A stretch of DNA of 64,000 nucleotides, taken from the NCBI GenBank assembly GCA_002077065.1, contig NAJO01000027.1, forward strand, positions 434,001 through 498,000. The letters run 5' to 3'. The translations under genes and the position numbers were made by a program. Position 1 is the first letter of the stretch, and each line of letters begins with the position of its first letter. The notes under the pieces are model-generated. The model was not told where the DNA came from. It ran no database searches and saw only the letters and a list, made by a program, of their open reading frames with translations. Origin of the DNA: Cryoendolithus antarcticus. Lineage: Eukaryota > Ascomycota > Dothideomycetes > Cladosporiales > Cladosporiaceae. This document shows positions 1-64,000 of this stretch, piece by piece.

Positions 1-1238
1 CTCTCACGGGTCTTCCGCGTCCTGCCGGTGATTCCAGCTGAAGTCTATTACAAAGATCACGATCGCTGAAGCGCTCGTATCCCCTCTTACATGGCACGAC
101 CATGCGCGTCCATATTGAGAACCTAGAACAGACTACCAGTATGCTCTCGGCGCCTAAGAGTCACAAAGCAGTGCACCGCAATAGTAGGTTGGTGCGATTG
201 CATCCACGTGGCTTGTCTCCTCCCATGAAAGGTCAGATACTGCCAACTTAGTTCAATCCCAGCAGGCTGCACGAAGACCACATGGCAATGTGTGACTTCG
301 GCAAGGTTCCGAGTCTGACACCGTTGCAACTTCGAGGGCAGGATATGCTCAGCACGTCCGGCTGCGATCGTCCGAAGACATCCGCGAGCCGTGAGGTTCC
401 TCTGAAGCAGATCAGTAACAAGCATATTTGGCAGCACACTATCGTCCGTAAGCTGCAGTAAGTGTCGCGTGCAACACTACATCCGGCGACTCTGAAGGAT
501 AGCAGGTTCGACAGGACGAACAGTCCAGGATAAATTCCCTGGCGACCGCTGATGCGATACAATGATGGTCTACACATGTGATGGAGTCGGCTTGCACGAG
601 ACTATAGACAAGAACAGGATGGTCCAATGTAGGTCGAACAACTCCTTTCCAAACTCTGTGCCTTAATTTTCGCTCTTCAAACACCCTCAAGCGTGTATGA
701 TCTATACGCTCGATCCGCCCCAGAAATACACAATCACGCCCTTTGAGGTAGTCTCACACGCAGCCAGTGCTTACGAACGGGTGATGTCCTTCGTCAACAT
801 GATGACTACCCGTCTCAATGGCAAGCTCAACTTCGTCGGTACTTCGGTTTGGTCGGACTCCAGTCATCAGGGGTTCCGAGGCTAGTCTTTGCCGACTGCA
901 TTACAAGTCAAGACTACCTTCGCTTCTCCGAAATTGTACAAAGCTGCCATGGCTGTGAAATTACATCTATTCAAGTGTATCCAGCGTACACTATGAGTGC
1001 AGAACAAACGCAGGGGGAGGCACTGAGCCTTCAAAAGCATAGCGGGATTGGAACTAAATGCTGCAGTCAGATTGACACGAGTAGCTGCGTTCCAGACGGA
1101 AGAGCGCGGTGGCGGAGTAGGGCAGGTTCGAGGTGGCTTGTGTACATGGAGCCACGACTTTGACGGCAGGTCCTGCCCCAGATCTGAACTACACTCGAGC
1201 TCGTAACTACCTGTATACGACTCGACATCAAAATCGAC
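1..1238. other. Gene-free left edge
   Basis: I see no supportable gene here. Both strands carry only short, overlapping open frames of about 60-140 codons with no domain, signal peptide or splice signal that joins them. A gene lying mainly outside the window could still place its untranslated region here. Confidence 0.4.
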
Positions 1239-2786
1239 ATGCTGCCACGTGGGGAGAACGCATGTAACACACATGGTTGGCCTGCCAGCGGGCAACATTC
1301 CTCCGGCATCAGTAGCTCAGTCATGGACATCAAAGACGTTGGCATGCGCACTCGACTGAAATCCATAGCTCGCAAAACCCTACTAAAACAATGCACCCTA
1401 AGACTAAGCAGCACATATCCGCCCTCTTCGCGCAAGAAGAGACTTACCCCAAGTCGCCCAAGTATGCGGATGAAAGACTCGGACGATTATCTCACAGCGA
1501 GAGCAGCGAACCCACGGACTGGACTTATCAGCCCCAGTGTAGCGGGCACACCACAACCTCGCACTCCTGGCTCCCCCGCGGAAGCACTCAAGATATCTAC
1601 CTCCTGCGACAGCTCACCGACACTCGATGCTCAAGCCAGACCTGCGCTTCGTCACGCGAACGTCGGCCGAAAGATCAGCGCGAGCCAGCGCTGGCGAGCA
1701 GACGACAAGGGCTGGTTTAATGATGTGACGACCGCCGCAGCCTCGCCACGAACGACAGATGCAACAGCTGGCGCCGCAAATCTGACGCATGTTGCACCCG
1801 GACAGATCATAGCAGACCGGTTCGTGGTCAACATGCCCTCCGCTCGAGAGCTACAGCCCTATATATATCCCGGCCGATCGGCGAAGGAGATCGAGGCGTA
1901 CGAGCACTACCGGCGCAAGACTCGTAAAGTCAGCGGTGAGGGCTGGGATCCGCGACGCTTGCCAGGAGTGGTGGTAGCGAGGTTGAATGAAGCGGAGGGC
2001 CATGACGTGCAGAGGTCCGCTGCGGTGCTAATGGGGCCCTACGCTTCGCCTAAGACGCCAGCCAGGCAGGCGAGTGCGGGTCGGGTCACGAAACCTACGC
2101 AACAATTTCGAGCGCCCAATTCGATGCTTCTGCCTGTCTCGCGCAAACCGGTGGCGGGAGCTCGTGCGCAAGACAGGGAAAGGCGCATCAGTGATGGCTC
2201 ATGTCCTTCAGTCGAAGATATTGTTAGCGAAGGTATAACGCAGCTCAGCCAGCTTCCAAGAGTGCGCCTCGTTCCGCCCGAGCTCGCCAGCCTCCCAGCG
2301 AGACACATCCATCCAGCGAGCAGACATCGTGGTCGCGGTGATCATCCACGAACGTGTTCACTAGGATGCGACTCTGCCAATTCCGGCGAATGCGCAAAGC
2401 TGGGCCAAGTACGAATCCACACGCAAACACTCTTCCCGGCAGCCGACCCTCGTGCATGGGACCTTATCACCTGTATCGCAGATGTATACGCTCAGCTACG
2501 ACCATACATGGCGAGCTCACTAGCAACACTCCGAGACTTTGCTTCGCAGTATCAGATGCCGATACCAGCAATGATTGCAGTCTTGACCGCGCCAGATGCG
2601 AGTCCCGCGCAGAAGGTCGCTGCTCTTAGGATGCTCTTCGCTCTCGTGGGACAGGTGATGGCAGTTATGATAGTCGTGTCAGTTATATGGAAGCTTATCA
2701 CAGCTCTGGGGCAAGTCTTCGCAGCAGTACTTTGGCCGGTGGTAGTACCGTTGAAGCTGATCCGCTGGGTCGTTCTTGGTTGGTGA
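1239..2786 (+). CDS. Fungal orphan protein with C-terminal hydrophobic hairpin
   Basis: Single open frame of 515 codons. The product has no enzyme family I recognise. The N-terminal two thirds is rich in Ser, Pro, Arg and Ala and looks disordered. It includes DDYLTARAANPRTG and TPQPRTPGSPAEALK, a signature I associate with uncharacterised filamentous-fungal proteins (this is recall, not a search). The last 55 or so residues form two hydrophobic stretches (around LFALVGQVMAVMIVVSVIW and VFAAVLWPVVVPLKLI), so it is probably a C-terminally anchored membrane protein with its N-terminus in the cytosol. The given start is the longest frame. The ATG codons at 1464 or 1470, just before the conserved signature, are more likely true starts and would give about 440 residues. 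A second frame with an ATG at 1391 overlaps and may be a spliced alternative N-terminus. The next gene, on the opposite strand, converges from the right. Confidence 0.6.
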   Translation: MLPRGENACNTHGWPASGQHSSGISSSVMDIKDVGMRTRLKSIARKTLLKQCTLRLSSTYPPSSRKKRLTPSRPSMRMKDSDDYLTARAANPRTGLISPSVAGTPQPRTPGSPAEALKISTSCDSSPTLDAQARPALRHANVGRKISASQRWRADDKGWFNDVTTAAASPRTTDATAGAANLTHVAPGQIIADRFVVNMPSARELQPYIYPGRSAKEIEAYEHYRRKTRKVSGEGWDPRRLPGVVVARLNEAEGHDVQRSAAVLMGPYASPKTPARQASAGRVTKPTQQFRAPNSMLLPVSRKPVAGARAQDRERRISDGSCPSVEDIVSEGITQLSQLPRVRLVPPELASLPARHIHPASRHRGRGDHPRTCSLGCDSANSGECAKLGQVRIHTQTLFPAADPRAWDLITCIADVYAQLRPYMASSLATLRDFASQYQMPIPAMIAVLTAPDASPAQKVAALRMLFALVGQVMAVMIVVSVIWKLITALGQVFAAVLWPVVVPLKLIRWVVLGW

Positions 2787-3507
2787 AATCGGATCTTTCC
2801 GCAGTGGAGGCTTGGCGCACAATGATAGAGGAGCAATTGCCGTCAGACCTAAAGAATCGTATAGTCAATGCTGATCAGCGCTCACTGCTTGCTGAAACAT
2901 GTGAAACGTTGGAGTAGAGATCTGATCTCCTGGCCGTTGGATCAGCGTGGCTGCACTGCTAAACTTTTGCCATATCTCGTAATGCCTTGTATAGACCGCG
3001 CCCGGTGAAGTTCTAGCCCATCCCATCGTGCTCCTCGCTTCATTGACCGGACTGGGTACCACCCTGAAGTATATTGTACATTGTTCAGTCCGACGACGTC
3101 GAGACTCCCGGGCCCCGGCATATCTCGTTGTCGTTGGCTGCGCAAGTATGGTAAGCCGTAAGCGTCTTTTAGTCATCTCCGGTGCTTGTGCACATGTATG
3201 CAAGTCCTGATGTGCGAGTTTTCCAACATGAGCACATCGAGAGACAAGAGCTCGTCGTACTGCGAAAGATCCACTTTGGTTTGGAGCCGTGTCAACTATT
3301 GTCCAGATCATTAGAATAACTAGAAGAGAGGGAAACCCCAAACTGGCAAGGCCGGTAGAGCCATGTCTGTCAGTGCCATCCACGCGGTATGCCACACGCC
3401 TTCCATTCAGCCTCCGGCGAACCAGTGTCGACGCACGCTGAATGGCGCGATTCAGACGCCCTCGTCGTCCGCGAGCTCGAGACATCGTCTGCCAAGATGC
3501 TCAGCAA
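2787..3507. other. Convergent intergenic region
   Basis: This lies between the 3' ends of the orphan gene and the Zn2Cys6 factor. The longest frame is 206 codons on the minus strand (2865-3485). It has no domain and a basic, low-information composition, so I do not call it a gene. The region probably holds the two 3' untranslated regions. Confidence 0.4.
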
Positions 3508-5916
3508 TCACGCAATTAGGTGCTCATCAGGGCTACTCTCATACATTTCTCCACGGTCCAGCCACATGCTGTCCCCCTCGTCATGTCCATCACTCTGTCT
3601 CTCGGAGTCGTTGTCCATGCTCATCTTGGAGAATATACCTGCCATGTCCCTGACGTCCGTGTCTTTCGCTTGAATGCTGTATACCTCGCCTGCACGGAAC
3701 TCGATGAACTCTCGCAGCTGCCGGAGTACGCTGGGGAACCCTTCGTTATTGTCCAACCACCAGTAGGAGACGTCTACGCCCCAGAACTCTGTCATGCGTA
3801 CACGTAGGGTTTTGGGGTAGATGTAGCTAGATCATCATGGTCAGCTTATCGTTCAGTGGGAGCATTGGGGACCGTGAGGGATGCATCAAAGCCGGGGACG
3901 ACTGATAGCGACTTACCCTGATCGCTCAATGAGCGCGAATCGATTTCGGAACCAGTCAACATGCTTCTCATCTTGATTCAGAGCCAGTGAAGCCATGCCC
4001 AAGCTGGCCTGGAGGCCGATCACTGCACCCGGTGGCGCCTGATCCGAGTACCGAACAGCTTCAAGCATCTTGCACTTCTTGTACGCTAACTCTTGAAGTT
4101 CTGCAGTTGGGGGTACCAAGTGGATCATCGTAGGCATCTGCATTAAGTGACGGTAGAACAACATCTGGATAGCCCAGTGATCGATCTTCACCGAGTTCAT
4201 AGCATGCAGATCTCCAGCATAGCAAAAGTCCGGGTCGTGGTAATCTACGATGTCGACTTTGGGATCAAATGGTGGTGCGTTCGGGAAGGATTTGACGTAG
4301 TGACTTGGGTCTGTGAAGGCACCCTCGATCGCAGTGCGGAACGCCTGCATTCGTGAGGCAATGTCGGGGATCCCCTGCTTGAACTCATCGTCGCTTACTC
4401 GGCCTGCTGCTTTCCCAGTGAACAGCTGCGAGGTATCGACTGCGAGCAGCCGGGCTGTGCCAAAGAAGTCTTCCATTACGGCACCCTTGTCGCCCGGTCG
4501 GTCACGTACTTGACGTCTGTAAAAGTCTGCGCAAGCTTTGAACCACTCCCTCCCCATGGCTGTCCCACCGCCGCCCAAGTTTGCGGCAAAGAGGTCAAAT
4601 CGCATGTACCATCCGATGATCTTGCGGTGAGTCTCACTTTGTGTGATGGTTTGTGGGGTGAAGAGATCTGTAATGATTTGGTAGGCTGCGCGCTGGTGAC
4701 TGAGTAGATTGACCCAATCGCCGAGGAATTCCTGTAGCATCGTCTTAGCTGCTGCACATCAGAGAAAAGAACCGGGTTACGCACCTCGATGGTTGCAAGT
4801 TGCAATATGGTCAGTAACGTCGAGATGTTGTGCTTCTCGCCTTTCTCCAGCGATCGACGCAATGCAGATACTGAGCGATTGTACGTGTCCAGGAAGTCTT
4901 TGACCTTACCCTCTGGTCGATTGAGTGCGTGGTGGTATGCTGCATACGCAACGACAGCGTATAGCAATGGCTCGTAGTTCAAAGCGATCTCCAGGAATGT
5001 GGTCTTCAGGAAGTTCCCACCATCGTACTTCCAAGCATAGTGCTGATACGACAGGTGATTCCGGTGGTACTTAAGGTAGAACTTGATGAATGAGGGCAGC
5101 TCTGCCCATTTGGGATGTTGAGTGATGTCGTCCCTCGTCGTCTGTTTAGCCCCGGATCGGCCTTGTGCGGGGCGTGGAGGCTTCGTTGCTGAAGGCGGAG
5201 CTTCGAGCATCGTTGGTGCCTGGTCCTCTGCGAATCGAGCCTTGGTCTCTGAAACAGCAGACGGCATATCGCTCTCCTCTTCGGCATCGAGCTCGTCATC
5301 ATCTGCGATGGGTGCTAGCTCACTTTCCGAGTCCGATTGACTAGTGTCACTGCCGTCCTCCGTCGATCGCTTGGACTTTGAGCTGCCGCGATCCGATTTC
5401 GAGGAGGAGCTCTCCGGCCAGACGCAGTCCCGCTTGCCCTTTCGACATCCTAACGGTCGTCAGTGATACAATTCTTCAGACTCAACTTAACTTTACGAGT
5501 GACATACGGTCACACATTGGACGTGTCTCATCGCACTAGTCACGCATTAGTGGCCTGTTGCCCTGCATTAGGACCGGAGCACATACCTTGACTCTTCGCT
5601 GACGACAGGTGAAGCACCCACTACGGGTTCTCCTGTGCTTGACATGCTCCCCACTTTGCGTCTGTCGTCGTCTGTTGAGGCGCGGGGCAGGACGAGGAGG
5701 TACGGGAGGCTGTGATTGTGAGTCGTACTCTGACTGATAGCTGACCACATTATCGCTAGACACGGTCTGTAACTGATGCAATCTCGGTTGGAAGGCCTCG
5801 GGTGGAGGAAAGTGCTCGGGTTGAAAAGCCTCGGGTGGAGGCATCATCGCAGCCTGACCGTAGGGATTGTATATGCCGTAGGGCGGGTTGGGCGGCCCAT
5901 ATTGCCCGACCATCAT
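3508..5916 (-). CDS. Zn2Cys6 fungal transcription factor, five exons
   Basis: Model: complement(join(3508..3826, 3917..4743, 4785..5449, 5508..5535, 5587..5916)), 722 residues. The N-terminus is Pro/Tyr/Gln rich. A canonical zinc binuclear cluster follows with cysteines at 101, 104, 111, 118, 121 and 128 (SGCFTCRQRRVK, then CDETRPMCDRCRKGKRDC), so it is a nuclear DNA-binding regulator. After an acidic/serine linker, residues from about 230 to the end resemble the fungal-specific transcription factor domain 2 family (FLGDWVNLLSHQRAAYQ, HWAIQMLFYRHL). Introns are 90, 41, 58 and 51 nt in plus-strand order, all GT-AG, and frame is kept at every junction. Two of them fall inside the zinc cluster, leaving a 28-nt micro-exon. 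The start is the first in-frame ATG. An upstream non-ATG extension, or an extra exon near 6050, cannot be excluded. Target genes are unknown and the neighbours give no pathway. Confidence 0.85.
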
Positions 5917-8075
5917 GGACGGATTGAAGTCGCTTGGGGACAAATGACAGGCGAGATGATGAAGTGCACACAGCTCTATTTGTGTGACTTCGGAACCTGG
6001 GAGCGAACAGAGTGTGGGGTGCAGCGAGGTCGAGTGCGGGCTCTACGCGCATATAATGATAGTTAACGGCGGTCCTGTTGGCCGTTCTCTATCCAGGTGA
6101 TCCTATACTGAATATTGGACGTTAATCTTAATCTACGGCCGGCAATGCTAGCGTTCGACAACTAGCGGAATGGTGGCGTGCGGCTTGTCTTTCTTCCTGC
6201 CCAAGCGACTGGGCCTGTTTTCACGCGAAACAGTGAGAGCGATCCGGATCTTCGACAGGCATGCCTAGAGCATCGGGAAGGGCGCGTCCCGCGTGTGAGG
6301 ACGTGAGACGTCAGCCCACGGGTGGCGCTACAACGGTCAAGGTGGAAGGTAAGCACCGGTGCCGGCAGGTGGTCCTGCAGCTGTCGCCGACAGTTCGCGA
6401 TCCTGGCGTCAGGGTATCGTGGTGAAGTCGTGCAGCCCTGCCTGGGTATGTAGTTGAATGCGGCGATCTGAGTTACTTGATGGCGGTACTCATCGCGATC
6501 ATGGGCATGCGGGCAGTCGATCCGGCGCACAGCATATCAGTGAGTGTTATCGAGCTGCCAAGTTCCGAATGCTTAGAGCTGAAGCTGTCACTGGAATATC
6601 AAGTCCATGCTTTAGCTAGTCGATGTGAGGAATAACCCAGGGTCTCATCAGCGGTTTCTCACCGGACAAGGATACGCTACGCGGTACTCGATCGGAGCAC
6701 TTTCCTGTTACATACACCTGGCGCTGATCCTGCCGTGGAAGACTCCGCTAGCAGATGGAAGCCCAAGACGCTGCGTGAACTACTCCAAAATTATCCCCAG
6801 TATTGCGACTGCAAGGGTCCGGTCTCTGAACCAAAATACCGCTCGCTATGCCGCTGTCGTGACTAGTGGTGGGATGGAGGATGATACAGCACTAGCGGGT
6901 TTCTCGAGTGCAGATCGCAGGCCGGCTAATTCCATCGCTTCATTCGTTCCGAATGGTGACAAGGAGTTTGCGAAGCACTGACCTTTTCGCTCATGCAAGC
7001 CTCAGACCTGGTGGCAACCGTTTTGTCTAGATCTTTACGTACATGATGAACGTTGTTGTACATGACATCGGTGTGACCTAGCGAATTGCCGAATTTTGGG
7101 GCCGCGTCGAGTGGAGGTGTCGTCCAATTGACTTCGGCAACCGCTCACTTTGAGTTTACCGTTTGACATGCCCACCTCGAACTGTCAGTATTGAACTCTC
7201 GCACCGACATGCTTCCCGCTGCAGCGTCTGCGATCGGCCACTGTGCATGGTCGGGATGCGGGTCCGTCGACTTGCAGATGCCGCGTTTCGGATAGAGACA
7301 ATCAGGGCCGTGGGCCGTGGACTACATGAAGATGCATGTGACGGCCGTACCTCGCACTTCTCTCGCCCACCAGCGCTTGCCGGGACATTGCAAATCACTA
7401 CTAAATGCTAGGATTTTCGACGATCAGCAACATGAGCATGCAGGGTCATGTAGTGTTCATATGGGAGAGCCCTTCTCCTGGGTGGAATAGATTGCATACG
7501 CCTCCACTCGAACAGACCTCACCTGAATGCGAGATCCTCAACTACTTGTCAGTCGTATCTCCCTCCACACCGTCAGCCAATCTGCTTCGTCGACATGCAT
7601 TGCACGACCATTGCGTCGCAGTGATGTTACTAATTCCGGTACATCGCAAGTATGCACACAAGACCTGCTGCCTGATGCAGTACGTCCTGCACTAGGTCGA
7701 GCCCTGCTAGGTGTCGTACTCGCACATGTCGCCATTGTAAAGCATGGGCATCTGCTCCAAATCGCTGCAGCAGGTTTCGAGCTGTGTTATGTTTGCGAGG
7801 ACTAGAGCCATGACCTTGTCTTGTGCCCACCTAGGTCAGCTTCACAGACCCGACTACGACGCACATTGGCGATCCTTCAAACTTTGAAGTGAGCGACACA
7901 GCAACTTCCTGTATCGCCATTTGCATTTCGATTGTGTGAGTGATCGCGGGTGTGCAATGTCCTTCGCATAGGCGCACGACGGAAGTTCAGACTGACTTCC
8001 AAGCACAGTGCCGCGGGCACATATGAAGCCCAAGTGGCGCTCATTTAAGTTTGCCTTGTTGCGGATGACAAGGAA

Positions 8076-8093
8076 GTGGCATGCACATGCCAC
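8076..8093. repeat. Short perfect inverted repeat
   Basis: The arms GTGGCATG and CATGCCAC are perfect 8-bp reverse complements separated by 2 bases, inside the gene-free interval. It could be a protein-binding palindrome or chance. Palindromes of this size are expected at random in a window this long. Confidence 0.5.
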
Positions 8094-8168
8094 GCGAAAG
8101 GCTGGCACTAGCTTCCGCGGTTGGACCTCATGTCTGCTTCGGCGCTTGGAAGACGGCAAGTGGAAGGC

Positions 8169-8192
8169 GCAACGTCCAGCCTTGGACGTTGC
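8169..8192. repeat. 10-bp-arm inverted repeat (potential hairpin)
   Basis: The arms GCAACGTCCA and TGGACGTTGC are perfect reverse complements around a 4-base loop (GCCT). It lies about 75 bp from another short palindrome in a region without genes. A hairpin or a dimeric-factor binding site is possible, and so is chance: roughly one such stem is expected per window of this size. Confidence 0.5.
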
Positions 8193-9830
8193 TGCCCAAG
8201 CAGAGCAATGGTCATGAGTCGAGTGGCGAGGGTCTCCTGGCGACGAGGATTCTGCGACTCGTGGACATCGATGCCGACAGTTGTGCGCGGTTGTCTTCCA
8301 GGAGCGGTCAGATTTTCACGAGACTAACCCAGTAATGGCAACCGGCGCCGGCATCCTAACAAGAGCGTCGCCTGCGTGCCAAGTCTGTCAGCTATTGCAT
8401 CGTCGTGGTAGTGGTAGGGCGTCCCCGGCATGCTATGGTCGCAAATGATTCACCAAGCACAACATGCGATGCCAGCACATATTCACAAGTACGACGTACC
8501 GCAAGCCACGTAGCAGCCAAGTTGACTGCGAGAACCCGTGACAAGGCCTTCATGCGGTGAAGAAGGAAGGACCCGAGTCTCATGCATCCCTGATGCCTGT
8601 GACATGGTGGCACTCCCATGCATGGTCGGCTCTGCTACGGAACATGTGCTCCCTGGTTGTCCAGCATCTACCATCCAGACCCAATGCTACCTTACGGCGC
8701 TATGCTGGTCGAGAGTTGGCTACGCCAGCATTGCGCTACCCAGCTTGACCTCGTACGTTTACTCGTATACTCAAGCGTGGCAGCCTAATGTAGAGCAGAG
8801 CAGCGCATTTCAGGAAGGATCTTGCTGCCTTGGGCAAGACCAGCAGGTTCGTAGTCCGTGAACTGCGAGGAAAGAGGTTTGCTTGACGATCGCCTTACTG
8901 GCCGACAGCTGACCGTCAGAGGATCCTTTCACAGTCATCTAGAGGTGACCAAATGTAGGCGGCGGGAATCCCGTCAGAGAGAGGCATCGTTCACGACTGC
9001 TACATGGACCCTTCTGAAGTAGACTATCTAGGAGTCGGTACCTGCAAGTCAGCTCATTACACTGAATCCTAGGATCGAGTTTCTCCTGCCCACACGTTGA
9101 AGAGTGAGTCACTACCAGTGTCAACTATACATCCACTTCGGACTTTTAACGGACCCCACCATCACGAACTCCTGCACCGCTAGAGCACCAAACAAGGCCC
9201 ACTGCCTTGCCCTCTACAACCATCCCATTCGTACACTCAGTTACGCCGGGTCGAGCCAAGCTCTCCACTCGGCAAGTCCCCGGCTGACTATGTCTCAAAT
9301 CCTCCCCGGCCTAGCGGGCTCACCACCCTGGTCTGACAGCTGCATGCACGCCGGGGGAGTGGCTCGTAAGTGACTCTGCGCCGTGCTAGGGACGATCGGG
9401 CATGACGGCCGTTAGCTGTCAAGTGCGGAAGTCTTGTAGAGACATGCATGACTGCAGGTGGAGAGGAGTCCCGCGAGTGGAGGGACAGGGGCGAATGCTG
9501 ATTGCCGATATTTCGTCAGTAACGGGGACTGCTCGCGCGACGGCAGTTGCGCGTACGGAAGTAGTGCCCCTTCCCGCTCTGCGGGACGTGGAGGGGAGTC
9601 CATGTCCGGTGCCGTTCGTATACGGAAACTCTGGGCTACACTTGTCCGATACCCAATGCTCCCACATGCGCCCACACGGAACGTGGTGTCTTTAAGCTCT
9701 GCTCGCCGGACGAAACCCGGTATGTAAATCAGTGTATCGCACAGGTGAGACGTGGCAAGGACTCAGCGAACGAATCGTTGGCTTGAATAGTATCGGAGGG
9801 TGGGCGCCCTAGAGTACAGTATACTCTTCT

Positions 9831-11711
9831 TCACGACTTGACCCTTTCATACTCCACCTTCCTCGCCAACCAGCAACCTACAGTCACTCCCTCAACCTCA
9901 CCCTTCCCAGCCTCTCCACCCTTCCGCTTGAAGATCACAGACCAATCGCCCGGCGGTGTTGAATCCAATCCTCTCGGATTACCCAGTAGCCAGACGTCCC
10001 CCCCAACGTACTTCATCAACCAAATCGGACCTTCGCCCAAGTACCCTGTGAAAGAGCCATATAACGTGCCCTTCTCGCCAGTGACAATGAAAGTGCTGTC
10101 CGACTCTGCGCAGTAGTAGCTGCCGGTATACTCCGCTGACGGCACCGAGGCGATGTCTTCGTCGGATGGCTTTGGCAGGCGTTTTGCATGGAGGGTCCGG
10201 TTCTCATCCGGGCGAGAGTTATGCAGCGTGTCTCCCTCTAGCGTCAGTGTCGACTTGTCCTCCGTAGCTGTGTGAGAATCTTTCATGTCATAGACTTCAG
10301 CCGATGTACCAGGTCCGTAACGAACAGACAGCGTGCCGGGTTTGGTGACGTCTGGACCCTCGGAGACGGAGACAACGAGTTGGGTCTCGGGATCGAGGTA
10401 ATCGCCTTTCCACTCCGGACCGGCGGCTGGTGGCGAGGACTCGGGTTCGGTGAAGGAGAGCACACCCTTAATAAGATGTTCTGCCACTGCTCCCGGAGCG
10501 ACTTCCGAGTTCAGCAAGACGACTACACTGATTCGTTTCTCTGGAATGTTCACTCTAGCGTGTCGGAACCCCCGCAGGGCACCTCCGTGGCCGACACCCT
10601 CCACTCCAGCAACTTCCATACGAGCAAGACCGTAGCCATAGCTCGCAGGCGTACCGTCATGAAAGGTCTGAGGTGCAGAGTTGTGGGAATACACACTCTT
10701 CGGATCCTGCAGACTGGCATCGAGATACGCCTCGTACGCAATCATGTCTTCGAGCGAGGCGGCTATGCCTGCGTCACCGGCCCATTCGATGCGGTTCGTG
10801 GCTGCGAAATAGCCTGTCTTCTCGTTGCCCTCGTAGCCTACGATTGGGAGTGGCAGGCCGACTGTATTCGGGTTCAGAGAGGCACGAGACATCTTTGCAG
10901 GAATGAAGACACGCTCTGCCAGGATCTGACCGAGTGACATCCCGGAAGTCTCCTCGAGGATCCTTCCGAGAACATGAAAGTTTACGTTCGAGTATGAGTA
11001 CTCGGTGCCAGGCTCGAAGTGGAAAGACTTGATCCGCTGGAGTGCTTTGGGCGCATCGTGAAGGAGTGAGAATGGGCCATCAGGGTGAGAACCCCACAAA
11101 GTCGTCCTAAAACCCGAGTTAGGAATGATCGAGATTTCGTGGCAAGATGCACATGAATCTGAAATCTTCGCTCTTGGGCTGTCATTGAGACTGGGGAGTC
11201 GCACCCGGGTTGACACATGGGAGCTGGAAGGAAGCGTGACCAGGCTCGGGAACGCCATACGAGCCGAGGTTGCAATATGGAACAAGGAAAAGAAGCAGTA
11301 AACTCACATCGCCCAATAATCCCTGATTCCACTCTGCATATGACACAGATCCCTAACCTTCAAACCCTTACCCTCAAGACCAGGCACCAATTTCCCCAGT
11401 TCCGCCTCCATAAGCTCCTCCACACCTTTGCCAGTGGCTTTCATACTCTCTGTCGGCTCTCTAAGCAGACTCACGTAGGCCAGACAGACCATCTGCTTGG
11501 AAATCGAGCAGATGGGGAATTGCGTGGTAGTCGTCATGGGAATGCGACGCTCGAGGTTGGCGTAACCCCATGCGCGAGAGCCGAGAAGCTTGCCATCTTG
11601 CAAGACGGCAGCACACCCACCGGTGCCACGGCGGACATGGGGCAAAGATGAGAGTATGGCTTCAATGTTGGGGGATGAGTCTTTGGGTCGGTGGGGAAGT
11701 TCGGTAGTCAT
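9831..11711 (-). CDS. Serine beta-lactamase-fold D-aminopeptidase-like protein (S12 family)
   Basis: Model: complement(join(9831..11106, 11308..11711)), 559 residues. The 201-nt intron runs from GTGAGT to TTTTAG and restores the conserved stretch RDYWAM-TTLWGSHPDG. Catalytic signatures of the penicillin-binding protein/beta-lactamase fold are visible: SxxK as S69-I-S-K72, YxN as Y173-S-N175, and H308-G-G in place of KTG. That third motif is typical of D-aminopeptidases and some esterases. The C-terminal part contains two beta-rich segments resembling the extra DAP domains (YTGSYYCAESDSTF, WSVIFKR). It probably hydrolyses small D-amino-acid amides, peptides or esters; the substrate cannot be read from the sequence. 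There is no signal peptide at the chosen Met, so it is probably cytosolic. The start is chosen because the preceding in-frame sequence is poorly conserved and unlike this family. It is divergently placed from eIF3g. Confidence 0.85.
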
Positions 11712-12187
11712 GCTTGCTGAATGATAGAGAAGGACAAGCTGACTTGACGGGGTGACAGGCAGAATCGACTTCTTTCCTGCGAGCTTGAAATGTAAAATCG
11801 AAGAGGAATGCGGTGATTGTAGTGCGCAGAGGATTTGGTGGAGCTGGAGCTGGAGAAACGTTCTTGACTCGATGCGGAAGGTACTTACGTTCACTGGAGG
11901 CAAAGCCAAATATGACAAGGCGATGGTGGGCGTAAGGCTCGAACGTCCTTAATAGGCTACCCTTCCATGCCTGGGTTTCCTGCGATATCTGGGGCGCATG
12001 TAGAGTATATTGACCGCCTTGAACGAAAGGTTGTTTCGTGGAACGCAAATGGAGGGAGGCGAAACGCGCTTAGTCAAGTTTAGACTTTCTGCCTGAGTCA
12101 GAACGCCGCCGCATATTGATTATCGACCGTGAAATTCGTCCAACGAACTCGCTTCTTCGCCACAGTACCCACTACACACTCATCAAC
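11712..12187. promoter_or_regulatory. Divergent promoter region, S12 protein / eIF3g
   Basis: This 476-bp interval separates the start codons of two divergently transcribed genes, so it must hold both leaders and core promoters. No clear TATA box or named operator was identified. An in-frame upstream extension of the S12 gene reaches to 11918 but looks non-conserved. Confidence 0.5.
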
Positions 12188-13124
12188 ATGGCTACCACCG
12201 TCCAAAATACCCCCGGCCGCACCGACTGGGCCGAAGATGGCGAACCTGAGCTCGCATCCGTCCTTCCCCAACCCGTGACGACGAAGAACAAAGACGGCAC
12301 TGAAACAGTCGTCTCCTACTACCTCAACGAAGCCGGCAAGAAAGTCAAGCGCACGCAGCGTATCCGTCGTACAGTTGTAAAGAAGCGTGAGAACCCCCGT
12401 GTCGCAGAACGCCGACAATGGGCCAAGATGGGCCCCGAGGCCAACAAACCCGCCGGACCAGGCGACACCACAACCCTCGGCGAGAATATCATCTTCCGAC
12501 CGCAGGTGGGCTTCAAAGCCGGCGGAGTGCAGGAGAAGGCGCCAGAAGAGGAGAAGAAGAACGATGCGTTGAAGAAGATGCAGATCAAGTGTCGGATATG
12601 CAGTGGTGACCATTTCACTACGAAGTGTCCGTTCAAGGATAGCATGGCTGCGCCTGAGGAGGGGACTGGAGAGGGAGCTGGGGGTGAAGGTGGAGGGGAT
12701 GGGATTGATGCTGCGGGTGGGCTTGGGAGCACGACGGGGGCTTATGTGCCTATTCATCTCAGGAATGGGCGGAAGGGCGAGGGCGAGAGGATGGGTGGGA
12801 AGTTTGAGAGGGACGATTTGGCTACGTTGCGCGTTACGAATGTGAGTACTTGTGTCGATGATATGATATTTGCATGTACTGACATCCACACAGGTCTCCG
12901 AACTCGCCGAAGAGCAAGACCTGCGCGATATGTTCGAGCGCCATGGACGCGTTACTAGGGTGTTCTTGGCCAAGGACCGCGAGACTGGCAGGGCGAAGGG
13001 CTTTGCATTCGTCTCGTACGCAGACCGCGCAGATGCTGCGAGGGCATGCGAGAGGATGGACGGGTACGGCTTCGGGCACTTGATCTTGCGAGTCGAATTC
13101 GCGAAGAAGGCAGATGGGAAATAG
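12188..13124 (+). CDS. TIF35: Eukaryotic translation initiation factor 3 subunit G
   Basis: Model: join(12188..12841, 12894..13124), 294 residues, with a 52-nt GTGAGT-to-CAG intron. eIF3g is the RNA-binding subunit of eIF3, acting in scanning and in reinitiation on the 40S ribosome in the cytosol. The N-terminal eIF3g domain is present ([16 protein letters not shown], and [15 protein letters not shown] near 68-82). It is followed by a CCHC-like zinc knuckle at 135-147 ([13 protein letters not shown]) and a Gly/Glu linker. A C-terminal RRM starts near residue 212 with RNP2-like [15 protein letters not shown] and RNP1 [13 protein letters not shown]. The intron interrupts the beginning of the RRM, and splicing is required for a complete domain. 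Length matches other fungal orthologues. Confidence 0.96.
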
Positions 13125-13942
13125 AGGAGTGTTTGCATGACTTGATGTATACAACGGCATGCACGATACGGTATCGTGTCTGGACTTCACCTTCGTGTCC
13201 CTCACGCTTGAAGCTTCCCACTCAAGTTCTGCTGATCATTCGTCTTGGCTGTAGGCGTGGCCCTCCCGTTGGACTAACACTATGCTTATTTGACGTCAAC
13301 AGACCCGTGCGGACTTCCCTCCATCTTCTCCTGGCTCCCACCACCTCTCACAATATCCATATCCGTAACATGTGGGAAATCTTGGCACAGCAAACACCGG
13401 CACGGCTCGGGACAGGCGGGAGATTATATACAAGGTTCGCGGCGAAGCAACCGGATTCTACCTCCGACGCTTGCGAAGCCATTGGAAGACCATGTGGGCT
13501 CGTTGGCGATGCGGAGAAGCTCGCCAACAACAGTCAACATTACTTCAGGTGAGGCAGAATGATCACAGAAGTCCAGATCGCATGCGTCTACAGGTCGTCA
13601 AGTCCAAGTTGAGTCGATCATGCAAGTAGCCGGCGTGCGACAGCACACCCTGGGTAGCTCGCTCAATAAAACGGAAGGCTGGGTGCACGCCCGACCCTGC
13701 TCCTCCGCCGTAGACTAGATATCCATCGCCGCCCAGTTCATGTACACTAGTCCAGCCATCTGCCTCTACATCGCTTGCCCTCCACATCACTCTCAGCGCA
13801 TCATCTCTATGACATTCTGAATCATCAACCTCCCGCACGCGCCAACCACCAGCCTTACGGCGCCAACTCTAAACCTGGTATATACCAAGAAACACCCATC
13901 TCCAGCCTCCTCCGCTCGCTTCTCTCAAGCTCAGCTCGAGCT
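13125..13942. other. Intergenic region with probable promoter of the coiled-coil gene
   Basis: No gene is supportable here. A TATATA sequence at 13879-13884 lies about 60 bp before the next start codon, and the stretch between them is pyrimidine-rich and C-rich, as in many fungal leaders. The 5' part is presumably the eIF3g 3' untranslated region. Confidence 0.4.
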
Positions 13943-15127
13943 ATGTTCTTCAAACGCCTCTCCCGCTCGCGCTCCAACTCCCAGTCTTACGTCGACAACG
14001 ATTACAACAACAACAACCCTCGCTCGCCGCACGACTCGAAGACAAACTCCCAGTCCTACGACCACGCTGACAAGTACTCGCCGACTGACGCCCAGCAACC
14101 CGTAAGCAGAGACGGCAGCGACAAGTTCGGCCAACCCACAACCGGTAGCCTCGATAAGGAGACTTCCGGCGGGATGTACGCACGGCATTCGCAGCCGCAG
14201 GAAGTGGGCAAGTATGCCTCACCTCCTGCAAGCGCTGGGCTCGGTCCAGGCAGGGGTATGACCAACGGCGGCAATGGCGGTGGAGGGTATGGCGACTATG
14301 ACAGGGCTGCGCCGGCGACGAGTTCCAAGGGCGAGGCGCCGCCGGATATTCTGATGCAGGCTTTCAACATGGCGTTGAAGCCGCATACGGACAAAGTTGA
14401 GACGCTGGAGGCGGAGATTGCGGATTTGAGGGCATACATTGATCAATTGGAGGGGCAGAGGGGGGAGATACATGCTTGGATTGACAAGAGGGGATTGAGA
14501 CCTGGTGAGTGCTGCGTTTGCTTGCCGTGCGCAAGACAGGAGCATGGAGAGTGAATGCTGACACGGATTACAGATGTACCACCGAGTATCGCGCAGACGA
14601 TGGACAACGCATCGCACTCCACATCACCTACACACGCCGCCAGCACACTCAACGCCCAACTAGACCGCAAGATCACAATCGTGAACTTTGACCTCCATCG
14701 TCTGCAAGACGACTTGAACGACTCCCTGCCCACACCCTCATTCAGCGCATGCATGCTCAAGTTCCTTCCCGACATCACACGCCTATCATCACTTCCCTCT
14801 GGCCCGCGCTACGCTTTCGATCTCCTGCTGAAGCTCGGCGGCAACCTAAACAGCCACGGTGGACTAGAAGCAGGCGATCAGGAGGACATCGCAGAGCGGA
14901 CGGCATTCTACGCGAGATTGGATGGCGCAATGGAGGGCGTTGTGCAAGGACGCTTCCGGGAGGAGGGCGACAGCTGGGGCGTGCAGAGGGAGATCAAGCG
15001 CATCGAGAAGACGGGTGCATACTTGAGGAATTGGGGCGTTGAGCCGTACTTCCCCAGGACACTCTCGGTGATGAGGGAGGTCGGCGGTGGTGGAGGGCAC
15101 ACTGGGAGTGGGGCGGAGTACCAGTAG
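13943..15127 (+). CDS. Uncharacterised fungal protein with central coiled coil
   Basis: Model: join(13943..14504, 14574..15127), 371 residues. The 69-nt intron (GTGAGT to TTACAG) joins GLRP to DVPPSIAQ in phase 1. I do not recognise the family. Residues 1-125 are low-complexity, rich in Ser, Asn, Asp, Tyr and Gly (RSRSNSQSYVDND, NGGNGGGGYGDYD), and look disordered. A coiled coil follows at roughly 145-180 (DKVETLEAEIADLRAYIDQL). The C-terminal region (about 215-360) appears folded and helical, with DRKITIVNFDLHRLQDDL and ERTAFYARLDGAMEGVVQ. There is no signal peptide or membrane segment, so it is probably cytoplasmic or nuclear and may oligomerise. The start is the first ATG after a pyrimidine-rich leader, and the frame ends in a Gly-rich tail. 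Confidence 0.8.
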
Positions 15128-15842
15128 GGCGGTGCTCTGGAGAGCACTGCACAGGCAGTGCGAAGGGCTGTGAGTACGGCCGCCGAGACCGGAAGGAAGA
15201 TTGGATCGCAAAGATCGCAGCGGTCATCCCAGAGGGTGAGACTCGAGGATGGCGCAGAAATGGCGCCTTAGGTCTTCCTCAGGGACCGCACGGCGGAGGT
15301 GGTGCAGCATGTGCTCACTTGGGGCGCTCCGGCTGCTTGAAAGCTCCTTCGCTCTGACATGGATCGTGTTGCTCGATCGACTGGTTAGTTGGCTATGTAT
15401 ACTCTGGACGTTACTGGAGTACACGGGAGCGAAAGGATTACGACTTGGGAGCGTTCGCTGTAGATGCATAGCTTAGGTACATGTAGACATACGAAACACG
15501 TTAATACACCGCTCGTGAGCTTCCTTGTCAAGATGATAGGCAAGATACATGTGTCTCTCCGATGTACTCATATCGCTGCCATTCGGGAGCTATCGGGCAA
15601 ACGAAGCCCGAACAAATTACCGCAGCGCTACTGCACTTCGACGTAGTTGCACTGTTCGTTCAGACGCGGTCACCCTCAGTCATCTCCAGCAGAGCACATC
15701 AAGTCTCCGACTACCAGCCACTGATCGTCGCAATCGTCCGCATCCACAGTCTGTCGATGTGCTGAACACCACTACCAATCGTACGCAGCGAGACGAATCC
15801 TCATGCAATCGCCCGCACGCCGACCTTTAGGGAGCAACGAGT
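15128..15842. other. Intergenic region
   Basis: There is no gene that I can support. It should contain the 3' untranslated region of the coiled-coil gene and the promoter of the membrane orphan. Open frames are short and domain-free on both strands. Confidence 0.4.
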
Positions 15843-16879
15843 ATGGGTGCCGCAGCCGACGTGCCGGCGGCCAGTGTTGGAGATATTAGATCGGGAAATA
15901 TACCAGGAACCCACACGAAAGACACCACGAACAATGCTTCCACAAGCTTTCCCGCGAAAAGTGCCGCAATGGTCGATACCTCGAAAGGATCCGCATTGGA
16001 TATCAAGCTGCCGAAGCCAAAGCTACCGGGTGTTACGACTAGTGACTGGAATACTGCGAACCTGGGAAAGAGACTAGGCGTCGATGCTCTGAGCGCCGCG
16101 ACGGCAGGAGGACTGGTTGCACCTTTGATATGCATGATTGACAAGTGCGTTCCCTCCCTGTTCCTTTGCGACCCCACCCAATCCCACTAACGCATCCCCG
16201 CAGAGGCATCATCGAGAACGCCTCGGGCAAGCGCAGCATCTCCGCCTCCCTCTTCGCCTCCGCCACGACCCTCTTCACGCGCCCCCACCGTTTCCTCACT
16301 TCGAAACCCTTCCTCTTGATCTTCGCAGTCTACACTGGCACCTACCTCACAGCCAATACCTTGGACACTACGCTTTCTACCGTGAGGAAGAAGGACGCTG
16401 CGACAGCTACGTCTGGCGCGCCGAAGTTCTTCGCTACGAGTGCTGCCAATATGAGTCTGAGTCTGTACAAGGACAGTCAGTTCACGAAGATGTTTGGCAC
16501 TGTGAGCGCCAGACCAGTCCCACCGGTTACGTACGCCCTCTTCGCTGTCCGTGATAGTCTGACGATCTTTGCGAGCTTCAACCTACCCACCGTGATATCA
16601 CCACGTTTGGCTGAGGTCCTGCCCGCTGCGATCCCGGCTGCAAGTGCGGCGCAGTTCTTGGCTCCGGCTGCGATTCAATTGCTGAGTACGCCTTTTCATT
16701 TACTTGGGCTGGACTTCTACAATCGCAATGGAGATACTAAGATGGGCGAGCGGTTCGCGAAGGTCAGGCAGGATTGGGGGATGAGCAGTCTGGCGAGGAT
16801 GTGTAGGATTGTTCCTGCGTTTGGGGTTGGTGGGGTTGTGAATGGGGGAATGAGGAGGAGGGGGATGGAGGGGCTGTAG
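15843..16879 (+). CDS. Conserved-looking fungal membrane protein, carrier-like
   Basis: Model: join(15843..16144, 16204..16879), 325 residues, with a 59-nt intron from GTGCGT to CGCAG that joins MIDK to GIIENASGKR. The N-terminal 70 residues are polar. After this come several moderately hydrophobic helices: DALSAATAGGLVAPLICMID, PFLLIFAVYTGTYLTANTLD, VTYALFAVRDSLTIFASF, and AAIPAASAAQFLAPAAIQLL. A basic C-terminus follows. The alternation of Gly-rich helices and short basic loops recalls mitochondrial carrier-type inner-membrane proteins, but I do not see the canonical PxD/ExxK/R carrier signature, so transport function is only a guess. The start codon is the first ATG of the exon and there is no upstream in-frame alternative nearby. 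Confidence 0.8.
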
Positions 16880-17308
16880 TCGACGGTGGGAACGCTTGGT
16901 TCAGAGGACGCCGGAGAGAAACGAAAGAAGGTGTCTCGGGCGTACTCTTGGCCGTGTCCAAGGCTTTGCAAAGTGCACCGTCGGCCGCATTGGAGGAAGT
17001 ACTGATAGAAGCATACATGTAGATGATAGATCGTTGGAAAACATTGACACTGACCATCGGATGAGAGCTACACCTCTTCGCCCTTACATCTGTCACGATG
17101 CGTATTAAGAGGATGAAACCCCAGCTTTAAACGAGTCTCGTCGTGCTGATCAGCCAATGCCATGGACTGGAAGCGACTTCGTGTTGCCAAGCGCGCTTGC
17201 CCTGAAGTCAGATCTCACTCTACCACGTTGACACGTTCATGTAGCATCAAGACCACCCCCTTCTTGTACCTTTCTGTACATTATTGCATATACTAGCACT
17301 GGGTCAAG
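16880..17308. other. Intergenic region between two tandem genes
   Basis: No coding sequence is supportable. It contains the terminator side of the membrane orphan and the promoter of the next gene on the same strand. Confidence 0.4.
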
Positions 17309-18287
17309 ATGTTGGACCGCCTCACGCTCCTTTTGCGCTTGCTCAGTGTCTTCTACACATGTCTTGCGACCGCCCACGCAGCAGCCCAAGAACCCCTCGT
17401 GCCACAAGCCTACAAAGTGGGAGACAAAGTGCCGGTCACATGTCTCAATAGGACAGTGTACGTCGCTCAATCTCCTCCTGGAACGTTCGACGATCCATAC
17501 TGACTCCAGTCATAGCGAGACTGGCGAACACATAACCGACCTCGAAGGCCACCTCTCCTACATCCCCTTCTGGACCTGCGCCGAGACTCAGCGCCCGCTT
17601 GAACTCCTCTTCGGCATCGACACCGAGCAGAACTGCACCATCGACTTCGTCTCAGACCCCTTCTTCCACCTACTCGAATTCTACGTCCACAACGACGCGC
17701 CCTTGACCTGCCGGATCCCCTCTCGACCTCTGCCTCCTTCGGCACTGAAAGACGAGTTCGAGAAGGGCGTGACGGATACGACGGAGGGCCAGGGCAGTCT
17801 GAGTGAGGTGTACACGCCGCTGGTGGTTGCGCTGGCGGGCACGCTGCAGCTGAGCCATTTACATGTGAGCGCGGGGATGAATGTGCTTGTGCATGCTGCG
17901 CCGAGGAGTGTGGCGCCAGGGACTATAGCTGCGGCGACTGCGTATTCGATTTCAAGGGACCCGCCTACGAGGATTGTGATTGGGGATCCGTTGCCGTTGC
18001 GATTTAGCGTTAGGTGGTATCCTAACACCAGCCTGCCCAGTGGTTGGACTGGTGTTGGCGGGCATTTGACTTTTAGCACGGTGGTGTATTGCGGACTGAG
18101 CGCGTTGGCGAGCGCGGCGATTTGTGTGGCGTATTTCAGGGGGGTGGAGTTGCCGAGACGGTTGAAGAGCCATGGGAAGGATCGTTTGGGAGGGATGGAG
18201 AGGGGTGGAAGTGGGCTGGGAGGGTATGGGCTCAACGGTGGAAGTGTAAATGGAGGGTTTGGGTACGGGCCGGGGAAGAGAGACTGA
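17309..18287 (+). CDS. Type I membrane protein with signal peptide, lumenal domain and Gly-rich tail
   Basis: Model: join(17309..17457, 17516..18287), 306 residues. The 58-nt intron (GTACGT to CATAG) joins CLNRT to VETGEHITD in phase 2. Residues 1-26 are a signal peptide (basic start, LTLLLRLLSVFY core, AHA-AQ cleavage site). A predicted lumenal or extracellular domain covers about 27-234 with N-glycosylation sequons at 47 (NRT), 89 (NCT) and 220 (NTS) and a few cysteines that could pair. A single membrane helix lies at about 235-257, then a short basic Gly-rich cytosolic tail. I do not recognise the family. The architecture suggests an ER, secretory-pathway or plasma-membrane role, possibly as a chaperone-like or receptor-like component. 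Function is otherwise unknown. Confidence 0.8.
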
Positions 18288-20204
18288 ATGATCGAGAGCC
18301 TCTGGCATACAGTCGCGATCATTTGCAAGCAACCCAGGCGGCTGCAAAGACACACATATGACACGCTGCGCACCACGACCTGGCCTGCCGGAGCATAGCT
18401 GCCGCGAGTGGCGGTCGATATCAGGCATAGACAAACTTGATATTGCTGCCGAGTCTCGGCAACAGCGACACGGCCGCATTAAGCTGACAGCAGTCGCACG
18501 GTTTCGACCACAATCTGAGAAGTAGTGCATTGGGCGCAGGATGTGGTGGAGGGCTGACCTACCGCGTTGCAAACATCAAGGCCATGCGGTAGGCTCAACC
18601 CAATACGGTCGGGGAAAAGCAATCAGGAAGGCAATGGGAATTAGCGTTGGCGTTGGTGGTTCATGTCTTTGCGCAGCCATCTATGTACAGTACACACAAC
18701 ACCCAATGATGTACCTGCTTGCACCAAATGCAGGGAATTCGGCCATGCGCTCGAAAGACCCCTCAATCACAGCCTTCTGATAGCAGCATTTACTACACAG
18801 TCCCAATGCTAGGAGGTAGAACGACTCCATGTTTCAGCTGCGAAGCTTGAGGAGCTCCGGGCTCGACTCGACGCGAGCGGTCGGTCAGACTGCTACGCCG
18901 ACTTGCTGCCGCCCGATTTAGTGTAGAGCCGAGATGCCCACTGCTAACTCCTCATCCCTTCGATTGGGTGGCGATGTCCAATAGCCTTCCAATCCTTTCG
19001 CCGGCGTCACAAGCTCAGATATTGCTCAGTGATCCAGCCATGCCGTTCCAGAGCAGGAGCCTCCGGCACCCACGCCAGCGCCTCCGTCTTGTTTCCTGTC
19101 GTTAGAAAGCACTCCGAAAATCTCCCAGTAGACCACCGCGGTCAAGACACTTCCCGCACAGTCGATCCTCGCGAGCAACGACCGGCGGTGGCACCAAAAG
19201 CGCAGGTGGAGGCGAAGGTATTCGAGCGTAGTCGTCGACTTGTTCGTCTGGCATCAACCCCATCAGCATTATGGCGATCATGGTGTATATGCCGAAAAGA
19301 AACGTCCTGGTAGAGATGAATGTGTTCATTGTGATGGTTTGATGAACAGCGCGTGCGGAAGTTGCAACGTGTTGAGGTCAAAGAGCTTGTGATGAGGAGG
19401 TAGGGAAGAGTAAGCACGGACTCGGGGCTTGAGATGTATACTTACATGTAGGAGCGATTGACTGTTGATTGGTGTGAGTCGAGAGGTGGGGGAAAGATGC
19501 TTTACCGTGGTGCCTACGCCAGGGGTCAGCTGTCATCTCAATTGTAGATCTAGGCAGTGTTCCAGCAAAGGGCGATCATCGAGGGCCATTACAGCAACAA
19601 GATTGCCGCGCGAAGCATTGGCGTACTAGACTTGAGGTGAGAGGCGATAGTGGCTTCGTAACATCAAGGGTCATAAGAGCCTACACTCCGTTGACTTGTG
19701 CGAGCCCACCAGCCTTCGGATTTTCTGCATAGGCACCGATTCTTTACTCTCTGCATTCGACGAGTGGCCTTATCGTCTGCTGTTATCAATTGACTGGTGC
19801 CCGGCTGCTGCTTTCGTCTGTCACACTGCGTGTGTCGCCCTGCAAGCCGCCGGTCGTCCCCCAGGACGTCCCTCAGGTCGCTCCTTCCTCGCAGCTGCTT
19901 GCCTCCGAGGTTCCTTCCTCATCGAATTGCCCTCGCTGCCGCGAGCGCACTGGCTCGCTCGTGCGCGAGCTAGTGGCTGTCGACTTTCTTGAACCTCCCT
20001 CGACGTCACGTCCTACGTCAAGGAAAGCAGGCCGAGGGCCCGTGCTCGGAGCGAAGTGAAGTCAGCGCTGAGCTTACACAGGCGCGCCGCTTGGTGACTA
20101 TGTATTGCGGATGTCCCAGATCTAAGCACAGAAAGGGCAGATGCGAGCTTGAGCATCAGTAGCGACGAACAAGCGTGTCAAGTACATGCGAATCAGCTCT
20201 GACT
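18288..20204. other. 1.9-kb gene-poor interval
   Basis: Nothing convincing is encoded. One weak 75-codon minus-strand frame with a hydrophobic N-terminus is listed separately. Around 19.84-20.04 kb the sequence is GC-rich with short self-complementary stretches (for example GCTCGC and GCGAGC near 19.96 kb), but no known RNA family is recognisable. Confidence 0.4.
19102..19329 (-). CDS. Possible small protein with N-terminal membrane anchor (weak)
   Basis: A 75-codon frame starting at an ATG. The first 26 residues form a hydrophobic segment with a basic residue near the start (TRTFLFGIYTMIAIMLMGLM), followed by an acidic and Pro-rich stretch (DEQVDDY, PSPPPALLVPPP). This could be a signal-anchored micro-protein. 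There is no conserved domain, and the frame is short enough to be chance. Confidence 0.2.
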   Translation of the reverse strand: MNTFISTRTFLFGIYTMIAIMLMGLMPDEQVDDYARIPSPPPALLVPPPVVAREDRLCGKCLDRGGLLGDFRSAF

Positions 20205-20975
20205 TTACTTCATCTCCTCAATGACTTTCTCCAAGTTCTTGATGTCGTGCGCAAACCTGCCCAGGAACAGCCCATCAACACCTTCCTTTAACGCCTCGAA
20301 CGTTCCAGGCCCAGCACTGCCTCCATACAGAATCCGCACCCTGCCTTGCCTACCCTTCACTAGCTCCCGTAAACTCTGAGTGACAGCCACAACATGATCT
20401 GCTCCAGCTGGCTCGCTCGCGCCGATAGCCCACACCGGCTCGTACGCCAATATGACGTCCGAGGTGTCGGGAATCCCCGATAGTGCGGCGGTGATCTGCG
20501 GCTTGCACTCACTGATTGCCAGACCAACTGCTTGGGAAGCGATGGAGGACCGTGACTTTTCGCCGATGCACACCAGGGGCGTCATGCCGTTCCTTACTAT
20601 TGCTGCAGCTTTGGCGGCCACAGTCTTGTCCGTCTCTCCGAACAGTGCTCTCCGCTCCGCATGCCCGATCTCGACGATCTTCACGCCAGCTTGGGCCAGT
20701 ACTACGGGTGACACTTCGCCAGTAAATGCTCCCTTGTCTTCGGAGTGACAATCCTGGGCGCCAAGGAGGATGGACGTCGAGGCTAGCTTCTCGGCTGAGG
20801 GTAGGAGTGTGACGAAGTCGGGTATGACGAAGAAGTCTATCTTGGCGGCATCCGCTGCTGAACTGAGAGGAGCGACAGAGGAGACGTAGTTGTTGGTGGA
20901 CGGAAGATCGAGATACATCTTCAACGAGGCGCCGAGGAGGCGTTTCTCCCGTGGAGCAGCTGGGAGGGGAGGCAT
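20205..20975 (-). CDS. Divergent triosephosphate isomerase-family protein
   Basis: Intronless frame of 256 residues with the full TIM-barrel family outline. The catalytic base motif AYEPVWAIG (Glu179) and the electrophile motif EIGHAERR (His105) are intact, and Lys19 is present in GASLKMYL. The phosphate-gripping loop reads LYGGSAGPGTF. Unlike housekeeping TPI, the usual Asn-x-Lys start is Ser-Leu-Lys (Ser17), and mobile loop 6 continues with ASEPAGAD rather than the usual GTGKTA. These differences resemble bacterial TPI paralogues that isomerise erythrulose phosphates in tetritol catabolism, from family knowledge. So the enzyme probably acts on a four-carbon ketose or aldose phosphate rather than in glycolysis, though a weak TPI role remains possible. 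It is cytosolic, with no targeting signal. The start is the only ATG upstream of the first beta strand. Confidence 0.88.
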   Translation of the reverse strand: MPPLPAAPREKRLLGASLKMYLDLPSTNNYVSSVAPLSSAADAAKIDFFVIPDFVTLLPSAEKLASTSILLGAQDCHSEDKGAFTGEVSPVVLAQAGVKIVEIGHAERRALFGETDKTVAAKAAAIVRNGMTPLVCIGEKSRSSIASQAVGLAISECKPQITAALSGIPDTSDVILAYEPVWAIGASEPAGADHVVAVTQSLRELVKGRQGRVRILYGGSAGPGTFEALKEGVDGLFLGRFAHDIKNLEKVIEEMK

Positions 20976-21768
20976 CGTGCGGGAGTCTGGGTGACTATTT
21001 CAGTCCGCTCTCCAGTGTTCTTCAGCGCCGGTCTAGATCCTCTGCAACTGGCTCTGGACGGTAAGATTGCCTGAATCAAGCAAGTCGTGAATATCTGTCG
21101 TGCCTCGGGGTTCTTAGCACTACAACGATAGTGCGGGCGAAGCGGATGCCAGCGGACGCGTGTCAGGTCGATGGAAGTCTTGTAGGGAAGTAGACCTTAA
21201 GCACCGATAGAGACTTCTAGTAAATGCTACTGCCTGGTCATATAGACAAGTTGTCAAGACCTCGTTGCTGTCGATGGTACCTGACAAGGTTCCCCGCGGG
21301 CCTGAACTCCGATCGCCGTGATGTGGGGTTGGGGTTGAGGAATTTATGTCGATGAAGGCATGAAGAAAGGCAGACTCTACATCACTGCGTATCTGCTAGC
21401 CTCAGCTTGAAACCTACATACCAGACCAAGGGTGATAATGGCATTGTACAACGGACAAGAGCTTGCGAATCACAAGGGCTTCTCGGACATCTAAAGTCGT
21501 CAGTTTCATCGGTCTTACGTTCGGCGTTTTGTTTTGGGTGGCCATCATTGACGACCAGAAACGTAGAAAACTTACAGTGAGCATTTCATGTCTTTGCCTT
21601 TGATGTTCTGTGGCGACAGCCCGAATGACCATTTGTGCTGACTGGAAGTTCGCCAGACTGATCCCTACCTCCCGTTCTCCCATCGTCCTACATCTGAGGC
21701 AATTGCCCACATCCTAGGATTCACCACAAGATCCAAGCGTCTACTGAAAGGACAGGCAAGAAGCAAAG
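20976..21768. promoter_or_regulatory. Divergent promoter region, TPI-like / MTHFR
   Basis: This 793-bp interval lies between two divergent start codons. It must hold both promoters and leaders. No gene is supported; the minus-strand frame at 21414-21710 has no domain. A leader intron for MTHFR is possible but not provable here. Confidence 0.45.
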
Positions 21769-23739
21769 ATGCATATCACAAAGAAGCTCGCGGCGTCTCA
21801 CGCCAAAGGCGAACCAACATACTCCTTCGAATTCTTCCCGCCGAAGACCTCTCAAGGCGTGCAGAATCTATACGACCGCATGGATCGCATGCACGGCTTT
21901 GGACCAGCCTTCATCGACATCACTTGGGGCGCCGGAGGACGCCATTCTCAACTGACTTGCGAGATGGTCAAGGTGGCTCAGTCTGTATACGGCCTAGAGA
22001 CCTGCATGCACCTTACATGCACGGACATGGAGACGAGTAAAATCGACGAAGCATTGAAAGAGGCCTACAATTCTGGCTGCACAAACATACTGGCTCTAAG
22101 GGGAGACCCGCCAAGAGAGCAAGAGAAATGGGAGCAGGCTGAGGGTGGCTTTCGATACGCGAGAGATCTGATTAAGTACATCAAGACGAACTACGGTGAT
22201 CACTTCGACATTGGGGTTGCAGGCTATCCTGAGGGCTGCGATGAGACCACGGGCTCGGAGGAGCATATCCCTTACTTGAAGGAGAAGATCGACGCTGGTG
22301 GCACCTTCATCGTCACCCAAATGTGCTACGATGCGGACATCTTCATCGACTGGGTGCATCGATGCCATGCTGCTGGCATACCCGAGAGCGTGCCCATCAT
22401 TCCCGGCATCATGCCAATTCATACCCACGCCTCGTTCATGCGTCGCGCAACTTGGACGCAATGCCATATCCCTCCAGAGTGGCATGAGAGGCTTGAACCA
22501 GTGAAGAACGACGATGTGTCCGTCCGCGAGGTCGGCAAAGAGCTCGTGGCGGACTTCTGTCGGCGAGTGCTCGACTCTGGCACAACGATGCATCTGCACT
22601 TCTACACAATGAACTTGGCAGTAGCGACTCGCATGGTCTTAGAGGAGCTCGCGGTCACTCCAGCTTCAAATGAGCATAACCCATTGCTGAAGCCTCTCCC
22701 ATGGCGACAGTCACTCGGTCTCAATCGACGAGATGAGAATGTGCGGCCGATCTTCTGGCGCAATCGGAATCGTTCTTACGTGGCTCGCACGCAAGACTGG
22801 GACGAGTTTCCCAACGGGCGATGGGGTGACTCTCGCTCACCTGCATTCGGCGAGCTTGATACCTATGGCGTTGGCTTGAAAGGCACGAACGAAGAAAACC
22901 GGAAGCTTTGGGGAACTCCGGAATCCAATCGTGACATTGCAGACCTCTTCGTTGGCTACATGAAAGGCAGCGTGAAATCATTGCCATGGAGTGAAGCGCC
23001 CATCAACACCGAGGCGAACGTGCTACAGTCTGATCTTGTTGACCTCAATGGTCGGGGACTGCTGACGATTAATTCACAGCCGGCTGTCGACGGCGCGAAG
23101 AGCAATCACCAAGACTATGGCTGGGGACCGAAGAACGGATATGTGTACCAGAAGGCCTACCTCGAGGTACTTGTACACCCTGATCTAATCGAAACGGTCA
23201 TCTCACGCATGGATCGAGATGAAGATATCACGTACTACGCTGTGAACTCCTCTGGGTCGCTAAGGACGAATGTACCCGTTGACTGCGGGCCGAATGCGGT
23301 CACATGGGGTGTCTTTCCAGGCAAAGAGATCGTGCAGCCGACGATCGTAGAGACTGTGTCCTTCCTCGCCTGGCGAGATGAGTTCTACCATCTCGGCTCC
23401 GAGTGGGCAAAATGCTACGCCGAGGGCAGCGCCAGCAAGACGCTCATCAAGGACGTTGTCGACAATTGGTACCTGGTCAACATTGTGCACAATGACTTCA
23501 GGCAAGCTAGAGGCATCTTCCCGCTGTTCGAGGGTCTGAGTGCGCCGGGTGTAAGTGTCAAGGAGCAGGCGAATGGGAATGGCTACGTCAATGGCCATGT
23601 CAACGGCGGTGCCGAGAACTCAGATCTGGCAGTACGGAACAAGCTCGAGACGAATGGAGTGTACGATGGCAACAACGCTGTCAATGGCGCTGACCACGCT
23701 AACACGACGAACGGGCAGAAATGCGAGGTCGAGGCTTGA
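21769..23739 (+). CDS. MET13: Methylenetetrahydrofolate reductase
   Basis: Intronless 656-residue frame. It reduces 5,10-methylene-THF to 5-methyl-THF, the methyl donor for methionine synthesis, using FAD and NAD(P)H in the cytosol. The N-terminal catalytic barrel starts at once (YSFEFFPPKTSQGVQNLYDR) and includes FIDITWGAGG, CMHLTCTDM, NILALRGDPP and IPGIMPI. From about residue 330 comes the eukaryotic regulatory domain that binds S-adenosylmethionine (GRWGDSRSPAFGEL, WGPKNGYVYQKAYLEVL, TYYAVNSSG, TWGVFPGKEI). The overall identity pattern is that of yeast Met13 rather than Met12. The C-terminal 60 residues are an Asn/Gly-rich extension (NGNGYVNGHVNGG) not needed for catalysis. The start is supported by the MHITKKLA opening, which matches the family. 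Confidence 0.96.
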   Translation: MHITKKLAASHAKGEPTYSFEFFPPKTSQGVQNLYDRMDRMHGFGPAFIDITWGAGGRHSQLTCEMVKVAQSVYGLETCMHLTCTDMETSKIDEALKEAYNSGCTNILALRGDPPREQEKWEQAEGGFRYARDLIKYIKTNYGDHFDIGVAGYPEGCDETTGSEEHIPYLKEKIDAGGTFIVTQMCYDADIFIDWVHRCHAAGIPESVPIIPGIMPIHTHASFMRRATWTQCHIPPEWHERLEPVKNDDVSVREVGKELVADFCRRVLDSGTTMHLHFYTMNLAVATRMVLEELAVTPASNEHNPLLKPLPWRQSLGLNRRDENVRPIFWRNRNRSYVARTQDWDEFPNGRWGDSRSPAFGELDTYGVGLKGTNEENRKLWGTPESNRDIADLFVGYMKGSVKSLPWSEAPINTEANVLQSDLVDLNGRGLLTINSQPAVDGAKSNHQDYGWGPKNGYVYQKAYLEVLVHPDLIETVISRMDRDEDITYYAVNSSGSLRTNVPVDCGPNAVTWGVFPGKEIVQPTIVETVSFLAWRDEFYHLGSEWAKCYAEGSASKTLIKDVVDNWYLVNIVHNDFRQARGIFPLFEGLSAPGVSVKEQANGNGYVNGHVNGGAENSDLAVRNKLETNGVYDGNNAVNGADHANTTNGQKCEVEA

Positions 23740-24704
23740 TGAGATATGGATGTTAATGAACACATGACGAAATGGCTTCAACGGCAGCATATACACTAAA
23801 GGCGCGGTGCATGGGCGGGCGGCCGGCTCTTCAACAGGAGATTCAACAGGACGGCTGTTCTACTGCACTGGCGGGATCGATCCTCGACATATGAGGATGT
23901 TGCTTTCAATGGCGTTCATATGGCGGAATGGGATGGCAAATGGAAAAGCGAAGATACCCCATTCAACAGGGCGTGGCTGGGTGGTTGGGTTTGCATTGCA
24001 TTCTAGGCGAGAGCGTGAGGAAAATGTAACAAAGCTCGATGCATGCACATTACTGTAGCTGCTTGCATGGACGTTTTCGCTGCCAAGCCTAAGGCTTGTG
24101 AAGGCTTGGTCGCGAGGCTTGGTGCAATTCTCAACACGCTCGTTTCCCATCGATGGTATTCCACTAAGACCTTTCTCATACATCCCTTGCTGTCGACTGA
24201 GGGCGCTCTATCTTTGCATCGTGATCTGTCCGCATTCCGTTCCCAAGATGCCGTCTGTTCGATGCGAGAGTGATGATACCTGCGATATTGTGCAAGTCAA
24301 TACATGTAGTTAAGAAGGACTACCGGATGGCGTTGTCATCGAGCATCTGGACCGAATCAATGCCGAACTCTAATCGCCAAGCCATGTGCTTCTCCTCTTT
24401 TCCTCACTCGCTTACTTTGACCTCACCATTCGGCTTTAATACTCGAGCCTCTTATCTCTTGCGAATTCCTGTTGCCCGTTACTAAGTCTATTGCGTAGCA
24501 TTGATCGTCGGTGTAGCATCTCATGGACTTTCGAACCGAATTCTTCTGTCTACTACTGAAGTCGATAAGATAGACCGAGGCTCAAGTTCTTACCTTGAAC
24601 GTTGGCTTACCTGGACTTGGGAAGCAGACGCACGACTACTCGTGGTGACCAAAGAGATCCATAGAGAACCTCATTTTCGAGTGCTTACGAGCAACGCACC
24701 CATC
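23740..24704. other. Intergenic region with permease leader
   Basis: No gene is supported. The permease reading frame is open back to 24501 without an ATG, so that part is probably leader. A small palindrome (CAAGCC, TAA, GGCTTG) lies near 24.09 kb and is probably chance. Confidence 0.4.
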
Positions 24705-26424
24705 ATGGAGAACACCCCAACCCACGTCGCTGACGACGCCACTCTCGCCCTCCTCGGCAAAAAGCAAGTCCTCAAACGCCGCTTTGCCTTCATCTCCCTC
24801 TTTGGCTTCGCAGTCTGCGAGCTGATCACATGGGAGACTGTCCTCGCGCTGTTCGCTCAAGCCTTCTCGAATGGTGGACCAGCTGGCGCCGTCTATGGCT
24901 TTATGATCGCTTGGGCATCTACTCTGTCAGTCTACACCGTTATCTCGGAGCTAGCCAGTATGGCGCCCATTGCGGGTGGACAGTACTACTGGGTCTACAT
25001 GCTCGCTCCAGCGAAGTACAAGACCATTGGCAGTTATGTCATCGGCTGGCTGACGAGTCTTGCCTGGATCGCTACGGTTGCTACCGAGACGCTTTTCGCT
25101 GGGACGATCATACAGGGGATCATGGTACTGGATTATCCTGGCTACGATAACAAGGCTTGGGAGGGGACGCTCCTTACTTGGGCAGTCATCGCGGGCTGCA
25201 TCTTCGTCAATGTCATCATTCCCGCGTGGCTGCCGCGATTCGAGGTTTTCATCCTCGTCTTCCACATCGCAGGCTTCATCGCGATTCTGGTCACGCTACT
25301 CGTTATGACACCCGAGCTGGGCACCAACGCCAGTGTGTGGCAGACATCGCTCAATGAAGGTGGCTGGCCAACTCAAGGTCTCTCTTACTGTGTTGGGTTT
25401 CTTGGAAATGTTGCAACATTTGTTGGTGCTGATGCAAGTGTACATCTCGCCGAGGAAGTCTCGAACGCCGCGCTGAACATCCCTCGAGCGATTCTGGGCG
25501 CAATGCTGATCAACGGCGCCGTTGGCTTCGCTATGATGGTCACGATCCTGTACTGCGTGGGCGACGTCAAGAGCGTGCTTGAGACGGCTACCGGCTTTCC
25601 ATTCATCCAGGTGTTCGCAAACAGCACTAACAACATCGCGGGAGCGTCTGTGATGGCCGCTGTTGTGTTGGCGCTGACTTGGTCTTGTGCGATTGGGATT
25701 ACCACGACCGCAAGTAGAATGACCTGGTCGTTCGCAAGAGATAATGGCTTACCGGGTTCGAGGTGGTTGAGCAGAGTCAACACTAGGACAAGAGTGCCGG
25801 TCAACGCTGTATTAGCTGTGACAGCGTGCGCAGCGTTGTTGACGTTGATTTACGTGCGTTTCTTCTTTCGATTCGAGTCCTCGTACTTTTGCTAATACTT
25901 CCCAGATCGGCTCCTACACAGCCTTCAACGACGTGATAAGTCTTACCATCACCGGCTTCTACGGCTCATACTTCCTGCCCGCAGCGCTTCTCCTCTACCA
26001 CCGCATCAAAGGCAACGTCCTTCCACGCGGTAGCGCTGGCAGGTCCGCCAGCCTACCCAATGAGAAGACTACCGCCGATGCCGAGGTCTTCGCTAGCCAT
26101 TACGACCAGCCCACCCTCAACCCTCTACAAGCAAGCGTAATCTCTACTCCCTTGAATTGGGGTCCATGGCACATTCCCGGCATTTTCGGTATACTCAACA
26201 ACGCTTACGCTTGCACTTACATGATCTTCGTCATCTTCTGGTCTGTGTGGCCGCCTGAGACACCCGTGGATGCTAGTACAATGAATTACAGTGTGGTAGT
26301 GACGGGAGGGGTGATGATCTTGAGTGCAATCTGGTACTTTGTCAGGGCGAAGAAGATTTATAGAGGTCCGTTGATCGATGAGGGGGTTGTGGAGGTCATG
26401 GCTGGGGGAGTTGCCGGGAAGTGA
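24705..26424 (+). CDS. APC-superfamily amino acid/choline/GABA permease
   Basis: Model: join(24705..25853, 25906..26424), 555 residues. The 52-nt intron begins GTGCGT, contains GCTAAT and ends CCCAG, joining LLTLIY to IGSYTAFND. The protein has about 12 hydrophobic helices and the fungal amino-acid/choline transporter pattern: FGFAVCELITWETVLALF in helix 1, SELASMAPIAGGQYYWVYML, TATGFPFIQVF, and SRMTWSFARDNGLPGSRWL. It belongs to the branch containing the yeast GABA permease Uga4 and choline permease Hnm1. The exact substrate (GABA, choline or another amine or amino acid) cannot be decided from sequence. It is a plasma- or vacuolar-membrane proton symporter by family. The start is the first ATG, giving a 20-30 residue cytosolic N-terminus. 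Confidence 0.92.
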
Positions 26425-27170
26425 CGGCATTTGGCGGGAGGACAGAGTGGCGATTTTGTGCATTTGTGATAGCTGTGATGGCTTTGCTTGACTGTGGGAT
26501 GCTAGAGATATGTGGTCTCGATATCCACACAGCAGGTGTGCAAGGAGAACCCCAAGCTAAGACGTTATCGAGATTATGAATGGACCTGGTACCGTTCGTG
26601 CGATCCGCAATATACGACGCTGAGATCGGTCGGATAGTGACAAATGTGTGTACTCTATAAGTTTACGAACTTTCCGCTGCTCTACTTTGCGATGTTGTCG
26701 TGGTTAATATTTGGCGTGGTGATTGTCTAAACAGGTCGTGTCACTCGCAAACATATCTGGGCACACCCATGTTGTTCGCTGTTGCTCGGTGAAGTTCCAA
26801 AGCGTGCAACGCTCAGTGCCATCAAAACATATCACGTCTGTGCTCGTCCACCGGAGCCGTTTACCGAGTACCTGTAGTAGCCGAAGTATCTCGCCTGCGG
26901 CGCAAATAGAGACCGACCCTGCAGCTCTAACTAGACCGTGATGAGGCAGTGGACGGCATATTTTAACATGCACGGGGAAGCCCCGATGCGCACTCGCTGA
27001 CGTTGCCCAGCGATGGCTGGACGCCGCCGCGGCATTGGCTTGCCGCTGCGCACTAGCTATCCGGAATCCTCGCCAAACCAGCCGGGATGCAGCTACTGTG
27101 CGTGTGTGGATATCGTCGATCGTGTCAACGTCCGGGTCTCTAGGACGGCTCAGCGCCAGTCGCGTGGCGA
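26425..27170. other. Convergent intergenic region
   Basis: This lies between the 3' ends of the permease (+) and the methyltransferase (-). Frames here are domain-free. It is presumably 3' untranslated sequence plus spacer. Confidence 0.4.
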
Positions 27171-28675
27171 TCATTCGAATTGTTTGACGTTGTGCCTGAA
27201 GCGCTCGGCAGGCAATACGTCCAGACCGTTTGAACTGCCTGCACTGCTCTCGAAGTAGCCCAAGATACTCGTTCCAAGGCCGGCCCCGAACTGTAGAACC
27301 TCGACCATCCACCAGGCAGGTGCTCGGCACGGAGCCATAGTGGCGTCGGTCGAGTCTCTGCATGCATCCATCGAGTTGCGCGTTGTTGTAAGCGATGCCT
27401 CCTGCAATTCCGTGATTTGGAATACGTACAGCTTGCGTTGGTCGTACGCTCTGTTTCCTTCTTGCGTGTTGAACTCATACGAGGTCCTTTCGAGCTTCCT
27501 CCCATAGGCAACGTATCTGCGGGACGTCAGTCGTAACAAGAAGAGCGTGGAGGGCGAGCATACATTCTGTAGTACAGTTTCAAGGAATGGTTCGACATCT
27601 CCCCGCGGATCCGGTCTACTAGCTCTGCAACAGCACGTTGCCCTGATGCCCCGAATGCCACTGCGAACGGATGCAGCGACCACGAAGTGATCATCTCTAG
27701 TAGGTTTTCTTGGATGCGGTCTCCAAGAGGAAGGGCTGTCCGAGGGTCAGCGGATGCGCTGGAAGGCAGCAATTACTTGGCCAGCCCGGCATACTCTCGT
27801 GCCAGTCGCCGATGCGCGCCGTTATCACCTCAGTCTCTATGTTTACGAAGCCTCCCGTCCGCAGTAGTCCCTCAAGACGGGGCCCGAGGTCATGGTATCT
27901 GCCACGAGCCTGGAGGCTTCGCTTATACCTGTTCCACCAGCTGTCCAGCATGGGATAACCGCGCACGTTTCCGACCTCCGACTGGAATAGGTAGTGCGGT
28001 TCTATCATCTGCAGGTAGCCACCAGGCTGGAGCAGCTCTTTCATCTCGCTGACCATTCGAGGCCAACGCTGGATGCTGATGCCTTCTGCGATACAGCTAC
28101 AGTTGATAAGCTTGAACGACCTGGGCCGTAGACTGGAACCATACAAAGAGACATTGAGATCCCGTCGGACACGGTCGAACTCTTCAGCAGCTACAGCGGC
28201 CGGCAGATCTTCTTCGCTATCGCGCTGGCCAATGTGAATATCGATCCCAGTAATCTTGGACAAGTGTGAGTGTCCGCATTGCAAGTTCATGGTGTGGCTG
28301 TTACCCCCTACTCACTTCTGCTTGTTCGTGGTCTTCCAACACACGCTGAATCCATGCCCCGCTACCAAAGCCGCAGTCGAGCACGGCCTCACCACTGATC
28401 TCGTCTTCTTCACTATCCTGGAGCAGTCTAGGCAAGTACCCATCCCCTCGCAGTTGATAAACAAGATCTTCAAAGTCGGTCAGCCGGTCCTGTTCGTCCT
28501 GCAATGGCGATCAGTCACGGCTACAGGTACGATGCGTGGGTCGATGAACTCGATAACGAAGACATACGGAGTCCACCGGTAAAAAGTTGATGCCCTGTCT
28601 GATGCCGAAAGCAGAGTATTCTCTACCGTGGCGCCCGATTATGATTTCGTTCCTTGGCTGCGCTGTGGTAAACAT
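27171..28675 (-). CDS. LaeA-like SAM-dependent methyltransferase, five exons
   Basis: Model: complement(join(27171..27516, 27564..27735, 27777..28254, 28316..28498, 28568..28675)), 428 residues. Introns in plus order are 47, 41, 61 and 69 nt. All are GT-AG and all preserve frame. The N-terminal part carries GREYSAFGIRQGINFLPVD, the kind of entry segment seen in LaeA-type proteins. SAM-binding motif I follows as VLDCGFGSGAW (about 75-85), then an acidic strand end (ITGIDIHIGQ) and a post-motif region with LLQPGGYLQMIEPHYLF. LaeA relatives influence secondary metabolism and development in filamentous fungi, but most of the family is uncharacterised, and this one lies next to no biosynthetic genes. 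The last 60 residues are the least certain part of the model. The gene is flanked on its 5' side by a 4-kb gene-poor stretch. Confidence 0.8.
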
Positions 28676-34546
<5,871 letters not shown>

Positions 34547-34858
34547 GGGTTTCGAGGCAAGCTGTGAGAGCAGAATGCAGCGGACAAAGGCCCTGTATAT
34601 GATGGGACGATGAGGTGGGATAGATAGAGAAACATAAGAATCGTGGTGATCTCTCGGCTGACGGTTCCTGTCGTAATCCCATGGGAGGTGGTGTGTTGGA
34701 CAAGTCGCGTCATAATCCCTCACAGTGTCTTGACCCTCGAATCGCTACTGCGTGACGGCCTGTGCTCGCCTCGGCACTCGCGTCCGCGATGTCGACGACA
34801 CCTATGCGCCAGATAGTATCGCTACGAATCCAGATTACGCTGCAAATGCATGATCTTT
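34547..34858. other. Convergent 312-bp spacer
   Basis: This lies between the stop codons of PGI1 (+) and the nucleoporin (-). It holds nothing except probable 3' untranslated regions. Confidence 0.5.
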
Positions 34859-37800
34859 TCATCTCCCACTCAGCCGTGTCACCCGTCCCAGAATCTCCTC
34901 TGCCTCCCCCCTCGCCGCCCGACTCAGCCCATCCCTAGCCCCTAGCAACCTCCTCAGTAGATCCACAGCCCCTTCCATCTCCGCCTCCCCTCCAAACGGT
35001 ACCCGATCTCCCCTCCGCAGACTCTCTTCCATCCACGCAGCAAGCACATGCACCACATCCCCCGCGACACCCCGTCTCTCAGCGCCAACGAAAGGATGCT
35101 CGTTGCTATAGTACAGCTGCTCTAGTATCGGCACCAGAGCCTCCGGAGCGATGGACAGAGGCGAAGGCGGGAGGAAAATCTCCACAGCCCAGTGTTCCGG
35201 GCATCCGGACATCGAGGGGTCTAGCAGCGCGTGACGGAGAAGGAGAGGGAGGAGATCGCGGAGCGGGAAAGTGGAGTCGCTGACGCCTAGCTTGAGCCCT
35301 AGTTCTTGCACAGCGTTCGCGACGTGATCCCAAGGTTGGACTTCCTGCGCTGCGGCTGCTGTGGCTGTTTCGGCTGCAATGTATGCTGACCAGCTGGCGC
35401 GGATGTCTGCGGGATTGCGGTGATCGGCTACCTGGTAGATCTGCAGACACAGATCCTGGTAGGAGGCTTGATCGGCGTATTTGTTGAACAGCTCATCGAT
35501 GCTCAGTATGCCGTGATTCGAGAGGGCGTCTAGGATCATGGGACGACGGTCAGCAGACAGTCGAGGATCGGCTTTGAAGCGTTGTAGGAGGTCGTCTTGG
35601 ATATTGGAGACTTCTAGTAAGTCGTCTATTTGCCGGAGTAGGGACTGCTTGGATTGTCGGGATTGGAAGAGGAGGGATGGGCGGGTTGAGGCGTTTGTGC
35701 GGGCGCGGGAGAGATATTCGACGCGTTGCTCCAGGGAGAGAGGGAAGAGGCCTTGCGCTAGCTGGAGCTGCACTGCGGCTGCCTCGAGGTAGTCGTTGTT
35801 GTGTATGTAGTAGCGCCAAAGAAGATTTGCAGCGGGAAGGTCCAGAGCAGCGGCCTTTTGAGAGAGGTATTTGGGGACTGAGGGGCTGGGGATCTCGAGG
35901 AGACGATCTTGTCGCGCGGTCTCGAGATACCAGTCGTACAGGGAGGTTTGGAACACGAAGTCTTCGTTGCTGGCTATCACGTCGTAGGCCTCGTCGCGGA
36001 GCTTAGCGTCGAGGTTACTGAGGCCGGCGGGCGACTGCTCAGCAGCGGAGGTTGTGTTGTCGACGTGCTCGATGATGGCAAAGACGAAATGGTAGCAGCT
36101 TTGTCGTAGGTCAAAGGCAGCTTTTCGAGGGTCGTTCTCGGGCTTCTCGTCCCTAAGGTAGCCAAGTGCTAGTCGCGAACTGTCTTGCGCATCCGCAACA
36201 TTCAGGCAAAGCTGCAGCGCACCGGCATAGAACTTCGTGTCGCTGTAATGCAGCACAGCCCACTTGAGATGACCCTCGCTATCATCACCACCAATTGTGA
36301 GTATCGATGCCACATGCTTGAAGTGTGTCAGACTCTCATTCAACAACAGTCGCCCGCTTTCTGTCTGTGGCCCAGCCTGTCCGGCCCTCTTCACCAGCTC
36401 CTGTGCCTTGAAGATCGTTACATCGTCCGCGGAGCAGAAATTACCACATCTCCGTTTTAATGCCTCAGCGACCGTCTCGACACTGCTGCCAGTCGCGATG
36501 TTGCGGTTGACAATGGCTTTCACTAGCTCCTTGGCCAGCTCTCGACCAACTGCAGAGGTGAACAACGTCTCGTAAGTTAGCTGTTTAACCTTCTGCTTTG
36601 TGTCTTCGGAGAGCAAGGCCAGGACGTCCTCAAGTCGCTCCTCGAACAGCACATTGACAAAACTGATGCCCTCGGTGATACTCGAGATCAGCGCTACGAG
36701 GCTGGTCATTGCTCTGTGCTCGCCTTGTAAAGCGATCTCTTCTTGTCGGGAGCCCAGTCGAGACTGCGGACCAGAGAGACCATCGATCACGCCCTTGTTC
36801 GACTCGAGGAACTTCCCAAGCTGCTCCAGATCGCCTTGTATCCGCGTGAGCGTCGGCTTCGGTATACTCGAGACCAGCTTGAGCCCAGTCGTAAGGTCTA
36901 GCTGCTCACTCATGAGAGGAGCTCGCCAAATCGACCGCACAAGGCGACTGATGTACAGTGCTAGCCCATCGTGCCGAGCACTTGGCCTCACGCTGTCAAT
37001 TCCACCATCTACGTTAGCGTTCGCGTTGTACTCCGGCTTCCCTCCCTGATCGATGAACACCGATCTCGCCTTCTCTAGTATGTGCGGCTCGCTCACACTA
37101 GCGACTCGAGACTCCCCGCTGACATCCACGCCTTTACTGCATGCGACCGCAAGGGCTGTGGCCGCCGTCTCGGAGCGGCCGTATAGCCGTATGAAGCGCT
37201 TGATGTCGCCTTGGAGACCTTCGGAGTCTTGCGAAGCGTAGCGCATGAGTGAGGCGAATATGTCGACCAGTCTTCGTCTCCGGATCGTCTGTATGCCGTT
37301 CGACGTGAGGATACCGATCTCGGCACCAGGCGAGTCATACTGCACTGCGAGCTCATTGCCGAAGCCTAGCGGCGTGGACGTGGCTGACGGGTCCTCGCTA
37401 ATGAGTTGTACTGAAGTCATCGGACCATTCAATGGAATGTGTTGGCCGAACTCTGACAAGCGCATGCTTGGGTGTGTGGGTGATGACCCATCGTAGTACA
37501 TGCGCGCTGTGTCTGGCGCTGTACAGAACATCTTCTCGCCTCCTTGACTGTCCTGCACGAAGGCGAAGAAGAATCCAGGGGGAAACCGATAGGCCATGTC
37601 TGTGCGGTAGAGGTAGCGGGACGATGTGTCGACCATGCCAGCACCTGAAGGCTGACCGTAACGTGCGACTTCCGAGGAATTGTTCGAGGGCTGTCGCGAT
37701 GCAGTCTCCGTCTCTGGAGGTGGGAATCGGATGTGCTTGACCTCCATACTTGTTGGCGGGCGTTGTGCAGTTGTCTCTGAGCCTCCCACAGCCAGCACCG

Positions 37801-38995
37801 AGAGGTAAAGTCGACATCCAGTGTTGGTTGTCGCGATCAGACTCACTGCCCGCCCCTCCGTAGCCGGCACCGGACTCAGCGATACCAGCGTCGTACTACG
37901 AGCTGATAGTAAGTCCGTCTGCGGCACAAAGTGATTGACCTTCGTCATCAGTGCCTGAAAGGTCCTCGTGAGTGCCAGCGACACGTTCTCTTTCAGACTC
38001 CAGACCTTGATCTCATTCCTGTCGTTCAAGGTGTAGAGCTGTTCTCTCGTGTCATCGACCACCATCTGTACAAAAGTTGCCGGTTTCTGCTGCTGCCCAA
38101 TGTACCCTGTGAGTGACCTCACGCTCGCCGCCTCGACGAGTCGGAGGCCACTCTTCGTATGACATACTCTCTGTGTCTTCCCACTAAACCACCCCTCCTG
38201 CTGCTGATACCGGAATTCATACAAGTCCTCTGTGAAGCTCCCAGCAAAAAAGATCCTGCCACTTCTGGCGGAGCCCTCAATGTGCCTCACTCCAAGCCCA
38301 CGCGTAGGAATGCTCATCTGCGTGTTATACAACGCGATGGTCTTCGCGCCCGTCTCCGTCTTCTGCACCGCCACGCCTAGCAGTAGCATCTCCGCCGTGG
38401 TCGCCACAACAAGTAAATGAGTGATATCAGCGACAAACACGCCTTTCCTCGGCTTCACCAGGGCGACACTCTCGATCGTATTCCGCTGCTCCTCGAACCC
38501 AATCAATTCCGGGTTCGGCACCGTGTAATCCCACAAGTACAGACAGTTGTCAACAGCTGCCCAGGCATGCCGCAAGGGCGCGAAGAAGCCCATCTTCGTT
38601 GTCACGGAGCCCAGGTTCGCCTGCTCCAGAATTCGCGCTGGAAAGTCGTGCCATTTCAGCGGTTGGTAGGGGTTCCAGGCGGGATTTGTAGGTAGCTCGT
38701 AGTCTCCTGACACGCCCTGAGTGATGTAGACATCGAGCTCAGGGTATGAGGCTTCGGTGCGGAGGGTTGCGTTTATCTGCGCGGCGGCGCGCTCAATGTT
38801 TGAGATCTGCGGTCCGCCGACTTGAGAGGAGGATTGTTGTGATTGGGGCTGTTGTTGCTGGGTGCGCGTGGGCTGCTGATTGTACTGATCAAAGATTGAC
38901 CTTGGGGGTGGGCCGGGGGTGTTGAAGTATGAGCCTGGGAGCTGTCGCTGGGGAGTCGCAGGCGTCGCTGCCATGCTGCGCCTACGTTCGTCCAT
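34859..38995 (-). CDS. NUP170: Nucleoporin of the Nup155/Nup170/Nup157 family
   Basis: Intronless frame of 1,378 residues, the usual size for this inner-ring scaffold of the nuclear pore complex. The N-terminal 65 residues are disordered and Gln/Pro rich (TRTQQQQPQSQQSSSQ). A beta-propeller of about 450 residues follows and starts with the family hallmarks ASYPELDVYITQGVSGDYEL, WHDFPARILEQ and FFAPLRHAWAAVDNCLYLWDY. The C-terminal 800 residues are an alpha-helical solenoid (for example YLRDEKPENDPRKAAFDLRQ, AAALDLPAANLLWRYYIHNN, EYLSRARTNAS). It anchors the pore to the membrane and links to other inner-ring nucleoporins. The start is the first ATG, 203 bp from the divergent AIM41 start. It is one of the longest uninterrupted frames in the window. 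Confidence 0.95.
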   Translation of the reverse strand: MDERRRSMAATPATPQRQLPGSYFNTPGPPPRSIFDQYNQQPTRTQQQQPQSQQSSSQVGGPQISNIERAAAQINATLRTEASYPELDVYITQGVSGDYELPTNPAWNPYQPLKWHDFPARILEQANLGSVTTKMGFFAPLRHAWAAVDNCLYLWDYTVPNPELIGFEEQRNTIESVALVKPRKGVFVADITHLLVVATTAEMLLLGVAVQKTETGAKTIALYNTQMSIPTRGLGVRHIEGSARSGRIFFAGSFTEDLYEFRYQQQEGWFSGKTQRVCHTKSGLRLVEAASVRSLTGYIGQQQKPATFVQMVVDDTREQLYTLNDRNEIKVWSLKENVSLALTRTFQALMTKVNHFVPQTDLLSARSTTLVSLSPVPATEGRAVSLIATTNTGCRLYLSVLAVGGSETTAQRPPTSMEVKHIRFPPPETETASRQPSNNSSEVARYGQPSGAGMVDTSSRYLYRTDMAYRFPPGFFFAFVQDSQGGEKMFCTAPDTARMYYDGSSPTHPSMRLSEFGQHIPLNGPMTSVQLISEDPSATSTPLGFGNELAVQYDSPGAEIGILTSNGIQTIRRRRLVDIFASLMRYASQDSEGLQGDIKRFIRLYGRSETAATALAVACSKGVDVSGESRVASVSEPHILEKARSVFIDQGGKPEYNANANVDGGIDSVRPSARHDGLALYISRLVRSIWRAPLMSEQLDLTTGLKLVSSIPKPTLTRIQGDLEQLGKFLESNKGVIDGLSGPQSRLGSRQEEIALQGEHRAMTSLVALISSITEGISFVNVLFEERLEDVLALLSEDTKQKVKQLTYETLFTSAVGRELAKELVKAIVNRNIATGSSVETVAEALKRRCGNFCSADDVTIFKAQELVKRAGQAGPQTESGRLLLNESLTHFKHVASILTIGGDDSEGHLKWAVLHYSDTKFYAGALQLCLNVADAQDSSRLALGYLRDEKPENDPRKAAFDLRQSCYHFVFAIIEHVDNTTSAAEQSPAGLSNLDAKLRDEAYDVIASNEDFVFQTSLYDWYLETARQDRLLEIPSPSVPKYLSQKAAALDLPAANLLWRYYIHNNDYLEAAAVQLQLAQGLFPLSLEQRVEYLSRARTNASTRPSLLFQSRQSKQSLLRQIDDLLEVSNIQDDLLQRFKADPRLSADRRPMILDALSNHGILSIDELFNKYADQASYQDLCLQIYQVADHRNPADIRASWSAYIAAETATAAAAQEVQPWDHVANAVQELGLKLGVSDSTFPLRDLLPLLLRHALLDPSMSGCPEHWAVEIFLPPSPLSIAPEALVPILEQLYYSNEHPFVGAERRGVAGDVVHVLAAWMEESLRRGDRVPFGGEAEMEGAVDLLRRLLGARDGLSRAARGEAEEILGRVTRLSGR

Positions 38996-39198
38996 CGTGG
39001 GTTGGCGACGAGTACATCAGGCGCATGCGCTGCAAGTCGGACGATTGGATGTCGAGGTTGAAGTATTTCTATAGTGTTCGCCTACCAGTCGCGTAGCGCG
39101 TCGAGCTTCACTCTCCAGTATGCGGAACACACCCGCTCTGCTACACATGTACATACACTCCCATTCCATTCATCCCATCTTCCATTGAGCAAGACAAG
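38996..39198. promoter_or_regulatory. Short bidirectional promoter, NUP170 / AIM41
   Basis: Only 203 bp separate the two divergent start codons, so both core promoters and leaders must overlap or abut here. No defined motif was recognised; there is a CT-rich stretch just before AIM41. Confidence 0.55.
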
Positions 39199-39753
39199 AT
39201 GCCTCCCCTTCGGCCCCTCCGACATGTCCGCCTCGCTCCTTCCCTCCGCTTCTACTCCGCCCCTTCGACTCCCGGCGCCCCTCCCCTCCTCCTCAAACTC
39301 CGCTCCGACCTCAAATCCGCCCTCAAAGCGCGCGATGCGCCCCGCCTCGCAGTCCTCCGCTCCCTCCTGGCCGAAGTAACGAACCAGTCCAAAACAGCCT
39401 CCCCTTTACAAACAGACATGCAGCTCCTGTCCCTCCTCCGTAAACGGCAAGCCTCCGCCGAGACAGCGAAGCAGGAGTTTGAGAAAGCCGGCAGAGGCGA
39501 CTTGGTGGAGAAGGAGGTTGAGCAGGAGGGAATTCTAGGCGAGTATGTGGGGAGTGTGGAGACAGTGTCTGAGGAAGAGGTGAAAGCTACAGTTGCCGCG
39601 GAGGTTGCGAGGATGAGGGCAGAGGGGAAGGGAGAGTTGAAAGCTGGGCTGGTGATGAAGGAGATGCTGAAGAAGGATGGCGTATTTGAGGGGAAGAATG
39701 TGGAGAAGGTTGTCGTGGCTAGGGCTGTGAAGGACGTCTTGGCTGGTGAGTGA
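39199..39753 (+). CDS. AIM41: Mitochondrial GatB/YqeY-domain protein (AIM41-like)
   Basis: Intronless frame of 184 residues. The first 20-25 residues are basic and lack acidic residues (PPLRPLRHVRLAPSLRFYS), as in a mitochondrial targeting peptide. The rest is a complete YqeY/GatB-C-tail-like helical domain: LRSDLKSALKARDAPRLAVL, RKRQASAETAKQEFEKAGR, EEVKATVAAEVARM, GLVMKEMLKK, and a final VARAVKDVLAGE. Members of this family are related to the tRNA-binding tail of the Asp/Glu-tRNA amidotransferase. The yeast Aim41 function is not firmly known, but its loss affects mitochondrial inheritance or respiration. Confidence 0.92.
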   Translation: MPPLRPLRHVRLAPSLRFYSAPSTPGAPPLLLKLRSDLKSALKARDAPRLAVLRSLLAEVTNQSKTASPLQTDMQLLSLLRKRQASAETAKQEFEKAGRGDLVEKEVEQEGILGEYVGSVETVSEEEVKATVAAEVARMRAEGKGELKAGLVMKEMLKKDGVFEGKNVEKVVVARAVKDVLAGE

Positions 39754-40311
39754 GCTTCACAGTGCTCATAAACCCTGCAGGGACTGCCTGGACGCCCGAC
39801 CACGGACGTCGTCGTAAGGCTTTGTTGGGTCTACGTGCATGTCGAGCACTCGATCTGCTTTCTCTCGAAATGAGCGATGCGATGGGATTCGATCAAGTCC
39901 CTGCTCCGCGTCATGTCGATCGCTGCATCGGGCCATCTGCGGGTTCGAAGGCACGTTACCACTGCGCGCAGGACACATGCAGCCATGAGTTCGGGAACTC
40001 TCGTTCGCTCCACGACGCCTTTCAATGGTCGTCTCCACCAGAGGTGCTACACAGGCTGAGTCGAGAGCAGCACAGTCACGCTTCCCGGGACCTCGGAGAC
40101 CCGAAGACCCATCAAGTTCGAAAAGCCCGTCGCATGTACCGGTAGGATGTAATATACGTGTACAGTAGAAAATACAGCCACTGCGCTATACATTACAGCC
40201 TCCACAAAGACTTTGATCTCGACAAAGAAAATCCGTGTCGCTCCAGCGCAGTTCCAGGGCCAGCCTTCAACCCGCTCCAGAAGGGACGTAGCGGCCAAAG
40301 TGACTACGTGC
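39754..40311. other. Convergent intergenic region
   Basis: This holds the 3' sides of AIM41 (+) and the cyclophilin (-). Short frames on both strands show no domain. Confidence 0.4.
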
Positions 40312-41597
40312 TCATAGCCTTTCCGGCTCCCTGAACTTCATCGCCCCTCTACCCTTATACTTGACCGGCGGCTCATTCTCCTGCTCCGGATCGACTCCGA
40401 GTCGTCCGTCCTGCCCGCCCCTAGCAGGCTTGTACCGATCGCCTCTCCTCCACCGGTCATCCCGACCCTCGTACCTCCGACCAGCATAGCCATCATCCCT
40501 TCGTGGACTCGGTCGGTACCGATCGCCATCCGGCTGCTTCCGATCGCGTCTTTGCTCCGCGTACTGATTTGGCAAGCTGCGGCGTCGTCGCTGGGCATCA
40601 GAGTGTTCTGCTGCGCTATCGTCCATGTGGTCGCTGTCCTTGGCAGAGTCTACAGGCTTCCCTCGACTGGGGCTGGCGGATCGTTTCCGCTTGTGCTTTG
40701 TCACGGAAGCGTCAGAAACTTCGTCGCTCTCGTGCAGAGCTTTCGAAGAGGACCTCGAATGCGATCTCGCGCGAGGCCGGCCACGGATACCCTCATCGAC
40801 CACGTTGTCGCTCTGTCGTCGCGTGCGCATCACGGGTCGAGGAGCGGGACTCTGGCCTCGCATCTCGGTGTCCTCCTCTTCACTCCGCCGTCTTCCACGA
40901 GAAGCAGAGGACTTTGCGCTGTGCTCCTCCTGCTCGACTGGCTTGCTCGCAGCCTTGGGCTTTGCCTTCCTCTCCAGCTCCCCACAGCGACTGACAAGCA
41001 CCGGCTCGACCGGCCGATCGCTACCATCGACCTCAACCTTAGCGATCTTGCTCAGCACATTCTCAACTCCCACCAGCCTTCCAAAGACAGTGTGTTTCCC
41101 ATTCAAGTGCTCGCATGGCTCAAGCGTAACGAAGAACCTGTCGTCCTACATCAGCTCGGCTCATCACACCCACCCTCAGAAGAGACGAGTGCGTACTGAC
41201 AACCATTCGTATCCCTGCCTCGATTCGCACTACACACCAGACCCGCAGCATCGAGATCCCTCCAGCCTAGATTCTCATCATCGAAGTCCTCGCCGTAAAT
41301 GCTCTTCACTCCGGTTCCATCTCCATTGACTATATCACCACCCTGGATCATGAACTCATCGATCACCCTGTGGAACGGCGTCTTCGCGTATGACAGTCCA
41401 TCGTGCTCGCCAGTGCATAGCTGTCGGAAACTGCGTTGCGATAATCAGCCAGCGGGACAGAGTTGGCAGATGTGACATGAGCCTCACTTCTCGCATGTTT
41501 TTGGCGTCTGATCAGTGAAGAGCTCGATGGTGAGGCGACCAGCGGGCTCGGAGCCGATGTTGACGTCTAGGAAGACTCGCGGGCGTGAGGATGTCAT
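40312..41597 (-). CDS. Cyclophilin-type peptidyl-prolyl isomerase with charged SR/KR-rich tail
   Basis: Model: complement(join(40312..41137, 41197..41430, 41488..41597)), 389 residues, with introns of 59 and 57 nt. The N-terminal cyclophilin domain (about 1-165) is complete: RPRVFLDVNIGSEPAGRL, FRQLCTGEHDG, catalytic Arg in FHRVIDEFMIQGGD, then SANRGRDTNGCQFFVTL and GKHTVFGRL. The Trp that gives strong cyclosporin binding is replaced, as in other large nuclear cyclophilins (EHLNGKH). Residues 170-389 are an Arg/Ser/Lys/Asp-rich tail with RS and RD dipeptides and short Lys/Arg clusters (HKRKRSASPSRGK, RRDDGYAGRRYEGRDD). This architecture is that of nuclear, splicing-associated cyclophilins of the PPIG/NKTR type. 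The link to splicing is from family knowledge. Confidence 0.93.
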
Positions 41598-43010
<1,413 letters not shown>

Positions 43011-43498
43011 TCCAATGCTGTGACTGAGCATCTCGCACGCCAGTAACAGATGACAGCGCGGCTCCGGCAAAGTCTTCGAGATCGTCCAGCTCCGTCCTGT
43101 GCTGTATAAGCCACCAGCTCCTGCTGCTATCTTTTCGAGGCTATCTCGTGCTGCCTCGTACAGCGCGGTCGCGCATAGCCACGCAAGCTCTTCTCACAAC
43201 GGGCTTTATGGCGTCGATCTGAGCATCACATCGCCTCTGACGCACGGATGACTCTGTGTGATGCAGGTGACTTCCACGAGAGAGGGCTCCACGGCATCGA
43301 AAGGACGTGGGCTGTGACGGAACTTCGGCTGCGTATGGCCAGCGGACTGAGCCGGATAGGCTGCCACGCGATAGTGTGGCGGACACATTTCCTGGAGAGC
43401 ATCCGTTCCTCCAGAAGGTATGAAGAGAGATGAACTTGAGCTTCCTGTACGTAGCTGCATAGGAATGTTTTGCTTTCTCACCTACAACACGAGCTATC
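43011..43498. other. Convergent intergenic region
   Basis: This lies between the 3' ends of KRR1 (+) and the STAND protein (-). No gene is supported. Confidence 0.45.
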
Positions 43499-46400
43499 TC
43501 ATATCCCATACGCCCTCTTCAGCCCCACCTTCCACTCCTCAATCCCCTTCACCACGCCATCGACCACAATCTCCCCCTCCTTGAACCGCGTCGTCAGCTC
43601 GGGGACTTTCAAGAAGTCGTGCTTCCTGCTGCAGATCCTGACCGGTAGCCCTTCCTCGCTGTTCAAGAGCGCGTAGCAGAGATCGCAGAGCTGCGTGCCG
43701 TCGAGGCGGCACATGTATGCGCCGTCGAAGTAGGGGAAGCCGCGGGAGCAGGGGCCGTCGCAGGACCAGCCAGAGTCGTCGTCTTCGTCATCGGAGTCCG
43801 AGTCGTCATCGTCGTCGGCTTCGTCGCCATCTTCTGCATCATCTGCTGCCTCGCCCGACTTGGCGGCGTCGGTAGCTGCTTCACTTGTCGTTGCATCACT
43901 TGTTGGTGCCTCAGTCGACGCTGCCTTCGCGTCATCCGTAGTCGCATCGTCAGTGTCATCCTCATCTTCGTCCTCTTCCTCAGGCGGATCAGAAGCCAGC
44001 ACCGCCACGCCGTCTTTCATGGGTCGCAGCGCGTGCATGATGGCTATGGCGTTGGCCTCGTCTCCTACCGCGACAAGGGCTTCACTGAGATTCCAGTACC
44101 CTTCATAGTCGTTCGACGGATCGTCGTCGCTAAGGATGATGATAGCATCCTTGATATGCGGTTTCGCAAGCTCGCGGGCTTCCTCAGTCCTGCCATTCTG
44201 TCTGTACCACGCAGCAATGTAAAGGGCAATGTCTGAGGGCGGCATTGAGTCTTGCATGACGGCGGCCATGCCTCTTCTCCCCTGCTGTCTCGCCAGGATC
44301 CTCTCCAACTTCCCAATCCACTTCTCTTTGTGATGCTCATCCTCCGCAGCCTTAATGATGCAATACCAGCCCAAGCGGTTCAACGCTCCTCGGCGAGCAT
44401 ACATGATATCCGTCTCAGCCTTCGTGTTCACCGCGCTCTCTGTGCCGACCGTCTCCCAGATCCTCAGCGCCTTGTGCTCCTCATCGCCATACGCGAAGTA
44501 CAGATTAGCAAGACACAGATTGAGACAAGCGGCTACGACAGGCTGTAGTTTCTTCTTCGCAGCCGCCATCGCATCACGGTATCGTCCTTGCAGCCACTCT
44601 AGCTCACCGGTACCCTTTGCTGCACGAGCCATCATGTCAAAGTAGTCATCCTCGGCGTACTTATACTCCCACAGATAGTGCGTGAGGTTTGTGTTTGTCG
44701 GGTCGTCCTTGCGCTGAGTGTCGTTGAGGTCGTGCAAGAGGTTCATTATCTCTTCGAAGCACTCCTGCGGTGTCGGCAGCTCGACGCTCTCGCTGGTCTT
44801 CTTATTGTTCAGCTCCTCTTCTGATTTGCCATATGGCAGCCCAAGATCCGCGACTCCGTCCCAGAATCTGAAGCAGGTCGTGACCGCATCGTAGTCAGTA
44901 CTCAACAGCTTGAGTGACAGCTGGTAGTACTTCGTGGCTTTGCGGTCGATCTCGTATGTCTCAGCGCTGAAGTCATTGTTTATCTCCTGGGACAATGACC
45001 AGTAACAATCAGCCATCCGACGATACGCGGGCTGCCGGCCGACCGAATTCTTGTAGGCTTCATCTCGTGTCGTGTCGGCATCGATCACTTTGAGATGTTT
45101 CTCATCGGAATCGATGGCAGCCTGATAGTCACCCTTGGCTTTCAGCATCACAGCGATGCCGCCTTGTGCTAGCCACAGAGAGGGATCGAGCTCGAGGACT
45201 TTCTCGAAGTATGCACGCGCCTCGTCGTAGTGATTGTAATCGCGACACGACATTGCAAGGCGACGATACCACTCGGCAGTTTTCTCCAAGCCGGCCCATT
45301 CGGCAGTGTCGACGATCTGTTCAACGGTAAGACTGTCGGTATCCTCGTACATACCACCCTCCTTTCTCGTCCGCCATACGTAGATGATCTTGGGCACAAC
45401 AGTGTGGCTCCACCAGAGCGTGCCAGGAGCTAGCCATCTTTCAGACATGTACTTCATCGCCGGGCCGAAAACCTCTAAGCTCTTCTCGGGCTCAAGTGCT
45501 CGTATCCATTCTGCTCTCTCGGTAGTGGTGCTGTCGATCACCTCAGCATGCTTGAGCCATGGTATCAACGGGCCAGCTAGATCTTCTCGCCACAGATTCC
45601 ATCCTCGCAGACCGGTCCAGGTAGGATGGTGTTTCGGATCGTGCAGAACATCAGCCATGTTCTTGCCTATCTCCAACTGCTCTTCAGGCGTAGCGACCTT
45701 ACGATCTGCCTGCCGGACATACTCGAGCCACTGAAGTGCCCCGTATGGACGGAGACTGACCGAGTCTTTCATACGTGCTACGAGAGTCTCATTCACGATC
45801 AGGGCCAAGGATGTCTTCACCATAACGATCTTTGCGAGCTCAAAGTCCACTCCCACAGGCGGGCACTCTGGCTGGGACACTTTGCCATGCTTCGGGTTCC
45901 TGAAGAAGTCCGAGATGGATGCATGAGAAAACGACACAGTGGTCGTCCTCGGGTTCGAATCGAACTCGGTGGGGTAGTCCAGGTCATCTGCTCCATCTTC
46001 TTGTTCTGCACCCGCAACAGCGTCTTCAATATCCTCATCTTCATCCTCTCCACGCTTGGGAGCCAGCAGCTCAGCCGTGCTGAGCCCGTCATCACGTGTC
46101 AACGTGAACAAGCTAGCATAACTTTTTCGGAGTTGGCCTTCCAGATCAATGACTCCCTGGCCTTCATCAGACTTCAAGCGAAGCACCGAGTCCAGCTCCC
46201 CAAGATACAGTGGCCTTTGCGCCAAAGCCACCCACATGAGCATGTCATTTAAGTCAGAGGCCTCGGCCTCTGAGAGACTAGACGAGTATCCCTCGAGGAC
46301 GTGCTTGAGCATCTCGGTCAGACCCTTGGGCGCTTCATTCAGCGCCTTCTCAACGTCCGACTCTCGACTCCGCTGCGCTTTACGATTGAGTTCCTCAACC

Positions 46401-48115
46401 ATTAACTTTACCCACATGAACATGCCACCGGCCTTGCTCGTGAGCGTCTCTACGATGGTGGCTTGCAGTTTCTTCGACACCTTACTCAGAGCTCGCTTCT
46501 TCTCGATACTAGCTTCCACATAATGCGCGATGTCGCCACCGTTCTTTGTGGCGTCGATCAAGATGCTCGGAGGTTCTTCCTCGAGTTTATCAATGATGTC
46601 GTAGATGACTTGCGGACGACCGAGCATAGCAATTTTGAGGCGCGAGTCGGAGCCAGCCTCCAAGACGTCTTCGAGAAGCTCAAACAAGGTAAGCCGATCT
46701 TCAGTGAAGGCTTCATCAAGACCGTCGAGCAGAATATACGCAGTGCCTTCGTTCTCACTTGGCTTCAGCCAGTAATTGGCGAAGAGAACCTTCCACGCTG
46801 TTCTGATCGAGCCGATCTCAGCATTGCCGTGAGTTGCTGTCGCTAGGTACTTCGCATACGCCGGGTCGTTCTGTGTCAGCTGATACGCAATGTCACGGAA
46901 CGCTTGCTGCATTGAACGCGTCAGGTCATTGTTGTCGCGAAAGAACGCGAAAGCCACAGACGAGTCTTCGGACACTTCGCTGGTTGAAGATTGGGTCAGA
47001 TCAGTGAGATGCTGGATGATGTTGTACATGAGGAAGCTCTTTCCGCTCCCAGGGTTGCCAGATATCCACAATACGGGCTTGTCGTCGGTCTCGATCCAGG
47101 ATACAAGCGCCTGTTCTTGGCGAATCCAGTCTCCTGATCCGGGTACCTGCTCGCGTCTGATCTGATCGATCCTTTCCGGAGGGTTTCCAGAAGGTGCCAG
47201 CATCGTCTTCAAGGCTTCTAGATGCTTGAGGTCTTTCTCCTCCTTGGCGACCGACTTCGCCTCTTCCATGGCGCCCATGATCTGGCCAAGTCCGGAGAGT
47301 GTCTGCGGGCTGAGTCAATGCTGTCGATCAAATCGAGTCAATCGTACTCACATCATGTTGCGATATCTGGAGACCTTGCATTGCCATGGTCTGCTCAGTC
47401 ATCGACACCTGAATGGTCTCGACGCCTTTGTGCGTCTGCTTAACCTCCACCAAAGTCTCCGCTCCGACGAGTCGATCTTCGGCATCAGTCAGCTTCTCAA
47501 GTTTACCCAATAGCCCCTGCATCTCGGTGTCGTTCCCGAGCAGCACGTTCTTGCCGAACGTCTTGAAGCGTGTGAGAAATCCGTCCTTGATCTTCTTTGT
47601 AGACCGGGCGAAGATCTCGAGCACGGTTGTCTGTAACATAGAGTCAGTCTGATCCCCGCTGTCACACAAGATGGTATTACCAGGATCTGGGTCAACTTCT
47701 CCCTCAGCTCCTTCGACAAGTCTGCCCGCTCATACATACTGAGCCGCACGGTGAAGTCCTTGAGCACATCTAGTAGCCCTGCAATGGCATCCAGACTTGC
47801 CGACACGCCCTTGGCTGCATTGATCAGATACATAGCAGCGCCAAAGACCATTCCGCTCGGTGGGAAAGCCATGCTTGCTGCACCAGCTGCCAGATTGCCA
47901 ACAAGCTCGATCGGCTTGACAGCCGCCGAGAGCACTGCGAGTAAGCCATGAGACTTCTCTCGAAAGTGCTTGTAGTCTTTGTTCTGATTGTCAACATTCT
48001 TGATCAGCTCATCAGCGGTCCTAAATCTCGGCAACTCTTCGAGCCTCTTCCCAGAGATCTCGGCATAGCGTCTACTAGCCTCTTGCCAGATCCTGTCGAA
48101 TTCGGAGCCCGACAT
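43499..48115 (-). CDS. Goodbye-NACHT-TPR STAND protein with C-terminal ZZ-like zinc domain
   Basis: Model: complement(join(43499..47302, 47352..47630, 47681..48115)), 1,505 residues, with GT-AG introns of 49 and 50 nt in phase 0. Residues about 4-150 match the fungal STAND N-terminal Goodbye domain: FDRIWQEASRRYAEISGKRL, FREKSHGLLAVLSAAVKPIE, FPPSGMVFGAAMYLINAAKG. A helical linker follows. The NACHT NTPase carries Walker A GNPGSGKS (320-327), Walker B ILLDGLDE (428-435) and the LGRP sensor-like stretch. A helical region and an SFSHASISDFF winged-helix-type element precede tetratricopeptide-like helices (YNHYDEARAYFEKVLELDPS, DYQAAIDSDEKHLKV). Next comes an acidic Asp/Glu/Thr/Ala linker (about 1330-1416). 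The C-terminal domain at 1417-1470 has zinc-ligand spacing (CDGPC, YMC, CDLC, C and H) like ZZ-type domains. Such proteins are NLR-like and are proposed to act in heterokaryon incompatibility or xenorecognition. The ligand and output are unknown. Confidence 0.9.
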
Positions 48116-48824
48116 AGCTGCTCTGTGCGGTCAGTGGTTCCGCAAGCTCCCAGCTGCTACGCTCGTATGCTGAAGACGTGAGGTCTCATCAAGAAAGCAG
48201 GAAAGAAAGCATACTTGATCCTTCGGAAGCTTAGCCTGCTATATGGGGCCAAAACGAAGCTGGCAATGCACTGTGTGTTTAGGTGCAGCCACCAACTCCG
48301 CTTCAGAGTGTTAGCCTCCAGCTGCGGCTGAAGTGCAGTATGGTACTTCGGCTTCGTTCCCATCACTGCCATCTTTGGAGATGAGAGCAGGTGGATATAC
48401 CGGGACGCGGTTCGATGGACCGCGCCGAGCTCAACAATGGAGCGAGAAGCTCTGATGGTTGGCTAAGACAGGACGTAAATGGTGTGTAGTAGGACCCCTG
48501 TCTCGTCCCTGAACCTTTTCCCCGACTCGTGGCGTTTTAGAGCTTGTGCTCGAGTTCTTCCGAGAGCCGAGCAATCTGCTTTCACGTGCGTACGCGAACC
48601 CCACCCCAGGGTCACTGTGTCTCACACTACCAGTCCCTGCTCGAGCGACTACACCAGTTTGTATATTACATGTTCTGCGTTCGAGCGCGATAGCGCTGCA
48701 CAAAATGGAGGGATAGGCTCTCGGGCGAATTTCGCGGCCAGGATATCGCAGCACACGAAGGCGATCACCCAGTCGCGGCGCTATTGCACAGCTATCGAGC
48801 GTAGGTCTTGACAGCAGTCAAGCA
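48116..48824. promoter_or_regulatory. Divergent promoter region, STAND protein / AFG1
   Basis: This 709-bp interval lies between divergent start codons. No gene is supported. It must hold both promoters and leaders. Confidence 0.45.
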
Positions 48825-50486
48825 ATGGCTTCGAGGGAGGCTACACTGCTATTGAGGAAGGTGGTGCAGCCTCGAGGTGCCTGGATTCGCACCTTCATCC
48901 AACGGCGAGAGCTCTGCACAGCATGCCTGCGCAGGACCAGAGCAGAGACACAGTTCCAAGTGCGGCGCGATGGACGCTCTGTCGGCGCGAGAACAAGCCC
49001 AAGACAGGGCAATAATGTGCGAGCATACGCGACAATGGCGGAGTATCGCGCAAAGGAGTATCGGAGAGGTCCGTTGGAAGAATACGACTTCCGGGTGAAG
49101 TCAGGACGATTGAGGGACGATGAACATCAGCGGAATCTCATACAAGCCCTACAAGACCTTCATGACGATTTAGAGAACTATAGACCAATGCCAGTCCAGC
49201 ATCCGACCATTGAGTCTTTGCAGCCGAAGAAGGCAGGCTTTTTCGGCTCTATATTCGGTGGGTCTTCCTCGAACAAAATACGAATGGAACCTGCGCCGAA
49301 CCTGCCAAAGGGGCTGTACATGTTTGGCGATGTTGGCAGCGGCAAGACGATGCTGATGGACCTGTTCTACGACACGCTCCCGACAAATATCACCTCGAAG
49401 ACCCGTATTCACTTTCACAACTTTATGCAAGACGTTCACAAGGACATTCACAAGATGACAGTCGAGCACGGCAATGATATCGATGCCATTCCGTTCGTAG
49501 CCGCTAACATCGCGTCTAAGGCATCGGTGCTTTGCTTCGACGAGTTCCAGTGCACAGACGTCGCAGACGCCATGATTTTGCGCCGTCTCATTGAGTCCCT
49601 TATGTCCCACGGCACAGTCCTGGTCACGACTTCGAATCGCCACCCTTCAGAACTCTACAAGAACGGCATCCAGCGCGAGTCTTTCGTCCCGTGTATCAAG
49701 CTCCTTCAAACGAGGCTTCGCGTATTGAATCTGGACTCCACGACAGACTACCGCCGAATACCACGACCACCTTCTGGAGTGTATCATCACCCTTTAGATG
49801 CCGCCGCAAATCGCCACGCAGAACACTGGTTCCGCTTTCTCGGCGACTTCGACCACGATCCGCCCCATCACTCGGTCAAGAAAGTCTGGGGTCGCGACGT
49901 CGAAGTCCCACGTGCAAGTGGCCAAGCCTGTCGCTTTACCTTCGACGAGCTTCTTGGTCGAGCCACTGGGGCGGCAGACTACATCGAGCTCACCCGGAAC
50001 TATCATGCCTTCATCATCACTGACGTACCAGGAATGAACTATCGCAGTCGGGACTTGGCCCGCCGCTTCATCACCTTCATCGACGCTGTGTACGAGTCGC
50101 GTGCTAAATTAGTGCTGACGACTGCCGTTCCACTCTCTCAGCTCTTCATGACCCGTGATGAAGTTGACACCGCGCTCTCGGAGGCCGCTGACTCGGGTGT
50201 CCCGAATGCGAAGGCTGCCAAAGAGGACGGCGCGGACTTGGACTCGAGTATGCGGAGCTTGATGGACGATCTAGGCATGAGTATGAACACGCTGAAGGGG
50301 ACGAGTATCTTCAGCGGGGACGAGGAGACTTTTGCTTTTGCTAGAGCACTGAGCAGATTGAGTGAGATGGAAGGCTTGGAGTGGGTTGAAAGAGGTATGG
50401 GTCTGCAGAAGGACGGTGGAAGTGTTGAGAAGAAAGGATGGCAGAATGTTCGGAGTGCGCAGATGATGGACAGCTATGGAGGCTGA
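48825..50486 (+). CDS. AFG1: AFG1-type mitochondrial AAA ATPase
   Basis: Intronless frame of 553 residues. AFG1/LACE1 proteins are mitochondrial matrix ATPases that help degrade or extract unassembled respiratory-chain proteins. The first 65 residues are rich in Arg with few acidic residues, consistent with a targeting sequence. The ATPase core is intact: Walker A GDVGSGKT (168-175), Walker B VLCFDEFQ (235-242), sensor-like LVTTSNRHPSELYKNGIQRE, and the family-specific DYIELTRNYHAFIITDVPGM and RRFITFIDAVYESRAKLVLT. The C-terminal EETFAFARALSRLSEMEG is the conserved family end. A short insertion with acidic residues (KAAKEDGADLDSS) precedes it. The 3' end converges with the CHIP-like gene. Confidence 0.95.
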   Translation: MASREATLLLRKVVQPRGAWIRTFIQRRELCTACLRRTRAETQFQVRRDGRSVGARTSPRQGNNVRAYATMAEYRAKEYRRGPLEEYDFRVKSGRLRDDEHQRNLIQALQDLHDDLENYRPMPVQHPTIESLQPKKAGFFGSIFGGSSSNKIRMEPAPNLPKGLYMFGDVGSGKTMLMDLFYDTLPTNITSKTRIHFHNFMQDVHKDIHKMTVEHGNDIDAIPFVAANIASKASVLCFDEFQCTDVADAMILRRLIESLMSHGTVLVTTSNRHPSELYKNGIQRESFVPCIKLLQTRLRVLNLDSTTDYRRIPRPPSGVYHHPLDAAANRHAEHWFRFLGDFDHDPPHHSVKKVWGRDVEVPRASGQACRFTFDELLGRATGAADYIELTRNYHAFIITDVPGMNYRSRDLARRFITFIDAVYESRAKLVLTTAVPLSQLFMTRDEVDTALSEAADSGVPNAKAAKEDGADLDSSMRSLMDDLGMSMNTLKGTSIFSGDEETFAFARALSRLSEMEGLEWVERGMGLQKDGGSVEKKGWQNVRSAQMMDSYGG

Positions 50487-50844
50487 GATGAATTGAAACG
50501 GTGGTCGCCTCGTGACTATCCAATTTGAGTTTCGTTGAGTGCTCCGAGGATCAACAACCGTTGACTCATTCGAATGCGACCTCTGAGCAAAATAAGGCTA
50601 GGGTTGGGGACAGTCTTGAGAGACGGGCACGATCGACGGCTAGCACGCCGTAGCCGGAGCGTGCTGACGTCGATCGAGATCAGTGGTAATTCGCTGTAAT
50701 CGCCAACACTAACCACGCGATTCTGTTCTCGCGAATGAGGGCTGCGAGCCAAGCCATCGATCGCCTGCGCATCGGGTCCATTCAGCAAACCACGAGGCCA
50801 TGGAGAGAGTCCACTCGATGGCGACCTGCCATTGCTACTCAGCA
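50487..50844. other. Convergent spacer, AFG1 / CHIP-like
   Basis: This holds the 3' sides of both genes and no supportable coding sequence. Confidence 0.45.
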
Positions 50845-51837
50845 TTACCAGTCTAAGATCCATTCGCTTGCGCCACCTTCCCAGAACTCATCACATGCCG
50901 CCTTGAGTCCGAAATTGGGTCTCAAGTCATTGATCGTCAACGGATCGCGGGTCAGGGGATCTGTTGGACTTCGCTTGAGGTGCTCATAGATCGTTGCTCG
51001 CTCGTACGAATGGCCCATCTTGGTGATCACGGGATCGTGCATGGGCTCAAACGTGATCTGGACTTTGTCAGCTCATTCTAGCGTGCTTCACAAGATCAGG
51101 AGCTCACGTACCATGTCAACGAGATGATCCGGTACCTCTCTCGGCTTATGATGCGTCGGATCAGCCAGCTCAAACACCTTTCTGAGCTCTGCACGTTTGC
51201 CATCGTACGTCGCGGAGATCTCCTCGCTCTGCTCCTTCGCCTCTACATTCCCTAATCGCATAGCATCGAGCGACCTCGTGACATGGTCGAGTTCGACGCT
51301 CTTAGCCCTCTCGAGCGTTTCTTCCAGCTCGGCTCGTAAGTCACCCTGTCGACGCAATCGTTCGCGGTCTCGAACGGCGAATTTGGCCTTTTTGCATTTC
51401 AAGACGAATGCTGAGAAAGTCTCTAGGTCCTTAGGGGAGGTTCGAGTCGATGGCGAAGGAAAGCGTACCTGATCATACGCGGTCAAGGCTGATGATAGAG
51501 CTTCGTGGGGATGGTTGAGGGCTAGTTGAGCCTGTGCCAGGAAGTAGAAAGCCTTGTGATTCTGGCCGGATGCGGTCAGATCGATGCTCTTCAAGCAGTC
51601 GTTGACAGCAGCGTCCCATTTCTGTAGCTTGAGTCTAGAATTTGCCCGATTCGTGAATATCAGCGGATTCCGCGAGTACCTCTGTATTGCCTGCGTGTAC
51701 AAGTCTAGTTGGATCGTTAGGAGAAACGCATCATGTTCATTCGCACAAGCTCAGACCGTACCCTCGGCGTCCAAATACTCGCCGTTCCGGAAGGCTACGT
51801 TGCCCTTGTCCTTCAACATATCTGCTATGTGCGCCAT
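50845..51837 (-). CDS. CHIP (STUB1)-type TPR/U-box E3 ubiquitin ligase
   Basis: Model: complement(join(50845..51057, 51112..51704, 51762..51837)), 293 residues. Introns are 54 and 57 nt. The second has a CTAAC branch point and joins NGEYLDAE to DLYTQAIQRY. Three N-terminal TPR repeats (about 3-115: DKGNVAFRNGEYLDAEDLYT, NPLIFTNRANSRLKLQKWDA, HKAFYFLAQAQLALNHPHEA) would hold the C-terminal EEVD of Hsp70/Hsp90. A charged coiled coil spans about 130-200. A C-terminal U-box (224-290) reads FEPMHDPVITKMGHSYERAT and later RDPLTINDLRPNFGLKAACD, recruiting E2 enzymes. The order and total length match animal CHIP closely. By family, it ubiquitinates chaperone-bound misfolded clients in the cytosol. 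The gene is absent from budding yeast, so this is a retained ancestral quality-control ligase. Confidence 0.94.
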
Positions 51838-54341
51838 ACGTATCGATGATCGATCAATGGGCTGTTTCAACACTGGGTCTAGTGTGTGTGTGCAAGTCAG
51901 TCCGTGATTGTGTTTCGGCCCAAGGCTTCGCCTCGTTGCATTGAAGGCTGTGCAGCGCCTCGTTTTGCTAATGTAAGCCTCGATCTTCTCGAAGTGTCCA
52001 CGTGGAGCTCCGTGAATGTACAGCGAAATAAGTGCGAGCGCGATGCAAAAATCTTGATGACGCTAAAGGTATTGTAGCGAAAGTGAAATAAGGTGTTGCA
52101 TCGCATGTGGGAGCGACGATAATACTTGATCGCCATGCTGGCAAGAGGCTACGACATTCCAGTCCTCATTGTACCTTGACAGTGATAGGTGTGTGGCATA
52201 CGTCGCGCCATTTCTGGGGCCGAGACACATATTGGCGCTCGTCTTCGTCAGGCGAGGACGAACGTTGTGCCGCGAGAGAGCTCAATCCGTATTGAAATGG
52301 GTTTCGGGTCACAAAGAGGTGTGCATCGATTGAGATCACGTGCTCAGAGTTTGTGCTTGAGGTAAGATTGCTTAAGTAATCGACGGACGACACGACGGTC
52401 TGATCACATCCACGCCGCATGCGCTCGCAGAATACCACAATGACGACGGCTCTCAAATCCTCCTCTCCATCATCGCCATCCCACTCAGCCTTGTGCGAAA
52501 ACCTCGGCCCATAGCCGCCGCACCGAATCTTCTCCCTCCGCCCATCGGTGCAGTAGCGGACCATCAGCCGACAGGGCTGAAGGCCTCATTGCGGAGTACT
52601 CCACTCTCACCGATCGCAGGAATACTTCGTTTTTGCAGACGCTCTCGGCCAAAGTGGACGTACCACTCTGCTCCACAATGGCGAGACTGGAGAAAATTCC
52701 GATTGTTTGCGCGTACGGGCAGATACCGCGCGACCCCACAACGCCGGGGAGAATCGGGAGATGTGGAAGTCTCTCTCAGCCCAGCTGCCGCTGCGGCTCC
52801 GCGAAAGATTAACGTCACATGCTGGGGTTTGGTGTTTCTTCACATGCCAGCAATGATGCGTCTGTACCTATCGCTGAGATGCAAGCAGGCAACTTGTGAC
52901 TGTCAAAGATGGTGTGGGATGAGAGGACGTCGTTGCTTCTTCTCCGCTGACTCGAAGCAGTCGCGAACCCACGAGCCGGGAGAGCTTCCTTCTCACGGTG
53001 GTCTGCCACATGCCACGTGCTTGTGTTGGGGTTCATAGGAGGTCCACTCCGGAATCGTCATTTCGCAGTCCAGTGCCGACGACGCCGACTACGGCCGAGT
53101 CCTGGCTTCTGCGAGACAAGACTTGCGCTCGACAATGGCACCATTTGTATCGACGACACCATCAATCATTCGCAACGCGCGGTGCTACCTATGATGGGGT
53201 CTTCATAGGCTGGCGTTGATCAAACACGCACATATACCCCACGTGGAGTTGATAGATCTGAACCGGCAAGTTGGCGGCTAAAGTGACAGTATGGAGTTGG
53301 AGGCGCGCATCAAGCCACACATCTTCTAGATGTGCGCCGCAATCTAATAAGCATTTCGTGATTCTGTGGAGCTGGATATTCGTGGATGTATCGCAAAGCT
53401 GGAGAAGCGTGGGATCAATGAAGAGATCGCGAGTACAGCCGTAAGTGCAGCGCATCTCTGCTATTCAGAATACATGCCCCCACATCGTCATAAGGAATCC
53501 GGCGATGGACCAAGGGGAGTTCATCGATTGCGGTAAGCCGTGAAGCACTGATGAGGCTGATGATTTCTTCACGCGCCAGCAAATGATTCGCCAAGACCAA
53601 GAAGCTGAGATCCCACCATTGCGTACACGTGTCGCAGCCCCTATCGGTCGCATCGATGCACCTTATCTGTATGTGACTGTGTGGGATGCGACAGGTTTCT
53701 CCAGAGATGCGCCGCTCCAGACGTACTGCTGGCCAGCGACAAGTAACCAACCGTGCTGAGTTCGGCGTTTGAAGTGAGCATGTTGTAGAGTTTCGCAGAT
53801 ACCACGGCAGCACGTTCACACGATGCCGACATACAGCCATCCCCACAGCCCCACTGAAATCCAGAAGTAGAGAGTGGATGCTAGTCATCGGTGCGGGTGC
53901 GGCGCGATAAGAACATCATGTAAGGAGGAAGGCGCGAGGTCTTGAAGTATCGTGCAAATTTCCTTCGCCCTGTCTCCCAAACAAACCCAGAACTTCTCCG
54001 ACCTCTGATCGACGGCCGATATTATTGCTGCAGCCACACCGAAAATAGCGCTGGACACTCCGCACGTTCGAACATCACCCAATAATCACTGTCAATCTCC
54101 TCTCTCCACGAGCGCGCGTCTGTGCAACACACACGAGGCGAAAGGAACGGGCGGACTGGGTTATCGCTTGCTGGGTTCCATCCGGACGCTTACCTTACCC
54201 CACCCTTTCTCGGAGTGACACCTTTTTGCTTTCCTTGTGCCTCTTTCCCCAGCATCTCGCTGCATCCCACGCGGTGCTCTGGCACTACTTCTAAACGGTC
54301 CGCATCTGCCCTTTGCGGAATCCCCTGTCTGGCTCTCCTCT
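51838..54341. other. 2.5-kb gene-poor interval and CreA promoter
   Basis: This includes the promoter of the CHIP-like gene, an unexplained stretch with only random-looking frames, a possible ankyrin-like relic (listed separately), and the leader and promoter of the CreA gene. Two hexamers matching the CreA consensus SYGGRG on the minus strand lie at 54198-54203 (GTGGGG) and 54247-54252 (CTGGGG), upstream of the CreA start codon. Confidence 0.4.
53189..53888 (-). pseudogene. Possible frameshifted ankyrin-like relic (weak)
   Basis: Two minus-strand frames overlap by about 40 bases. The upstream frame (53415-53888) is low in recognisable features. The downstream frame (53189-53455) contains DPTLLQLCDTSTNIQLHRI and CLLDCGAHLEDVWLDARLQL followed by HTVTLAANLP, which is reminiscent of an ankyrin repeat (usual form: LLxxGAxxxxxDxxGxTxLHxAA). 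No splice pair cleanly joins them, so a decayed gene is one reading and chance is the other. Confidence 0.25.
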
Positions 54342-55874
54342 ATGCTTTCGACACTCTTGAATGCGACACACGGCGCAGACGAAAATCACCGAGATACTTC
54401 AAACGGCGCATACTCCGAGAACAGCCCACAGCCATCGAGCACTCCCAACACACCAAATTTGTCGATGGCAACCGCCGCCATGGCGATGCCTATGGATGTG
54501 AGCATGCAGAATGCGGACGAGAATCGACCAGACTTGCCTCGACCATACAAGTGCCCTTTGTGCGACAAGGCATTTCATCGTCTCGAGCATCAAACGCGGC
54601 ATATCAGGACACACACTGGAGAGAAACCACATGCATGCCAGTTCCCTGGCTGCACCAAACGCTTCAGTCGGTCAGACGAGTTGACGCGCCACTCGAGAAT
54701 ACACAACAACCCGAACTCGAGACGTGGAAACAAACAGCATGTCGCAGCCGCGGCGGCGGCGGCCGTCCAGGCTGGCATGTATGATCCCAACACGTTCCAG
54801 CAACTCCAGCAACTTCAGCAGATGAACTACATGAACCAAAATGGCGGCATGCAAGGGATGCAGCAGTTCAACAATATGGGCAATGGCAACCAGATGGGTC
54901 AGATGGCGCAAATGGCGCAAATGAGCAACCTCGCGCAGCTAAACCACGCTCAGCAGATGCAGCAGATGAACCAGCAGATCGCAGCCAACAACATGATGCC
55001 TCCACCACCAAAGGCATCTCAATCAGCACCTGGCTCGCAGCTGACCTCACCGAACGTGTCACCACCTCACTCGTATTCCTCGACTTACACTGGCACTGCT
55101 GGATCATATCTCTCGCGCAACACAAGCGGCGACATGAGTCCTGCGACCGGGCAACAGAACCGCGGCAATATGGACATCAACCTGCTCGCGACTGCTGCAT
55201 CACAAGTCGAGCGCGAGAACAGCCAAGTGCCAAATCAGCACCTCAACCTCCCGCCCTCGCGAGGACCCTACCACGTCCATCCATACAACAGCAACCGGAT
55301 GCCATCATTGTCCTCATATCATTACGGCTCAAACCCAACATCACAGCCTATGTCGCGATCGCACTCACACGAAGAGGACGATCAGTACTCGAATCGCCAG
55401 ACGAAGAAGTCACGACCGGGTTCCCCACAGTCCACTGCCCCGCCTTCCCCATCATTCTCACAAGAGTCCATATCGCCAACGCCTGACCATACACCCCTAG
55501 CAACGCCATCGCACTCCCCGCGTTTGCGGCCACAATTCTTCCACAATGGCGTTCAGCTCCCAACCCTGCACCACCTACACATCCAGAACCAGCCGCCGCC
55601 TGCTCTCGCGCCCGTGGAGCCTTCGGCTGATGGTCAGCAGCCGTACGTTCCGACAATGCACAGCGGACTGCGGATTAGTGAGATCATGGAGGCGGGTGAT
55701 GGAGCGCAGAGGAAGTTGCCAGTGCCTATGGTTCCTACGCCAAGGAAGAGCGAGAGCTACACGAAGATCAATGAATTAGTCAACCCCGGGAGTGGACTCG
55801 GGAGTGGGCAGAGCAGTGGAAACAGCAGTGCTCGGGCTAGTGAGGCGGGTGGTGATCTGCAGGAGAGAGTGTGA
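54342..55874 (+). CDS. creA: Carbon catabolite repressor CreA (Mig1-type C2H2 zinc finger)
   Basis: Intronless, 510 residues from the ATG at 54342. CreA represses genes for alternative carbon sources when glucose is present, binding SYGGRG sites. The two C2H2 fingers (71-91 and 99-121) are essentially the family type: [20 protein letters not shown] and [20 protein letters not shown], followed by [15 protein letters not shown]. An Ala run follows (AAAAAAAV), then an unusually Gln/Met/Asn-rich segment (about 145-235), then Ser/Pro regions. The C-terminal repression-domain hallmarks are GLRISEIM and RKLPVPMVP. The 66-residue extension before the fingers is longer than in Aspergillus. The frame stays open upstream to a GTG at 54237, but no earlier ATG exists. 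There are candidate self-binding sites in the leader region. Confidence 0.95.
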
Positions 55875-57583
55875 GATATGGATGGCTCGAAGAAACCATC
55901 ATTACTGAGCAGCACGAGAGTCTCGAGGATGTTTGTTGTCTTTCACGCGTGGCGTTCTAGCGACTAGACGGGGTACTGTGGGCATCAACGCGAGCATACT
56001 ACGGCCGCTTGATATATGGGCTAATGGGATGCACAACATGTGCTGGGAGTCTGATGTGTCGCAACAGCGATGCCTACGTCGCTTGCGAGGAACATGACAT
56101 AGATGGCAGACAGCTGCCAATGGCTTCAGGTCTCAACTCGATATCGATCTCACGTTACTGCCAGTCTATTCTCTCTAGTCTTCATTGCATTTTCTTCACA
56201 TGCATCCATTTGCATTCACATGCCTCTCGCACTCGCACTTTCACATGCTTGCTGCGCAATAGAACTTTCTCCGCAAAACCGGGTGACGGGGACCGTCGGC
56301 TCGCTAGAAAACTTAGTCGGCTACTACTCGTTGCGTGATCCTTCTTCATCATTGTCACAACGCACTACTCTGTCGCACCGAGGTGCGAGCACGCTGAATG
56401 CTCTCCTGACCGATCATGACGTGCGATCCCACGTTCAGCAGCTCTGCCGCTTGCGTTACCGACGAAATACCTCCAAACCCAAACTCCCCATCTGCATCTT
56501 CCCCGCAACTCACCCACAGCGGCGCATCGGCCCTACACCGACACAATCTCGGTGTATCCGAATAGCCTTCACCATGCTCGCCAACATCCTGCTCGGGTTG
56601 CCTTCTCTGGCGAACACGTTCTCACTATCCGGACCTAGCCCCAGGTACGGCGGTACATCTCCCCACAGATTCCCCATACAGATAGTCATCGTGCATGGTG
56701 CTTATCGCGACGGAGGCGCTCGGCTGCGCTGCAATCTAAACCCAACATCACTTCTACTGTGTCACTGGTCGGAACAATTGGGAGGTGAGACGTCATGCGC
56801 GGGTGAGGGACTCAACGAAGGTAGGAAGGGACGCAAGGCGCTCAACGGAATGCGATGCTGCGAGTGAGATCCTCCGGTTATATGCCGTGCTGTCCAGATT
56901 GTCGTAAGGCTGCGGTGTGTAGTGTGGGGTGAGCTGGGGACTGACGGTCTGGAACTCCGCCTCATCGTCATAGCGTTCCCCAGGTAGGAGTGCTCTCCGG
57001 CTTGTCAGCCCAGCGCCATCCTCGATACCCACAACTTCCTCAACGCAACGCAGGGCGACTTTCCGGTTAATGACCGGATCCGTGGTCATGATCTGCATGT
57101 CGTTGATCCTCCAGACGTGGGAAACGCGTGGGGTATATTGCATGTTCTCCAGCTTTTCGGACCGAGCTCCCTTATTTGAATGACTGCCGTCGGCTCCACG
57201 TTGGGGCTGAGAGTCGGGCATGAGATTGTGGCTTGCGGGTGCTCCATGGTACATGTACGTCGAGATTGTTGCCTGTGCAGGGGTTGGGGTGCGTGAGGCA
57301 GCATGTTCGGAGCGTGGGGAGACCAAAGGCCATGGAGGTACTTGAAATCAAAACGCTTCACCGATATGCTTGTCGAGACAAGAGAGCAACATTGGTTTGA
57401 ATCTTCCGACTACAGCGAGCATCAGCTACAGATCCTCCATCATGGTATAGAGCGCCTGAAATGCACAGCAAAGTCCCTTCGTAACATTCGTCCCATCGTC
57501 ATGTCATCATCCATAGCAATATTCCCATACCAGCAAGCAAGTCTCTGATACGAGACACGTCGAGCAACGCAACGGCATCCGTC
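55875..57583. other. 1.7-kb interval with one weak hypothetical
   Basis: This lies between the 3' ends of CreA (+) and the ECM11-like gene (-). A long plus-strand frame (56103-56867) has no domain and lies opposite the weak minus-strand candidate described separately. I regard neither as established. Confidence 0.4.
56793..57257 (-). CDS. Hypothetical protein fragment (weak)
   Basis: An open minus-strand frame extends from about 57326 to a stop at 56793. The first ATG, at about 57257, gives roughly 155 residues. The composition is protein-like, with acidic and hydrophobic alternation (NRKVALRCVEEVVGIEDGAG, LPGERYDDEAEF). There is no recognised domain and no ATG at the beginning of the frame, so it may be one exon of an unfinished gene model. 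Splice partners were not convincingly found. Confidence 0.25.
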   Translation of the reverse strand, partial: YMYHGAPASHNLMPDSQPQRGADGSHSNKGARSEKLENMQYTPRVSHVWRINDMQIMTTDPVINRKVALRCVEEVVGIEDGAGLTSRRALLPGERYDDEAEFQTVSPQLTPHYTPQPYDNLDSTAYNRRISLAASHSVERLASLPTFVESLTRA

Positions 57584-59119
57584 TCAAGCCTGGGGCTCCT
57601 TCCTGCCCTTCTTAGGCGTGGTACCCAGTACCGCGGAGCCGTTCACCTTCATCTCGTCCAGCGCACCCTTGATCTGCTGACGCTTAGCGCCGACCGCATT
57701 GTCTCGCCCCTCAATCTCTGCCTCAAAGGCAACGGCTGCACGGCGCTTCTCACGTCGGACGCCAGTAAAATTCTGCAAAACAGTACCGAAGTGCTGCACG
57801 AGCCAGGCACCGGCTTCCTCCCATTTGTCGATCGTGAGAGACGCCATGAACTGGGTGCGGTACCGGTACACCTCGTCACTGATGTTACCATTGTCAGTCT
57901 GCCCTAAGATCGCGGAGAGCTTCTCTGCGAGATTTGCGCTCTCCGGCGTATCGTGCACAATGAAGTCCTCGACATTGGGTGCTTTGTCGAATGGTTCGGC
58001 CTTGACATCGCTGTAATCCATCTTCACCAAATCTCCTGGCAGATGATCGAGGTCAGAATCCTGAGCTTCGTCAGGCTGCTCGTCACTATCATAATCATCG
58101 CTGCTGTGCTCCGGAGCATTGGGAAGTGGTATTGGACTGCGTGTACGGGCATTGAACAATGGTACAGCTTGTCGCTCCTGCTTAGCGTTCGCCGACTCGG
58201 AGACAGCAGCGGTCTGTGGACGGGAGGGGTTGGCTACCATCTGCTCGCGCGGTGGACGACTTGTGACCCTTTCGACCGGGGCTGGTGCCATTGCATTGTG
58301 ACCTGACTGCTGTGGTGCAGGCCGGACTTGCACAGTATGTGATGAGGTTTCTGAATCTTGGACGAGGTTCCGCTGGAGCTCAGCCTTTTTGGGATTTGGC
58401 TTGCGGCTCTGCACATTTGTATCCTTGGTCTGTTTCGCAGGCTTGAAGCTGAACCCTGCAGGATCCACAAAATCACTAGTCTGGGCTGCTTTAACATGGC
58501 CTTCGTCCTGAAGAGTCGTCTGGTTCGCCAGGTATTGCCCCTGTGTTTGTTGTTGCGCATGGGAAGACTGGTTCTGAGGACGCAGGCTCCTAGTGGTCCT
58601 GTGATTGAGCGCTGTTGTCACCCGGTCTGGGTTCGCTGATGGCGGTGCCATGCTCAGTCGCTGAGAGTCGTGGGGCTGCTGCATCGTCTTGTTGAGCTCT
58701 TCACCGTGACTGACCACGGTCAGAGCGCCATCGGAGTATGTAGGCATGGAGTCGCCCTTGATGGTTTTGTCAATACCCCTTTTTGGATTGGCCTTTTCGA
58801 GCGTGTGTTGGAAGTCGGCCTCCAGCATGTCCGAGTCCTGAAAGTCAGAAGGGGGTTGTGCTTGAGCACCGCGCACACTTGCATGCGTCGAGCGGTGATC
58901 CGCCTCACTTGCGTCAGTGTCCCATCCAGGGTCTTCTTGTCGAGATCGAGGGCGATTCGAGGATTTATGATGCGTGCTGTCGCGTTTCTTGCCTCCTTTG
59001 CCACCGCGGGACTTCTCTGGTCGGGTTGCAACTTTTAGATCACCCAATTGGATCCTGGGGTCCGCCGCGTGAAGCTCGGGTGCGTGCTTCGCTCCCATGT
59101 AGGTGTTCAGCCCCGCCAT
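57584..59119 (-). CDS. ECM11-domain protein
   Basis: Intronless frame of 511 residues. The first 400 residues are disordered and rich in Ser, Gln, Pro and Asp, with SP/TP and KR motifs. The C-terminal 130 residues resemble the fungal ECM11 domain: RTQFMASLTIDKWEEAGAWL, then VQHFGTVLQNFTGVRREKRR, VAFEAEIEGRDNAVGAKRQQ and a final short LDEMKVNGSAVLG. In budding yeast Ecm11 is a SUMOylated component of the synaptonemal-complex central region; in filamentous fungi the role is not well defined, so meiotic or chromosomal function is inferred. Acidic, Pro-bounded segments (DSDEQPDEAQDSDLDHLPGD, YSDVKAEPFD) could be modification sites. The start is the first ATG, 251 bp from the divergent F-box gene. 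Confidence 0.7.
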   Translation of the reverse strand: MAGLNTYMGAKHAPELHAADPRIQLGDLKVATRPEKSRGGKGGKKRDSTHHKSSNRPRSRQEDPGWDTDASEADHRSTHASVRGAQAQPPSDFQDSDMLEADFQHTLEKANPKRGIDKTIKGDSMPTYSDGALTVVSHGEELNKTMQQPHDSQRLSMAPPSANPDRVTTALNHRTTRSLRPQNQSSHAQQQTQGQYLANQTTLQDEGHVKAAQTSDFVDPAGFSFKPAKQTKDTNVQSRKPNPKKAELQRNLVQDSETSSHTVQVRPAPQQSGHNAMAPAPVERVTSRPPREQMVANPSRPQTAAVSESANAKQERQAVPLFNARTRSPIPLPNAPEHSSDDYDSDEQPDEAQDSDLDHLPGDLVKMDYSDVKAEPFDKAPNVEDFIVHDTPESANLAEKLSAILGQTDNGNISDEVYRYRTQFMASLTIDKWEEAGAWLVQHFGTVLQNFTGVRREKRRAAVAFEAEIEGRDNAVGAKRQQIKGALDEMKVNGSAVLGTTPKKGRKEPQA

Positions 59120-59370
59120 TCTCAGCTATAGTATTCGTCATCAGCTGGATTGTCGTAGCTCAGATAGATCAAGCAGTGAATTCCATATACACTCGACGGC
59201 GCGCTCGGGAAGTTTATTCTGCTTGAGCGCAACGCGAAGTCGACACCACCTCACGTGACCGTCAGATGCCATCATTGAGTCCAGACCGATCTGTTTGAGT
59301 TATGCAATAGATGCATCAACAGACATTCGAGCAGAGGTTTAGGTGTTTGCGAATATCGTAGGATAGACTG

Positions 59371-60492
59371 ATGATGGAGATTAAGAGCGCCTCAATATTC
59401 GTGCTGCCAAACGAGGTATACATTTCCGTGCTGATGGCCTCAGACCCTCCCAGACTAACTATGTACAGATACTCCTCAGCATCTTCAGTCAATTCTCGAC
59501 TCACGAGCTGCTACAATGGACTTCGACATGTCGACGATTTCATTCCCTGATCCTACGGCTGTTCCATAATCGACTGCAGTACGCAGCCGAGCTCGATGGC
59601 CACACGATGTATCTCGAGTGCTATCATCCGTCTGATCAATTGACAGCACCTGGCCTATTTGGTATCCCACTGGGGACCCATGGTCTCGATGAAATTGGTC
59701 GCAGTCTCAACGTCGATGGCCCAACGCCTGGACAGGCTCGTCGACTCGGCAATCTGTATACCCGCTTCCGGCCTCAGCAACATGAACCTGAAAGGAAGGT
59801 TCCCAGATGGCTACGACCCGGAGACGTCCCAGGCTCAAGAACGCACCCTGCTTCGGATCCGCAGGCTGAGGCTTCGGATGCGAAAGAAGTCGTTCGCGAT
59901 ATTGTCACGGTAGATGCGCATGAGCTGTTCTCCCAACTCGCCACCACTGCGTATCTTGGCAAGCGTGAGCCGAGACGAGGACTGTTGGAGTCAATAGTGC
60001 CTGTGACCGACAGTACGATACGTGTGTGGCGAGACTGGCTGAAGAGGATGTGTGAGTCGCGATCATTCTCAGACGAGAGCACGATTGTCATCCATCGCGA
60101 GCTTCAAGCAACTTCTGCAGCTATCTCTGGCACAGGCGCCGCTGAGTATTTGGACCCCAGTAAGGACCCAAACGTGCTATGGGCCAATACGAGGCATAAC
60201 GATGTTGGCATCAAGTTCAAAGTGGTCAAGCGGAAGCAGAGAGCGGCTACTATGCCTCTCATGTATGCAAGCGACGTGGAAGTGCCTGTGAGCTACGAGG
60301 TCGAGTTCGAAGGTGAGCTAAATTCGAGAAGACGCAACAATGGCGGAATTGGCTGACTGTCATGCAGAAGTATACGTACGCACTGGACATCTCGTATTGA
60401 GTCTGGAACAGCACGCACAGAAGAACCACAATAGCAGTGGGAAAGCCGTGATCTTTGGCGCATGGAGCGGCAGTCCTCCGACAGGCGACTGA
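59371..60492 (+). CDS. F-box protein, three exons
   Basis: Model: join(59371..59415, 59469..60312, 60368..60492), 337 residues. Introns are 53 nt (GTATAC, CTAAC branch, TACAG) and 55 nt (GTGAGC to GCAG). Exon 1 encodes only 15 residues. Splicing creates a classical F-box at about 10-50: VLPNEILLSIFSQFSTHELL followed by QWTSTCRRFHSLILRLFHNR. F-box proteins tether substrates to SCF ubiquitin ligases through Skp1. The rest contains RKVPRWLRPGDVPGSRTHP, STIRVWRDWLKRMCESRSFS, WANTRHNDVGIKFKVV and VPVSYEVEFEEVYVRTGHLV, a pattern I associate with a fungus-specific uncharacterised F-box group. The target is unknown. The first ATG pair (59371, 59374) is the only start consistent with the reconstructed F-box. 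Confidence 0.85.
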
Positions 60493-60854
60493 TCCCGTCG
60501 ATATAGCCTACTTCATGATTGCTTGAGCTGCACTCAACGATCGACGAGGCCGCTACCGTCCAGATGAGCTTGCAGCTCGCTCTTTGGGCCCGTAAATTCG
60601 GCTGTTACTGACGCAGAGCTGGACCGGCCGGAGCAGAGCACCTGCTTGCGAAGTTCAGTCAATATCTTCCAGGCCACCATTGTAAGACATATTCACGAAC
60701 GACCTCCAGTATTGTCCACTAACTTTTCAGCCAATCACAGGCTTGCAGCAAAGCTAACGTCATTGCCGATGTCAACTCGACTTCATCAGCAACGCTATTT
60801 CCATCAACAGAGCTACTCAGGCTTTGCAAACAACGATAATTGCATTCACCCAAC

Positions 60855-61565
60855 ATGGCTCTCCGAACGCTAACCGCCAAATCGGCCGCCGCTCTCGACG
60901 CCGAACTAATGTCCACGGGCGCTTTCTCCCTCGACCAACTAATGGAACTAGCCGGCCTCTCCGTAGCCCAATGCCTCCACACCCTCTCACCTCCAGCCAA
61001 AACACCCCGCGTCCTCGTCGCCTGTGGCCCCGGCAACAACGGCGGCGACGGTCTAGTAGCGGCCCGCCACTTGTGCCACTTCGGCTATAGACCATCTGTT
61101 TACTTCCCCAAGCAGACGAAGCATGAGCTCTACGCCCGACTACGGACGCAATTAGAGCAGCTGAAAGTCCCTTTCGTCACGGACTTCACCGCCGCAGCAA
61201 AGGAAGCAGACTACATCCTCGACGCCATCTTCGGCTTCTCCTTCAGTGGCGAAGTACGCGAACCGTTTCCTTCCGTCATCGCCACGCTCGCTTCTACGAA
61301 AGTCCCGGTACTGGCGGTCGACGCGCCGAGTAGTTGGAACATTGAGAGTGGGCCTCCTGGTGATGGGCCGGGGAAGGGGTATATGCCTACTGCGCTGGTT
61401 AGCTTGACGGCGCCGAAGCCGCTGGTGAAGTGGTTTCGGGGACGGCATTTTGTGGGTGGGAGGTTTGTGGGACGGGAGGTGGCGGAGAAGTATGGGTTTG
61501 ATGTTCCGGCTTACAAGGGGGGTGAGCAGGTTGTGGAGGTGCCGCTGGATGATGTGAAGCTTTGA
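60855..61565 (+). CDS. NAD(P)H-hydrate epimerase (YjeF-N domain)
   Basis: Intronless frame of 236 residues from the ATG at 60855. It equilibrates the R and S forms of damaged NAD(P)HX so that the dehydratase can repair them. The Rossmann-like signatures are intact: LTAKSAAALDAELMSTGAFS, the family-defining GPGNNGGDGLVAARHL, ADYILDAIFGFSFSGEVR with the catalytic-region Asp, and VLAVDAPSSWNIESGPP. The cation/substrate site continues in MPTALVSLTAPKPL and HFVGGRFV. There is no targeting sequence at this start, so it is cytosolic as read, though a leader codon set upstream (from 60840, starting TTG) lies in frame. The length matches fungal homologues. Confidence 0.93.
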   Translation: MALRTLTAKSAAALDAELMSTGAFSLDQLMELAGLSVAQCLHTLSPPAKTPRVLVACGPGNNGGDGLVAARHLCHFGYRPSVYFPKQTKHELYARLRTQLEQLKVPFVTDFTAAAKEADYILDAIFGFSFSGEVREPFPSVIATLASTKVPVLAVDAPSSWNIESGPPGDGPGKGYMPTALVSLTAPKPLVKWFRGRHFVGGRFVGREVAEKYGFDVPAYKGGEQVVEVPLDDVKL

Positions 61566-61899
61566 GCTGCTGTCGCTTCTCTCAGCGTCTGAAGACCTCC
61601 TGTGCCTCTACAATGGGACCCAACGGAGCGAGTGGGCAGTTCATCGCTCGTGAGAGACGGGAGCGACGTTGATGCTCGCTGCATTATACAGCTCATAGGT
61701 GCGGTTGGTTGGCAAAACACTACCGCGTTTGGTCGGAACAGAAGCACTGGTCATGTTCCCAAATACTGGAGAATTGGAGGTCTGAGGAAGTCGTGTATTG
61801 GGGTTGTTGTTCAGCGCTGGACTGCATTCACAGCGCTTTGTTATGTACATATTACTTACACCCTCCTTGTGTTATGTCTATACAGTGGCTTTCCTCCCT
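61566..61899. other. Convergent spacer
   Basis: This lies between the stops of the epimerase (+) and dihydroorotate dehydrogenase (-). It probably holds 3' untranslated regions only. Confidence 0.45.
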
Positions 61900-63735
61900 T
61901 CAGCTCGTTGCTGAAGCAGGCTTTGTGCCCACGGCCTCCCTCATCTCCCTCTTCATCCTCGTAATCGTTCCAACGCCGCCATACATCATCGCAGTGTACA
62001 CCTGACAGACGGACGCTCCCGCGTTCAGGATCTGGAGGCATTGCTCGCCGGTCGTGATCCCTCCCGTGGCGAAGATGACTTTTGATGCTGGCTCAGATGG
62101 CTTGATCGCTGGACTGGGTGCACTCGTTGATGCGGGTGCGACCGATGACTTCGAGAGGGGCGACGTAGGTGGAGCCGACAGGTCTGAAGAAGTCGCTGCA
62201 TCGTTCGAGACCTCAGAGGCTTGTAGCTTCGCTGCTGACGACGCAAATGGTGTTTCAGGTATCTTGATGATGGGCTGCTTGCTAGCTGCTTCTGCTTCTG
62301 GTGTAAGAGGCTTCAGTCGCGCGGCATCGCGGGTTGTGCTGGCTTCCGCGGCGTCCATTGCGGGCTTCGTGGGAGTCGCAGCAGGCTTCTCTGCTGCTTG
62401 CTTCACAGGCGTTCGCTGTGCTGGTTTCGAAGATGCAGGCGTCGAATCATCTTTTGGCGGACCTTGATCGAGTCTTGCGCGATACCTCCCAACGAGCGCA
62501 AGCGTCCGCTCGAACATCTGTGGTCCTGAGTACCCGCCCATCTCAGTAAGTAGCTTCTCTTCGTGTGCGGGCATGATATAGCCTTTAGGTATCACATCTG
62601 GCCGCTTCTTCGTTGTGTTGCCAACGATCACTCCATCTACACCTGATGCCCAGACGGCTTGGCAAATGCCTGCGATCTGCTCATCCGAGTCCTCGTCCGG
62701 GCTGACTTTCACCATGACTGCTGGTCTCGTTCTCCGATCGGTCGACTGTGCTGCATCTACTACTGCCGACAGTATACTTGTAAGTGGGCCGACAGCCTGC
62801 AGGTCCCTCAGGCCAGGCGTGTTGGGTGACGACACATTGACGACAAGTATATCCGCGTATCTTGCCAATTGGTCGACGCAATACACGTAGTCTCTCGCTA
62901 TCGCCTCAATGTCACCGTCAGGTGTCGTCTTGTTCTTCGCCATCTGCACAGCCAGTAGCTTCCCTGGGATCAGGCTACCCGGTGGCACGCCAGTCTCGCC
63001 GTCCAACACCGCTCGCTCCCCATCTGGTCCCAAACCAAGTCCCAGACTTCGCGCAAACTCTCTGACACGTTGTCGCAAGTTTCTTGCAACATGATCCGCG
63101 CCTTTGCTGTTCAAGCCGTACCGATTGATCAGGGCGTTCTGACTGGGTAATCGGAACACCCGCGGCTTCGGGTTCCCTTCCTGTGGCAATGGTGTCGCAC
63201 CTCCAACTTCCACGATCGCAGGTCCCAGAGCGAACAGCGGCGAAGGTATCTCAGCATCCTTGTCGATTCCTGCGCTTGTTCCGATAGGATTGTCAAGAAC
63301 ATGCCCGAAAACCTCGACCCTCAGGTCGCCCCGCTCGGTGTCATTGTTCCCTCGTTCCCGGGGGTGAAGATTGAACGCAAAGAGCCCTTGTATGTAGGAT
63401 ACGCCTTTATGATGCGCTTCTTCAGGATCGTAGTGTATCAGGCGGAGAGAGGGTACAACAAGCCATTGGTGTATGCTTGCGCGTGTGTCTGTTATGTACA
63501 AGTAGCCAAATCCGAGTGTAACGAGTATTCCAGTGCCATATATGAGGTTCTTGAGTCTTGTCCCTGCAGAGCGCGCATCACCTGCTGCAGTTGATGCTTC
63601 TCGGCGGATACCCCAGCGCTGCGTGTGCTGAGATATAGGTATCCTGGTATGTTGACGGAGTAATCGCGACCTGTGAGAGACACTGGAGAGCGACAAGGTA
63701 GCTGGCAGGCGAACTAGGCGCTGAGAGCCCGCCAT
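61900..63735 (-). CDS. Mitochondrial dihydroorotate dehydrogenase (class 2) with large insertion
   Basis: Intronless, 611 residues from the ATG at 63735. Class 2 DHODH oxidises dihydroorotate to orotate at the inner mitochondrial membrane with ubiquinone, in pyrimidine synthesis. The N-terminal 55 residues are a basic targeting sequence, followed by a membrane helix (LIYGTGILVTLGFGYLYIT). The barrel shows FGHVLDNPIGTSAGIDKDAE, VEVGGATPLPQEGNPKPRVF, RYGLNSKGAD, and the catalytic-Ser motif VNVSSPNTPGLRDLQ. VMVKVSPDEDSDE and DGVIVGNTT follow. Between RYRARLDQ and KVIFATGGITTG lies a 127-residue Ala/Pro/Ser/Lys-rich insertion (about 425-551) that interrupts the last part of the barrel. The C-terminal flavin-phosphate segment continues as QILNAGASVCQVYTAMMYGG. 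The frame begins with a TTG upstream at 63744, so the ATG is preferred. Confidence 0.94.
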   Translation of the reverse strand: MAGSQRLVRLPATLSLSSVSHRSRLLRQHTRIPISQHTQRWGIRREASTAAGDARSAGTRLKNLIYGTGILVTLGFGYLYITDTRASIHQWLVVPSLRLIHYDPEEAHHKGVSYIQGLFAFNLHPRERGNNDTERGDLRVEVFGHVLDNPIGTSAGIDKDAEIPSPLFALGPAIVEVGGATPLPQEGNPKPRVFRLPSQNALINRYGLNSKGADHVARNLRQRVREFARSLGLGLGPDGERAVLDGETGVPPGSLIPGKLLAVQMAKNKTTPDGDIEAIARDYVYCVDQLARYADILVVNVSSPNTPGLRDLQAVGPLTSILSAVVDAAQSTDRRTRPAVMVKVSPDEDSDEQIAGICQAVWASGVDGVIVGNTTKKRPDVIPKGYIMPAHEEKLLTEMGGYSGPQMFERTLALVGRYRARLDQGPPKDDSTPASSKPAQRTPVKQAAEKPAATPTKPAMDAAEASTTRDAARLKPLTPEAEAASKQPIIKIPETPFASSAAKLQASEVSNDAATSSDLSAPPTSPLSKSSVAPASTSAPSPAIKPSEPASKVIFATGGITTGEQCLQILNAGASVCQVYTAMMYGGVGTITRMKREMREAVGTKPASATS

Positions 63736-64000
63736 GCCGCGCAATGGCTAATATCGGCCGGTAGTAGTATCTCAATGTGAGAGCTTCGAAGTTCGAGCTT
63801 CAATGCGCGAGTTGGCGCTGATTGGCAAGGCTGTGCCCGCCGCTAGCGGCTGTTGACGATTTTGCACCGTATTTTACCATCAACTATTCCTCCTCTACGA
63901 ACCCCAATAATCATTCTGATAGTTCTAGCTGGCATTTACTCAGCTGCCATAGCGAACACATTTCCCGTGATGGCATTGTCCTACGATCTCCTCAGGGAAT

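What the first reader, a model, noticed from the sequence alone, without database searches (positions are those of the whole stretch)
43499..48115. Goodbye-NACHT-TPR STAND protein with a ZZ-like zinc domain: the best candidate for an unusual system
A fungal NLR-type protein with an N-terminal Goodbye domain, intact Walker A/B motifs, TPR-like helices and a C-terminal Cys/His domain is uncommon as a complete, uninterrupted architecture. The acidic linker before the zinc domain and the ZZ-like terminus suggest a signal output distinct from the usual HET, PNP or HeLo effectors. It could be an unstudied immune-like or incompatibility module.
Basis: partly seen in the sequence, partly recalled or inferred. 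Interest (0 to 1): 0.75.

Follow-up and report, generated by a model that had tools for sequence, protein, structure and literature searches.

The report
Fungal NLR receptor with ZZ zinc tail
This is an intact fungal gene for an immune-receptor-like ATP switch protein that ends in a small zinc-binding reader domain; the overall plan is a known one, but relatives in several groups of fungi keep the same zinc tail even though the domain library checked mostly misses it.

Summary
The gene is real and intact. It lies on the minus strand at 48115-43499, has three exons, and encodes a 1505-aa protein identical to B0A48_12148 of Cryoendolithus antarcticus. Its parts are a Goodbye domain (Pfam E 3e-32), a NACHT-type NTPase (NPHP3_N, E 4e-32) with intact Walker A/B, a TPR superhelix, an acidic linker, and a C-terminal zinc domain. 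The last is a divergent ZZ finger: a family profile hits ZZ structures in the PDB (BIG E 3e-5, HERC2 2e-4) and the AlphaFold model (pLDDT 90) agrees. Pfam does not call it ZZ in this protein. The architecture is not unusual: dozens of relatives in several Pezizomycotina lineages share it, and ZZ-tailed fungal NLRs are in print. That the ZZ is an effector output is not supported; the effector is more likely the N-terminal Goodbye domain, with the ZZ on the sensor side. A second copy in the genome is 95% identical with dN/dS 0.035: strong purifying selection, no sign of hypervariability. Most likely it is a TPR/ZZ-sensing NLR that triggers Goodbye-mediated cell death or stress signalling. Whether the ZZ reads protein N-termini is open; this protein keeps one of three pocket Asp residues.

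The parts
47681..48115 (-). exon 1, residues 1-145 (start codon at 48115)
   Evidence: conserved in second copy
47631..47680 (-). intron 1 (50 bp, GT-AG); 57 bp in the second copy
47352..47630 (-). exon 2, residues 146-238
47303..47351 (-). intron 2 (49 bp, GT-AG)
43499..47302 (-). exon 3, residues 239-1505 and stop
47732..48088 (-). Goodbye domain (PF17109), residues 10-128; predicted effector
   Evidence: E 3.2e-32
46616..47140 (-). NACHT-type NTPase (PF24883 NPHP3_N), residues 293-467
   Evidence: E 3.8e-32; AAA+/ORC-like fold
47036..47059 (-). Walker A, residues 320-327 GNPGSGKS
   Evidence: G320, G323, G325 and K326 invariant in 36 rows
46712..46738 (-). Walker B, residues 427-435 YILLDGLDE
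   Evidence: D431, D434, E435 invariant in 36 rows
44027..45319 (-). TPR superhelix, about residues 900-1330
43775..43981 (-). acidic low-complexity linker, about residues 1346-1414
   Evidence: poor occupancy and conservation
43601..43774 (-). divergent ZZ zinc finger, about residues 1415-1472; ligand positions C1419 C1423 C1436 D1439 C1444 C1447 C1462 H1466
43502..43600 (-). conserved tail after the ZZ, residues 1473-1505: beta hairpin and helix

Best explanation
A fungal NLR (STAND) receptor. In the resting state the NACHT switch is held by the TPR superhelix. When the TPR array, probably together with the ZZ finger hung on an acidic tether, binds a target protein or peptide, nucleotide exchange lets the NACHT domains oligomerise and brings the N-terminal Goodbye bundles together; these act as a HeLo/MLKL-like membrane effector that drives cell death or a stress response. 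Shown here by sequence or model: gene, domains, intact nucleotide-binding motifs, ZZ fold, conservation of the ZZ tail in relatives. Inferred: sensing by TPR/ZZ, autoinhibition, oligomerisation, Goodbye as executioner.
Confidence: 0.6

Rival explanations
1. The ZZ is an integrated decoy: a copy of a host ZZ protein fused to the NLR as bait for parasite effectors.
For: Non-canonical domains of fungal NLRs have been examined as possible integrated decoys, with a kinase domain as the good candidate (PMC12258605, section 14).
Against: The ZZ is present in most full-length members examined and, in a frame just downstream of the Goodbye-NACHT frame, in a 29%-identical paralogue on C82 of the same genome (that the two frames are one gene is inferred), so the association looks old and standing. 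The same paper suggests zinc fingers may be additional canonical sensor domains (passages).
Confidence: 0.12
2. The ZZ is an output or turnover module, recruiting ubiquitin or autophagy machinery or SUMO to the receptor, nearer to the first reader's 'signal output'.
For: The nearest ZZ structures include E3 ligases and an autophagy receptor: BIG, HERC2, KCMF1, p62.
Confidence: 0.15
3. A conserved non-immune STAND ATPase, for example for stress tolerance, secretion or development.
For: Strong purifying selection between the two copies. One fungal NACHT protein, Ncp of Penicillium herquei, affects unconventional secretion, cell-death features and ionic stress tolerance (PMC13311144, passages); whether Ncp belongs to this family was not tested.
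Against: Very uneven conservation, with TPR and pre-TPR regions diverging fastest. Among the first 63 rows the named Dothideomycetes are only Cryoendolithus, two Oleoguttula and Melanomma (classes by recall), which hints at a patchy gene, though that search scored only the 7992 candidates sharing most words.
Confidence: 0.25

Closest known systems
Fungal Goodbye-NACHT-TPR NLRs ('NACHT and TPR domain protein' of Aspergillus, Penicillium, Colletotrichum and others)
   Same: Architecture including, in most full-length members, the C-terminal Cys/His domain; about 27-47% identity in named relatives, 89% in Oleoguttula sp. CCFEE 5521.
   Different: This protein, its second copy and the Oleoguttula sp. 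CCFEE 5521 protein have Asp instead of Cys at zinc ligand 4.
Sordariales NLRs with C-terminal zinc fingers (PMC12258605)
   Same: Zinc finger at the C-terminus of an NLR; 57 NLRs, 17 fingers of ZZ type, 16 treble-clef fingers next to canonical repeats (section 14).
   Different: Reported there as non-canonical domains found by annotation; here one lineage carries it as a standing part that Pfam's ZZ model mostly misses (ZZ matched 3 of 25 fragments at E<=1). Whether the published 17 include members of this lineage was not checked.
ZZ domains of BIG, HERC2, p62, PRT1, KCMF1
   Same: Fold, order of ligand pairs, and in 37 of 54 sequences the Asp after the first Cys.
   Different: Last pair is C-x3-H; the other two pocket Asp positions are acidic in 31 and 18 of 54 and in neither case in this protein; a conserved hairpin-helix tail follows.
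SAMD9 (human)
   Same: Foldseek rank 2 (E 2.5e-6) over 971 columns of the NACHT-TPR model.
   Different: 11% identity, rmsd 24.3; a general likeness, not family membership.

Membership tests
STAND/NACHT NLR | P-loop NTPase with Walker A and Walker B (D..DE) | tested here: met
   NPHP3_N over cut-off, NACHT PF05729 below cut-off
STAND/NACHT NLR | tripartite plan: N-terminal effector, NTPase, C-terminal superstructure-forming repeats | tested here: met
STAND/NACHT NLR | ligand-triggered oligomerisation | not testable with these tools
   needs biochemistry
Goodbye domain family | match to PF17109 over cut-off | tested here: met
   111.9 bits against 24.8
TPR repeats | 34-residue helical hairpins forming a superhelix | tested here: met
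   TPR_12 33.2 bits over its cut-off 30.1, the other TPR models listed below theirs; helical superhelix in model
ZZ zinc finger | ZZ fold with ligand pairs in the order CxxC / CxxC / CxxC / final pair | tested here: met
ZZ zinc finger | Pfam ZZ (PF00569) match in this protein | tested here: not met
   the window's own fragment gave only SPRTN_ZBD (E 0.07) and FYVE (E 0.1); ZZ matched 3 of 25 fragments at E<=1 (best 5.7e-5), FYVE 7 of 25 (best 9.3e-5)
ZZ zinc finger | final ligand pair His-His (recalled as the usual ZZ pattern) | tested here: not met
   C-x3-H invariant in the 25 fragments; in the 54 it was required by the pattern
N-degron-reading ZZ (p62/HERC2/PRT1 type) | acidic pocket (HERC2 D2709, D2728, D2730) | tested here: not met
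   this protein keeps only D1420; family: D at C1+1 in 37 of 54, D or E at C4+2 in 31 of 54, D or E at C5-2 in 18 of 54; mapping of the HERC2 Asp is my reading of the alignment
heterokaryon-incompatibility NLR | polymorphic, positively selected repeat domain within a species | not tested
   no strain data; dN/dS between the two genome copies 0.043 in the TPR-like region does not favour it

The most novel reading that the evidence does not exclude
An old lineage of fungal NLRs, not described in the papers searched, uses a C7H ZZ finger on a flexible tether as a reader of newly exposed protein N-termini or modified peptides: a receptor that senses proteolysis and triggers Goodbye-mediated cell death. 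In the Cryoendolithus copies, which keep only one of the three pocket Asp residues, the pocket would have been retuned.
Probability: 0.1. Interest if true: 0.75.

Novelty: new variant of a known kind. Interest (0 to 1): 0.35.

Why it matters
Zinc fingers on Sordariales NLRs have been reported as non-canonical domains and proposed as sensors. Finding the same divergent ZZ tail in most full-length members of one Goodbye-NACHT-TPR lineage, mostly missed by Pfam's ZZ model, suggests that counts made by domain annotation may be too low and that ZZ can be a standing sensor part. It also gives a concrete test: what does this ZZ bind, and does binding switch the receptor on?

Tried and rejected
Searching the C-terminal domain alone reached few relatives: 2 proteins with the window's own (itself and Oleoguttula sp. 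CCFEE 5521) and 5 with a Geoglossum relative's (itself, one known and three new, two of these TPR proteins without a listed Goodbye or NTPase domain). So whether other architectures share this ZZ-plus-tail was not settled. A DNA pattern for the CDGxC motif in the genome was uninformative (407 matches against 308 for the backward control). FYVE, RING or IBR instead of ZZ was weighed: FYVE matched more fragments than ZZ in Pfam (7 against 3 of 25, best E 9.3e-5 and 5.7e-5), but of the 33 PDB sequences at E<=10, 31 are ZZ-bearing proteins (partly by recall) and the nearest folds are ZZ. That the loop Asp are conserved as a full N-degron pocket was rejected. Fold search of viral proteins gave weak ZZ and RING likeness (best E 0.01). 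Fourteen of 68 sequences lacked the ligand pattern; several are short or truncated models and one (P0059) has most of the ligands by eye, so they were not taken as losses, nor can losses be excluded. The 25 fragments were picked by hand for diversity. The tree of 45 rows has long branches, so the places of P0063, P0068, the C82 paralogue and the C61 Goodbye protein are unsure. Papers were searched for Goodbye or ZZ NLRs; no listing showed this lineage, but the library holds open-access papers only and I read passages, not whole papers.

Full report
Gene and host. The window lies on contig C70 of a 47-Mb assembly. The protein at 48115-43499 (minus) is P0001, B0A48_12148 of Cryoendolithus antarcticus, and my splice model equals it exactly. 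The organism is a Dothideomycete of the Cladosporiaceae. The introns are 50 and 49 bp; their GT and AG are conserved in the second copy of the gene.

What the ZZ may do. In HERC2 the N-terminal Arg mimetic or the histone H3 tail sits in a pocket of D2709, D2728 and D2730 (PMC9001736, passages); p62 and PRT1 use a pair of Asp for the alpha-amine (PMC11668491, passages). Reading these onto the family by alignment, the Asp after the first Cys is kept in 37 of 54, and the other two positions are D or E in 31 and 18 of 54; this protein has only the first. So a canonical N-degron pocket is not met here, though some relatives could have one. The mapping of pocket positions is my reading of the alignment.

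Distribution and evolution. One search returned 102 proteins at E<=0.001 from the 7992 scored candidates; long relatives come from Eurotiomycetes, Dothideomycetes, Sordariomycetes, Leotiomycetes, Geoglossomycetes and lichen fungi (classes by recall from the names). In the own genome, Goodbye rings at four places: this gene; its second copy on C61 (95% identical); a paralogue on C82, 29% identical over residues 5-693, with a ZZ in the next frame downstream (one gene by inference); and a C61 gene whose 968-aa frame shows no such tail, further exons not examined. Between the two copies dN/dS is 0.035 overall, 0.006 in Goodbye, 0.043 in the NACHT and TPR-like regions, 0.119 in the acidic linker and 0.071 in ZZ plus tail (NG86; dS could not be estimated in 2 of 25 sliding windows). 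Against O. mirabilis identity is 66% in Goodbye, 54% in NACHT, 25% pre-TPR, 41% TPR and 44% ZZ. This is purifying selection with a faster sensor half, not hypervariability.

Literature. Goodbye-NACHT NLRs are common in fungi (PMC4986451 and PMC12258605, passages). The Sordariales survey reports 57 NLRs with zinc fingers, 17 of ZZ type, and suggests that they may be sensors (passages and section 14). TPR and ZZ domains are also mentioned among NLR-like genes of the moss Physcomitrella patens (PMC7145615, one passage). So the kind is known; the standing C7H ZZ of this lineage did not show up in searches.

Verdict. A known NLR architecture, correctly spotted; its rarity and an effector role for the ZZ are not supported. 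Best explanation: a TPR/ZZ-sensing NLR with a Goodbye effector. The lasting point of interest is the conserved, divergent ZZ tail.

Noticed in passing
window 2000-5000 and 60000-63000; window 34881-51837 against L023/L024 (contig C61): The two end stretches searched across the genome each have exactly one second copy, both on contig C61, at 83% and 85% nucleotide identity; the stretch around the gene matches the fetched part of C61 at 82-85%. The order is rearranged. This looks like whole-genome duplication or hybridisation. A published genome, Rachicladosporium antarcticum CCFEE 5527, is 47.4 Mb with 18,781 genes (PMC5502844, section 3); that it is the same species is recall.
   Followed up: partly
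window about 34881-43493 against C61:338900-346000: The block next to the 3' end of the gene runs in opposite orientation in the second copy: an inversion with a breakpoint just past the NLR stop codon.
   Followed up: partly
L023, C61:334489-334545: Intron 1 of the second copy is 57 bp, a multiple of three without an in-frame stop, so a six-frame search reads through it.
   Followed up: yes
P0063, C-terminal end: An unnamed relative appears to repeat the post-ZZ tail motif (EEW...IRK.WG) twice, hinting that the tail is a module of its own.
   Followed up: no
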